64,000 nucleotides of DNA. Origin: Tillus elongatus. Its lineage: Eukaryota > Arthropoda > Insecta > Coleoptera > Cleridae. The stretch spans positions 138,914,173 through 138,978,172 of the forward strand of contig OZ023263.1 in assembly GCA_964006375.1 (NCBI GenBank), in the 5' to 3' direction. Every line of letters starts with the position of its first letter. Position 1 is the first letter of the stretch. A program made the translations under genes and the position numbers. This document shows, piece after piece, positions 1 to 64,000 of the stretch. Under the pieces are notes generated by a model, which saw nothing but the letters and a program-made list of their open reading frames with translations, had not been told where the DNA came from and did no database searches.

Positions 1-89
1 AAAATGTTTACAAATGAGCGCGAACTAGGACCCCTAGAACCCATGGTCAGGTCAGGTCAGGTCAGGTCAGTTTCAATTTTTATATGTTT

Positions 90-169
<80 letters not shown>

Positions 170-545
170 ATATGTATATATGTATGTATGTATCACACCG
201 ATAACTCAAAAAATAATGGGCCGATTTTGATAAAATTTGGCACATACCTTCCTTTTGTAAATGGCTTGGATAAGTTCGTTAGTGAGGAAAATCGGACGAG
301 GTTTTCCGGGAAAATTTTGTGTTTTCATTAGAAAGAAAATTATATCTCCGGAATTAACAAAGTAAGGGCAACCAAATTTGGTACACCGGTTCATATCATC
401 GTAGGTAAGCTACCTACCAAAATTTAGCAAAAAAGTTACAGGCATTTAAAGAAAAATAAATTTGGGTTTTCCTCAAAACGTCAACACGCCCTATGTTATT
501 GCATTTTTGCATTTTTCATCGAAATATAATACATCTTTGTAAGAA
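1..545 (+). repeat. (TA)n-bearing repeat family 'TA-element', copy 1
   Basis: This dispersed repeat has three parts. The left arm (here cut by the window start) reads GAGCGCGAACTAGGACCCC then CAGTTTCAATTTTTAT. Next comes a (TA)n tract (~95-157). The right arm starts CACACCGATAACTCAAAAA and continues TAATGGGCCGATTTTGAT. The same arms recur on both strands throughout the window (e.g. 14966, 19138, 35366, 46510-47326, 61170). Other copies show a hairpin-forming left end (AGTGAATTTT...AAAATTCACT) and a right end GAAAATTCACTACCATAACG. It has no recognisable coding sequence; apparent reading frames are by-products of TA repeats. Confidence 0.8.
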
Positions 546-547
546 AA

Positions 548-858
548 GAAATTCTGGGCGCAGCAAGTGCGTTATGGTAGCGAATTATCATTAAATACTT
601 CAAATTTTGAATCAATTTGCTATTAACCTATTGACCAGAAAACCAGTTTTTTCGGGAACAATTTGAGTTTACTTTCGAAAATTTTTGTACATTTTCAAAC
701 AAAGTTATTTTGATGAAACATGGCACATTGTTTTTAATATATAGATTATACTGGTAACCAAATTTGATGCCTGCTTTCTTAAAAAAAACATATTTGGTAT
801 TAAAAACATTTTAATGAAAATTCACTACCATAACGCACTTGCTGCGTCCAGAGTTTTT
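548..858. mobile_element. Foldback/MITE made of two inverted right ends of the TA-element family
   Basis: About 310 bp bounded by inverted ~35-bp ends: GGGCGCAGCAAGTGCGTTAT on the left and ATAACGCACTTGCTGCGTCC on the right. The interior includes AATTTGCTATTAACC and GATGCCTGC motifs shared with copies at 1245-1683, 38476-38835 and 40200-40530. There is no coding sequence. Each end can form a 5-bp stem (ACGCA-CTTGC-TGCGT). I see no clear target-site duplication. Confidence 0.7.
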
Positions 859-869
859 TTTATTTGAAC

Positions 870-1208
870 TGTTTTCAGAAACTTGCCCAGGGGGCCCTCC
901 TCCTGGATCCATAAACCCCAAGAAAAATTTCTTGTTCACACCCCCCGATGAAGTTACGGGACCAGGAGTGAGTAGGGATGCTGGGCGGGATAGGTAGTAA
1001 AAAGAAAATATGAGCAGAAAATTCGAATAAAGCGGGCTTGAAAGCTATCTTTTTCACATCTTGAAGCCATATCCCCCTTAAACCCTGCCTACCCCGCACA
1101 GCACCGCTATTCACTCCCAGTCCCGTAACTTCCTTGGGAAGTGTGAACAAGAAATTTTTCTTGTGGTTTGTGCATCCAGGTGGGGTCCTAGTAATGTTTC
1201 TGAAAACA
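870..1208. repeat. GC-rich inverted repeat (foldback)
   Basis: The arms are ~100 bp (about 870-975 and 1105-1208). They begin TGTTTTCAGAAAC and end GTTTCTGAAAACA and share CAAGAAAAATTTCTTGTTCA, with a ~130-bp centre. It is markedly richer in G/C than its surroundings. It sits between two MITE-like copies, probably as a nested insertion. A related pair of GC-rich segments occurs at 12658-12977. No coding potential is recognised. Confidence 0.6.
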
Positions 1209-1244
1209 ATTTGTTGAAAAGCTTTCTGGAGCTAATCTGCAAAT

Positions 1245-1683
1245 TTACCGAATTTTCATTAAATCCTTCAAATTTCAATAACTTAATTTGCTATTAACGT
1301 AAGCTTTGTTGGTTAGAAAACCAACATTTAAGTTTATTTTCGGAAAATTTTTGTATATTTTCAAACCATAAGTAATTTTGATAAAATATAGTACATTGTT
1401 TCTACTACATAGGCTATACCGGTAATCAGATTGATGCCTGCTCGCATTTGCTATTAAAAACATTTTAATGGAAATTTACTTCCATAACACATTTGCTGCA
1501 TCTAGACTTTTGAAAAATGTTTATATATTTTCAAACAATAAATTTATTTCGATGAAATATGGTACATTGTTTCTACTATATAGGCAACCAAGTTTGATGC
1601 CTGCTTTTATCAAAGAAAGACATTTGCTACTAAAAATATTTTAAAGAAAATTAGCTACCATAACGCACTTGCTGCGTCCAGAG
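1245..1683 (+). mobile_element. Two truncated tandem copies of the MITE/TA-element right end
   Basis: Both copies end in the characteristic terminus, TTACTTCCATAACACATTTG near 1480-1503 and GCTACCATAACGCACTTGCT near 1652-1680. Both share the interior (TTGATGCCTGC; TGGTACATTGTTTCTACTA) with the copy at 548-858. Their left portions are missing. The second copy abuts the hammerhead end of the Penelope-like element. Confidence 0.55.
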
Positions 1684-1696
1684 ATTTTCTATTTGG

Positions 1697-1745
1697 TTAC
1701 GTGGACTGCAGTTTCAAACCGTCCCGGTTCATCATCAGCACGCTC
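1697..1745 (-). ncRNA. Hammerhead-like self-cleaving ribozyme motif at the 3' end of the Penelope-like element
   Basis: On the minus strand the order is stem I GCGTG, core CTGATGA (1738-1732), one extra T, stem II GAACC-GGGAC-GGTTT, then GAAAC, a self-complementary stem III ACTGCAGT (1712-1705), cleavage-site C (1704) and stem I CACGT. All conserved core residues are present and stem I pairs fully (with one G-U). The palindromic loopless stem III suggests action as a dimer. Such motifs are known in Penelope-like elements. The related copy at 36857 uses GCGCG/CGCGC, so one stem I pair has changed on both sides. The extra base before stem II departs from the canonical consensus; cleavage is inferred. 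Confidence 0.7.
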
Positions 1746-4140
1746 CTGACTATGATCGTTCCTGTGTGGTCTTTGTCTGAAATTGTACCTGACGTCTGCG
1801 CGTTGAACTTCTATTGGTCGGTTTACTGTTCTCTGGTTGGTGGTGTTTGTAAACTGTGTCGAGTGTATCGGTTTTCTGTGTTGATTATTGATAATTTGTC
1901 TATTTGTATGGCTTTTATTAAGTTTATTAAGTTGTGTATCTGGATTTGTTCTGGGATTAATTTTTTCTTACTGTTTGTTTGTTAAATGTAGTATTGTTCC
2001 CAGATTATCATATTTTTTGCGGTCTTTAATATGTTTTATTAATTGTAATTGGTCGATATCTGGTTGTTGGTGTTTTCTGTTGTGAATGTGTGTAGCTACG
2101 TTTGATTTGTAGCTAGGTATGTGGATTTTATCTAATGCTGTTTTATGTTCCTTGAATCTTGTTTCTATTGATTTTTTGTCATTCCCATATTTTTTTTATT
2201 GCATGCGTTATATTCTATTTGATATATTCCGTTTAATTCGTGTGGGTTGTCTTCTTGTTTTTTATTTATTATGTTTATTATTTTGTTATTTGTTTTGTAG
2301 CTTATTTTAAAGTCATATTGTTTGAGTGTTTGTGTTATTTTTTAATGTGGTGGTTATAAGTGAATGTTGTGTATTTTGTGTTTGTTTCTGGTGTTTTGTT
2401 TCCAGTTTTGCTGATTTATTTGTTTTTTATTTCTTTTACTGGCTTTTTTGTTGCTTTCTTGTTGTATCCATTTCTTTGTGCTATTTGTATTATGATGTTG
2501 TATTCCTTTTCTCGTTCGTCATTATGAAGTGGCACATTTAGCATTATGTTTATTAAGTATCTGTATGCGGCCATTTTGTGTGTGTGTGGGTGTATTGAGT
2601 GTTTAGGTATACTGATGTCTGTTTGCGTAGGTTTTCTCTATATTTTGTATTCAATCTGGTTTTCGTTTCTGATTAGTGTTAAGTCTAGGAAGTTTATGGT
2701 GTTGTTTGATTCTTTTTCTATTGTAAACTTTATGTTGTTGTTGATTTGGTTTATTTTTTGGAGGATATTGTCTATGTTGGTTTTTTGATTGTCATATATT
2801 ATTATTATATCATCGACGCATCTTATCTATTTGATGTTTGAGTCTGTTTCTTTTATGATGGAGTTGATTTTATCTTCTAACTGTGGTATGTATATTTCTG
2901 CCATGATGCTAGATAGTGGAGATCCCATTGGTAGTCCGTCTTCTTGGATGTATTATTCTCCGTTGAATTTAAAGTAATTTTGTTTAAATATGATGTTTAA
3001 TATTGCGTTGATTTGTTGTTTTTTTTGTGTTAATATGCATTTTATTTTCGATTATATATGTGGTTTCGTTAATTGATATATTGGTGTACATATTTGTTAT
3101 GTCGAATGAGGCGAGTCTTGTGTTTTTGTTTATGTTTATGTTTTCTAATTTATGCACTAGTTCTATGTAGTTTTTTATGTTAAATTTGTTTTCTAGTTGT
3201 ATTTCTTGTTTTAGTACTTGGTCTATTTCTTTTGCTATTTTGTATGATGGTACATCTTTGAAGTTGATAAGATTGAGTATCCCGTTTTGCGTATTTTTAT
3301 TATTCCTGTCATTGGTGGTGCTTTAGGGTTGTTATAATAATGTGTTGTTTTCTGGTTGAATATTGTCTTGTTTTTTTTATGATGTTTAATATTTGATTTT
3401 GGAACTTTTTCGTTGGGTTTTCGTTCAGTTTCTTACATTTGTTCATGAGATGAATGTGTTTGTTTTTTCTATATAATCTTGTGTTTTTATTGCTACTAAT
3501 GCGTCGATTTTATCTGTTTTTGCTATTGTTATGTTGTTATATGTGACTTTGGTTCTTATTTGTTTGATCATTTTTTCATGTGTATTGTTTTTTTATTTAT
3601 TTAGTTTTGTCAATAATTCTGTTTATTTCTGTTGCCAGTTGGTTTTTCCGTGTTGCTAAGTCTGGGCTATTTATTGAGTTTATTGCGTGTTGTGTGTACA
3701 CTATTATGTTCTCTATTGTATATTTTTTTGTATCTGAAAAGTTGGTTTTTATGTTGTTTTCTAACAATTCTTTTTTTTTTTGTGAATTTTGTGTCTGTTA
3801 TGTTTATGAATCTATCCTGAAATATATGGTGCGTTGTGGTTGTTATGTTTACGTTATCTAGTTTGTTCTTTTTAAGGTTATGTAGTTGTTTGTTTATTTT
3901 TTTTCTAATTTGTGTTTCTAATCGGTTTATATGTTGTTCATTGTATTGTTATATGTTTGTGTCCATGTGTCATATTTCACCTGGTTTGCCAATAAGAGAT
4001 GTAGTCTATATAAGTATCTTGTAAGTGTGGTTATGTTGCTGTATTGATGTTTCGTTCTTGATATATAGTTTTTCTGCTTGTGTTTGGGTGTATTTGGCCG
4101 TATTGGTATGGTTATGAACAGTCATTTTAGCGTACTGTAA
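1697..4140 (-). pseudogene. Penelope-like retroelement (RT plus GIY-YIG endonuclease), decayed
   Basis: Minus-strand translation gives the RT signature DGLPMGSPLSSIMAEIYI (around 2950-2890) and, ~110 bases further, RCVDDIIIIYD (around 2820-2785), matching the PLE MGSPLS and YVDD motifs with Y changed to C. Further downstream (about 2260-1990), fragments GIYQIEYNACNKK and KDRKKYDN resemble the GIY-YIG endonuclease domain of PLEs. Several stops and frameshifts are present, so it is dead. Its 3' end carries the hammerhead motif at 1697-1745. Upstream it is joined head-to-head to a second copy of its own 5' part (4141-4530), a typical PLE arrangement. Confidence 0.78.
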
Positions 4141-4530
4141 ATCACTGTTGATAACCATACCAATACGGCCAAATACACCCAAACACAAGCAGAGAAACTG
4201 GATATCACGAACGAAATCAAACATCAATACAGCAACATAACCACACTTACAAGAAAATTATATAGACTACATCTCTTATTAGCAAACCAGATGAAATATG
4301 GCACATGGACACAAACATATTACAATATAATGAACAACATAAAAACCGACTATAAACATAAATTAGAGAACATAAACAAAAAACTACACAACCTTAAAAA
4401 TAACGAACTAGATAACGTAAACATTACAACCACAACACACCACATATTTCAGTATAGATTTATAAACATAACGGACACAAAACTCACAAAAGAAAAAAAG
4501 AATTGATAGAAAACAACATAAAAACCAACT
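4141..4530 (+). pseudogene. Inverted partial copy of the PLE 5' region (head-to-head)
   Basis: Bases 4160-4530 are the near-exact reverse complement of about 3780-4140, with a palindromic junction near 4140 (e.g. CCAATACGGCCAAATACACC on one arm). The + frame reads RKLYRLHLLLANQMKYGTW and continues to TTTHHIFQYRFINI, i.e. the N-terminal part of the same PLE protein. Inverted partial copies are characteristic of Penelope-like elements. Confidence 0.72.
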
Positions 4531-4709
<179 letters not shown>

Positions 4710-7167
4710 TGTTATATTCAGTTACCCTTGGAATCCTTATTTTCTTGTAGTTAATTTTGCATGAGACTCTTTATAAAAATTGATAAATACATTGTTTTTT
4801 TTGTTTTTATCTTTTTATATTAACAAATTATTAATAAATCTCAGAGCTTGGGTTCATGAGTCGAAAAATGCATCACTTTGTTCATAAAATTTGTATGAGC
4901 TTTATTACGAGATTCAGGTTTTTTTTAATAATGAAATGGATGTCAAATACAAATGGATAATTTATTAACAAACAATTTAAATAACAAACAAATAGAACAG
5001 TTTTGTTTTTTATATTAGGAAAATAAATATTGCTTAACTATAACATTCTTATTAATATTACAAATTCTTAACAATAATCAAACTTCCCTTGAAAGGGTAC
5101 TCACGATTTTTATGCAGGTACAGTCCTTTTTATTTATTTATTAAATTATTAATTTTTTTGTTAATTGCTTTATAGCTATTGAGCTACATAAGTTCCATTC
5201 ACCAACCTTTAAATGTCACTTGAAGTATTTGCCTCCATGTGGTTTAATAGTTATTCTCTGTTCACTATACATTTGGGTTATGTGTATAGTTTCTGGGTCT
5301 AGTTTCGTTTTTACGGATTCTTCTTTCAATCGGATGAATATTAAAAAAGAATCCCTAGCCTAGTCTAATGGCAGTTGACAGTTTGGTTTTTTTATTTTTA
5401 TTTAATATTTACTAATAAAATTCCAACAAGAATTCATTAATTTACCATATATTCTCCAGTTTCCATTAATTGATTGAATAATATTTGTTCCAATATAATT
5501 ATTAATAATAATCAGATCGCAGAAATAAACAGGTAAGTTGAAACTTGTCAACCTTATTTAATTATTTTCCTTTAAAAATATAACTTAAAATTGTTGAGAA
5601 TAAATGCTGGAAATCAATTAAAATTCTGATGTGCTCTCTTTAGCTACTTAAATTCGACTGCCTCGATTAAATAATTCGACATTTCTTTTATATAAAAACA
5701 GAAAAAAATTGAATTAGCGTCCTGACGCCATGTTAATTATGGACCTTCTTATTTAGGATTTTTTATATATTACTGCTAGCCAAACATGCTATACTTTAAA
5801 AGAAAGCTTGTTTAAAACTGCGTGTTTTGATACCCCATACATGCGGTTTCATTATACCGTATGTTCTTAATTTTAATGGCATAGTTGCCATTTTCAAAAT
5901 TGACAATTGTCATAGATATGAAAATTACTGACCGCTAATCTTTATAATACACAAATTATATAATGAAAAACTTATTCTAGACAATTTCCTGATTACATAG
6001 AGCTATTTTACATGTGATTTGGTTCAGTAATAATCTTATAATCTATACATGAAATTTGTAATTCTTTTATCTGTTGACATTTCAATTTCCAGTCCAAAAT
6101 TGTTTATAATAATCTACTAACCTACAATTATAAATATATGCAGTAATCAAAAATACAGTTTAATACACTATTAAATAATAAACAAGAACAAACAATATCA
6201 AATATTATACATAAGCTGTCCTCGGGTAACATGATGTTCGACAATTGTTAAAAGTTGCATTTTTCTTTCATTTTCCCTTATTTTCTTTGCTACTATGTTA
6301 CTCTAGAGATTCATAATGATATAATCAACCAAATGCTTTCAAATTATTAAATCTGTTTTGATTTTACAGGTATTATCAAAATTTTGTGGAAATTCCGAAA
6401 TGCCATATTATGTAAATTTTGAAATGACATGCACTATCAATTTGCAAATTATATGGACGTGACACTGATATGGTCCACAATATATATAGTTACTATTTAT
6501 GGTTTCTGTCAATTTTGATCATGAAAATTGCTGTGGAAAGGAGTTTTCCTTATTACGTTATAATTGTACTGGATCGCACCTCAAAATAACAGGTAATCTA
6601 TAATATGTCAATAATTTCTGATTGCTATACCTTCACATCATTCTAATCATGTTGTGTTCGTATTTTTCCACACATTTATCCTATTTGCTTCCTAAATTAA
6701 TTGAATTTTATTGTTATAGTACCAAAGTTTATCACACTGACGATTTGTTTGCTGCGTTTAACGTACCTATCAAGATGGAGACGTGATTCAGCCACGGAAT
6801 GCTGATCTTTTATTTTAATTAGCTTCAGTGATCTCGTCTACTGCTTTATTAAATATAATATTTTAATTTTGAATGTATAGTCTTTGGAAAATAAACGTTT
6901 TTTATGTAAGTTGCACGCTTTGATTTCAAATACAAATTTTATATGATTTTTTTGATATTATCATGCATTCAGGTGTTTATTTTTATTTATTTTGATTTGA
7001 ATACTTAGTCCCTTGCATGATTATCGACTTTTCTTTTTAAATTCCCCTTTTTTAACCCGTCTCTGGCAAGACATATTGTAATAAGAATAACGTAAATTTC
7101 CCAAGATTTTCTCTTTCCATTTTTCTAAATTTCGATGTATTTCTGGTACATTAAAATTACCATAGCA
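4710..7167 (-). repeat. 3' LTR of the deleted gypsy-type element
   Basis: This is collinear with 9245-11696, with scattered substitutions and 1-3-bp indels. It has no coding sequence of its own. Its left end abuts (TA)n and may lack the distal ~100 bp of the LTR, possibly lost by recombination between TA tracts; that is inference. Confidence 0.82.
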
Positions 7168-7365
7168 ACTTCCCCAAATGAGTGTGAAAAATTCTTTATG
7201 GATCAGGAAAATTTTGAACATTCATTTCTATCTAAACTTTTAATTCTAACCTACATTTCCCTAATAAAATTAATATTTTACTATTACGTCTTGTAAATCC
7301 TTTTTTATTGAAAATTGTCAAACACGTTGTGAAACTAATGTATATGTGGAATTTTCTATTTTATA

Positions 7366-7593
7366 TCATGCTTGATATTGATATAACTGATCTATATTGA
7401 ATATGCCACGTGCTTTATGAGTATTTGGATCTTTTAAAACACAGCTATTATCAGGAGTCTCATTTATAATTTCGTATGGCCCTTCATATGGCCATTGTAA
7501 CTTAGCACATGTCCTACTCTCCCTGTCAGAAACTCTTAGTGCTCGGATGATGAGTAGGTCTTCTTTTTTGAATCTAACTCTCTTTCGGATCAT
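7366..7593 (-). pseudogene. Integrase C-terminal tail of the deleted gypsy-type element
   Basis: The frame encodes RVRFKKEDLLIIRALRVSD, then KLQWPYEGPYEIINETPDN and LKDPNTHKARGIFNIDQLYQ. The WPYEGPYEI segment is the GPY/F module at the end of Ty3/gypsy integrases, and the terminal 'FNIDQLYQY' resembles the usual '(H)xxxLKPY' end. Protease, RT, RNase H and the integrase core are missing. The frame differs from that of gag, and the deletion junction lies close to 7590-7620. Confidence 0.7.
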
Positions 7594-8806
7594 CTTCTGC
7601 TTTTGAGTGATTAATGTACATGGGAGTTTCTTCTGTGCTTGTGTTAGGATATTCGTTCAAATACCTCTTCACCAATAGTAGATTTTCTTCCCACTTCATG
7701 TTATATTTACTAAAACATAATCTCTCCCAACATATTGCTTGTTGCGATTCTCCCCAAACGTAGTTTAAAAAATTGTCTTCAAACAATTGTAGGTCCTGAA
7801 TATCTTTTTCTTTATTGTTGAACCACAAAAGTGTATTACCTTCCAGTGACCCCATTATGATTTGTTTTATCGTGTCGAAATCATATAACATTCCTTCTGA
7901 ATATTTTATTTTATTTCTAAAACTCCTTATGAAAACTTTTGGATGTATTTTTCTTATATCACCTGTAAATTTCACATTACACTCATTATTATTCGCTAAT
8001 ACCACCCTGGTATTGTGACTCTCCCTTATTAGTTTCCTTTTTATTTCCCCGAATTTACTCTCATATTCCATATTGTTTCGCACGACTTTGTCTTCAATTT
8101 TCTCTTCCAATTTATTCTGTCTGTCTGACATCTTATTAATAACTTTTTCTTCTATTTTATTCCCCGATGCATATATAGCTTTTCCTAGTACTTCCACATC
8201 TTTTCTTCTATACTCAGATTCACTTTTGATTCTTCCAGCCCTCTCTTCTAACATCTCTTCGGAATTATGTGTGACTGAATCTATTTCTTCTTTGTTTGCA
8301 TGAATTTTTGATAAAATATCTTCTTGGTTGCCCTTCATTCTCTTTTCAGATTGTTGGAATTTCATTTCCATTTCTTGTTTGTGTTCATACATTTTCTCAT
8401 TGAAAAATTCTTTCATCTTTTCTGTATTCTGTTCAAGTTTTTTATTTATATCTTCTTTAATTTCTTTTATCTCTTCATTGATACGATTTACGTTCCTATT
8501 AGTTTCTTCAAACCTTTCGTCCATCTTCTTATTTGTCCGGTTTATCTCCTGTATCATGATCTTCATAGCTTGCTTATGATCTTGGTTAGTTTGATCAATT
8601 TTGTGATTGATTTCTTCAAATCTTTCGTTTATCTTCTTATTCATTGCATTGAATCCTTCGTTATTTTGATCCATTTGGCTCTGAATTATTAAATACAGCT
8701 TCGTAAATTTGTCTTCTTCTGGACACATTTTAACTTCAATATCTTTTGACGACTCTGTTCTCTCCTCTTCTGTATTCCGAGGAACTTCTGCCAATACATC
8801 TTCCAC
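7574..8806 (-). CDS. Gag-like protein with long coiled coil (deleted gypsy-type element)
   Basis: About 410 residues. Residues ~45-270 are a charged coiled coil built on repeats such as NKKINERFEEINHKIDQTN. Residues ~280-390 hold a retrotransposon gag-like domain (FTGDIRKIHPKVFIRSFRNK; GSLEGNTLLWF). The start given is not an ATG; the frame stays open further upstream (to ~8900) without a clear start. The last ~15 residues are probably pol-derived sequence read in another frame after the internal deletion. No zinc knuckle is seen. It may still make a capsid protein, but has no polymerase of its own. Confidence 0.65.
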   Translation of the reverse strand: MEDVLAEVPRNTEEERTESSKDIEVKMCPEEDKFTKLYLIIQSQMDQNNEGFNAMNKKINERFEEINHKIDQTNQDHKQAMKIMIQEINRTNKKMDERFEETNRNVNRINEEIKEIKEDINKKLEQNTEKMKEFFNEKMYEHKQEMEMKFQQSEKRMKGNQEDILSKIHANKEEIDSVTHNSEEMLEERAGRIKSESEYRRKDVEVLGKAIYASGNKIEEKVINKMSDRQNKLEEKIEDKVVRNNMEYESKFGEIKRKLIRESHNTRVVLANNNECNVKFTGDIRKIHPKVFIRSFRNKIKYSEGMLYDFDTIKQIIMGSLEGNTLLWFNNKEKDIQDLQLFEDNFLNYVWGESQQAICWERLCFSKYNMKWEENLLLVKRYLNEYPNTSTEETPMYINHSKAEDDPKES

Positions 8807-9168
8807 ATTTCCTGAAATACTTTCTTCTTCCCCTTTTTCTAGCTTACCTGTTCTTTTCTTTGTTTTTTCTAGTTTGGTGCCGACATTTTTAATACAGTTG
8901 CAATAAGTTCAATGATCTAAATTAATATTCTCTTTTAAATTTATAAAAAGAAACGAGCTCCCCTGGGCTGGTCAATTTATTATTAATATTGTTTATAAGT
9001 GACTATTTGTACCTTTTATATATCTATGTATTTTTTATTGAGTGGTGGTCAAGTTTTTATCTCGCCCCACGTTAGGCGACAATTATTATAGTTTTTATTA
9101 TCCCTACGTTTTTGTTGTCATTCGATTAAACTTTTCTCTTTGTGTGGGAATTTTTATGATATGTACGA

Positions 9169-9171
<3 letters not shown>

Positions 9172-9239
<68 letters not shown>
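9172..9239. repeat. (TA)n tract inside the gypsy-type element, beside the right LTR
   Basis: A pure TA run directly precedes TTTACCTGTTATATTCAG, exactly as the TA run at 4567-4699 does at the other LTR. Either the LTR contains a TA microsatellite, or TA tracts recombined. Confidence 0.75.
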
Positions 9240-12150
<2,911 letters not shown>

Positions 12151-12657
12151 AATATTTGGTTCAAAAACGGGCTCACATTATTCTGTTCGCAATAAAATTG
12201 CAGTAGTTTCTGCAATAAGGCTAAAAATCATGGTGTATTATGATTTGTCGTTTGCTACTAAAAGGTAGCAGGTAGCTACATTCTGCATAAAACATGTTGT
12301 GTTGTATACATTTATATTAGGCAAGGTAATAACGCAATCTCGACCTTGGCTTTACTTTTTTACACTGTATTTGTATTTTGTAGCTTCCCATTTGATGTCA
12401 TGCTCGTTGATTCATTGTTTAGAATTGCTATTGAGGATTCTGCCTGCGCTAATGAGTTTTTCTCGCATGGCTGTTAATTTAATGATCGAAAATCTATAAG
12501 GGGAACACATTCATGTATAAATGCATTAAATACTTATACAATCCTTAAGTAAAACATGGTTTGTAAACTTTGTTGATTTCCATGTAATTATCTTTAATTT
12601 ATTATCTTTTGTCATAGCATTGTAAAAAAACTATTTACCTACGATAGTACCTAGTTA
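12151..12657. other. No gene recognised
   Basis: AT-rich unique-looking sequence. Nothing coding or repetitive is recognised. Confidence 0.5.
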
Positions 12658-12977
12658 TGTTTTTAAGTTCCTTCTTTATTTCCTTCCCCCAGCACCCCTG
12701 TTCGCTCTGCGTGCCGTAATTTTTGGGGACGTTGTTACCACATTTTTCTTCTTGCCTGAGGGGGTTTTATGCATGTTTCTGGAAAAAAAAATCGAAAATT
12801 CCGTTGGCCCTAATATGCAAGATTACCAAAATTATTTCTCAACATGTTTTTAAGTTCCTTCTTTATTTCCTTCCCCCAGCACCCCTGTTCACTGTGCGTG
12901 CCGTAATTTTTGGGGACGTTGTTACCACATTTTTCTTCTTGCCTGAGGGGGTTTTATGCATGTTTCTGGAAAAAAAA
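12658..12977 (+). repeat. Direct duplication of a ~133-bp GC-richer segment
   Basis: 12658-12789 and 12844-12977 are almost identical. Both contain CCTTCCCCCAGCACCCCTGT, CGTGCCGTAATTTTTGGGGA and CTTGCCTGAGGGGGTTTTAT and end in an A-run. They are 186 bp apart. Function unknown. Confidence 0.7.
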
Positions 12978-12994
12978 CATGTTATACATTGTTG

Positions 12995-13274
12995 AATTCA
13001 TAAAAAAAAACAGGAGGAATCCTATGATGTCAAAATCCAATATGTCGCTTTTGGGAAATAAGAAAGTTGATGATGTCCCAAAGAAGGCGAAACGCTGGAG
13101 AAATATTTTGAGTCTGCTATCAAATAGAAAACTGGAAATGTCTGTGAGAATGTGCTTTTTGTTTCTTTATACGAGTTCCAATAAATTCGAAATCGAAAAT
13201 AGAATTTTTCAGTTTTTTAACAATTTCATGAACGACAGTTGCAGGAAGTTGGTTTTCTCTGTGGCATATTAAAG
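12995..13274 (+). pseudogene. Possible non-LTR RT C-terminal fragment
   Basis: The frame reads KKVDDVPKKAKRWRNILSLL, then SNRKLEMSVRMCFLFLYT. This resembles the '(I)LxLLxNRxLxxxxRxxxxxCYVW' region after the RT domain of some LINEs. The match is short and lacks the catalytic region, so it is tentative. Confidence 0.3.
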
Positions 13275-13392
13275 AGCACCAAATTTGGAAATTTCTCCGA
13301 ATTCAAACCTTCACTCTATATTTGATAATAAGCGAGATCCCGTGTTTAGGCTCGAATTTGAATTACCCTGTGTGTGTGTGTGTGTTTGTGTT

Positions 13393-13499
<107 letters not shown>

Positions 13500-13529
13500 C
13501 AGTTTTTGTGACGGTAATATTATTATTTA

Positions 13530-13828
13530 CTTAAAAAATTGTGGGAAAGCCGTCAGTTGCAAATTGAACTCTTTATTAAATGCCGAGCTTTCGGAAAAGT
13601 TTATTCCATTCTCAAGGATATAACGCAAGTTTTACTATAACTAATTATGGAATAACAAACATGAAAAAAACCTTTTTTTTCAAAGGTTTTTTTATGTTTG
13701 TTACTCCATAATTAGTTATAGTAAAACTCGCGTTATATCCTTGAGAATGGAATTAACCTTTCCGAAAGGTCGGCGTTTATAAAGAGTTTTATTTTGCAAC
13801 TGACGGCTTTCCCACAATTTTTTAAGTA
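13530..13828. mobile_element. Foldback element (~300-bp inverted repeat) with hammerhead-like relic in each arm
   Basis: The arms run from TTAAAAAATTGTGGGAAAGC (13530) to its complement at ~13828, with the centre near 13680. Each arm contains CTTGAGAATGGAA...TTCCGAAAG, which lines up with a hammerhead core (CTGANGA, stem II GGAA/TTCC, GAAA). Two core bases are changed, so it is probably inactive. A (TA)n tract flanks it on the left and (GT)n/(GAGT)n/(GCGT)n on the right. Confidence 0.65.
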
Positions 13829-13904
13829 AATATGTGTATGTGTTTGCGCGCTCGTTCTAGTGAGTGAGTGAGTGAGTGCGTGCGTGCGTGTGTGTGTGTT
13901 TGCG

Positions 13905-13985
13905 ATCATTTGAAGATTTTTTTTAATATCAAAAGTCGTGATCTCCTCATTAGTGTTTTTTTTCCCGAAAATTCACTAAAAGACA
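13905..13985 (-). repeat. TA-element left arm, inverted copy 3
   Basis: TCGTGATCTCCTCATTAGTG and GAAAATTCACTAAAAG match the reverse complement of the left-arm terminus of this family. Confidence 0.65.
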
Positions 13986-14010
13986 ACGAGCACAAACAAC
14001 AGCATAAACT

Positions 14011-14358
14011 GAGAGTCTCGGTGGTCCAGGGGTAAGAACGTGTGCCTTTTAATCGAAGGGTACTGGGTTCGATTCCCAGGGTTCCCGTTCCACTTTTTTA
14101 GTACATACTGTAAAAATAAACATCAACTGAAGTTGTGGAATTGTATTTGAGCAAGTACGTTCCGCCCTTCGGAGAGGGCGTAAAGCCATCGCTCCCGTGT
14201 CCATGCGATGTTTGGCACGTTAAAGATCACTACCCTCACAGAAAGGCACGGGTTCGCCAAAATTTCCAGGATAGTGAGGCGAAACTACTCCTTGGCGTAA
14301 ATGATTGGCCATAGTCGCGGAAATAGGCCGAGGTCAACAAAACAAAATAAAAAGACAC
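14011..14358 (+). mobile_element. tRNA-derived SINE with conserved central domain
   Basis: The head (14011-14092) looks like a tRNA-Lys(TTT) relative. The A box is around GTGGTCCAGGGG (14021-14032), the anticodon loop is CTTTTAA (14046-14052) and there is a perfect B box, GGTTCGATTCC (14066-14076). The acceptor ends do not pair, so it is not a tRNA gene. The body carries CGCCCTTCGGAGAGGGCGTA and GGCACGTTAAAGATC, a core found in many invertebrate SINEs. It ends in an A-rich tail (AACAAAACAAAATAAAAA). CATAAACTG occurs just before (14002-14010) and just after (14366-14374), consistent with a target-site duplication. Confidence 0.8.
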
Positions 14359-14375
14359 ACAGCAACATAAACTGC

Positions 14376-14965
14376 CCTCACTAGGAATCAAACAGGGGTT
14401 TCGAGCTTGAAGGAAATTTGAGATATCTGATTTTTTTTTTAATGAAAATTCTTATGACGCACTTGCTGCCTTGGAATTTTTTTATTAAAATGAAATCTAC
14501 CGAACCAGAAAAGAGACAAAATTAAAAGAAAAAGAAAATTATTTCAGCAGATAAACCTTTAAGTTACATGTCCAACGCTTCTCCAATAACGCAATATCGC
14601 TCTAAAATGTTTCTTTAGGCAACACTACAAAAAAGTCGGAAGGGCCTCTTCTAGTTCAAATAGAGAAAATCGACACCCTCGTAAGTATTTCGTCAGGGTA
14701 GGCAAGAGCTAATAGTCTGATGGAGCTAGGTTGGTCCTGTAAAGGAGCAGTCGTAATCCATATTAAATTATAATAAGCAGAAAATAAGAATATCTGTAAT
14801 AGCCGTTGTAAAATATTTTTAGATAAATATATGAATATATTTATATTATTAATTAATGCTTTTGTAAGTCAGAAATATAAAAAAAGATAATTGTTAAGAA
14901 AGAAAAAAAACCTAAAAATATAAAATTAAAGAAAATAGTCCACAGTTATATATTAATATGCCTTT
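14376..14965. other. No gene; one TA-element/MITE right terminus
   Basis: A family terminus (ATGACGCACTTGCTGCCTTG) lies near 14452-14473. The rest is AT-rich with nothing recognised. Confidence 0.5.
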
Positions 14966-15454
<489 letters not shown>

Positions 15455-16080
15455 TTTTTTTAATTTTAGATAGATATTGCTACCTAGAAATATATCGTCT
15501 AATTATTTTAATTTACAAGTATTTACTTGCATGTTTGACTAGCTTTTGAATGAAATCCTAAAATAGATCTTTGCAGTTTCTACTATCTATGAATTTTTAA
15601 GGCACTTCTATCGTTTAATATAGTTTTTATTATAACACAAGTTAAAACAACATTTAAAAGGAATAATTAGGCGTAATAAGAGTATTAAATATGTTATCGC
15701 AAATCGATAAACGTGCAGTCGTTGATTTCTTCCCGGATAACGTTTTTTTTTTTTTTTTTTTTTTGGAAAAGCTTGGAGGCCTCTTTTGACGTAAATACCT
15801 ATCGACCTTTAAATTTATAATTGTTTGTTTATAGACGTCTTGAACCAAAGAATGCCCTCATTATCCCAAACAATTGTCGTCATTGGCTTTCCTTCAGATG
15901 CTTGCGCCTTTGCTTCTGTTTTGGATTGTGGAGATCCTTTGCATTGATTGTTTTTTTTTTTTTTGGGGGGGGGGGGTACCTCAGTGGTACAAGCACGTTT
16001 CATCGCTTCTTATAATTGTTGAAAAAAAAATACTTAGCTGCTATGTTTTTTTAGCAAATTAAATGGCTGCACAACATTTG
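15455..16080. other. No gene recognised; homopolymer runs
   Basis: It includes a 21-T run near 15745 and a T-run/G-run (T12 then G11) near 15950-15976. The small open frames here are not credible genes. Confidence 0.45.
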
Positions 16081-16084
16081 TTGA

Positions 16085-16420
16085 GAAATTAGGATTATCT
16101 GAATTTAGCAGGCTGACAACTTATTGGTCCCCAAATATTCATGTAGAATTGCCAACGCGAGTTTTTTCCAGATTGATGTTTCACGGATAGTAATCGAAAC
16201 CTTGATTCGTCAACCCTGCAACACCATTTCTTCCAATTTCTTGATGTCGTCTTTGGTCCTTGCCTCCACGGGTCTTCCACTTTTAGGGTCATATCGAATG
16301 GATATTTTGCCCTGTTTGAACTGCTTTGACCATAATTTTATTTGTAAATATGATGGACAACCTTCACCACATATAGCAGTCATAAGTTCGTGTATAATCT
16401 TTGGTTGATTGTCTTCTTTT
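16085..16420 (-). pseudogene. Mariner-type transposase N-terminal fragment
   Basis: Minus-strand frames read CGEGCPSYLQIKLWSKQFKQ, GKISIRYDPKSGRPVEARTK, DDIKKLEEMVLQG, then after shifts TIRETSIWKKLALAILHEY and LGTNKLSA. This matches the paired helix-turn-helix DNA-binding part of mariner transposases (the WxxxFKxG..SIxDxxxSGRP and ILHEDLGxxKLSA motifs). The catalytic DDD domain is absent. At least two frameshifts and a stop show it is dead. Confidence 0.7.
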
Positions 16421-16753
16421 AACGAAAACTTTTAGGACTAGTTTTATATCACTCATTTTTACACGTTTGCAGCTTTACAAAAACCAAAAAAAAAAAACTA
16501 ATTGATTTACACACAACTTGACTGATGTTGCTAAACAATTATTATGACACTGTATTTGTTGTGTGGCTAAGTACATTTATTTTTAATCTTTCCTCTTAAA
16601 TATGTATAGCCTTGTCCAGGGATCGAATTTCATAATCAAATTGGTGTTTTAGTTCAAAATTATTAAGATTTTAGGATATCACTTTTATTTAAGCCATTAA
16701 CGTGGAATACATAAAGCAGAATTCAAACGACCTTAAATATTAAATGAAGCAAT

Positions 16754-16852
16754 AAGTACACTCGGAGAACCCAAATCACCACAACACATATTTCAGAGAC
16801 CTTACGATCGTTTCGTTGACAATGTCAACATCTTCAGAGAAAGAAAATTATG
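16754..16852 (-). ncRNA. 99-bp insertion carrying a hammerhead-variant ribozyme motif
   Basis: The insert is flanked by a perfect 16-bp direct repeat, TATTAAATGAAGCAAT (16738-16753 and 16853-16868). On the minus strand it holds core CTGAAGA (16837-16831), one extra T, stem II GTTGAC-ATT-GTCAAC (6 bp), GAA, a self-complementary stem III ACGATCGT (16811-16804) and A as cleavage-site base. A short stem I (TCT with AGG) closes it. It is probably a 5'-truncated end of a Penelope-like element; the target-site duplication indicates retrotransposition of this small RNA end. Confidence 0.72.
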
Positions 16853-16869
16853 TATTAAATGAAGCAATT

Positions 16870-18977
16870 TTAAATGTTGTGCTAGAGATTTTCTCCTGAC
16901 GATCCGTCGCAGAATTTACCCTCTTAACTGTTTTCGTTGTTAGAGTTATGTAAAACGCCAATCTTTTCTTAATTTTATTAAACAAAGAACTTTAAATATG
17001 ATAATTTCGGATTTGGAATATTATGTAGGTAACTATGTCGTTACAGTAGATGTTCTATAATACCGCCTATTACTGTACACATACAGTATCTTTTAGTAGT
17101 TGTATTGAAGATAATTACATTCCCAGTTTTGTAAATTGCGTGTATTACCTGTGACTTTTTATTCTTCAACTCTCTCATATTGTTTGAGTTATACTTGTAA
17201 CCCACACTTTTGACTCCAATGTAAAGACAAAATTCATGAGCTGTTTTTTGGTGACTATGAAATTGTGTAACCTATCCATTTTCCATGTGGTTAATCACGA
17301 TACTGCTTTGTTATTTGTTATATGCTTTTGGTACAAGCTTTTGGTGAAATACTGGTTCTCCAATTTCATTTCTATAGATACACAAACTTTAATGTTTTCA
17401 GGCATTTATTGTACCCTTGTTGTTCCAAACCACATGTTTTCTAAAAGTCAAAAGATAAGCTCAGGTTTAAACCTCATTATAAAATATTGTTAACTTTAAC
17501 AAATCGTAACAGTCGCAGTTGTCAAGGTCAAGTTCATTTTTATAAATAAAACTTTGTGGACAAGCTGTTGTCAGATCAAAATATCAGGCTGTTGCCAAAG
17601 TTCGTAGCGTTTTTATTGAATTCGAAGTTGTTGTTTTTTTAATTAATAAAATTATAAATTAATCAGGGATATATTCCTTTTTATTGTTTAGAATTGCCTC
17701 CTAATGATCTGGCAGTTTTTATATTTCACACCTGAATAAATCTGTTGATTTGGAAGTGAAGCAGACGCCAACCGATTTTGACGTCATTAAAAGAGACCCA
17801 TTTTATGTTTTTCAGTAAAGTGGTCCAAACGTTGATGCGTTAATTTTTGTAGACCGCCAGTCCAGCTACTGAAGACGCTCGCACTTATGTTCGGGAAAAC
17901 GTCTAGTAACCCACCAAGTGAGTTCGATGACGACAGAAAAGCCCGGAAGCTATTCAGCAGTTCCAGGAACGCCGGCTGTAAAAAATCTTGTATCATCAAA
18001 TTTATTCTTGCTTTCATTAGACTCACAAACGGTCAAGGGTTGCTTGATTTTGATCTATTTTCAAAGTGGTCACCTAAGTGGAGTGGATGTAGTTCTTAGT
18101 TTGAGGTAAATAGCACAAAAACTAGCTAGGAATTACTATTACGTGAATATGTAAAATGTAGTTTGAGACCACTGATAACGTTCTGCTAAATGTGTAACTC
18201 TTAGAGGAGATTATGTCAATTAAATAAAAGTTTCTTTAAAAAAAAACTATTGGCTTTTCTAATGTAGGCTATTTTTCAATACATCCTGCTTTATCTTTGA
18301 TCTTGTGACAGTTCAGTGTGGGTGTGTGATTCGCATTTGGAGTTTTACTTTAAAAGATAAAAAAAACTATTAATGTGAATATTTGCGGGCTTAAAATCTA
18401 TTAGACAAAACTGGTTGTGAAGCTATGACATAGGAAATATGAATTCCTAAGTACGCCGTAAGTAATTTTTTTGGTAGGATAGTAATATTTGTTTACTAAT
18501 TTCCTGACTTGATTCTCGCCTCCATAAGAAGTTTAATAGGGACAACAGTGCTAATTAAAAAAAAACTAAAACAGTCACGACTTCTTCATAGTAAAGATGT
18601 AGCTTATTGACACAAAAAAGTTTCATTTTAGTATTCCACAGGCACACGTGCTACCTAACATGTAAACTTCCTGCCCCTGAAACCATACACGAGTTCCCTA
18701 TTTTAGATACATAAACACGACCGTATCACTATATTGACGAGCAACTGGCCTGTATATCTTTTTGTTGATTATTCAGTTAATTGATGTGAGAACCAGCATG
18801 TTATGTTGTCTATATCGTTGGATGCACTCTATAAACTTTATAGTTAGAGACTACCGTTTTAAGTGATAATTCATTTAAATTTAAAGATATGCTTTAAAAA
18901 TAATTAGTGCGGGAAGAAGATGAACTCAACTAACACCTGAATATTAAATAATAACAGTCATGTTCACATTATAGTAT
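16870..18977. other. No gene recognised
   Basis: AT-rich sequence. A slightly GC-richer block at 17787-18100 is open on both strands but shows no domain or splice pattern I recognise, and I leave it unassigned. Confidence 0.45.
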
Positions 18978-19137
18978 AAGCTGGCGCATATCTACGGTAA
19001 AGTTAAAGACATCCGTTATTATAAAATATACAAAATATGTTATATAGGTAATTATAGATCGTCTTGAGCTGCATCTTACAAAATTATTTGGACAACAACA
19101 GGATGGCCCATAAGTTGGTGGTGACACAAGCTTATAT
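18978..19137 (+). repeat. Dispersed repeat R4
   Basis: The motif set is ATCTACGGTAAAGTTAA, then TCGTCTTGAGCTGCATCTTA and GGATGGCCCATAAGTTGGTG. It recurs at 37846-37990 (+) and 38917-39000 (inverted), always next to TA-element arms. Confidence 0.65.
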
Positions 19138-20195
<1,058 letters not shown>

Positions 20196-20207
20196 CTGCC
20201 CCCCTCC

Positions 20208-21593
20208 TTAAGACTGTTCGTCCCGAACAGTATTTACCGGCCGCCAACTTGGGGGTTCGTTGCCTCGATAGGGACTCAACCTCTCTATGTGAACAACTTT
20301 GGGTTTAGTTCTTGGAGACATCTGGATTCTGTAGACTAGGTCGTTAATTTTCTTAGTCACCAAGTATGGCCCTTCCCATGGTTTCTGAAGTTTGGGACTA
20401 AGGCCCTTTCTCCTTGTTGGTTGGTACAGCCACACTGCATCACCTTCCTTGAATGTATGGGGTGTTGCTCTGCGATCCAAGCGCATCTTCATCCGGTCGC
20501 TGCTTAAGAGGAGCCTATCTCTGACACATCTGTGTATAGTGCGCAGTTTTCCTTCTAGGTCGGCGACATACTCAGGTAACGTAGCTAAGTCCGCTATGTC
20601 CTCGTTCGGTGGTGGTCTTGTCATGTCGATTGGTAACCGCATCTCTCTGCCGGTCAACATCATGAATGGAGTGTAGCCGGTAGATTCATGCTGAGAGCTT
20701 CTGTAAGCTAGGAGGAACAGAGGTATCAGCTTGTCCCAGTTTCTATGATTCTCATCGACAAACATAGCAAGATACTGGTTTATGGTCCTGTTATGCCGTT
20801 CTACCATGCCGTCTGATTGGGGGTGGAGTGGTGTTGTTCGTGTTTTCTTTATGCCTAGCAAGTCCATTAGGCTCTTCCAGACTTCTGATTCGAAATTCCG
20901 GCCCTGGTCGGTGTGAATCTCCAAGGGTACGCCATGCCGCGTTATGACATTTTCCAACAGGGCTTCTGCTACGGTCGTTGCCTCTTGGTTGGGGATCGGC
21001 GTAACTTCAGGCCATTTCGAGAAGTAGTCCATCGCCACCATTATGTATCTGTTCCCAAACTCTGTGATGGGAAAAGGTCCTGCGATGTCTACGGCAACTC
21101 TCTCCCACGGTGTACCTGAGATGTACTGCATCATTTTTCCTCTGGATCGGGTCTTTGGTCCTTTCTTTGAAGCACATTGGTCACACCTTTTGCACCATTC
21201 TTCCACGCTTCTTCGGCAGTTTATCCAATAGAAGCGGTCTCTGACTCTGGCGAGAGTCCTGTTGACCCCAAAGTGGCCTCCACTCCTACTATTGTGTAAC
21301 TCCTGAAGAACACTGTCTATGCACTCACTTGGCACAACGGTCTGGTATATACAGTCTCTACCATCGGCAGTTTCCCATTTTCGAGTGATCAAGTCATTCT
21401 TTAGACACAAAGAGTCCCATTGTAGCCAGTAGCCTTTAACCTCCGCCCCAAACCGGGACACATCGTGCCACTCAGGTCTTTTCCCCTTTTGTAGCCATTC
21501 TCTAATATTTTTCAATTTTGGATCTATCTTCTGTGCGTCTCTGATGTATTCAAGATTTACGTCTAGATCGGTGTTATTCTCCTGTTCTGTCAC
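20208..21593 (-). pseudogene. Gypsy integrase (C-terminal part of pol)
   Basis: 461 open codons. The zinc-binding HHCC region includes H100, H107, C137 and C140. The catalytic triad is D169 (VAVDIAGPF), D229 (IHTDQG) and E265 (DGMVERHNRT), with the usual 35-residue D-E spacing. The chromatin/GPY-F-like tail reads KPWEGPYLVTKKINDLVYRI. It is in the same frame as the upstream polymerase but separated from it by one stop codon at 21662-21660, so it is probably not made as part of a full pol polyprotein in this copy. Confidence 0.93.
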
Positions 21594-21659
21594 CAGTTGT
21601 TTGATCTGATGAGTTACTTTGTCGATCTCCTTGTTCTCTTGTCGCTCGCAAAATTTACA

Positions 21660-23825
21660 TTAATGCACTGAACATGGTCTTCTTGACAGGCTGTCTGCAT
21701 TGGCGTGACTTCTTCCTCTTCGATGTTCAATCCGGAAGTCGTAGCTCTGTAGTTTCTCTATCCATCGGGCTATCTGCCCTTCGGGATTTCTAAAGTTCAG
21801 AAGCCATTGCAGAGCAGAGTGATCCGACCTCACGCGGAATGTTCTTCCATACAGGAAGCTGTGGAAATGTTCGATGGATCTTACCACTGCCAGCAGTTCT
21901 TTCCGGGTTACACAGTAATTTCTTTCTGCTTTTTCGAACGTTTTGCTGAAGTAGCCTATCACAACTTCTTCTCCGGCTTGGAGCTGCGAGAGTACTGCCC
22001 CAATGCCATACTGGGAAGCATCGGTGTCCAGTATGAACAGTCCTTCTTCCTGAGGATACGCAAGTATAGGAGCAGTGAGAAGACGATGTTTGAGTTCTCT
22101 GAAAGACTCTTGGCAATCTGGTGACCAGATGAACTCGGCCTTATTTTCAGTCAGGCTATGCAGAGGTTTCGCAATGCTGCTGAAGTACTTCACAAAGCGT
22201 CGGTAGTAGCTGCAAAGTCCCAGAAAACTTCTGACCTCGTGTTTGTTCTTCGGCACAGGCCAGTCTCTTACTGCCTTTATTTTATCTGGATCGGTTTCTA
22301 TTCCCTCCTCAGAAACGACATGTCCGAGGAAACTAACTTTCTTCTGGAAGAGGGCGCATTTCTTGGGATTGAGTTGCAGATTGGCACCTCTCAGCCTGGA
22401 GAAAACCTGCTTCAGATTCGACAGGTGTTCATCGAAAGTCCTTCCAATCACCATGACATCGTCGAGATACACCAGGCATGTTTCCCATGTCAGTCCCCTC
22501 AGCACTAACTCCATTAGTCGTTCGAAGGTGGCAGGGGCATTACACAAGCCGAATGGCATGACCTTGAATTGGAACAACCCATTCTCGGTTGAAAAAGCAG
22601 TCTTCTCCTTATCGTCTTTATGGAGTTCTACTTGCCAGTAGCCACTTTTCAGGTCTAATGTAGAGAACCACTTTGATCCGGCCAAAGTGTTCAAAGTGTC
22701 GTCGATCCGGGGCAGGGGATAACTGTCTTTCTTGGTGACATCATTCAGCTTCCTATAGTCCACGCAAAATCTCATAGTGCCGTCTTTCTTGGTGACCAAA
22801 ACTACTGGGGACGACCAAGGGCTATTAGACTCCTCGATCACACCATCTTTCAGCATTTCGTTAACCATCGCCTTGATTTCTGATTGTTTGGTAAAAGGCA
22901 GTCTTCTCGGCGGCTGTCTAATTGGTCTTGCGTCGCCAGTATTAATTCTGTGTTGCACTAGACTCGTACGACCTGTGATTTTATCTTGAGCGAAAATATC
23001 GGCCTCCTCCAATATGAACTTGAGGGCCATTTCCATCTCCATGTCGTTCAATTGGCCCCAAGAATTCTTGAACCGCTCTACCATTTCTACTGGCAGTCTT
23101 CTGTCTAATGCAGTGGGTGTCACGTTTCTTGACAACGTCACTCGGTCAATGGGCTCGCAAGTGGCGATAACCTCACCTTTCTTCAATGTGACCCTGTTAG
23201 TTTGCACGTTAGCCACTCTTATGGGTATTGTCCTCTTCGGGTCTACTATGCATCGTGCGACGAGGGCACCATCATGTCTATCTTTTAGGGGCTCCGCTAT
23301 GAGAGCAGACATACCATCAAGTTTCTTCTCTAGTCTGGCTCTGACAATCTTCTCACTGTTACAAGGAATCCGTGTATCCTCGTCGACAATAAGTCTCACC
23401 CTGGGATTAGCTTCGCCTGCTGTTGGAGATAAATACAACTCTTCGTTGCCGATTTTCAAGATCTTATTCTGGAAGTCTACTGACAGGACATCGAACTCTT
23501 CCATTAAATCCAGGCCCAGAATAAATCCGTCGACGATTTCTGCGACGACAGCCCTTACCTGTAGCTCAGTACTGCCCAGCCTAATGTAAACAGTGGCCTC
23601 TCCATGCACAGGTATCCTATCTCCTTTTGCCGTCTCCAACACAGGCTGTTTGTTGGTCGTGAGTGCCGACCTGTTTGGCAACATGTCTGGACGTACAACG
23701 GATCTAGTGGCACCAGTATCGATGGTGAAACTGCATTGTCTTCCGTCTATGCTGCCAGGTATAACGAGGTCTCGCGGTAGCGTCGGATAGTAGAGACCCT
23801 GGCCTTGGGGCCTTGTGTCTCGCAT
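21660..23825 (-). CDS. Gypsy protease, reverse transcriptase and RNase H
   Basis: About 720 residues. Protease DTG is at ~36-38 (FTIDTGATRSVV). The RT region is ~300-500, with FCVDYRKLN, LDLKSGYWQ and the catalytic YLDD (453-456), followed by the LGH and FLGLCSYYRRF connection motifs. RNase H D600 (LDTDASQYGIGAVL) is followed by RKELLAVV and RSDHSALQWLL, ending NADSLSRRPC. All catalytic residues are intact. The reading frame ends at a TAA just after the RNase H domain, where other elements continue into integrase. The first codon is not a clear start; a gag-pol frameshift is expected. Confidence 0.93.
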   Translation of the reverse strand: MRDTRPQGQGLYYPTLPRDLVIPGSIDGRQCSFTIDTGATRSVVRPDMLPNRSALTTNKQPVLETAKGDRIPVHGEATVYIRLGSTELQVRAVVAEIVDGFILGLDLMEEFDVLSVDFQNKILKIGNEELYLSPTAGEANPRVRLIVDEDTRIPCNSEKIVRARLEKKLDGMSALIAEPLKDRHDGALVARCIVDPKRTIPIRVANVQTNRVTLKKGEVIATCEPIDRVTLSRNVTPTALDRRLPVEMVERFKNSWGQLNDMEMEMALKFILEEADIFAQDKITGRTSLVQHRINTGDARPIRQPPRRLPFTKQSEIKAMVNEMLKDGVIEESNSPWSSPVVLVTKKDGTMRFCVDYRKLNDVTKKDSYPLPRIDDTLNTLAGSKWFSTLDLKSGYWQVELHKDDKEKTAFSTENGLFQFKVMPFGLCNAPATFERLMELVLRGLTWETCLVYLDDVMVIGRTFDEHLSNLKQVFSRLRGANLQLNPKKCALFQKKVSFLGHVVSEEGIETDPDKIKAVRDWPVPKNKHEVRSFLGLCSYYRRFVKYFSSIAKPLHSLTENKAEFIWSPDCQESFRELKHRLLTAPILAYPQEEGLFILDTDASQYGIGAVLSQLQAGEEVVIGYFSKTFEKAERNYCVTRKELLAVVRSIEHFHSFLYGRTFRVRSDHSALQWLLNFRNPEGQIARWIEKLQSYDFRIEHRRGRSHANADSLSRRPCSVH

Positions 23826-25255
23826 GCCACGTGTCGCCCACCTACACTGGCGTCAGGTCGTTTTCCCTGATGGCGCTCCCTGTTGGTGTATTCTTGTCTT
23901 CTGCGAGCCACCTGTTGGGTTTGTGAGCACTGCCTACTTATGTGCCCTTTTCCTACCACACTTGTAACATTCTATATCTGACCAATCTGCTTTCGTCTTA
24001 CGTGCTCCAACCGTTGCAGTGAGCTTGCTTATGGCTTCCTTCATCAACTTCATTTCTTGTCTTAGTTCCGCTGTCGTGTCTGCAAAGTCCTCTATCTCCT
24101 TAACTTCGCGCAGCCTGTTGCGGCGAGGTTGAGATGCATTCTTCGCTGCTTCAAATTCCAAGCCATAAATTACACAGTCTGTAAGTGTTGTGAACCTTCC
24201 GAGCCTTAAAGCTTGTTGCATTTCATTGTCAAGTACCCCATCGATGAAGGTCTGGACGGTGATCTGGTTGACAAATTCTTCTGGGGCTTGGGGATATGCC
24301 AGTCGTACAAGTTTCTCCACTTCGGCACTAAATTCTTGCAGAGTCTCATTTGGCTTCTGGACCCTTGTCTTTAGTTGTGTCTGGTAGACCTGGCTCATGT
24401 ACTTGTTACCATATCTCAAATCTAGGGCCTGTATTACTGTTAAATAGTTTTGCTGTTCGACTCCGGGATGTTCTGGAGGATTTCTAGGGCTTTACCTCGA
24501 AGCGAGAGGATTAGAGCAGTTGCTGCCTGTTGTTCGCTCCACCCATTACTGAGAGCTGCCGCCTCAAACTGCCTCCTGTACATGGGCCACGATGTTTCTC
24601 CGTCAAAAGTCGGCGGCTTTAAGGTTCCATGAAGCTGCTGCACGGCTGGTATATCTTCTTCTAAGCGATTTTGGACTGGGGACATTCCAGTAACTCCTCT
24701 TGGTTGAGTTCTATCAGTCTGGCCAATCAACTGTTCTGTCAGTTCTTTACGTGTGATTTCTGTGCCTTTCATGATCATCTTCATTTGTTCTTTCAACCCT
24801 TCAACTTCTTTCCATCGTTTGTTCCAATCCTCTGTTGCATTTTCTACTTTACTGTTCACCACTCCTATTGTATTTTCCACATCTTCTACTTTCTTGTCCA
24901 CATTTTCTACTTTCTTGTCCACTTTTTCTACTTTCTTGTCCACATTTTCTATTTGTTCGTTGATCTGTTCAATTTCTTCTTTTACATCGACTCTCATATT
25001 GTGGAACAGACTTCGGAGGTCTTCTTTGTCTTCTTCGCGTTGCTTCTTGAGTTCTTCTTTATCTTCAAGACGCCTCTGTTTCTCCTCTTGTCGTCTTCTC
25101 TCGCCTTCTTCGCGTTGCTTCTTGAGGTCTTCTTTGTCTTCTTGTCGCCGTCGTTCGTCTTCTTCGCGCCGTCTTCTTTCTTATTCTTGTCGTCGTTGTT
25201 CGTCTTCTTCTCGTTGTCTTTTCAGTAAATCCATAAACTCTTTGATTTCAGCCAT
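23747..25255 (-). pseudogene. Gypsy gag, broken by one stop and two frameshifts
   Basis: It starts at an ATG (25255-25253, MAEIKEFMDLL), followed by a stop at codon 25 (25183-25181). It continues through a Glu/Arg/Gln-rich region and a coiled coil of repeated KKVENVDKKVE units (about 24940-24870). The capsid domain follows (KPPTFDGETSWPMYRRQFEA, then ALILSLRGKALEIL). One frameshift falls at 24440-24420. A second falls inside the CCHC zinc knuckle near 23955 (CYKCGRK then GHISRQC in another frame). The knuckle identifies it as nucleocapsid. Confidence 0.88.
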
Positions 25256-25348
25256 CTCGTCGTAGTCAGTCGATCTGGTGTTTACCATTTACAGCTAGCT
25301 TAGTTGTTCACTGCTTCACTCACTTATCCCACACTTCTGACACCAAAT

Positions 25349-26775
<1,427 letters not shown>

Positions 26776-26789
26776 GGCTTTTTTTTTTT

Positions 26790-27080
26790 GGATTAGGACA
26801 CTTCTTTCAATATTATGGCATTTTTGCATTTGCCAAAGAAATATAATGCATGTTTGTAGGGGAAAACACGTTATATCGGTTTTTAAGTTATTTCAATTGT
26901 TTTCAATTTTGTATGTTTTTGGCACATAACAAAAAATTGTGATACGGCGTTTTTGCCAAGAGATAGCGGGCTCTCATGGAAATTATGCTGTGTGGTGGTT
27001 CTCGTTCATATTTGTCCAAAACGTCGAGATGCCATACAGAGGCGCTCTCAAATAGTAGCTGAATTTTGAATTTGAAAAAA
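26790..27080 (+). repeat. Dispersed repeat R3
   Basis: It shares TATAATGCATGTTTGTA, TGGCGTTTTTGCCAAGAGAT and GCTCTCAAATAGTAGC with 37985-38310. A fragment of it is at 490-545. Non-coding. Confidence 0.6.
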
Positions 27081-27174
27081 TTTAAATCGCCGTGGCTCCA
27101 TTGTTTCAAATGGACAAATGTGTATTTTTTCTTTAAGTCAAGGGCTTGCCCCTACTCCTACTTTAACTCTCCAT

Positions 27175-27178
<4 letters not shown>

Positions 27179-27270
<92 letters not shown>
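27179..27270. repeat. (TA)n tract, left flank of foldback
   Basis: Pure TA. The companion tract is at 28030-28100 on the far side of the foldback. Confidence 0.85.
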
Positions 27271-27272
<2 letters not shown>

Positions 27273-27327
27273 AGAAGGGAGGAGTAACAGTCGGTACACG
27301 TTAGCGTGCTAAAATATGTATGATATT

Positions 27328-28027
27328 AAGGGCAATTACGACCAACAATTGAGGGCTATATCTTAAAGAAAGTCACTCTGTACTAACACTCAATATATTT
27401 CGCAAGGAATTCCTGGCATCTTCAGGAGCAAGCACTGTAACTAATTATAAAAGCAAGGCCTAAACATTGAAAACAGGGAAGCTCTGCTAAAAAACAACAC
27501 TGCAAAAAACATCCTTAAAATACATGTGAAACTCACGCGAACATTTCTACTTTCAAAACATTCAAAGCTAGTCATGAAAACGTATAAAAAAGTTGTCATT
27601 AATGTTAAAAAACTAAAAAAGCTTTGACAAATTCGCGTGTAACAAAATGGACACCTAACCCCATTTTCTAACATGAAAAAATGGGGTTAGGTGTCCATTT
27701 TGTTACACGCGAATTTTTCAAAGCTTTTTTAGTTTTTTAACATTAATGACAACTTTTTTATACTTTTTCATGGCTAGCTTTGAATGTTTTGAAAGTAGAA
27801 AGGTTCGCGTGAGTTTCACATGTATTTTAAGGATGTTTTTTGCAGTGTTGTTTTTTAACATGTTTTGTGGCAGAGCTGCCCTGTTTTCAATGTTTAGGCC
27901 TTGCTTTTATAATTAGTTACAGTGCTTGCTCCTGAAGATGCCAGGAACTCCTGGCGAAATATATTGAGTTTTAGTACAGAGTGACTTTCTTTAAGATATA
28001 GCCCTCAATTGCTGGTCGTAATTGCCC

Positions 28028-28031
<4 letters not shown>
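27328..28031. mobile_element. 700-bp foldback (near-perfect palindrome) with hammerhead-like motif in both arms
   Basis: The arms of ~340 bp run outward from a centre near 27668 (ACCCCATTTTCT / AAAAAATGGGGT). Matching outer ends are GGGCAATTACGACCAACAAT and TGCTGGTCGTAATTGCCC. Each arm, read outward, contains CTGAAGA, one T, a 6-bp stem II (GCCAGG...CCTGGC in the right arm), GAAA and a self-complementary ATATAT. This is the layout of the hammerhead variant seen at 16754-16852. (TA)n flanks both sides. Confidence 0.78.

Positions 28032-28100
<69 letters not shown>
28030..28100. repeat. (TA)n tract, right flank of foldback
   Basis: Pure TA immediately after the palindrome arm. Confidence 0.85.
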
Positions 28101-28102
<2 letters not shown>

Positions 28103-29133
28103 TACGCTATTAGACTTTTTCTTATGGGGATATGTGAAAAGTACGGACTACAAAACTAAGCCTGGCGATTTAACTGACTTGAGGAGAATAATAACGATTA
28201 GGATTAGGTCGATCACGTCTCAGGTGTTGATTAAAGTTAGAAGACATTTTTACTCACGATTAGGATGCTGCCAAAACGTTCAAGGCATGCGTTTTGAACG
28301 TCTCCTACATTAAATTAAGATTAATGTCTTTTTTTCTCTCTCATTGTCAAGAGTGTAACGCGATTAATTATAAATTTTTTAGTGTGTTGTCGCTGAGTTC
28401 GCCAATCAATTGAATTTCTTTTTTTACTGTTAATTTTTGCTATAAATTTAAAAACCATAGCACTTTAGAATAGAGAATAAAGAGATGTTTCAAATGAAAT
28501 ATCGCAAGCTCCTACATCCTATTCAAAATTTTGAGTGTTGCAACTGTCACTCGAAGGGGGTTGAATGTAGAGGTAACGTTTTTACGTTACAGAATGTAAT
28601 TTTTAATCTAAAATGGATGTGTTTCGGGTATTTTATAAATATGGACAATAATTAAGATACTGAATTTATTCCATTTGGCTGTCCCACACTGCACAGATTG
28701 AGACACGAGTGCGACAACTAGAATAAATAAAAGCTTTGTCTGTGAATATATCATGAACATTTTTCGAAAACTTTAATACGGATGTCAATTAGAAACACGG
28801 TTTAAAATTTGTGGTAATTATAGTTTACTCCTCCGCGGTTTGATGAATTTTATTATAGTAAAAACGCTCCGATTGTGCTTGGTAACGAAGTCATTTAAGA
28901 GATTTGCAAAAAAGGTAACGTTCCAAGTTTCATCAGAATCAACGAATTATTCTTTTAAGTGATTGTTCGATACATATAAAAACTTTAACGGGCTATAAAC
29001 ATGGGCTATCGGTTAAAGAAATTTTTCGAAAGTATACTGTCTATTCCTTATGAAATTGCAAAAAAAAAATTAATTTTATTTATTGCTAATAAAGTACATT
29101 AGAAATAGAGTTGTTTTTATATTTTATATACAT
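28101..29133. other. No gene recognised
   Basis: AT-rich sequence without recognisable domains or repeats shared with the rest of the window. Confidence 0.45.
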
Positions 29134-29159
29134 ATTTTAAGATAATGTAAGGCTAGATG

Positions 29160-29243
29160 TATTCTCACCATAATTAGAACCGCAGACCGGTTTCGCTCTA
29201 ATTAGAGCTCATCAGTACGGTATACCAATTACAGCGAGAACAC
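29160..29243 (-). ncRNA. Type I hammerhead ribozyme, intact (array unit 1)
   Basis: On the minus strand: stem I ACCGTA (29221-29216), CTGATGA (29215-29209), stem II GCTCT-AATT-AGAGC (29208-29195), GAA, stem III ACC/GGT (29191-29186), cleavage-site C (29185) and stem I TGCGGT (29184-29179). All six stem I pairs form (one G-U). Outer stem I can extend with TTCTCGCTGTAATT against AATTATGGTGAGAA. Every conserved core base is present. The loopless 3-bp stem III suggests dimeric action. Cleavage is predicted between 29185 and 29184. Confidence 0.88.
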
Positions 29244-29469
29244 GCCTATAAAGTAATACGGCTGTGGTAGCCAGCCTCCTAGAACATTGTGAGATGTACG
29301 ACAGGGTCGCAATCTCGGTACGGAACCAGGTAGTATGTTGTCAAGATAGCTCCAAATAACACAAAATATTATAAAATAGAGAGTATGTACAACCAACTAA
29401 CAATTTTGTAAATTGTCAGCCCTAGACCATTTATTCTTTTATATTGGGACAATGTATGTAAGGCTAGAT

Positions 29470-29540
29470 ATATTCTCACCATAATTAGAATCCCAGACCG
29501 GTTTCGCTCTAATTAGAGCTCGGTATACCAATTACAGCGA
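29470..29540 (-). pseudogene. Hammerhead ribozyme with its core deleted (array unit 2)
   Basis: The flanks match unit 1 (CCGGTTTCGCTCTAATTAGA, then GCTC joined directly to CGGTATACC). Seven bases covering most of CTGATGA and its junction are missing. Catalysis is not possible. Confidence 0.85.
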
Positions 29541-29673
29541 GAACACACACATAAAGTAATACGGCTAGTAATACATATTACCTGGTTCCGCACCGAGATG
29601 GCGATCCTGTCCTACATCTCACAATTTTCTAGGAGGCTGGCTACCATCATAGATGTATTATTTTATAGGTGTG

Positions 29674-30193
29674 CGGCCAGCCTTGACCTATGCATCACCT
29701 GAAGGGGCCACCGCGGCCGCAACACACATCAAGACCCTTCAAACCATCCAGAACAAAATTCTGAGAATGGTTACCGGAGCGCCATGGTTTGTCCGAAACA
29801 GTCAGATTCACTCTGATCGGGAAATGCCTTCGATACTTGAGTTTATAACTCAACTATCGACAAGTCAGTTCGCAAAAGCCGCTTCTCGCCCAAATGCTCT
29901 TCTCCGTAGTGCCACCGACTACGACGAGCAACTTCCACATAAGCATAAGCGTCCAAAGCTTATACTTACCCGCTAACGCCCCCGCGGCAAAAACAGAATG
30001 GAAACATTCATACCCAAAAAGTTATTGTGTGAAATCTCTCCGACGGAGGTATGGACTAGGGTCCGGTACTACCAGGGAGGGTGTTTTAGTGAGTACAGTC
30101 TCACAGTACCTCGATATCCCACAGCACCTACGGGGCCGTGAATGGGGTCTGCATGAGCATTTCCCCCTCCTGTATCCAAAAAAAAAGAAAAAA
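29674..30193 (+). mobile_element. 5'-truncated jockey-type LINE insertion
   Basis: Only the end of ORF2 remains: RPALTYASP, IKTLQTIQNKILRMVTGAPW, FVRNSQIH and DYDEQLPHKHKRPKLILTR, then a stop at ~29976. This is the C-terminal region of jockey-clade ORF2 proteins (IQNKILRMxxxAPWFVRN). A 3' UTR and an A-rich tail (30178-30193) follow. The 7-bp target-site duplication AGGTGTG lies at 29667-29673 and 30194-30200. It sits inside a ribozyme repeat unit. Confidence 0.9.
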
Positions 30194-30200
30194 AGGTGTG

Positions 30201-30283
30201 TTCTCACTGTAATTGGTATACCGTACTGATGAGCTCTAATTAGAGCGAAACCGGTAGCTGGTTCTAATTATGGTGAGAATACA
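30201..30283 (+). ncRNA. Hammerhead ribozyme copy (array unit 3), weakened stem I
   Basis: CTGATGA (30226-30232), stem II 30233-30246, GAA and ACCGGT (30250-30255) are intact and the cleavage-site base is A. Stem I is ACCGTA against GCTGGT, where only the outer pairs remain, so activity is doubtful. Confidence 0.8.
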
Positions 30284-30510
30284 TCTAACTTTACATACAT
30301 TGTCGCTATATTACGGAAGAAATGGACCAGGGCTGAAAATTTACAAAATTGTTAGTTGGTTGTACACAGTCTCTATTTTATAATATTTTGTGTTATTTGG
30401 AGCTGTCGTGACAACATACTACCTGGTTCCGCACAGAGATGGCAACCCTGTGGTACATCTCAAAATGTTCTAGGGGGCTGGCTACCATAGCCGTATTACT
30501 TTATAGGTGT

Positions 30511-30594
30511 GTTCTCGCTGTAGTTGGTATACCGTACTGATGAGCTCTAATTAGAGCGAAACTGGTGTGCGGTGCTAATTATGGTGAGAATACA
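30511..30594 (+). ncRNA. Hammerhead ribozyme copy (array unit 4), G at the cleavage site
   Basis: CTGATGA (30537-30543), stem II 30544-30557, GAA, ACTGGT and perfect stem I pairing ACCGTA/TGCGGT are present. The cleavage-site base (30567) is G, the one base hammerheads do not accept, so this copy should be inactive. Confidence 0.8.
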
Positions 30595-30794
30595 TTTAGC
30601 CTTACATACATTGTCCCTATATTAGGGAAGAAACGGGCCAGGGCTGATAATTTACAAAATTGTTAGTTGGTCGTACACAGTCTATATTTTATAACATTTT
30701 GTGTTATTTGGAGCTGTCGTGACCATATACCACCTGCTTCCGCACCGAGATGGCGACCCTGTCGTACATCTCACAATGTTCTATTTTAAGATAA

Positions 30795-31654
30795 ATTATG
30801 AACGCTGTAAAATATATCTTCTAAAAGGCTTTTAAAGAAAGGATTTCATAAGCGCACAGTAGTTTCTTTTGTTATGATTTTGAGTATCTGTATATTATAG
30901 AGATTGACTGCCATGGCCGGCGTATACGACCGCTAGTGAATTTTGCCACCTCGCCCCGGCAGCCGAACACGTATCACCGCCACTGTAATCACCGGGGAAT
31001 ATACTCATTGTCTATGTTCCGGTGGTCGTGCCTAGCATCGTTCTCTCTATTGCATACGACCGCTGCGAATTTTTAAGTAGCATTGAACCGACCGAAAGTA
31101 TCGAGTAAAAAGCAATTATGTTACATTTTAATGGTTTTGCAATGTTCTATTGTATACAAATCAGTGTAAGTAATAACAAATACAAAATATTAGATGAAAT
31201 AAATTAAGGCAACTTATAAATAATGTCCAATTTTCAACGCCAGTTGCAATCTTTTTAGAACAAGAACTTATTTTTACTATACTATCGTAACACCTCCAAC
31301 GAATACAGAAAACTAACTAATGCCTTACAATATGTACATAACGCATCATATTTCAGTTCAGCACTGCATAACATTACAAGTCCTAACTTGCAACAAACGA
31401 CCGCTGGTACGACCGCTCTGGAGGAGATGGGATAGGTACTTGGTACGCCCACGCCCGAGCAGTCGTATACGTCCCCTTGATTTGGTTTTCAAAAATGTTG
31501 ATCATTATAAGGAAACTAGGCTAATAAGTCTCTGACCGATATTTATGAAGCCGCTATACATACTTTGTCTAGCAGCCAACCTGTTACACACTGTTGAAGT
31601 TTATTCAACTTTATACATTCTGGATTCAAATTTGCTGTTTTTATTTATTTGCAG
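30795..31654. other. Non-coding; repeated TACGACCGCT motif
   Basis: TACGACCGCT or GTCGTATACG-type motifs occur near 30926, 31056, 31398 and 31450. No exon is recognised. The region lies upstream of RhoGEF exon A and is probably intronic. Confidence 0.4.
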
Positions 31655-31752
31655 GGCTATCTGGAAGCGTGGAGAGAAGAAGAAGGTTGCATTCTTGCTG
31701 ACCATCTTCAGGACCTGTTCAGTAACCTAGTGGAGATTCACGTGTTTAACAA
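31655..31752 (+). CDS. PLEKHG-type RhoGEF, internal exon A (DH domain, N-terminal part)
   Basis: This exon encodes a GYLEAW...FNK peptide of 32 codons plus two bases. It is part of the Dbl-homology (DH) domain, which loads GTP on Rho GTPases at the cytoskeleton/membrane. It is preceded by a pyrimidine-rich acceptor ending TTTGCAG and followed by the donor GTATGT. The two left-over bases (aa) join one base of the exon at 40667 to make a lysine codon, which confirms the frame across a ~8.9-kb intron. The motif LADHLQDLFSN matches the LQxLFxNxxxIxxFN segment of PLEKHG DH domains. The preceding exon, which should hold the conserved start of the DH domain, was not found in this window; it may be further upstream. 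Confidence 0.82.
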
Positions 31753-33092
31753 GTATGTGCAAACTATTGGTTACTTTTAGCCATATCCGATAATTTATTC
31801 CTAATTCTGAGATCACATTCATGAAAGTAACAGTAAATTGAAAATGGACGATATGCTTTATTGATGTTTATTGGTATATGTTACCTTGCGAGAGACATTC
31901 AGCCCCGGGTGCAGTTATGAAACCAACAGCCAGTAGGAATAAGGAAACTTAAAATAAAAAAGTATAGTTTAGAATTATATCATACCTTTTCTCTCACTGG
32001 TTTTCCTTCCCCTGATAATTTATTTGTAAAGTGTTTTCGCTGTAATATAATTAACATCACGATTACCTAAATTCGATTAAAAAAAAGTGAAAGAAATAAC
32101 TGAAGGTTCCGCCTTCCTATAGGCTGTTTTCTGAACCCGTGGCTGGATGTACTCTCGGTAACAACCTTAGCCACCACCCCCCACCCCCAGTCTTTTTTTT
32201 AAATTTTTATGTGCGGGGACTTTTATTTGTATTGTTTGATTGTACATCTGCTTTCTAGGAAAAAACCTAACATACGTCTACTGTAGTTATTCCCTTGAGG
32301 ATCGTAATAAAATTAATCTGTGTTGGCGTTGGATTTAACATAATGTGTAAATTAAAATAAATATTTATTTACGTAGGCGCCACCGTTATTTTAAGTACAG
32401 CTAATGACAATAAATAATAACACGTCAGTTTGCCGGCGATTGCTTATATTATCGCTGTTTACTTTCTTAGTAAACTTGCGTTGCAATCTACTTTTTTCTG
32501 TTGCCTTTACTAATCTCTATCAGAAAGCAACACGTTTTATCTTTAGACATAACACTTTCAATGTATTTGATAACTGTGAAGTCCTGGATACGGGATGGCA
32601 TAAAAGTGAGTAGATATGTCAAATCTTATAAATTGTAAAGAAAATCCAGTTTATCATAATATAAAGTTTAGAAGCTGTGGCATCCGATACGTATGCTTCG
32701 AAGAATTCGCAGTCACCATAACACAATAAACCAACCACGGTTCATCATCATCTTAGTCTAAAAGTGTTGACGCCTGTCGTCGCAACTACGACGCTCTGTC
32801 TCCAGCAGATCTTTTCATTTCATTATAGCTTCCGAACTTGATCAATCTGGCAAAACTTTCCAGAAGTGTACTTTTTCCCAATTTTGCCTTTCTCTCAGTT
32901 TCTTTTGGCAAACACCTTTCTTTTATTCCCAACACACTTGTTGATTCCAAAAGCTTTTATTGTTATAATGTTCTGCTCACACAAAATCCAGCTTTTTGCC
33001 ACATACATTATAATGAACATTATCTTTAGGTCCAAGTTAAAATGTAGTATGAAGAGTATTTACATGGAATACTTGCCTTGCCATCGCGATCC
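31753..33092 (+). other. RhoGEF intron sequence, no gene recognised
   Basis: Start of the ~8.9-kb intron between exons A and B. Small open frames here lack recognisable domains. Confidence 0.6.
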
Positions 33093-33250
33093 CCCTTCTC
33101 AATTCTTTGCTACATTTACCATAATCCGCAATAATACTCCCAAGGTAGGTGAACATTTCTACTTAAAACTTTAAGCAGAAATGTTCACGTACCTTAGGAT
33201 TATTATTGCGGATTATGGTAAATGTATCAAATAATTGAGAAGGCCGCTTG
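33093..33250. repeat. Foldback with ~75-bp arms
   Basis: The arm CTTCTCAATTCTTTGCTACA...GTTCACC (33093-33160) is mirrored at 33174-33250, including GATTATTATTGCGGATTATG, with a ~12-bp centre. The downstream 33250-33550 may be an old LINE in reverse orientation, but it is too decayed to assign. Confidence 0.65.
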
Positions 33251-34059
33251 GCGTTATATTCATTTTTGTAATCCTATCCTTGTCATTACTTTTGTTTTCG
33301 TCATATTGATTTTAAGTTTTCTGCTTAACTCATCAATTGGTACACTGAGAGCATCCTTTGCAATTCTTTGCTCTTTTCTTCTTTCAGCGTAGGTACCTCA
33401 TGCAATGGAACCGTTGTGCTCTATTAAAATTCTTGCTGTTTTTTTCTCAGACTATTGTAATTTGTTTATAAATAAATTGAACAATTATGACGATAGTGGG
33501 CATCCCTACTGCACACCTTTTTTATTTTAGCTTCAATTTCTTATACGTTATTATCTTAATTTTGGTTCTTTGATTGTTGTAAATATTCAAAAGAATACGA
33601 CTATCTCTCTAATTAGAAATTTGGTGAATTCGGTTACTGCAAAGTGTGTATCATGTGACTGCGTGATGATTAGAAATTAGAAACCTGTAAATTGTTGTTT
33701 ATAAGAAAACAACAGACTTGTTGAAGCAAAACGTTTTATTATCTCAATTAAATGCCACTTGGGTCACTACATCTAAAGAAAGCAGCAGATATTCCTTTGT
33801 TTAAGTTTTGGCGCAAACGACATTGGTTAACAATATCATTTTTTGAAGAAGAAAAAAACGAACCATAGCTTGTTAGTTAATCTGGTATCATTTTTAAAGG
33901 CTAGAATTCATTACGTAACAATATGGAAATGTTGCCGTTTGAAGATACTTCTTTTGCTTTCCTGGGTATATATCTGTGCAGTCGATTCGTTTTTCCTTTG
34001 CAACTTAATTGTAATATTCGTTGAGGTGATATTTGTGTCAATCTTAATTTTTTCATGTG

Positions 34060-35330
34060 AAGTGATATATGCCACAGATTATCAGATGACATTTAGCTAT
34101 AAGCTTGCTGATGAGGGTGTCTTTTGATAGTTTATTTGTTATATTTCGTGAAAGGCGACATTCGGGATGTCGCGATAGTTGTGCCACCAGATGTGTGTTC
34201 TTGCATCTTAAATAGTTAAAAATTATGTGTCTTTGGAAATATGGAAACATATTTCCAAGTTTAGACGCTCTAGGAAGTAATGAGAATTTGTAAGGAACTG
34301 TTTGACAAGTGTGTAATTTGACACCAAGAGCGTGCGCTTTCTAAACAGCCATGCTCTTGTGATCTAGATAAGTAAGATTGATTGTGATAGATACATTTCC
34401 TATAAGGCAAACAGCTAGTTTCTTAATGGAATCTAAGAGGGTCAAGGTTGTCTTTGAGGCAGTACCCTAGACATGAGAATAATAATCCGACTGTGGACAT
34501 ATCTGTTCTTGATACAGCGTGAGAAACTGCCATGATAAAATAATCTTTTAACCCCAAGCTGAAACCCTAGCTTCTTTGCTGCTGCATTTGTAATATTGGA
34601 AACATGTAAATTTGAGCAAGTATCCTCTCTGAAACTGTTATACCCAGTGTAGAGATGGTTGATTTTTTGGGTAGTATCTTGCTAGCCATCTGAAAACCTG
34701 AGCCTTGTAGTTCACTTTTCCTAGATAATAATGCAATTATCTGCTTTGAGGCATCACACATAACCAGATTTGCAGCGTCCCTGATAAGAGTGTTAAGACA
34801 GGTCATAATTTAGTGAATTGGTTTTTCTCACTGACTAATTGATAAAGAGCTACCAACAGATATTGTGCGAGTCGATGAGAACGAACTGTAACAAGTGGAT
34901 CGCAGATGTGAATCTATTGTTGGCTCTTAACATAAGGTCATTTGTATGAAAAAGAAAACGCGTATGAGCAAAAACGGGATCCCGTGGAACACCCGCATTG
35001 ATGTCCAATGTTTCTGATGAAACAGCATCGACATCAACAGCATGCAGGAAACGCTTCTTCAAAAACCTAAATATCATAGGCATAGTTTGGAAGGCAATCC
35101 ATATAATACAAGTTTATTAAAGGGAGCCACATGCCAGACCCGATCGATTGCTTTAGAAATATCCAATAAAATTGCATGCCCTTCTCTACATTTTGCAGGA
35201 GCAGAACTCCATATATAAGTGACGTATGTGAGATTAACTGTAGAGGGGTTTTGACGAAAGCTGTATTGATATGCATAACATCGATATTAATAACTTTTGT
35301 ATAAATTTGGATAAAAGTGATAGAATGGAA
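34060..35330 (-). pseudogene. Decayed non-LTR retrotransposon ORF2 (RT and C-terminal region)
   Basis: Minus-strand fragments in several frames follow the LINE order: ILLDISKAIDRVWHV (near 35160), INAGVPRDPVFAHTRFLFHT (near 34980, the G-V-P-Q-G...L-F-x-x-x-x-N-D-L motif region) and TNDLMLRANN. Then come QFQRGYLLKFTCF, QSDYYSHVWGTASKTTLTLL and DSIKKLAVCLIGN, then FSLLPRASKLGNMFP near 34260. This matches the RT-to-C-terminus path (YCSHVWGGA..LDSIQRKAVRLI) of insect LINEs. Many stops and frameshifts; the catalytic ADD box is not recognisable. Confidence 0.72.
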
Positions 35331-35365
35331 ATGGGACGATAGGTGCCCACATCGAGCTTCCCTCG

Positions 35366-35615
<250 letters not shown>

Positions 35616-35639
35616 GTTTTGTAACAAAATAAGTAAACT

Positions 35640-36340
35640 TTTATGTTTATACAGAATCAGTTAGTGAGGTAATATGATTAATATGGTGGTGCTCTACAAA
35701 TTTTTAACGGCTTTACTTTAGGAGGTTTAGTCAGTTGTTCCAGTTTCGTTGTTAAAAACCCATTTTAAATTTAGTCCGATATACATTAATAAGCCTGTAG
35801 GGCACAGAGTACATGTGACGAATCGCTAACATAATAAGTACGGTTCTTAAAAGATGAAGAAGGAAAGAGACAGACTGAAAAGAACAAACAACACGATAGA
35901 GGAGAACCCGGATATCCGGATACCCGGCATTGCATAACTGAAATAACTTTTGCACGTATCTGAATTGCACAGACAAAACGGCAATCACAGAAAAGCTGTA
36001 TTGATTATGTGTTTTTTTTAAACTCTGAAACTAGCTAATTTTATTTTCATATTTTATGTGGCAAACCATCTACTTATAATAAACATAACAGCCGTCACAT
36101 ATAAATGAAATTAGACAGTCTTTAATTATTACTGTGTTTGATGACGGTTAGTTAAACAATTTAAATACATAATGCATTGTTTATAATAGCACTTTTAAAA
36201 TGCATGTCTAAAGTGTCGCAAACAAAATGCTGAATTTAATGTAAAGCGATTTGTGCCAGGTAAAGACAAATCATTACTTAATATTTATGCCACAAACTTC
36301 TATCACAGCGTAAGAAAGTTTCTGATGCTGTGCTTCTATT
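35640..36340 (+). other. RhoGEF intron sequence, nothing recognised
   Basis: No coding or repeat features are identified. Confidence 0.5.
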
Positions 36341-36348
36341 CTAAGGCA

Positions 36349-36600
36349 CACCAACGGCCACACCGCGTTGAACACATCAGTGTGTTCACCGAAGCTAAAT
36401 GTTATGTTATGTTATGTTATGTTATGAACACAGTGTGTTCACCAAAGCTAAGCAATGTCTGACGGGGTCAGTACTTGGATGGGTGACCACAGGAAACACC
36501 GAGTGCTTTTGAAAGCCCTCGGGAGGCAAAGGCGAACCACTGAACCACTGAGTACATTTCCTTCGAGAAACAGTAAAACTCAGGTTGAGTTAAACTTTCA
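36349..36600 (+). mobile_element. 5S rRNA-derived SINE (SINE3-like) with internally duplicated head
   Basis: The start ACCAACGGCCACACCGCGTT and CACCGAAGCTAA match the first half of arthropod 5S rRNA. After an (ATGTT)n tract (36397-36426), a second piece gives CACCAAAGCTAAGCAATGTC, GTCAGTACTTGGATGGGTGA and AACACCGAGTGCT, i.e. the A box, intermediate element and C box of 5S. It is not a functional 5S gene: the halves overlap (CACCRAAGCTAA is present twice) and are split by the microsatellite. The tail GGGAGGCAAAGGCGAACCAC looks like a SINE body. Confidence 0.8.
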
Positions 36601-36611
36601 GTATTTAACTT

Positions 36612-36634
36612 TTAGCGAATTTTTCGTAAAACGA

Positions 36635-36724
<90 letters not shown>
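36612..36724 (+). repeat. TA-element copy 7, left stub and (TA)n
   Basis: TTTTAGCGAATTTTTCGTAA is a degenerate left-arm hairpin. (TA)n runs from ~36640 to 36724. Confidence 0.65.
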
Positions 36725-36726
<2 letters not shown>

Positions 36727-36761
36727 TTAGGAATATTGCACTATACTGTAATCACTTTTAA

Positions 36762-36937
36762 ATATACACTTTATTTGTTTGCTGTACGTTTGTGATTTCT
36801 TATTGGTTTGCGCGGACTGCAGTTTCGAACTGTCCCGGTTCATCATGAGTAGCGCGCTGATGATGAACCGGGACGGTTCAAAATTGCAGTCCGCGCAAAC
36901 CAACAAGAAATCACAAACGTACAGCAAACAAATAAAG
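36762..36937. mobile_element. Foldback with a hammerhead-like motif in each arm, inside a TA tract
   Basis: The arms are 36762-36846 and 36863-36937 (ACTTTATTTGTTTGCTGTAC against GTACAGCAAACAAATAAAGT). Plus-strand motif: stem I GCGCG (36852-36856), CTGATGA (36857-36863), extra T, stem II GAACC-GGGAC-GGTTC, then AAAATTGCAGTC, stem I CGCGC. The first G of GAAA is changed to A. Minus-strand motif: GAAACTGCAGTC is intact but the core reads CTCATGA. So each arm has lost one core base. (TA)n tracts flank both sides. Confidence 0.8.
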
Positions 36938-36945
36938 TGTGTATG

Positions 36946-37340
<395 letters not shown>

Positions 37341-38475
37341 TTGGGTGTCACTGGTGATCAGAGGAAAGCACAATAACAAAATGTTTTGTTCCCGCAAAAA
37401 GGCCAAGAAGTAGCAGAAAAAAAAAACTGAAAATTTTATAGTTTTTCTTCTTGAAACGTTAAAGTCGCGATTTGAAACATCACAATTTGCAATTTTCAGA
37501 CAACGAATTTGAAGCAAATACGGATTTTGTCGAAAAAATGTCGTAATAAGTGTGTTTTACAAAGCCCTAAGTTTCAGCTTCAACCATCATTGTCCTTAAT
37601 TTTACTAAAATGTTTTCGGAAAATACATTTCAATAGACCCTCTTTCTGATGCTCGGCAGTAGTTTCCGCTATAGAGTTTATGGGTTAATAGTCTATATTT
37701 TAGCAAATTTTCGTAGAAAAAATTAGTTATAAAGAAGACCGCGACCTATTAATTTTAAAAAGCTTTCTTTAAATGAGCGCGAACTAGAACCCCTAAAAGC
37801 CATATACGGGGTCAGTTTCAGTTTTTGCCTGTTTACACATATACAGGGTGACGCATTTCTACGGTAAAGCTCAATATATCCTCCATTATATATATGAGAT
37901 ATGATATACGTTAATTATAGGGTGTCTCGAACTGTATCTTATAAACCTATTTTGACAATCACACGGTGGTCCCATAAGTCGTTGGTAATACATGCTTTAT
38001 TTTTTTGATAGAATACGCCTTATGTTATTGAATTTTTGTGTTTTCCATCAAATTATAATGCATGTTTGTAAGGAAAAAAATTGATATCGTTTATGAGTTA
38101 TTTCAATTGTTTTGCAACTTTTCACGTTTTTGGCACATTTCAAATACATATAACAAATTGTGATATGGCGTTTTTATCAATAGATAGCGGAGCCCCATGG
38201 AAATGACACATTCAGAGAGCTTTTTGTTTGTATTACTCGTCGAAAAAAATCGAGCTGCCGTATACAAGCACTCTTAAATAGTGGCCGAATTTGAAAGGTT
38301 TTCGCAGAAATGTTTTTAGTATTTCCGTAGAAATCATTTTTCGTAAGATTTTTGTGATATGTTGGTAATGAATAATAAATGTTAAGTAAGTTATTCTAAA
38401 AAAAAGTTGTCGAATTTTTGTGAAAAATATAATTTAGTGTAACATTACTTAAGGCAGTTTAAGTTAAAAAAAATC

Positions 38476-38835
38476 TCGGGACGCAGCAAGTGCGTTATGG
38501 TAGTGAATTTTCATAAAAATGTTTTTATTGCAAATATGTGTGTTTTCTTTTTAAGAAAGCAGACATCAATTTTGGTTACCAGTATAACCTATATAGAAAA
38601 AGCAGGCATCAAATTTGATTACCAGTATAACATATATAGTAAAAACAATGTGCCATGTTTCATCAAAATAACTTGATTGTTTGAAAACGTACAGAAATTT
38701 CCAAAAGTAAACCAAAAGTGTTACTGAAAAAATCCGTTTCCTGGTCAACCTTATAGGTTAATAGCAAATTGAGCTTTTCAAATATGAAGCATTTAATCAA
38801 AATTCGCAACCACAACGCACTTGCTGCCTCCAGAA
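38476..38835. mobile_element. Foldback/MITE, second complete copy
   Basis: ~360 bp with inverted ends GGACGCAGCAAGTGCGTTAT and CACAACGCACTTGCTGCCTC. The interior matches 548-858 in reverse orientation. Confidence 0.72.
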
Positions 38836-39359
38836 TTTCTTAACTTACAAACATGCATTATATTTCGATGGAAAATGCAAAAAAATAAGGCGTTTTCGAC
38901 AAAAAAAAAATTATTTGTATCACCAACGACTTATGGGCCACCCTGTGATTGTCGCAATAATTTTTTAAGATGTAGCTCAAAACACCGTATAATTAATGTA
39001 TACAATATTTTTTCATATCTTGTATAATAACGAATATATTGAACTTTATTGATTTTTTACGAAAATTCGACAAAAATTATATACCATTAAACAATAAACT
39101 CTATAGCTAAGGCTACTGCCAAGCATCAGAGAAAGGGTCTATTAGAAATGAATTTTCTGGAAATATTTTAGTAAAATGAAGGACAATGACGGTTGAAACT
39201 AAGAGTTCGGTGTATGTAAAACATTCTTCTTGAGACATTTTCTTTCCATAGATCGTATTAGATTCAAGTTATTTGCCTAAATGTTGCGAATTTTGACGTT
39301 TTCAATTGTCACTTTGACGTTTTGAGGAAACCCCCAATTTATTTTTCTTTGAATGCCCA

Positions 39360-40200
<841 letters not shown>

Positions 40201-40530
40201 TGTAAAAGAAATTTTTATATATTTTTTCAATTTTGGCCCTAAAGCTGTTTGTGAATAATTATATCTTGTCAGGTGTGTAAATAGCTTAAAGAGGTTCGTT
40301 GGCCAGGAAAATCGGTCCAGTTTTTCTGGAACTTTTAAAGTTTATTTTCGGAAAATGTTGGTACTTTTTGAAACAACAAAGCTATTTTAATGAAATATGG
40401 TACATTGTATAGTACTATATAGGTTATACTGTCAACCAAATGTCCTTCTTGTAAAAACAAGACATATTTGCAATTAAAAACATTTTAACGAAAATTCGCT
40501 ACCATAACGCATTTGCTGCATCCAGACTTT
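40201..40530 (+). repeat. TA-element/MITE right-end copy
   Basis: It contains GTTCGTTGGCCAGGAAAATC and ends CGCTACCATAACGCATTTGC. This links the MITE interior to the TA-element right arm: the two repeat families share ends. Confidence 0.65.
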
Positions 40531-40666
40531 TTTACTTCCACAACTTGCTACTGGTTCACTAAATTGTAGGTGGTCAAATTCATTAAAATATACTAGCCCT
40601 GAAAATAAAAACATTTGGTAATATATACAATTCGCTTTCATTTTTTCAATATTTCGTTATTTTTAG

Positions 40667-40934
40667 GTCATTTTTGGATCAGTTACGTCAGGCAGAATTT
40701 GATCCATCTCGGATAGCGAATGTGTTTTTGCAGAATGACTCTGGATTCTCAGTTTATAATGAGTATTGCACAAACTATCCACGGACCATGGATGTCTTGA
40801 GTCAACTGACAACAGATGAGAAAACAGCCTCATTATTTAGAGAAAGGCAAATGGCCTTGAGACATGCATTACCGCTTGGTTCATATTTACTCAAACCTGT
40901 CCAGAGGATATTGAAGTATCATCTTCTCCTACAG
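40667..40934 (+). CDS. PLEKHG-type RhoGEF, internal exon B (DH domain core)
   Basis: The exon lies between the acceptor TTTTTAG and the donor GTAAAT. It encodes SFLDQLRQAEFDPSRIANVF, then VYNEYCTNYP, FRERQMALRHALPLGSY and finally LLKPVQRILKYHLLLQ. The LLKPVQRI-KYHLLL stretch is the diagnostic conserved region 3 of DH domains. NEYCTNYP and FRERQ are specific to the PLEKHG1/2/3 group. It begins with one base completing a split lysine codon and ends exactly on a codon boundary (phase 0). This fits the next exon at 45146, which also starts in phase 0. No frameshift or stop is seen, so the gene looks functional. Confidence 0.92.
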
Positions 40935-42059
40935 GTAAATATCATTTTTCACTTATGTGCTAATTGATAGTTCAAGAAAAGTGCATGTATGAGAGATAGT
41001 ACTTTGTTTTTATTATATATTATTTTATCTTTAAATACGAATCATAAGATGCTTATTGATTTAAGCAAACGGGGTGCTATAAGCTACGAAAAACAAATTT
41101 CACATATATTTGCTTCAGGAAGAGAAAATTCTAGTATTAACGGAATATTTTTCTATAAGATAGTTTATGGAAGACAAAGCCTGTGTGCCTCTTAGCTATC
41201 TTATAATATAGTGAGGTTCATATGATATCAACCTTGTAAAATTATTACTATAAGAAATTACTGCTTCTTTAAAATAAATATCTATATTGTGTAATTCTAT
41301 TTTATGCATTTAAGATTACCGTTAAAAAACTAGAGAACACTTATATTTATTTGCAACTTAATTGAGCATTAAGTAATACATACCTAATGCACAATAAGCC
41401 AAAGGCTGCAGTGCTTTCGGGGCGGCGAAGTCGCGGACTAGCCCCGAGGTAAAAAAATACATATCTACATAGGTTTTCTATTAACCCAGTACATGAAAAT
41501 GTATACTACACTGTGTTTAATAATATTAGTATAATTAGTGGAAAATTTTACGCCTTAAAATTTATATAAATCATTAATAATTATCGTCTTTGTAATCTAA
41601 GTATTACCTTTATCTTATATTTATGCGAATCTAAATAGTTCCATAAAAGACAACGAGGTTTAGATACCTACTTATAACAATAATTTCTATAGTTGACATC
41701 TTTTTTTAACAATACAGCAAAAATATAACAACATGCATGGAAAATTTTCACCTGCAACACGGAAAGAGGTTTTTGACGTTGGTGATAGATGTATACTGAC
41801 TTTGCAAAAAATCCAAACACCCAGTAAGAGTCGACCAATTGCAATGACTTGTTATATACTACTCTGTTTTGTCTATGATAATAAATAATAACAATATGGA
41901 CAAACAGTTTTAACAGGTGTACACTTTTTTTATTTTGTTTTATCAAAAATTATCTCTTTAAATTTGCGTTTCCTTAAGTTTGAAGCAATATTTAGTAGTG
42001 ATTTGTACTCAGTTTATTAAGTAATTAAGTCATTACGCCTATATGCCGTTTACAGAACA
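40935..42059 (+). other. RhoGEF intron; one GC-rich spot
   Basis: Mostly AT-rich with no gene. A GC-rich stretch at ~41410-41448 (CGGGGCGGCGAAGTCGCGGA, then GCCCCG) can form a small hairpin. Confidence 0.5.
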
Positions 42060-42775
42060 ATTATAATCATTTAAGTGAATTCGAAAGGAGGCGCATTGTT
42101 GGGATGCGGGTAGCTAGTTTTTCAATCAGGAAAGATTTCTGACCGTATAGAATGCAGTGTGTCAACAGTGTTAAAATGTTGGTCCAGGTGGTTTGAAGAA
42201 GGAACCCATAACCGCCGTCATGGATCCGGAGACCTCGAGCAACTTCAACACGAGAAGATCGTTATTTGAGGATTGTGGCTTTACAAGACAGAGTTTCCGC
42301 AACACAATCGATTCTAAATGCTTGGTTGGAAGTGTTACATTAAAGAGTCTCGATGCCAACAGTATATCGCAGAATTCGCGGTTTTGGGCCTCGTTCGTAT
42401 ATACCATTTTTTGTCCCGATTTTGTCTTTGGGTCCACGATGGTCGCAGAAGAGAAAGACGATTACGCAGAAAGTAGGATTTGCTCCGGAACGACGTACGG
42501 CCCTTACACGGGGGGTGATGGTGTGGGGTTACGGTAGGAGGTCATCTCTAGTTTTTATTGACAAAATTTTTAATGCAAATGATTACATACGAAACATACT
42601 GCAGCCTATTGCACTGCCATACCTACGAGGCTTAGGTCCCCATGTGTGGGATTTGATTGGCGATTGACTGGGTAATTTACCCCAACCACAAACAAACCTA
42701 GTTGACCTTTTTCGCTGAATTCAAGAAGCCTGGGATGACATTCCTGAGGATACGATAAATCATTTAATTTTAAGC

Positions 42776-42776
<1 letters not shown>
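42060..42776 (+). pseudogene. Tc1-like transposase relic
   Basis: Fragments in changing frames follow the Tc1 order: LSEFERRRIVGMRVASFSIR, RWFEEGTHNRRHGSGDLEQL, TALTRGVMVWGYGRRSSLVF, IDKIFNANDYIRNILQPIAL, PYLRGLGPHVWDLIGD, then LQTNLVDLFR-like and IQEAWDDIPEDTINHLI. The segment holding the last two catalytic acidic residues (normally between 'FLRG' and 'HVWD') is deleted. Several stops are present. A (TA)n tract follows directly at 42777. Confidence 0.8.

Positions 42777-42838
<62 letters not shown>
42777..42838. repeat. (TA)n microsatellite
   Basis: Pure TA run abutting the Tc1 relic. Confidence 0.9.
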
Positions 42839-42841
<3 letters not shown>

Positions 42842-43677
42842 CATTTAATTCATTTATCAATCACATTTGTTTAAAGTTTTTGGTAGCTTATCTTTAATCA
42901 TCATCATAAGCACTATTACCCACCTGGGCCTTAAGTAACCCAAGTTTAATTCACACAGTTCAATTGCCAGCCACCACTTTTGTTGTTATCACTTAGTTTC
43001 CACTATTCATTCTCCACCAATTCAACTTAGCCTTGGTGTACCGTTGGTTCTCATACCCATGTCGTGTACCGCAAAGGCTTCTTTAGCTTCATATTCACAT
43101 ATTTTTTACATATTCAACCCATGCTGGTTATTTTGCTGTAATATAAGATACACTGTTTGGTCATTATAAATTTGGCTAAATATTTTATGATGTGCCTTTT
43201 TTAGTTGTTTTTTTAGCCATCTAACCCTATGCACTGCTTCATATAATTGTATATAGGCATGACTCATAGGGACATTGTGATTTGACAACACTATCTATAT
43301 TGTCTGCATTATAATCTGTGAGGTTTTATTGGAGAGGGTACCTTTTAGACTAAACTAATTGTTTCTTACAATTAAGTGAAATAGTAGGCATGAATGAGTG
43401 TACCCTAAGACATATGTTTCTGTTGAAATATATTCTGCATTTCACAATAACTGTCTACACCGAAAAATTTGGTTGGTAGTTAATCTTTCTCGTTGAAACC
43501 TACAAAAGTGTTGACTTAAGCGGTTTCTAATTGGCATGATGTGACATTTAGATCTTTGTGATACGTTGAAGAAACTATGTTGTATTATATATTTTGTTTA
43601 TTATGTTTTTAAATAGAGAGTTTTGGGGCAGTATAAGAACCATGTGATCACAAAATAATTTCAACAAAAAAATTGTG
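42839..43677 (+). other. RhoGEF intron, nothing recognised
   Basis: No gene or known repeat is identified. Confidence 0.5.
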
Positions 43678-43975
43678 GGTGGATGGACGGATGGACGTAC
43701 GGACGGACGGAGGGATGGATGGATGGACGGACGGAGGGACGGACGGACGGATGGATGGATGGATGTATGCATGTGCCAATTTTGATCAAATTTTCTGAGT
43801 ACCTCCCTTTTGCAAGTGGCTTGGATAAGTTCGTTAGCCGGGAAAATCGGCCCAGGTTTTCCCCGAAAATCGGCCCAGGTTTCCCCGAAAATCGGCCCAG
43901 GTTTTCCCCGAAAATCGGCCCCGGTTTTCCCCAAAAGTTTTGTTTTCTTTTGAAAAAAAAAATTATATCTCACAA
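43678..43975 (+). repeat. GGAC/GGAT microsatellite joined to a TA-element right arm with tandem 23-bp repeats
   Basis: (GGAY)n at 43678-43765 takes the place usually held by (TA)n. It is followed by a right arm in which AAAATCGGCCCAGGTTTYCC is repeated four times (about 43846-43935). Confidence 0.75.
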
Positions 43976-44380
43976 GTCTCTATTTTTTAACACTTGTGTT
44001 ATTTGGAGCTGGCGTGACAACATACTACTTGGTTTCGCAACTAGGTGGCGAAACGCTTACCACTCACTTAGTGTTGAAAGGCTGGCTACTTTAGCCGTAT
44101 TACTTTATATGTGTATTTTCGCTGCAATTAGTATGCCATACTGACGAGCTCTAATGAGAGCGAAACCGGTCTATGGTTCTAATTGTTGTGAGAATGCATC
44201 TAGCCTTACATACTTTGTCCCTATATTAGGGTAGAAATGGGCCAGGGCTGACAATTTATTAAATTGTTAGCTGGTTGTATACAGTCTCTATTTTTTAACA
44301 CTGTGTTATTTGGACCTGGCGTGACAACATACTACTTGGTTCCGCAACTAGGTGGCGACACGCTCACCACTCAGTGCATA
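43976..44380 (+). mobile_element. Second locus of the ~310-bp hammerhead repeat
   Basis: A partial unit (43976-44110), the ribozyme block, and the start of a second unit ending at ~44378 without its ribozyme. It shares TTATTTGGAGCTGGCGTGAC and GGGCCAGGGCTGACAATTTA with the array at 29146. Divergence from that array is clearly higher than within it. Confidence 0.8.
44113..44197 (+). ncRNA. Type I hammerhead ribozyme with compensatory stem changes
   Basis: Stem I GCCATA (44135-44140), core CTGACGA (44141-44147; the changed base is at the variable seventh core position), stem II GCTCT-AATG-AGAGC (44148-44161), GAA, stem III ACCGGT (44165-44170), cleavage-site C (44171) and stem I TATGGT (44172-44177). 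All six stem I pairs form. Against the copy at 29160, a G-C pair has become A-U through changes on both strands. This is good evidence for past selection on structure. All obligatory core bases are present. Confidence 0.87.
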
Positions 44381-45145
44381 CTGTGTGTTATCAGTCAGAT
44401 TATTACAGAAAGATACAAAAGTTTGTCATTTAGTACCTTTCTGCAATAAACTGATCATTTTGATACTACATTTTATGTATTTAGAATTATGGAGGCTGAT
44501 TCCTTTCAACACCAAACGATTAGTGAGTATTTAAACTTTGAGATGTAAGCATAACCCGCCTGTGTTGAAATAAGTTGGTTAATCCCTTTCTAAAATAAAC
44601 GATTCTTGTTGTTCTTATTTTCCCTATTGATACAGTTAAAATATATTATTTCGTTACCTTATTTTGAGTTTGTACTGATATATCAATGTATTATTAATGG
44701 CATAATTTTTTGTTTTACCTTAAAACTATAAAATGAGTATGGACATGAAAGTTAATATAATATTTTTTTTAAAATAAAACCAATAAAAACCTAATAGAAT
44801 GCCGCCTATGCGATTGAGCATGCCCAAGTAAATGGAAATCAAAGCATTTGAAGTTAAAGATATCCAATTTTATATAATGAATAATAATTCTGAGACTATT
44901 TTTCCAATGCATTTATAGAAAATTTCAGCTCACACAAATTTGTTTTGTTTTGCATTCAAAGACATGTGTCATTTTCCATGGTGAATTCGCTACAATCATT
45001 TAGGCCGAATAGATGAATTTGTTGTAAACACCTTAGAACTATTTTGAGTAATTAGTGCATGTATTTGAATCACCACGGCATAATATCTGTTAATGATTAT
45101 TTATTAATAATATTAAGATTAATTGAATTGTATTTACAATTGCAG
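44381..45145 (+). other. RhoGEF intron, nothing recognised
   Basis: It ends in the branch/pyrimidine region of the exon C acceptor. Confidence 0.55.
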
Positions 45146-45457
45146 CGCCTAGCCAAGCAGTGTGAGCCTTGTCACAAACCAGCAGTGGCTCTAGCTTTGA
45201 CTACCATGACGGGTGTAGCTTGTGGAATCAACAATATGAAGATGAAACATGAGCATGCAGTGCGTGTTCAGGAGATACAGTCACAATTATATGGATGGAC
45301 AGGACCAGATCTTACAGCACTTGGTGAGCTGATAGCCGAGGGCACTTTTAGGATGAGTGGTGCTAGGGGCAGAAGGCATGTGTTTCTCTTTGATAAGGTT
45401 CTTCTCATAGCCAAAAGCAAGCAGGAGAATGGGGTGGCATATAAGTCACATATCATG
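45146..45457 (+). CDS. PLEKHG-type RhoGEF, internal exon C (end of DH, start of PH)
   Basis: This is 104 codons in phase 0, between the acceptor TTGCAG and the donor GTGAGT. It starts RLAKQCEP and includes INNMKMKHEHAVRVQEIQS, the DH-PH linker helix typical of PLEKHG proteins (a KRKHEHAVRLQEIQ-like motif). The pleckstrin-homology (PH) domain then starts: GELIAEGTFRM, followed by RGRRHVFLFDKVLLIAKSK. The FLFDKxLL core is the classic PH beta-strand of Dbl-family GEFs. PH domains of this family bind phosphoinositides or stabilise the GTPase-bound DH domain. Confidence 0.92.
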
Positions 45458-46503
45458 GTGAGTTACAGATCGTTTAAATCTTTATAAATATTTGCCGCAG
45501 ATTTAATTCAAAACTCTGTAACCCTTTCATCATAGCAACTATAAGTGAAAATAAGTTAATCTATTTCAATTTGACTATATGCCCCTAGTGAGTTGATTTG
45601 AAAATTACAGGATTGACTTATATGTTTAATATATTCAGAGCCTAATATCAACTTTCAAATGTAATTGTTACCTATTTCTTACTTTGTTAAAAGTGGGCAT
45701 ATTGTCGCCAAAAATGCTATAGGCTAAACAGTTATAGATGCTATTAAGACAACGAAAAGTCTATATTCAGGGTCCTTATTTAAAAACTAATTGAACAGAG
45801 GTGTTTACAAAGGAATATATTTAGACATATATAGTTAAACTTTTTAAGGTTGCCTTAATCAATAAGTTTCAGTTTAACATTGTGAATGTGTGACTATAAT
45901 TTGGACAAAAATAAGGCAGGAGTTTGCACAATAAAATACATATATGTACTTATATTACTTATGTTAAATGTAACATTATATGTGATTGTACGTATACATT
46001 ATGTATCATTTGTAGGTACATATTTACAGATGAACAGGGAAAAAATGTATATAATTGTGTTATTTTCTATAATTTTTTATTTTTCGATTTTATTTTCGTT
46101 CTTAACTATTCTCAATTTTTTCACTTTTCTGGTTTATAAAAGATTTAATCGTTACATTTATAAACTTTTCGAAAAATAACTTACAACATTTATTGGTGAC
46201 AATTCCATATATTTTTCTTAATATTGGAATTAATATAACTTGTACCTTGATTTATAATATTTACACTTTTAAAGAAAATCTTCCATGCACTTTTTAAAAT
46301 TTTATTAATTTATCAGTTGCTTCGTTAGGCATTTCTTTGAAAAAATACAAAAATGAGTACTCCATAAAGTTTTTCAGTTCATATGAATGTCTCATACAGC
46401 ATTACAATGATGTTTGTGTGCAGTGGTTTGCACACCTCGCTTAACATGAAATACATAACATTCAACCTTTTTGACTAAATTAGTATTATTGACATCGAGA
46501 ATA
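45458..46503 (+). other. RhoGEF intron, nothing recognised
   Basis: AT-rich. Small open frames with long hydrophobic stretches (e.g. 45886-46179) reflect composition, not a gene. Confidence 0.55.
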
Positions 46504-46509
46504 TTAAAA

Positions 46510-47122
46510 AAGTCTGGACGCAGCAAGTGCGTTATGGTAGTGAATTTTCATAGAAATGATCTGGCACAAAATATTTTATTATAACTTTTTTTTTCTGTAA
46601 CATAGAACTCTTAATTTTGGTGTAGGGTTTACTTTTTATATCGTAAACCTACCTACCAAATTTGGTTATCATAGATTATTTATTTCTTAAGATAAAAAAA
46701 TTTTTCAAATGAAAACTCAAAATTTTACCGGAAAACGTCGTCCGATTTTTTTGATTAACGAACTTGTCAAAGCCATTTACAAAAGGAAGGTACATGCCAA
46801 ATTTTATCAAAATCGACTTATTATTCTTTGAGATAAAATTTTTTTTCGAATGAAAACTCAACATTTTCCCGGAAAACCTCTTCAGATTTTTCTGACTAAC
46901 AAACCTGTCAAAGCCATTTACAAAGGGAAGGTACATGCCAAATTTTATTAAAATCGGCTTATTACTTTTTGAGATAAGAATTTTTTTTGAATGAAAACTC
47001 AAAATTTTCCCGGAAAACCTCGTCCGATTTTCCTGACTAACGAACTTATCCAAGCCATTTACAAAAGAAACGTACATGCCAAATTTTATCAAAATCGGCC
47101 CATTATTTTTTGAGTTATCGGT

Positions 47123-47189
<67 letters not shown>

Positions 47190-47326
47190 ACATATAAAAA
47201 TTGAAACTGACCTCGGATATGGGTTCTAGGGGTCCTAGATCGCGCTCATTTGAAGAAATTTTTTCAAAATTCAAAAGTCGAGATCTCCTCATTAGTGAAT
47301 TTTTTCTAAGAAAATTCACTAAAAGC
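46510..47326 (-). repeat. TA-element copy 11, complete
   Basis: The cleanest full copy (~820 bp) on the minus strand. The left-end hairpin AGTGAATTTTCTTAGAAAAA...TTCACT (47326-47296) and the left arm lead into (TA)n (47127-47183). A right arm of three tandem ~135-bp units follows (47126-46690), then the right end CACTACCATAACGCACTTGC TGCGTCC (46540-46512). The 11-bp AGTGAATTTTC is inverted at the two ends (sub-terminal inverted repeats). With the internal microsatellite and terminal hairpin this resembles Helentron-associated (HINE/DINE-1) elements; the class is inference. Confidence 0.75.
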
Positions 47327-47329
47327 AGT

Positions 47330-48050
47330 GCCGTAGCCTGGGGGGGCCCATGTAGCCTGTGCACCACCCCCCAAAATCGATAATTGACCCACATATGTTA
47401 AATTTGCAATGGGTGGAAAGACACGAATAGACTTCAATATTTGTTGATGCTTTTTTGAAATTGTAAGTGCCTTGCAAGAACTCATGTTAGAACAACATAA
47501 CGAAGCTGCTGATCAGATATACAAATAACTTTGTGGCTTTCCATTTCTAATCACTATATGCATAATGGGAAAAGTTCTTAAAATAACATTTTATTTCAAA
47601 ATTGGTTAAATGAAAGAGACTCCAAAATAATCATTTAGAAGCACAAAAGAAATGTTCTGCAGAATTATTTCCTACTATTAGAGTGTTGTTGACCTGTGAC
47701 TACAGCATCAATCGAAAGGAGCTTTCCTACTCTGAAGAGAATCAAAACATACTTAAGAAATTCCAGTTTGGCTCTCATGAACATTCACAGGAACATAAAT
47801 ATTGAATAAAGAAAGACACCTGGATTTTAAATTATGATGACTTAAAAAAAATATGTGTAGCCTGCCACATACCTATAAATAAGGAACTCTACCTTAGACG
47901 AAGGGAAACTTGTGAACAATACAAATAATATGTTTATTATTTGATAATGTTTTCTGTCAACCTGTTTCAATATATCCCGAGCCACTTCTTGACAGGTGCA
48001 CACCCCCACTCCCCAGCCCCCAAACACTTTTAGCAGTGCCTATGACACTG
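47330..48050 (+). mobile_element. hAT-family deletion derivative
   Basis: ~720 bp with imperfect ends CAGTGCCGTAGCC and CAGTGTCATAGGC (right end read in reverse). It is flanked by 8-bp near-identical repeats (CTAAAAGC, TTAAAAGC). Inside, frames at 47670-47806 read PVTTASIERSFPTLKRIKTY and LRNSSLALMNIHRNI. This is the C-terminal dimerisation region of hAT (ZMYM-like) transposases (VTTASxERSFSxLxxIKxxLR). The rest of the transposase is missing. It inserted at the very end of the TA-element. Confidence 0.8.
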
Positions 48051-48754
48051 TTAAAAGCACGCTGCATTGACACTTTAAGATATTTACTTGTTATTTTTGG
48101 CATTTAAAACAAAATATGCCATAATGTACCTCTTCATTTCCATCAGCTGATGGCTGCAACAATTGGCCATAAAGTTACAAATCTTAAAATGCAGCAAAAT
48201 TTGGTGAAACTTCACACACAATAATAAAAACACGCATCACACAAGTTCAACAATGCAAAATTATATACTGCTTCATTCTAACAACTAGAGTGCTACAGTG
48301 TACATACAATTACATATTACCATCTACATACAGGAATTATTTAAAATGATACTTTCGGTTTGTACAGTATTTTCTAAGCCCTTATTCTTGTAATCTTTTC
48401 ATTACTTCTTCATAAAGTGTTTTCTTCAATGTCTGCAATAAGACAACGGTCATTTATTATGGAAGAGAAAGTTACTTATACCTAACTTTACACTTTACTA
48501 GTTTTCTGACTTATGTTTATAAGAAAATTTATAATTTCAGTCAGTCCAGAATAAATAAAAAATAAATTTGAATACCATTTTTTAGAAAGCTCTTCTAAAA
48601 AAATAATATGACAGCTTCTATAAAATATTGTTTAAATGTAATCCAGAATTTTAAATTTCTTTAACTATGCCAAGTAACGTGATTTTAATTTAATTTTATA
48701 GAATCATTTCAATTCTCTTTTGGCCTCTATTAAATCTACTTAATTTTTTTTCAG
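48051..48754 (+). other. RhoGEF intron, nothing recognised
   Basis: It ends in the TTTTTTTCAG acceptor of exon D. Confidence 0.55.
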
Positions 48755-48983
48755 ACTTCCAACTTAATGTTAGTGGAACATGTCCGAGGTGAGCCTTTAT
48801 CCTTTCAAGTGCTACCATTTGACAATCCTCGTTTGGCATGTACACTAAAAGCCAGATCTCCACAGCACAAACGAGAATGGACGTTACAAATCAAGAGGAT
48901 CATAATGGAGAATTATACAGCAGAAATCCCATCACATGCCAGACAACTGGTTTTACAGCTTGGCCAAGATATACACGAGACTG
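48755..48983 (+). CDS. PLEKHG-type RhoGEF, internal exon D (C-terminal PH domain)
   Basis: The exon runs from the acceptor TTTTTTCAG to the donor GTAAGG and is phase 0 at its start, with one base left over at the end. It encodes TSNLMLVEHVRGEPLSFQV, a strand region with DNPRLACTLKARS, then the PH C-terminal helix KREWTLQIKRIIMENYT and AEIPSHARQLVLQLGQD. The order matches PLEKHG1/2/3 across the end of the PH domain. At least one further exon is needed because the phase is 1. I did not recognise it in the remaining 15 kb, which is mostly transposon sequence. Confidence 0.9.
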
Positions 48984-49352
48984 GTAAGGACATAATAAAG
49001 TGTAAATAAGCAGGTTGGATACTGCATGTCTATCTGTGAAATGCTGATTTTAAATATGTGAATGATTTTAGATCTATATTTGGTCATGAAATAGCTTTTC
49101 TGATTCAGTTAGTTTTTTTTCAATTGTTGACTTTCCTTACTAGCTTATGTAATAATGTGTTTGAGTTCAATGTTTTTAAGTAAATAGATAGATTTGCTGT
49201 GATATTTTAGGTCTACAAGTTTTTATAAAGATTTCTCACAATTTTGATTCAAAAGTTACTGATACTGTACTTGAAATAATCCATTTGTTTAACTATAAGA
49301 TAATACAATTTATTATGCCTTTCATTTGTTTTTCTAAATTGGGTAAAAAAAG

Positions 49353-49395
49353 ATTCGGGCACAGTAAATGCGTTATAGTAACGAATTTTCCCAAA
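49353..49395 (-). repeat. Solitary TA-element/MITE terminus
   Basis: GGGCACAGTAAATGCGTTAT followed by AGTAACGAATTTTCCC and an A-run. It lies directly before the piggyBac relic. Confidence 0.55.
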
Positions 49396-49399
49396 AAAA

Positions 49400-49608
49400 A
49401 AAAAAAAATTAGCTGAAAGATATTGAAGAGCTTCAAAAAAATTAGAAGACTATGATGATAAAGATTTAGAAGATGAAGCGGACACTGAGGGCGAACATAA
49501 AATTGAATTTCATCAAGAAGAGTCAGAGATGGAAGACTATGATGAATATGATAAACATCATAATGGGGAGTTGCTAATTTGTTTTAATAGTAGAGACACA
49601 GAAGATAT
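49400..49608 (+). pseudogene. piggyBac-type transposase relic, N-terminal acidic part
   Basis: Frames encode DEADTEGEHKIEFHQEESEM and EDYDEYDKHHNGELL, a typical acidic N-terminal region of piggyBac transposases. It continues after the copia insertion at 54606. Confidence 0.5.
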
Positions 49609-49868
49609 TGAAAATTGGATTGTTTACAATTTTAGCGGGGTTTACTTCTATAATAACTAAATGAACACGTCTGATCATTTAATAACACACACGTTATCAC
49701 CATTTATTATTGTATATGTCTGTTTACATTTTGTGACAAGAATGACACTTAAGGCTAATGACAAGTGTGACATATGGTACATGAACAGAATAGCTTGGTA
49801 ATTGTAACACTGTTGACAGTGGCGCGTATATTTAAAAATGTCATGTTCGTTTCAGATTACCTTCAACA
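49609..49868 (-). repeat. Copia 3' LTR (260 bp)
   Basis: Identical by eye to 54346-54605. Confidence 0.95.
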
Positions 49869-50141
49869 CCTCCCCTCGGACATTACATTTTTATTCAATA
49901 TAACCTAAAACGAACCCTCAGACAAAGCATCAAAAATACGAGAAATTACTGAAAAACATATTATTACTGAAACTAAAAGACACTCCTAAAAAAAAACTAA
50001 ACTTGATAACATAACTGACAGCTGAGCCAAAACATCATACTGTAAATTATTAGCTTATAAGAAAAATTAGATCAGAACTTTAGTAACTAAAATTATGCAG
50101 GTAAGGGTAATATGGTCTTCCCTTGTCAAAACATGCACGAT

Positions 50142-53100
50142 TCAACACAAACCGATTGATTGATTAATAATTTTCATTTTTGGACCAGATAGAGCTTTAG
50201 TAAATAAATCTGCTTTGTTCTGACAAGATGTTACATACTCAAATTTCACTTTCCCCAAATCTACTGCTTCCCTTACACAATGATACTTTGCTTTGAAATG
50301 TTTATTTTTCTTTGTAACGATGTCACTTATAGAATTTGCTATAGCACTTTGGTTATCTGCATAAATGATCACTGGTTCACTCAAAAAGGTCTCTTGGTCT
50401 ATTTCCATGAAAAAATTAATTAACCATTCGTATTCACAAACTGCTTCATGCATAGCAACATATTCTGACTGAGATGTGGATGTTGATACTGATGTCTGCT
50501 TCTGGCTGGTCCATCCAACAGCCCCACTTGCAAAGATTATCACTTTGCCTGAAACTGATCTAGCTTTTTCATCATCGCCGGCAAAATCTGCATCACAATA
50601 TATTTTCAAATCTTGGTCAGTTTTCTGATACTTCAAAACTAGTTTTCTAGTCTTCTTTAAATATTTAAAAATATGTTTCACCTCCATCCAATGATGTGTA
50701 GTTGGTCTTTCACAATATCTAGATACTTTACCTACAGCAAAGGCAATGTCTGGTCGTGTTCCATTGGCCAAATATAGTAAAGAACCAACTGCCTTCCGGT
50801 ACAACTTTTGATCACATAGTGTATCATCTGAAGGTTCGGAGGAGATGACTCCCAAAGGTAAAGGGGTAGGTTTACCAATGCAATTCTCCATTCCAAATTC
50901 TCTCAGTATCTCATCTATATAGTGTATCTGATCTATAGTCAATACATCCCTGTTCGGCCTAGTAATGTGCAAGGATAATAACATATGAGCTGCTCCCAAA
51001 AATTTCACCTGTAATTTATTGGATAAAATCTCTTTAAAAAAATTAATGTCTTCTTTCATGCCAAAAACCACAATATCATCAACATAAACAGCTAATATCA
51101 GGGTTTGACTAACATAGACGCATGGGTCAGACAATAATCTTCTAAAGTTCAGCTGTATGAGGATATTACTGAGGCATTTGTACCACTGACTTGCTGATTG
51201 TGGTAAACCATACACACTTTTGTTTAGTCTACAAACATGTTCATCTGGTTGACTCCTGTTTAATTCATAACCAGGTGGCTGCTGCATATAAATGATGTCA
51301 TTCAAATCACTATTTAAATAAGCTGATACGACATCAACTTGTTCTACATCCCAGGAATATTCACATGCTAATGCTAGTAAGATTCTAAGTGAATGCTTCC
51401 TGACTACTGGACTATCAATTTTATCGGAAAAATCTATACCTGCTACAAGATTAAAACCTCTTGCCACGAGTCTTGCTTTATGTTTCAGGATCTGTCCATC
51501 ATTATCCCTCTTTAATTTAAATACCCATTTTGCACTAACTATGTTTTCTTCTACAGGTCGCTTCACTACTTCCCAAACATTGTTTCGTTTCATATTTGCT
51601 ATTTCCTCATCCATAGCCCTCTTCCATTCCTTGCTGTCCTTACTTGCTAAGGCTTCTTCCCTGTTCTTTGGCTCAATAGCTTCATTAGCATAGTAGGGAC
51701 CTGCAACAATTGTATGACAACATATACAACCTTTAGGTGGTTTTCTGTTTCGACTGCTCCTTCCACTGGCTATACTTGGCTCTTCAACATCTGTCTCATT
51801 GTATGTTACATCTGAGTGGGAATTCAGTTCCATTCTGGCCTGCACTTGTGCTGGTTTACCTGGTATATTTTGCATAATTGCTTCTGCCCCTTCATGCCCT
51901 TGGTAAAGTTGCTCGTGCTGAACCTCCCCTGAAGCCATGGTTATGGTGACCTCATCCTTTTCACCTTCTCCAGTGTCTTCTCTTAAAAACACAGAACTCG
52001 GTATCTCTAATTTCATTGGAAAGACCTCTTCTTGGAATCTGACATCTCTTCTGTTAATAATAATTTTTCTATCCAGACTCCACAGTCTATATCCTTTAAC
52101 ATTGTCAGGATAACCAAGCAATACACATTTCTCTGCTTTGTTCCCAAATTTAGAGCGACCTATTGATAGACACCAGGTTAAGCATCCAAACACTCTCAAA
52201 TAATTCAAATCTCTTGGCTCCAGCTTCCTCTTGTTCCACAGTTCAAAAGGTATTTGGTGTCCTATTGAAGCGGATGGGCATAGATTTCTAGTTTTTACTG
52301 CAGTTGAAAGTGGTTCTGCCCAAAAACGTTTATCCAGTCCAGATTGTATTAACATACATCGAACCATAGTTTCTAACGTGTAGTTTTGTCGCTCTGCACG
52401 TCCATTCTGAGAAGGAGAATTTGGACATGATTTTCGATGTTTTATATTACATATATTTAGATGTTCCTCAAACCCTTTGCTGCAATACTCTCCACCATTG
52501 TCAGTTTGAAGTTCTTTAATATTTAATTGATGATGCAATTCAGCCTTACCCTGGTATTTGCAAAATTCTGGAAACACATCACTTTTTCTCTCAATAGGTA
52601 TGGCGGTCACATAATTTGTCTGTTCGTCTAAAAAGGTAACAAAGTAATTTGCATTACCATAAGATGTTAAAAATGGTCCCGCTACATCAGAATGTATTCT
52701 TTCCAACGGTTCTGTTGCTTGCTGGTGTTGTTTCTCAGGAAATGCCTTCTTCTTGATTTTTGCACGAATACATACTTCACAATCTTTTACTCCTTCATTA
52801 CTCCTGGGTACATCTTCTAGTGGTGGAATTTTCTCTAAAGCATTGTTGTGCAAATGCCCAAATCTTTCATGCCAGGTTCGAATTGAAACATTTGCAGTCT
52901 TCTCTTCCTTGTAAAACATTGGTAAATTTGAGTCTTCGGTAAATAAATGATAAACTCTTCCGATTCTGTGAGCAGTAAACATAATTTCGTTATTTCTTAT
53001 GAGAGATAATCTCCCATTACTGCCTCTAACGCTCAGACCCTTTTCTTCCAGAGTGCCCAGTGATATGAGATTATCTTTGAGTGTAGGAACAAATAAAACA

Positions 53101-54224
53101 TTTGTGAACTTAATTCTCTGCCCTCCACATTCATCTGACAGATTCAAAGTAACTGAACCAATACCTCTCACCTGTACATAGATTCCATCTGCTACATGTG
53201 CTTTGTCTTTTATAACTTGAAAATCTTCAATAATATCTCTTTGGTAAGTCATGTGATCTGATGCTCCTGAATCAACTAACCAAGAGTGAGCCTGCTCTCC
53301 ATTTCTAATAATATTCAATATCTGGATTGGTTTTTCTGCACATGTGGTTGTAACAGCTGATACTTGTCTGTCCTCTCTGCGATCCTGATCATTATTTTTC
53401 TCTCTCTCCTTATATTCGTGTTGGTTAAATCTTCTTAGTTCTTTGTGGTTCCTTTCTGCTTCAAACCTTGGACAATTTGCAGAAATGTGTCCTTTTTCTC
53501 TACAGGCGAAGCAAATCACGAACTTTGTATTTTTGTTACTGCTATTATTAATACTTCCTTGGCTGTATTTACTTTGGTGTGTTACTTTCATAGCAGCTAT
53601 TTTCTCTTCAACTTCGTCTTCACCGTTTCTTATTCTCCTTTCTTCAATAAGTAATTTTGACTTTACTGTTGCCACGGATAATGACAGGTGTTCATCATCC
53701 ACCAACCTATCTAAACTGCGAACCAAGCCTTCAAATTTTGGTAGTGGCAATCCAGCTAGCATAATGGCGGCAATTGTCTTGTCGTTAAATTCAAATCCCG
53801 CCTTTTTAATTTTTCTCTCCATCATTTGGATTTTATTTATATAATTTAAAACTGTTGTGTGCTCATCTAGCCTAATATTGATCAACTCCTTGAACATATG
53901 GACCGTATTGAAAAGGCCAAAACTGGATGTTAATTCCTCCAATTTATGGTAGGCTTCGTTTGCATTTGTCAAGTCACCGATGTCGGACAGGAACATGGTG
54001 GACACGGATTTAAGTATATAGCACATTGCTGTTTGGTTAATTTTATTACGTCTTCTAAGTTCTGCCGCATCGGGCACAAAATCGTCCTCATCGTTGTAAC
54101 CTTCAATACCTTCGTAAGCGTCTCTTAACATAAGGTTTGCCTTCAGCTCAATCGACCATTCATAAAAATTGTCCATCGTCAATTTTTTCATGCGAACGAC
54201 TTCCTCGTTCATTATATCGGCCAT
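50142..54224 (-). CDS. Copia gag-pol polyprotein (1360 aa)
   Basis: Starts at ATG 54224. Gag (UBN2-type) occupies residues ~1-230 and the CCHC zinc knuckle is C238-C251 (CFACREKGHISANC). Protease DSG is 318-320 (WLVDSGASDHM). Integrase: zinc-binding H452, H457, C482, C485; catalytic D513, D575, E611 (35-residue spacing). RT starts near 880 (NNVWEVVKRP, KARLVARGF) with catalytic YVDD at 1047-1050. RNase H: D1211 (YCDADFAGD), E1254 (STSQSEYVAM), D1290 (IIYADNQSA). All catalytic residues are present and no stop interrupts the frame. The domain order PR-IN-RT-RH defines Ty1/copia. Confidence 0.97.
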   Translation of the reverse strand: MADIMNEEVVRMKKLTMDNFYEWSIELKANLMLRDAYEGIEGYNDEDDFVPDAAELRRRNKINQTAMCYILKSVSTMFLSDIGDLTNANEAYHKLEELTSSFGLFNTVHMFKELINIRLDEHTTVLNYINKIQMMERKIKKAGFEFNDKTIAAIMLAGLPLPKFEGLVRSLDRLVDDEHLSLSVATVKSKLLIEERRIRNGEDEVEEKIAAMKVTHQSKYSQGSINNSSNKNTKFVICFACREKGHISANCPRFEAERNHKELRRFNQHEYKEREKNNDQDRREDRQVSAVTTTCAEKPIQILNIIRNGEQAHSWLVDSGASDHMTYQRDIIEDFQVIKDKAHVADGIYVQVRGIGSVTLNLSDECGGQRIKFTNVLFVPTLKDNLISLGTLEEKGLSVRGSNGRLSLIRNNEIMFTAHRIGRVYHLFTEDSNLPMFYKEEKTANVSIRTWHERFGHLHNNALEKIPPLEDVPRSNEGVKDCEVCIRAKIKKKAFPEKQHQQATEPLERIHSDVAGPFLTSYGNANYFVTFLDEQTNYVTAIPIERKSDVFPEFCKYQGKAELHHQLNIKELQTDNGGEYCSKGFEEHLNICNIKHRKSCPNSPSQNGRAERQNYTLETMVRCMLIQSGLDKRFWAEPLSTAVKTRNLCPSASIGHQIPFELWNKRKLEPRDLNYLRVFGCLTWCLSIGRSKFGNKAEKCVLLGYPDNVKGYRLWSLDRKIIINRRDVRFQEEVFPMKLEIPSSVFLREDTGEGEKDEVTITMASGEVQHEQLYQGHEGAEAIMQNIPGKPAQVQARMELNSHSDVTYNETDVEEPSIASGRSSRNRKPPKGCICCHTIVAGPYYANEAIEPKNREEALASKDSKEWKRAMDEEIANMKRNNVWEVVKRPVEENIVSAKWVFKLKRDNDGQILKHKARLVARGFNLVAGIDFSDKIDSPVVRKHSLRILLALACEYSWDVEQVDVVSAYLNSDLNDIIYMQQPPGYELNRSQPDEHVCRLNKSVYGLPQSASQWYKCLSNILIQLNFRRLLSDPCVYVSQTLILAVYVDDIVVFGMKEDINFFKEILSNKLQVKFLGAAHMLLSLHITRPNRDVLTIDQIHYIDEILREFGMENCIGKPTPLPLGVISSEPSDDTLCDQKLYRKAVGSLLYLANGTRPDIAFAVGKVSRYCERPTTHHWMEVKHIFKYLKKTRKLVLKYQKTDQDLKIYCDADFAGDDEKARSVSGKVIIFASGAVGWTSQKQTSVSTSTSQSEYVAMHEAVCEYEWLINFFMEIDQETFLSEPVIIYADNQSAIANSISDIVTKKNKHFKAKYHCVREAVDLGKVKFEYVTSCQNKADLFTKALSGPKMKIINQSIGLC

Positions 54225-54345
54225 TTTAGAATAAGAAAATGAACTTCCGCTACAACGTCTGTTATTCTATTATGTTAGTACACTTCATGCACTTGATACT
54301 ACCCGCAAATTGTATTACATAAAGCGCCTAAGTCTCATAATCTGT

Positions 54346-54605
54346 TGAAAATTGGATTGTTTACAATTTTAGCGGGGTTTACTTCTATAATAACTAAATG
54401 AACACGTCTGATCATTTAATAACACACACGTTATCACCATTTATTATTGTATATGTCTGTTTACATTTTGTGACAAGAATGACACTTAAGGCTAATGACA
54501 AGTGTGACATATGGTACATGAACAGAATAGCTTGGTAATTGTAACACTGTTGACAGTGGCGCGTATATTTAAAAATGTCATGTTCGTTTCAGATTACCTT
54601 CAACA
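54346..54605 (-). repeat. Copia 5' LTR (260 bp)
   Basis: Promoter side of the element. The element's primer-binding site should lie just left of 54346, but I do not recognise a clear tRNA match there. Confidence 0.95.
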
Positions 54606-55260
54606 GATACCTGGAACAAAATCAGCCTTCACAAAGGTATAGGTGCTTCCAGAACGACCCAGACATCTCTGTCTGATCAGGGATGATATTTTGAATATTA
54701 TTCTGAGAGCATCAAAACATTTTTCGTGTAAGAGAGTAGGATGCGCGGTATACCGATTGATCTTATTGACTTCAAATATTTTTTATGTCTTTTGATTCTA
54801 CCAGCAGTTCACCGGAAATGTCTACAATTCAACATTCGAACTACTCATGAACAAAGAAGAGAGTTAAGCTTGCAGCTATTCGCAAAGAATTCAAGAAATT
54901 CGCAATAATTGTAAAAAGAGAGTTATTCATTAAGCGATAATGTTACAATTGATGAGAAACTAAAGGGATACAGTTCAGAGACATACGCTGTATTAGAGTG
55001 GTTATTTGCACAAACAATAAACCTTCAGATGTTGTACTGAGATTTTACCAACCTGTTTAGTATCAGAGAAAAATATAAAGACAGACAACTGATTCACCAG
55101 TCTTGGGTTGGTTAAGGCGTTAAGAAGTAAAACCTAAGTTATATTGGAACAAAAAAAGCTCTAAATTTCTGTAGAGTTCGCCATAGGTGCGAGAAGAGCA
55201 GTCAAGCGCATCTTGTTTGGTTCAGAAAAACCTTACGTTGGCACCCTAAACTTTCAAGCT
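54606..55260 (+). pseudogene. piggyBac-type transposase relic, continuation after copia
   Basis: Frames include DTWNKISLHKGIGAS, LSDNVTIDEKLKGY (compare the piggyBac 'xxxTVDEqLvxFRGR' block) and, near 55230, FGSEKPYVGTLNFQADF. Multiple stops. The copia insertion separates it from the acidic N-terminal part. Confidence 0.5.
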
Positions 55261-56179
55261 GATTTCATCAAATCTTCATAGTTTTAAATTCAGATGTTTT
55301 TTTTATGCTACATAAGAATGAGAATGTTATAATTTATTTCCATTTATTGCTTATGACTGATGACGTCACAATGATATGATGTATTTTAACTTCTTTTATG
55401 ACATGATTTTCTAAGTTCCTGAATCTACTACTATCCAATTACCTAGAATACATAAATTGTTTAAGGCATTTTTTTTATAGGCATTAGTCTATCCTGATTG
55501 ATATATACCAATTTTGTGCAACATATAATAAGAAGTTCGCTTACTTCGTATTATATTAATAGTTTTCTGTAGTTATTACCACTCATAACAGATGGCTTTC
55601 ACTTGTGATGGAACTGAAGGTTTTAGGAAACTAAAAACATTTTAGACAAGTGCTTTCTTCTTAGAACTCTAGTTTTAGTAGTTTTTTAAAATATAAATGG
55701 ATAATACTTGGTCACTCTAAACAACCCTGTATAATTTGCAAGTAATTAAAAGTAGAGTATGTAAATATTTAATATTTACTTAACTCTGTGCTCTAATCAT
55801 AATGTTCTTCGAAACGGTGGTAGGGTGTAACTACTTCCTGATCTCAGTATTGCCAAACCAAGCTGAATATAATGAAAATGTTCGGGACGCAGCAAGTGCA
55901 TTATAGTAGCGAATTTTCATAAGATTCGTCACTATTGAAAAAATAGTTCCCAAAAAATAAACAACGATTTAAAAGAAAATAAATTAAAAATGAAAGCAAA
56001 ATAATAATAAATGGTAAAATTAATTGAACGAGAGTCTTCTAATTATGGCAATACAATCAGAAATTAGAATTGTTCAAAATAATATATTATTTAATACATA
56101 TAGATGATAGATGTAAGATTTCCATTATAATATTATTATGATACTGTGAAGGCCGATACTTGATGTAAATCCGTTGTCA
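55261..56179. other. No gene; one TA-element/MITE terminus
   Basis: GGGACGCAGCAAGTGCATTA lies at 55880-55899, followed by the family end sequence. Otherwise nothing is recognised. Confidence 0.5.
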
Positions 56180-56375
56180 ACTTAGGTAAATGAACAAATT
56201 GATTTACACTATTTTATAGAATGTATATGTATAACTGCTGCAGTTTCGCTGGCGTGCTCAGTTTTATCAAATACTTCCATTCTGTATTTGATAAAGCTAA
56301 GCACGTCAGCGAAACGGCAGCAGCATATACATTCTATAAAATAGTGTAAATCAATTTGTTCATTTAGACCTAAGT
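56180..56375. mobile_element. Foldback element (~196 bp) with hammerhead-like relics
   Basis: The arms begin ACTTAGGT and end ACCTAAGT, with AATTGATTTACACTATTTTA mirrored on the right and the centre near 56281. The arms contain CTGAGCACGCCAGCGAAACT (left, minus strand) and CTAAGCACGTCAGCGAAACG (right, plus strand). These align with CTGANGA-N-stem-GAAA, but with the essential second G of the core changed. Confidence 0.6.
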
Positions 56376-56900
56376 ATACTATTATTACATGTCAGCTGTT
56401 TTGTCCCGATGTGGTTTTTGTAGTAATGTGCCATAGTTAACAAGTTAATTGATAAATACTGAAAATATATTTACCCACCTGAAAATTTAGGTCCTTTCCT
56501 GAAACATTAATGATTTTTGTATCTAGTTGAATATACAAATGAGCAAAAGCTATAAATGAAAGAGAAAGAAGATGATAATGGGAAGAATAATAATACAGAA
56601 AGTCTGACAATTGAAAAGTGACAGCTGAAATCCTTCAATTTTGAATTATAACCTTGGAATATTCTATATTGTAAGATTCTAACTTATACCCGACCTCTAA
56701 AAATGTAATGTTTCTTTGTATTATTCGACACACCGTGAAAAAAAGCAAAGTTTTCTCATTTTGCAAAAATCAGAATGTGTCATGCAAATATTGTGGAAAA
56801 AGTTTTTGAATGAAAATTAAATGACTGATCATTCAATAAACCGGGTTTCCGAACAGTTTAAACCAGGCCCTTGTACCAGCAGTATATGTTAGTGGATCGC
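56376..56900. other. No gene recognised
   Basis: AT-rich. Nothing is identified. Confidence 0.5.
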
Positions 56901-56949
56901 CACTATCTTTAGTTGATCGTTATTGTGGCTTAAGTTTTTTAAGAAATTA

Positions 56950-57845
56950 AGGCCATTTTATTAATTGCCTACCCGAAGTGTCTCCACGAACTTTAGATTA
57001 ACAATAACATGAAATTCAAAACGCATTAGTTCTGAACTGGCCCAAGCAAAACATCTCATCTTCAATGCAACAGATGGGAGCAATATCCGCAAAGAAATTA
57101 TAGCCAACTTTATAATATGCAATCCTGAACCAGTATTAGTAAGGTTTGTCCCTAGTGTAGAACATAAACACATACGGGAATATTTAGCCAGAGAGAGTTC
57201 AACAGTTATTGAGCAGTATAGTGCTGAAAAATTCTTTGTCGTCAGGAGACAATGCGTCAAACATGGAAAAAGCATTTAGTTTACTAGTCAAGAAATAACA
57301 ATCTTGTGCCTTTAGGTTGTGTTTGTTACACTTGCAATTCTTATCTGACATACTAACCTGCCAGTCTGCACAAGTATTTTTAACCTGTACACAAACCATA
57401 AAGACTATAAAGAATGTGCATGTTCTGAACACATTGTTTGCAAAGGTAAATAACTATAAAATATAAGGATTATCTTGACACTGCCATGAAAAATCCATTG
57501 GGGAACCTATTTAAATACTCGAAAAAGTATTTCTACATGTAAAAATACATTACAAACATTAGCAGTCAATGAACAGCCTGCAAAACATTTACACAATGAA
57601 CTGAAAGCAGCCCCAGCTTACAAAAACTTAAGAAAGTACTGTGTTACTCGGACAAGCAAAACAATGGCATTGGGCTCGATAAATCTAGCAGCTACACTTT
57701 TAGACAGCTCAAGTCAAACATGTTACTTAAGTTCTCATGAACAGGCGGAGGCAATGAAGTTTATCCATAAAGTTTTACAATCCAAGAATACAGATACAAA
57801 CAGAATTACATCCGAGTTGACTAATTACTGCGCAAGAGAATGAAG
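56950..57845 (+). pseudogene. Unidentified decayed coding sequence
   Basis: The + strand has protein-like composition in shifting frames, e.g. SNMEKAFSLLVKKQQSCAF, CTQTIKTIKNVHVLNTLFAK, KDYLDTAMKNPLGNLFKYSK and LAATLLDSSSQTCYLSSHEQ, with several stops. I do not recognise the family. It could be a transposase relic or a processed pseudogene. Confidence 0.3.
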
Positions 57846-57989
57846 ACTATGGAGCAAGCAGTTTGTGCGGTGGAAATAAATTTATCACAGTAGTTCCCTT
57901 TCAGAACTTGTAGTATGCATATTAACTGCACTGTGAGCTGAGGTTAGGTTCGGTTTGAATGTGAGTGGTCCATATCGGTCCCTCCACCG

Positions 57990-58228
57990 TGACCATAAGG
58001 TCTATTGTGGCTCACGCCTAATGTCTATATTTCGGCCAACAAATCCAGCCTCCTACAGAGGTCGATAACCTTTGTGGGCGAAAGTTGATCCAGATCCTCT
58101 GGAGCAAGCTTTACCTTGCCAAAGAGCAGGTGTCTAGTCCTGTCCGCTGCCGGACAGGAACACAGCACGTGCTCTGCTGTCTCGTGATTCTCCATACACT
58201 GTGAGCTTAGCTGCAACTGAAAGATCAT
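57990..58228 (-). pseudogene. LINE ORF2 3' end fragment
   Basis: The minus strand reads QCMENHETAEHVLCSCPAAD, RTRHLLFGKVKLAPEDLDQL and SPTKVIDLCRRLDLL. This fits the Cys/His-rich end of jockey/LOA/R1-type ORF2 proteins (C-x-E-x-ETxEHxLCxCP, then SPxKVxxFxxxLxL). The rest of the element is not adjacent. Confidence 0.6.
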
Positions 58229-58230
58229 TT

Positions 58231-59089
58231 AGTACGTTTAATTGGATTTATAATAAAACGATGCGGTTTTACTCATAAACCACATGACATATTCACAATC
58301 TGATTGTTGATAAATTTAAATTGAAGTACTTTCAGAAAAACAACTATATATTTAAGGTATAAATAATTGGGCTGCTTTTGTAAAATCTTGATAAATAAAT
58401 TATTATACACAAAAAAGTAAGTATTAAGCAAAATAAAAATGCCACAGAAAACTTCAGAGAAACAAGTTTTTAACTGTACTATTATAAACTATATGTTTGG
58501 AAGAAATACATTGAGTGTTGAAATTAGTATTAGGTAAAGCAAACACTATAGTAAAAGGTTATGAAATGTTAGAAACTTTTTTTCATTGAATTTATATTTT
58601 ATATTCTGTAATTTGCTGGAATTATAAAAAATGCGAAAAACCATAGTGTATATGAAATAACAATAAAGAAATAAAAAACTACACAGTATAATTTCACAAT
58701 GCAGTAAGAGCAATTAACAGGAGCTTTTCCTCTGCTTTTTAGCGAATTTTTATTCTAAAAAAATCGCAAAGAAAGTTTTTATTTTAAAAAAATCATAGAG
58801 AGGTAGTGAGACTTTGCAAATTTTTGGCTGTGACGCGCCTGGGAAGGATGCGCTCAGATGCTGAAACCAGACCACGACCTTTGAAAATTGTGTTGCAAAG
58901 TCAGGACGCAGCATGAAGAGTTTTGAGGGGCAAGACTCGGCTGGCTGGGGATTCACGGTACGGTAATATAAAAATTCATGACGTCCAGGCAGCTCAACTA
59001 CCTGAACCATTTGAGAGACACTTTGCAAGGGCGTGTTGACGCGGGGGAGACAAATTTGACCATTAAGTACAAAAATGGTGTTCCTTATA
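58231..59089. other. No gene recognised
   Basis: AT-rich to 58740, then mixed composition to the start of the LINE. An open minus-strand frame (58750-59109) has no recognisable domain. Confidence 0.45.
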
Positions 59090-61035
59090 TAGTTCAAGCA
59101 AATATCCAAAAAAACTGACGGCTTCTGCGATAGACTGGACTTTACATTACACCAATATTAATTTTCTGTTAGCCAAGTTTGATGTGTTTTAAATTTTTGT
59201 TCAGACATATCAGCCAGCTTGTATGTTTCTAGCGGAAACACGGCTGTCTTCTTCTGTACTAGACAGCCTAATTGCGGTACCAGATTATTCAGTTTACCGC
59301 ATATACATAAGGGATGCCGTTTGTGAGGATTTCCGGATTCAGACTGTCCCTTTTAGCAGTCCCGGCTGCGAATGCATTGCAATGAATCTGTCTTCTTCGA
59401 CGCTGTCATTCACTGTTGCTTGTGTTTACAGACCTTTCCCTCGACCAAAGGTCCATCTTGACAGGCCACTATTTCATGCTGTGGGCCATCTCGCAGAACT
59501 TCATCATAATCTGGTGCTGGTCGGTGACTTTAACATGCCCTATGTCACTTGGCCAGTTTGATGCGTCATCCCAACCACTTATCGAAGCAATGGAGAAGGG
59601 AGGCCTCGTACAGCATGTATCTTGCAACACCAGATTTAGAGTAAATCAACATCCGTCCCTCCTCGACCTTTCATTTACCAATGCCAGCGAACGTATTACC
59701 GCTGCCAAATACTTGCCACCATTCACAAAATCGGACCATTGTGTGTTGTCCTTCACCCTACAAGCTGTAACTCGGCCACCTAACACCCGAAACAACCTCA
59801 AAATTCTTAAAGTCGTTGACTATGAGCAGTTAAGTCAAGCACTTTCTTTGCTAGATTGGGATGGCATCCTAAGTGGCCTCTAGGTGAGCGAGCAATGGAA
59901 CTATCTTTATCTGGTTTTATTTGATAATATCGATAAGTATTCTCATAGCAGAGTCATTAAAGTTAACCTCACTAAGCCCTGGATAACAAAATCCCTTTCA
60001 GAATTAATCCGTAGAAAGTATTTGACCGAGTACCTTTGAGGTGCCTTTGTGCAAAGCTGCCATCTTGCGGAATTGGTGGAGATCTGCTTTTGTGGATTAG
60101 AGCTTTCCTGCGTAACCGAACTTTTCGTGTACGCATGAATGGTGCATATTCTGCTCCTCGACCTGTGGTGAGTGGTGTTCCCCAAGGCTCAGTCCTCGGG
60201 CTCCTGCTGTTCTTGGTATACACCAACGATCTCCCACTGATTATCAGGTCTGAATGTGCTTCTTTTGCAGACGACATCAAGTTATACAACGACCCACTCG
60301 TTTATCACAGTGATATCAAGGAAGCCCTGCTTAAGCTGGATGATTGGTGCAAGTCATGGTTGCTTTCCCTGAACGCGTCAAAGTGTTCAGTGTTGCACAT
60401 TGGCAGAAACAATCCCAAAATACCATACTACATTACTGGAACTCAGGGTGCAACAGTTAATCAACAGTCATCGTTACTGAAGACTTGAACTGGTCTGCAC
60501 ATGTGTCCAGTATCTGTTCCAAAGCAAATCGTATCCTGTACATGATCCGTAAGTTTTTTCACCATATTAACCCTCAGTGTGCTACACTTGTGTACACTAC
60601 ATACATTAGACCTCTAATGGAGTATTGTGGGCCAGCCTGGTACCCAGATCTATCAAGAGACAATGACTGACTGGAAAGAGTGCAGTGAGCAGCAAGTCGA
60701 CTACTTTATGGCATTCTTAAGCCTAGCTATGAGGTTAGGTTACAAATCTGGGACATGACATCATTTGCTGAGACATGAACGAGGTGACCTGATTTTCACG
60801 TATCGTGTCTTACATGGCCTCACAGGAATACCGTTGGATAGCCTGTTTACTCGGAATTCAGACAGTCATCTCCGTTGGCATGAATACAAACTTTCCAGAG
60901 AGGCGTTCAGTGTTCGTTGTCGACAGAACTTTCTTCCAAATCGAGTGTTTGGCAGTTGAAACAGTCTGCCTTCTTCAGTAGTGAGCGCATCATCTGTGAA
61001 TATCTTTAAAAGACAATATGACCTAATGTGACTTT
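59090..61035 (+). pseudogene. CR1/jockey-group LINE ORF2, internally deleted
   Basis: Endonuclease: FLAETRLSSSVLDSLI, VACVYRPFP, LVGDFNMPYVTW and FTKSDHCVLSFTL (DFN and SDH active-site motifs). After about 59990 the frame jumps from SLSELIRRK straight to the RT middle (FDRVPLRCL), so the RT fingers are deleted. Then SGVPQGSVLGLLLFLVYTND and the catalytic ASFADDIKLY (~60260-60290), LNWSAHVSSICSKANRILYM, YIRPLMEYCGPAWYPD and the C-terminal FSVRCRQNFLPNRVFGS. It ends near 61030. Several frameshifts and stops; inactive. Confidence 0.88.
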
Positions 61036-61144
61036 CGTATTCGAAAGTTTTGTTTGTGTTTGTAAGTTTAGTAATTTTTCTGATTTGTGCTATGTTCTGG
61101 TTGTGCGCATCTAGCCATTGCAAACACGGACTCTATAGGATTTA

Positions 61145-61575
<431 letters not shown>

Positions 61576-61865
61576 ATTTCCATATTTTAAATGATGGTAA
61601 ACAGAGAATAGTTGCTCTTTTGTTTTGTGTCGTTTTGAGCTGTTTTTTTGTGCTTGATTTTGCTGATTTTTTCTGCAGTGCTTGTGTGTGAGACACTGTT
61701 GGTTGTGCTGCATGTTATTTTGCATGTACTAGTTGACAAACTACCAGAAATTTGTGGTTTTCTATTGAGGTTTGGACAAGAGCTGAATAAAAACTTATCT
61801 AGTGATAGAGATAAGGATTCCAACAGTTGATTGTTTTTGGTTGTTAGTAATATACACTGCCTACC

Positions 61866-62866
61866 ATGGAATGTGCGGGATGCAAGAATACACTGTCATC
61901 TGAAGAAGTGAAATTGAAAATGGTTTGTGACTGTTGCAGTGCTGCTTATTGTTCCGGCTGCTCTGGACTTAATGCCACTGAAAGCAGGGTCACTCGGATG
62001 GCTGCTGGCAACAAGAAGATGAAATTCTACTGTGATGATTGTCTCCTAATTGTAAATGACCGTATCTCTAATTTTAAGGCTTGTTCTAGTGAGTTGGTCA
62101 GGAAGTTTGTTTATGATTTGAATATTGTGGGAGATGAAATTGTGCGTCAAATGAGGCAGGTCTTTGATGAGCAGATTCATGCTTTGAGTAAAGAGTTTTC
62201 ACATGAAATATCTAAAATGAAAACTCAGATCGATGTCTTGACTAAGTCTAATGTTGACCTGTTGAGGTGTAGTGAGGGTCATGAGGAGGGCAGAGGGAGC
62301 GGTTTGTCCAGGTCTGGTCCTCCTGTTAAGCCAGCTACCAGTGTTACTAAGGCAGGTTGCCCCAGAGAGTGCACGATACAGACATCAACCAGGAAGCAGA
62401 TATCCAGGGCAGGCGGCATTACTTCGGTTTCTGGGCAGGCACAGGGATCTTCTTCGGCTTTTGATGGTGATACTCGTCGCTCCAAGGGACCTGTGAGGAT
62501 TCCAGTGTCGGCTGTTCATGGGCCTGTTGGACGTATGGCCCCCATCATGTAAGGGTAGTTCCACTTCTATTCTGCAGCACTTCGGAGACGATGGATACAC
62601 GTTAATAGTGTGCAGCCAGGCACTACTGTTGAGCAGATTGCCAATTATATCAAGGATGAGTTAGGCGTGTAAGAAGTAAATATACTGCCTTTGACTTCTA
62701 ATGACAATTACTGCTCTTTCAAGGTTGGTGTCCTTGATCAGGATTTTGATTTAATGATTAATGAAGAAAAATGGCCTACTAACATAGCTATAAGAGAATT
62801 TGTTACCCACTCTCGGGGCGGCGCATCTTATTTTCCGGGGACGGCGCCGCCATTGGGGGAGAACTA
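61866..62866 (+). pseudogene. LINE ORF1 with PHD-like zinc finger and C-terminal RRM-like part
   Basis: ATG at 61866. The Cys pattern C3-x2-C6, C21-x2-C24, C29-x2-C32, C56-x2-C59 is a PHD-like finger, with Tyr where His is usual. Residues ~75-140 form a coiled coil (EIVRQMRQVFDEQIHALSKE), then a Ser/Gly-rich linker. A stop at 62550 ends the first frame. In shifted frames the C-terminal domain continues as RRRWIHVNSVQPGTTVEQIA and NYCSFKVGVLDQDFD, ending INEEKWPTNIAIREF, as in CR1/L2-type ORF1 proteins. These bind nucleic acid during retrotransposition. Confidence 0.75.
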
Positions 62867-62879
62867 GTATCTGACTGCT

Positions 62880-64000
62880 GCCTGATTTATTTTTAGAATG
62901 TAAGAGGTCTTCGCAGTAAAGTTGACGAGTTTTTTAGAAGTACACTTGCTTGCAATTATGAAATCATTGTGTTTACTGAAACATGGCTTAATTGTGATTT
63001 TTTAAACAGTGAACTTTTTAGCAATAATGATGTACCTTTTCGCAGAGATAGGGACCTGTTTTAACTGGTTTTTGCAGAGGTGGTGGTGTTCTCATAGCTC
63101 TTTCGGATAAGCTGAATGGATCTGTGATTGACGCTGTATCGGTTCCTTTCCTTATTATGAAGACTTATGGATCAAAATGGATTTATACGACAATAAATTA
63201 GTGTTTGCGGTGGTATATTTGCCTCATAATTCTTGTTTTGAGGCATAACAAAGTTTTGTCAACAAGTATGAACACTTAAAAAATACGTATAGTGGATCTA
63301 AGTTTTTGATTTTTCGTGATTTTAATCTGCCACATATTAGTTTGGTTTTGTGAAGATGATTTTATTGTGCCTCATTGTGGACAGAATATATGTGCTGAGA
63401 TTGTGACTGACTCAATGTACTTCCTGGAAATGGAACAAATTAATGCTGTGCAGAATTCTAATGATAAAATCCTAGATCTAGCCTTTTCTGACTTCCACGA
63501 AGTCACAGTTGAAGAGAGTACAAATCCTTTATCTCGAGTTGATCTGCATCATCCTCCTTTGGAAGTGACAGTTAGTTTTACGTATCTTCCTTCACTCAGG
63601 AGTGAAACTCAAGTTGAAATATTTGATTTTGACAAAGCTGACTATGCTTTGTGTGAATCAGTGTTTCTTGGATTATGACTGGTCTTTTATTGATTACTCA
63701 AGTGATCTTGATCTGTTAACACATCAGTTTTACAATGTGTTGTACAAGGCTATTAGCCAAAATGTTCCATCTAAAACAGTGAAAAGTTCTAAATATTCTC
63801 GGTGGTTTGATTCGGAGCTTTGTAGTCATCACTGAAAAAAAAAGTTACCGTAAATTTAAAAGAACTGGTCTTGAATCTGATTATATGAAATATTCTAATC
63901 TTAGACGTGAACACATCAGTTTTACAATGTGTTGTACAAGGCTATTAGCCAAAATGTTCCATCTAAAACAGTGAAAAGTTCTAAATATCCTCGGTGGTTT
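62880..64000 (+). pseudogene. LINE ORF2 (endonuclease part), decayed and cut by the window end
   Basis: NVRGLRSKVDEFFRSTLACN, IIVFTETWLNCDFL, DVPFRRDRDLF and GGGVLIALSDKLNGS match the apurinic-type endonuclease of CR1/L2/jockey-group LINEs. ILDLAFSDFHEV and RVDLHHPPLEV follow, where the active-site SDH-type motif is altered. Frameshifts and stops. It belongs with the ORF1 at 61866. Confidence 0.8.
63718..64000 (+). repeat. Direct duplication of 91 bp within the LINE
   Basis: 63718-63808 recurs at 63910-64000 with one mismatch (TATTCTCGG versus TATCCTCGG). The second copy is cut by the window end and may be longer. Confidence 0.85.

Follow-up and report, generated by a model that had tools for sequence, protein, structure and literature searches.

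Metazoan retrozymes are described as repeats with units of ~170–400 nt that carry type I hammerheads, are bounded by target-site duplications (TSDs) of more than 4 bp and give rise to abundant circular RNAs (PMC7229834). The same source presents Penelope-like elements (PLEs) as a strong candidate for their helper, on the grounds of co-occurrence and shared features. For Nematostella, TSDs of 15 bp are given (PMC4918200). PLE insertions mix direct and inverted pseudo-LTRs (pLTRs), mostly head-to-head, with palindromes at the junctions and TSDs of 8–10 bp (PMC3846280). With a purified PLE enzyme, the two strands of an AT-rich target were both extended, from a start site that lies within its RNA and is the same for each strand (PMC11167929).

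The locus described here lies in a window of 64 kb (the whole stretch of DNA that was analysed). Direct reading and a repeat search of this window establish a real array at 29146–30781, composed of units of ~311 bp in two orientations (Table 1). A minus-strand arm of 1.4 units stands head-to-head with a plus-strand arm of 2.2 units (689 nt in total, 29573–29673 plus 30194–30781); within each arm the units follow one another head-to-tail. The core recurrence reported by an earlier sequence-only reading, CTGATGA-GCTCTAATTAGAGC-GAAA-ACCGGT, was found again by both approaches, at 311-bp spacing and in opposite orientations. That reading had also remarked that the inverted layout departs from the usual head-to-tail tandem, and the two arms, which are 91% complementary across 377 nt in the repeat search, bear this out. 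The GC content of the units is 38.5–41.7% in three stretches vs 34.3% for the window. A repeat does bracket the array as had been noted, but it measures 13 bp and not 12 bp. This 13-mer occurs twice in the window, at the two edges of the array, and nowhere else in it; as a yardstick, 66 of 62,300 window positions have an identical 13-mer of whatever kind at this distance.

Table 1. Coordinates of the array, its hammerheads and the second family copy in the 64-kb window.
Feature	Position	Strand	Basis
TSD, left copy, 13 bp, TATTTTAAGATAA	29133–29145	.	exact match to 30782–30794
Minus-strand arm, 422 nt, ~1.4 units	29146–29567	-	inverted-repeat and blastn matches to plus arm; unit alignment
Hammerhead M1: core, stem I, stem II and palindromic ACCGGT intact; predicted cut after 29185 (C17)	29157–29241	-	
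Hammerhead M2: 8-nt deletion takes most of CTGATGA; dead	29468–29544	-	per-site check
Head-to-head junction: filler GTAAT (29568–29572) and interrupted palindrome GTAATA-CA-TATTAC (6-bp arms, 2-nt centre)	29568–29581	.	
Plus-strand arm, first part, 101 nt	29573–29673	+	repeat search, unit alignment
Later insertion of a 5'-truncated non-LTR retrotransposon, 520 bp (BS/Jockey-like RT C-terminus, then A-rich tail)	29674–30193	+	protein match, flanking repeats
Plus-strand arm, second part, 588 nt, 1.9 units	30194–30781	+	repeat search, unit alignment
Hammerhead P1: core intact, two mismatches at stem I base	30200–30284	+	per-site check
Hammerhead P2: core and stem I intact, G at position 17	30511–30595	+	per-site check
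TSD, right copy, 13 bp, TATTTTAAGATAA	30782–30794	.	exact match to left copy
Second family copy, 1.3 units, direct	43975–44374	+	blastn 43975–44359, 81% identity, E 1.2e-101; extended by eye to ~44374
Second-copy hammerhead, structurally intact (CTGACGA core), predicted cut after 44171	44115–44199	+	per-site check, HH9, descriptor

The earlier reading overlooked a 520-bp LINE fragment inside the plus arm of the array. The 100-codon frame of this fragment is 43% identical (E 1.1e-11) to a protein named putative RNA-directed DNA polymerase from transposon BS, a member of the Jockey clade, and also matches one further, unnamed protein (E 1.5e-6); a Pfam search with the 100-aa frame gave no match. 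AGGTGTG flanks the fragment at 29667–29673 and 30194–30200 (the first A may be part of the tail), and the flanks restore an unbroken unit when joined. Based on the A-rich tail, the repeat on both sides and the unbroken joined unit, the LINE is a later, 5'-truncated insertion. Elsewhere in the window, an uninterrupted 1374-aa copia-type polyprotein frame (50142–54266, minus strand) carries domains for gag and RT, together with an integrase core that falls slightly short of the Pfam cut-off; being uninterrupted, it is possibly a recent insertion. Gypsy-like frames occupy 20208–25180 (minus strand), with Pfam matches to protease, RT and RNase H domains in 21660–23852 and integrase-like and gag-like frames, as judged by eye, beside it. 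A second, broken non-LTR retrotransposon (59193–62552, plus strand) comprises an endonuclease-like frame (below the Pfam cut-off), an RT frame and a 233-aa cysteine-rich frame that has no Pfam match. By eye, a diverged protein-like repeat motif recurs in several frames (43659–44144, 46676–47245 and 25959–26486), some of which carry long (IY)n runs from TA microsatellites.

The claim that every unit holds a canonical hammerhead does not survive inspection of the individual sites. Only one of the four array ribozymes (M1) is structurally intact, or two out of five when the second locus is included; M2, P1 and P2 each have a defect. The cleavage predicted at 29185/29184 agrees with the alignment of the hammerhead copies. 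Stem I is intact in M1 and P2 but not in P1. It has an inner helix of 6 bp, separated by an internal loop from an outer one of at least 15 bp, and a loop 2 is present as well. Likewise, ACCGGT is self-complementary as proposed, but cannot close on itself as a 3-bp stem III without a loop. Instead, helix III is either a single A-U pair topped by a palindromic CCGG tetraloop, in a hammerhead by itself, or a 6-bp helix between two molecules or units. As it stands now, the locus would give a minus-strand RNA with one structurally intact and one dead ribozyme and a plus-strand RNA with two ribozymes that, judged from their bases, should not cleave. Since neither strand has two intact hammerheads, release of unit-length RNA from the array locus is not expected. 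A read-through transcript from either strand would contain the 377-nt arms, which are able to pair. The array is what remains of an insertion and is decaying.

Several computations bear on the hammerhead signal. Our own strict type I descriptor (core CTGANGA, three outer stem II pairs, GAA, a helix III opened by A and closed by T with a second pair, no G at position 17 and a stem I of at least 5 bp) has exactly two matches in the window, at 29215 on the minus strand (M1) and at 44141 on the plus strand (second copy). The same descriptor matches nothing in 200 random 64-kb windows generated with a first-order Markov model. With the Rfam covariance models, there is no match in the window at the gathering threshold, but Hammerhead_HH9 (gathering threshold 52 bits) finds all five sites below it. 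The four array sites score 34.6, 26.9, 26.2 and 18.2 bits with, in the same order, E-values of 2.6e-6, 7.5e-4, 1.3e-3 and 0.5, and the second-copy site scores 30.0 bits (E 2.9e-5). E is below 0.002 at four of these five sites; the fifth and lowest is the deleted M2, which is at chance level. A covariance model built from the five hammerhead segments recovers the same five places, as well as, more weakly, those five on the opposite strand, and nothing further in the window up to E 1. Pairing is kept in 96.9% of 127 pair cells over the five copies, compared to 35–47% with the partners slid by 1–3 columns. Two pairs, both in stem I and both in the second locus, are changed on both sides. Against shuffle controls this pairing signal is weak, as 52 of 500 shuffles reach values as high for four of five measures, and for the remaining one, which counts pair types, 247 of 500 do so. 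Folded as a circle, the unit RNA is predicted to be more stable than its dinucleotide shuffles (100 each) in three units (z -5.0, -4.0 and -4.6). The predicted minimum-energy fold coincides with the active fold in none of the four hammerhead segments tested. In all four copies tested, the computed dimeric active form is 4–10 kcal/mol better than two monomeric active forms, and 7–16 kcal/mol worse than two minimum-energy monomers.

A blastn search of the array against the window places the family at two loci in the 64 kb. The second copy is a direct one, and no clear duplication was found around it. Its hammerhead carries a C at position 7 of the core, where substitutions are tolerated, and a single mismatch in outer stem I. 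The copy lies between a RhoGEF-domain frame (40587–40967) and a PH-domain frame (45056–45487) identified with Pfam. As all of these are on the plus strand, the second copy is probably located in an intron of a PLEKHG-like gene. The PH-domain frame has 48 protein matches, most of them without an organism; those that name one are from Ixodes, Timema, Stegodyphus and one fish, which points to an arthropod-like host. Just downstream of the copy, a ~60-nt hairpin (44393–44454, minus strand) may be a small inverted-repeat element; its Rfam matches are weak and far under the gathering threshold (MIR7993, E 0.029; rox1, E 0.042). The earlier assignment to a retrozyme-like family is upheld by the unit size, the type I hammerhead, a GC content of 38–42%, the long TSD, the second copy and the highly self-paired unit RNA. 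The ~311-bp units fall within the range of about 150–450 bp, in at least a dimer, that marks metazoan non-LTR retrozymes, and their GC content is under the 45–50% limit for these.

The units within the array are 88–90% identical in the long comparisons (P1–P2, 250/277; P1–M2, 271/303; P2–M2, 237/269) and 80–81% identical to the second copy's longer unit. The second copy then served as outgroup; after dropping the columns in which its two units disagree or in which fewer than three array copies are present, 42 private changes stand against seven mixed columns, in three of which more than one copy shares the same derived base. The mostly private changes, a star pattern, indicate one insertion from one template, followed by separate decay. 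An inverted structure could in principle be a fold-back chimera of the assembly, yet copies in opposite arms differ by 6–12%, mostly through private changes, the LINE is found in one arm alone and the flanks carry the TSD, which makes such an artefact hardly credible.

The outer ends were placed in unit coordinates in which phase 1 corresponds to 30194 and the hammerhead cut falls after phase 63. The right end of the array lies at phase 277–279 and the left end at 102, ~175 nt apart. The 3' end of the second copy is near phase 268, ~10 nt from the right end of the array, so both are ~205–215 nt from the cut; by itself, the closeness of these two 3' ends is weak evidence. No insertion end coincides with the ribozyme cut. 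This is what one would expect had copying started within a circle or multimer. One fixed start site for both strands is not supported, given the ~175 nt between the outer ends. Microhomology of unit and target is short at the outer ends, 1 nt on the left and 2 nt on the right, a point against the account that we favour below. A hairpin (30747–30772; 44351–44368) is situated 5–9 nt before the 3' ends of both insertions; it folds in four of six stretches tried, those of P1 and of the first unit of the second copy being the exceptions, and is a possible reverse-transcriptase recognition site. Long inverted arms within a duplication are also what a foldback or other cut-and-paste DNA transposon would show if its long terminal inverted repeats happened to contain the unit. 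Here, however, the outer ends are not mutual inverted repeats (phase ~102 on the left vs ~277 on the right), and a TSD of 13 bp is long for transposons of these kinds; we regard this origin as very improbable.

The last bases of the minus arm before the inner junction are CGGCTA; next come a 5-nt filler, which repeats a stretch 12 nt upstream, and then the plus arm. A simple fold-back, in which one arm is copied from the other, was rejected, as the arms diverge in phase at the junction (the minus arm starts near 295 and the plus arm at 221). The junction palindrome is not very rare as a chance feature: of 8834 positions sampled outside long (AT)n tracts, 167 (1.9%) have within 3 nt a palindrome with arms as long and a loop of at most 4 nt. 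A second duplication was sought at this junction and none was found apart from the 5-nt filler repeat. The view that the units were inserted as a head-to-head multimer is strengthened by these results, with two arms in one outer 13-bp TSD and no second duplication between them. The inverted order could otherwise have arisen from a head-to-tail insertion whose left segment was inverted later, or from two insertions that met at one site. Turning the minus arm round does give a head-to-tail order with a gap of 118 nt in unit phase, but the inversion would require a breakpoint exactly at the TSD, and two insertions would be expected to leave a duplication of their own at the inner junction. We consider this pair of origins improbable.

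The account that we favour, with fair though far from full confidence, is that of a non-autonomous metazoan non-LTR retrozyme that entered by a single target-primed insertion with an inverted second arm, most likely with a Penelope-like helper, and whose copies decayed independently and later received a LINE. We infer the following course for its RNA-level steps and priming. A multimeric transcript of ~311-nt units would have cut itself at its type I hammerheads, which probably worked in pairs because helix III is a palindrome, and the resulting unit RNA, possibly circularised, would then have been the template of a borrowed reverse transcriptase working by target priming. This enzyme would have begun inside the unit sequence rather than at the hammerhead cut, and from one nicked strand of the AT-rich target it would have made a copy of roughly two units. 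Some 1.4 units would have been copied in the opposite sense, either from a second start on the other strand or through a template jump at the growing end. Both cDNAs would have been joined at the short interrupted palindrome with its filler, leaving one 13-bp duplication around two arms. The copies would subsequently have decayed independently, and a LINE landed in one of them. A Penelope-like element appears the likeliest source of the enzyme. A PLE enzyme with the same start site on both strands would be expected to yield equal phases at the outer ends, hence the observed ~102 vs ~277 counts against a plain PLE model. The inverted layout is known from one locus (n = 1), the second locus being direct. 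The more specific proposal that the array records how a Penelope-type enzyme inserted a retrozyme, reverse transcribing one RNA on both strands of the target and uniting the products head-to-head through a self-priming palindrome, is put forward tentatively, as an idea that may well be wrong. If it holds and this genome contains further arrays of the kind, the helper of animal retrozymes could be put to a direct test. Insertion architecture is a line of evidence on the enzyme behind animal retrozymes that does not depend on co-occurrence, and the locus pairs an inverted layout of PLE type with a long duplication and with ends that lie apart from the ribozyme cut.

Among the known systems, the metazoan non-LTR retrozymes of Cervera and de la Pena (2020; PMC7229834) resemble the array in their low-GC multimeric units of ~300 bp, type I hammerhead, TSD of more than 4 bp and highly self-paired unit RNA, and arthropods and insects are named among their hosts. 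They differ in that they form direct arrays, whereas the present one is head-to-head. Moreover, the one-pair palindromic helix III of the array is described in that paper for amphibians rather than for invertebrates. In the literature searched, no description of a head-to-head retrozyme was found, including passages of PMC11722881, PMC4918200 and PMC7761336, and no head-to-head array in passages of PMC8490949, PMC2837043 and PMC3088659. The hammerhead core pattern and a looser one had no matches in viral contigs, and two patterns had 0 and 4 matches, respectively, in genome contigs. The four are bacterial and no more than expected by chance for 18 fixed bases in 257 Gb. As the collections searched are viral, bacterial and archaeal, the absence of matches says little about animals.

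In LINE-1 twin-primed inversions, a single TSD encloses a 5' part that is inverted relative to the 3' part and separated from it by a gap. The array shares the inverted part in one TSD with a gap, but lacks a poly(A) tail and has a repeat unit rather than a LINE as its template. The pDo500 satellite of Dolichopoda cave crickets, compared by its description in PMC2837043, is likewise an insect repeat with a hammerhead and compensatory stem changes. Unlike the array, it is a satellite, and its helix III is described as pairing within one molecule even as a dimer.

PLEs with inverted pLTRs, in the insertions described, share with the array inverted and direct repeats in one TSD, a head-to-head order, a junction palindrome, an AT-rich target and ends away from the hammerhead cut (PMC3846280; PMC11167929). 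This likeness gives rise to the main rival explanation, in which the units are themselves the pLTRs of a Penelope-like element and the array is an insertion of such an element devoid of its ORF. The arrangement of inverted and direct repeats in one TSD is the layout stated for PLEs (PMC3846280), and PLE pLTRs carry type I hammerheads that are said to be able to cleave as dimers (PMC7761336), to which the short palindromic helix III of the array hammerheads would correspond. Nonetheless, PLE hammerheads are characterised in that source as minimal, without helix III or loop–loop contacts, while in the array stem I comprises 6 bp, an internal loop and at least 15 bp, and helix III alone is minimal. 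An ORF for RT and GIY-YIG is absent between the arms, where the LINE fragment alone is found, and no PLE frame was recognised by eye in the 38 window frames with a length of 120 aa or more (with Pfam run on nine chosen frames), a weak negative. Taken together, we judge the pLTR explanation unlikely and prefer that of a retrozyme moved by a borrowed enzyme. The array further departs from the PLEs described in its lack of coding sequence, its fuller hammerhead, its outer ends at two unit phases and its TSD of 13 bp vs 8–10 bp (PMC3846280). Animal retrozymes are already known, and the head-to-head layout, which was not found described for them, matches by analogy that of Penelope-like insertions: the layout of this array is PLE-like and its unit is retrozyme-like.
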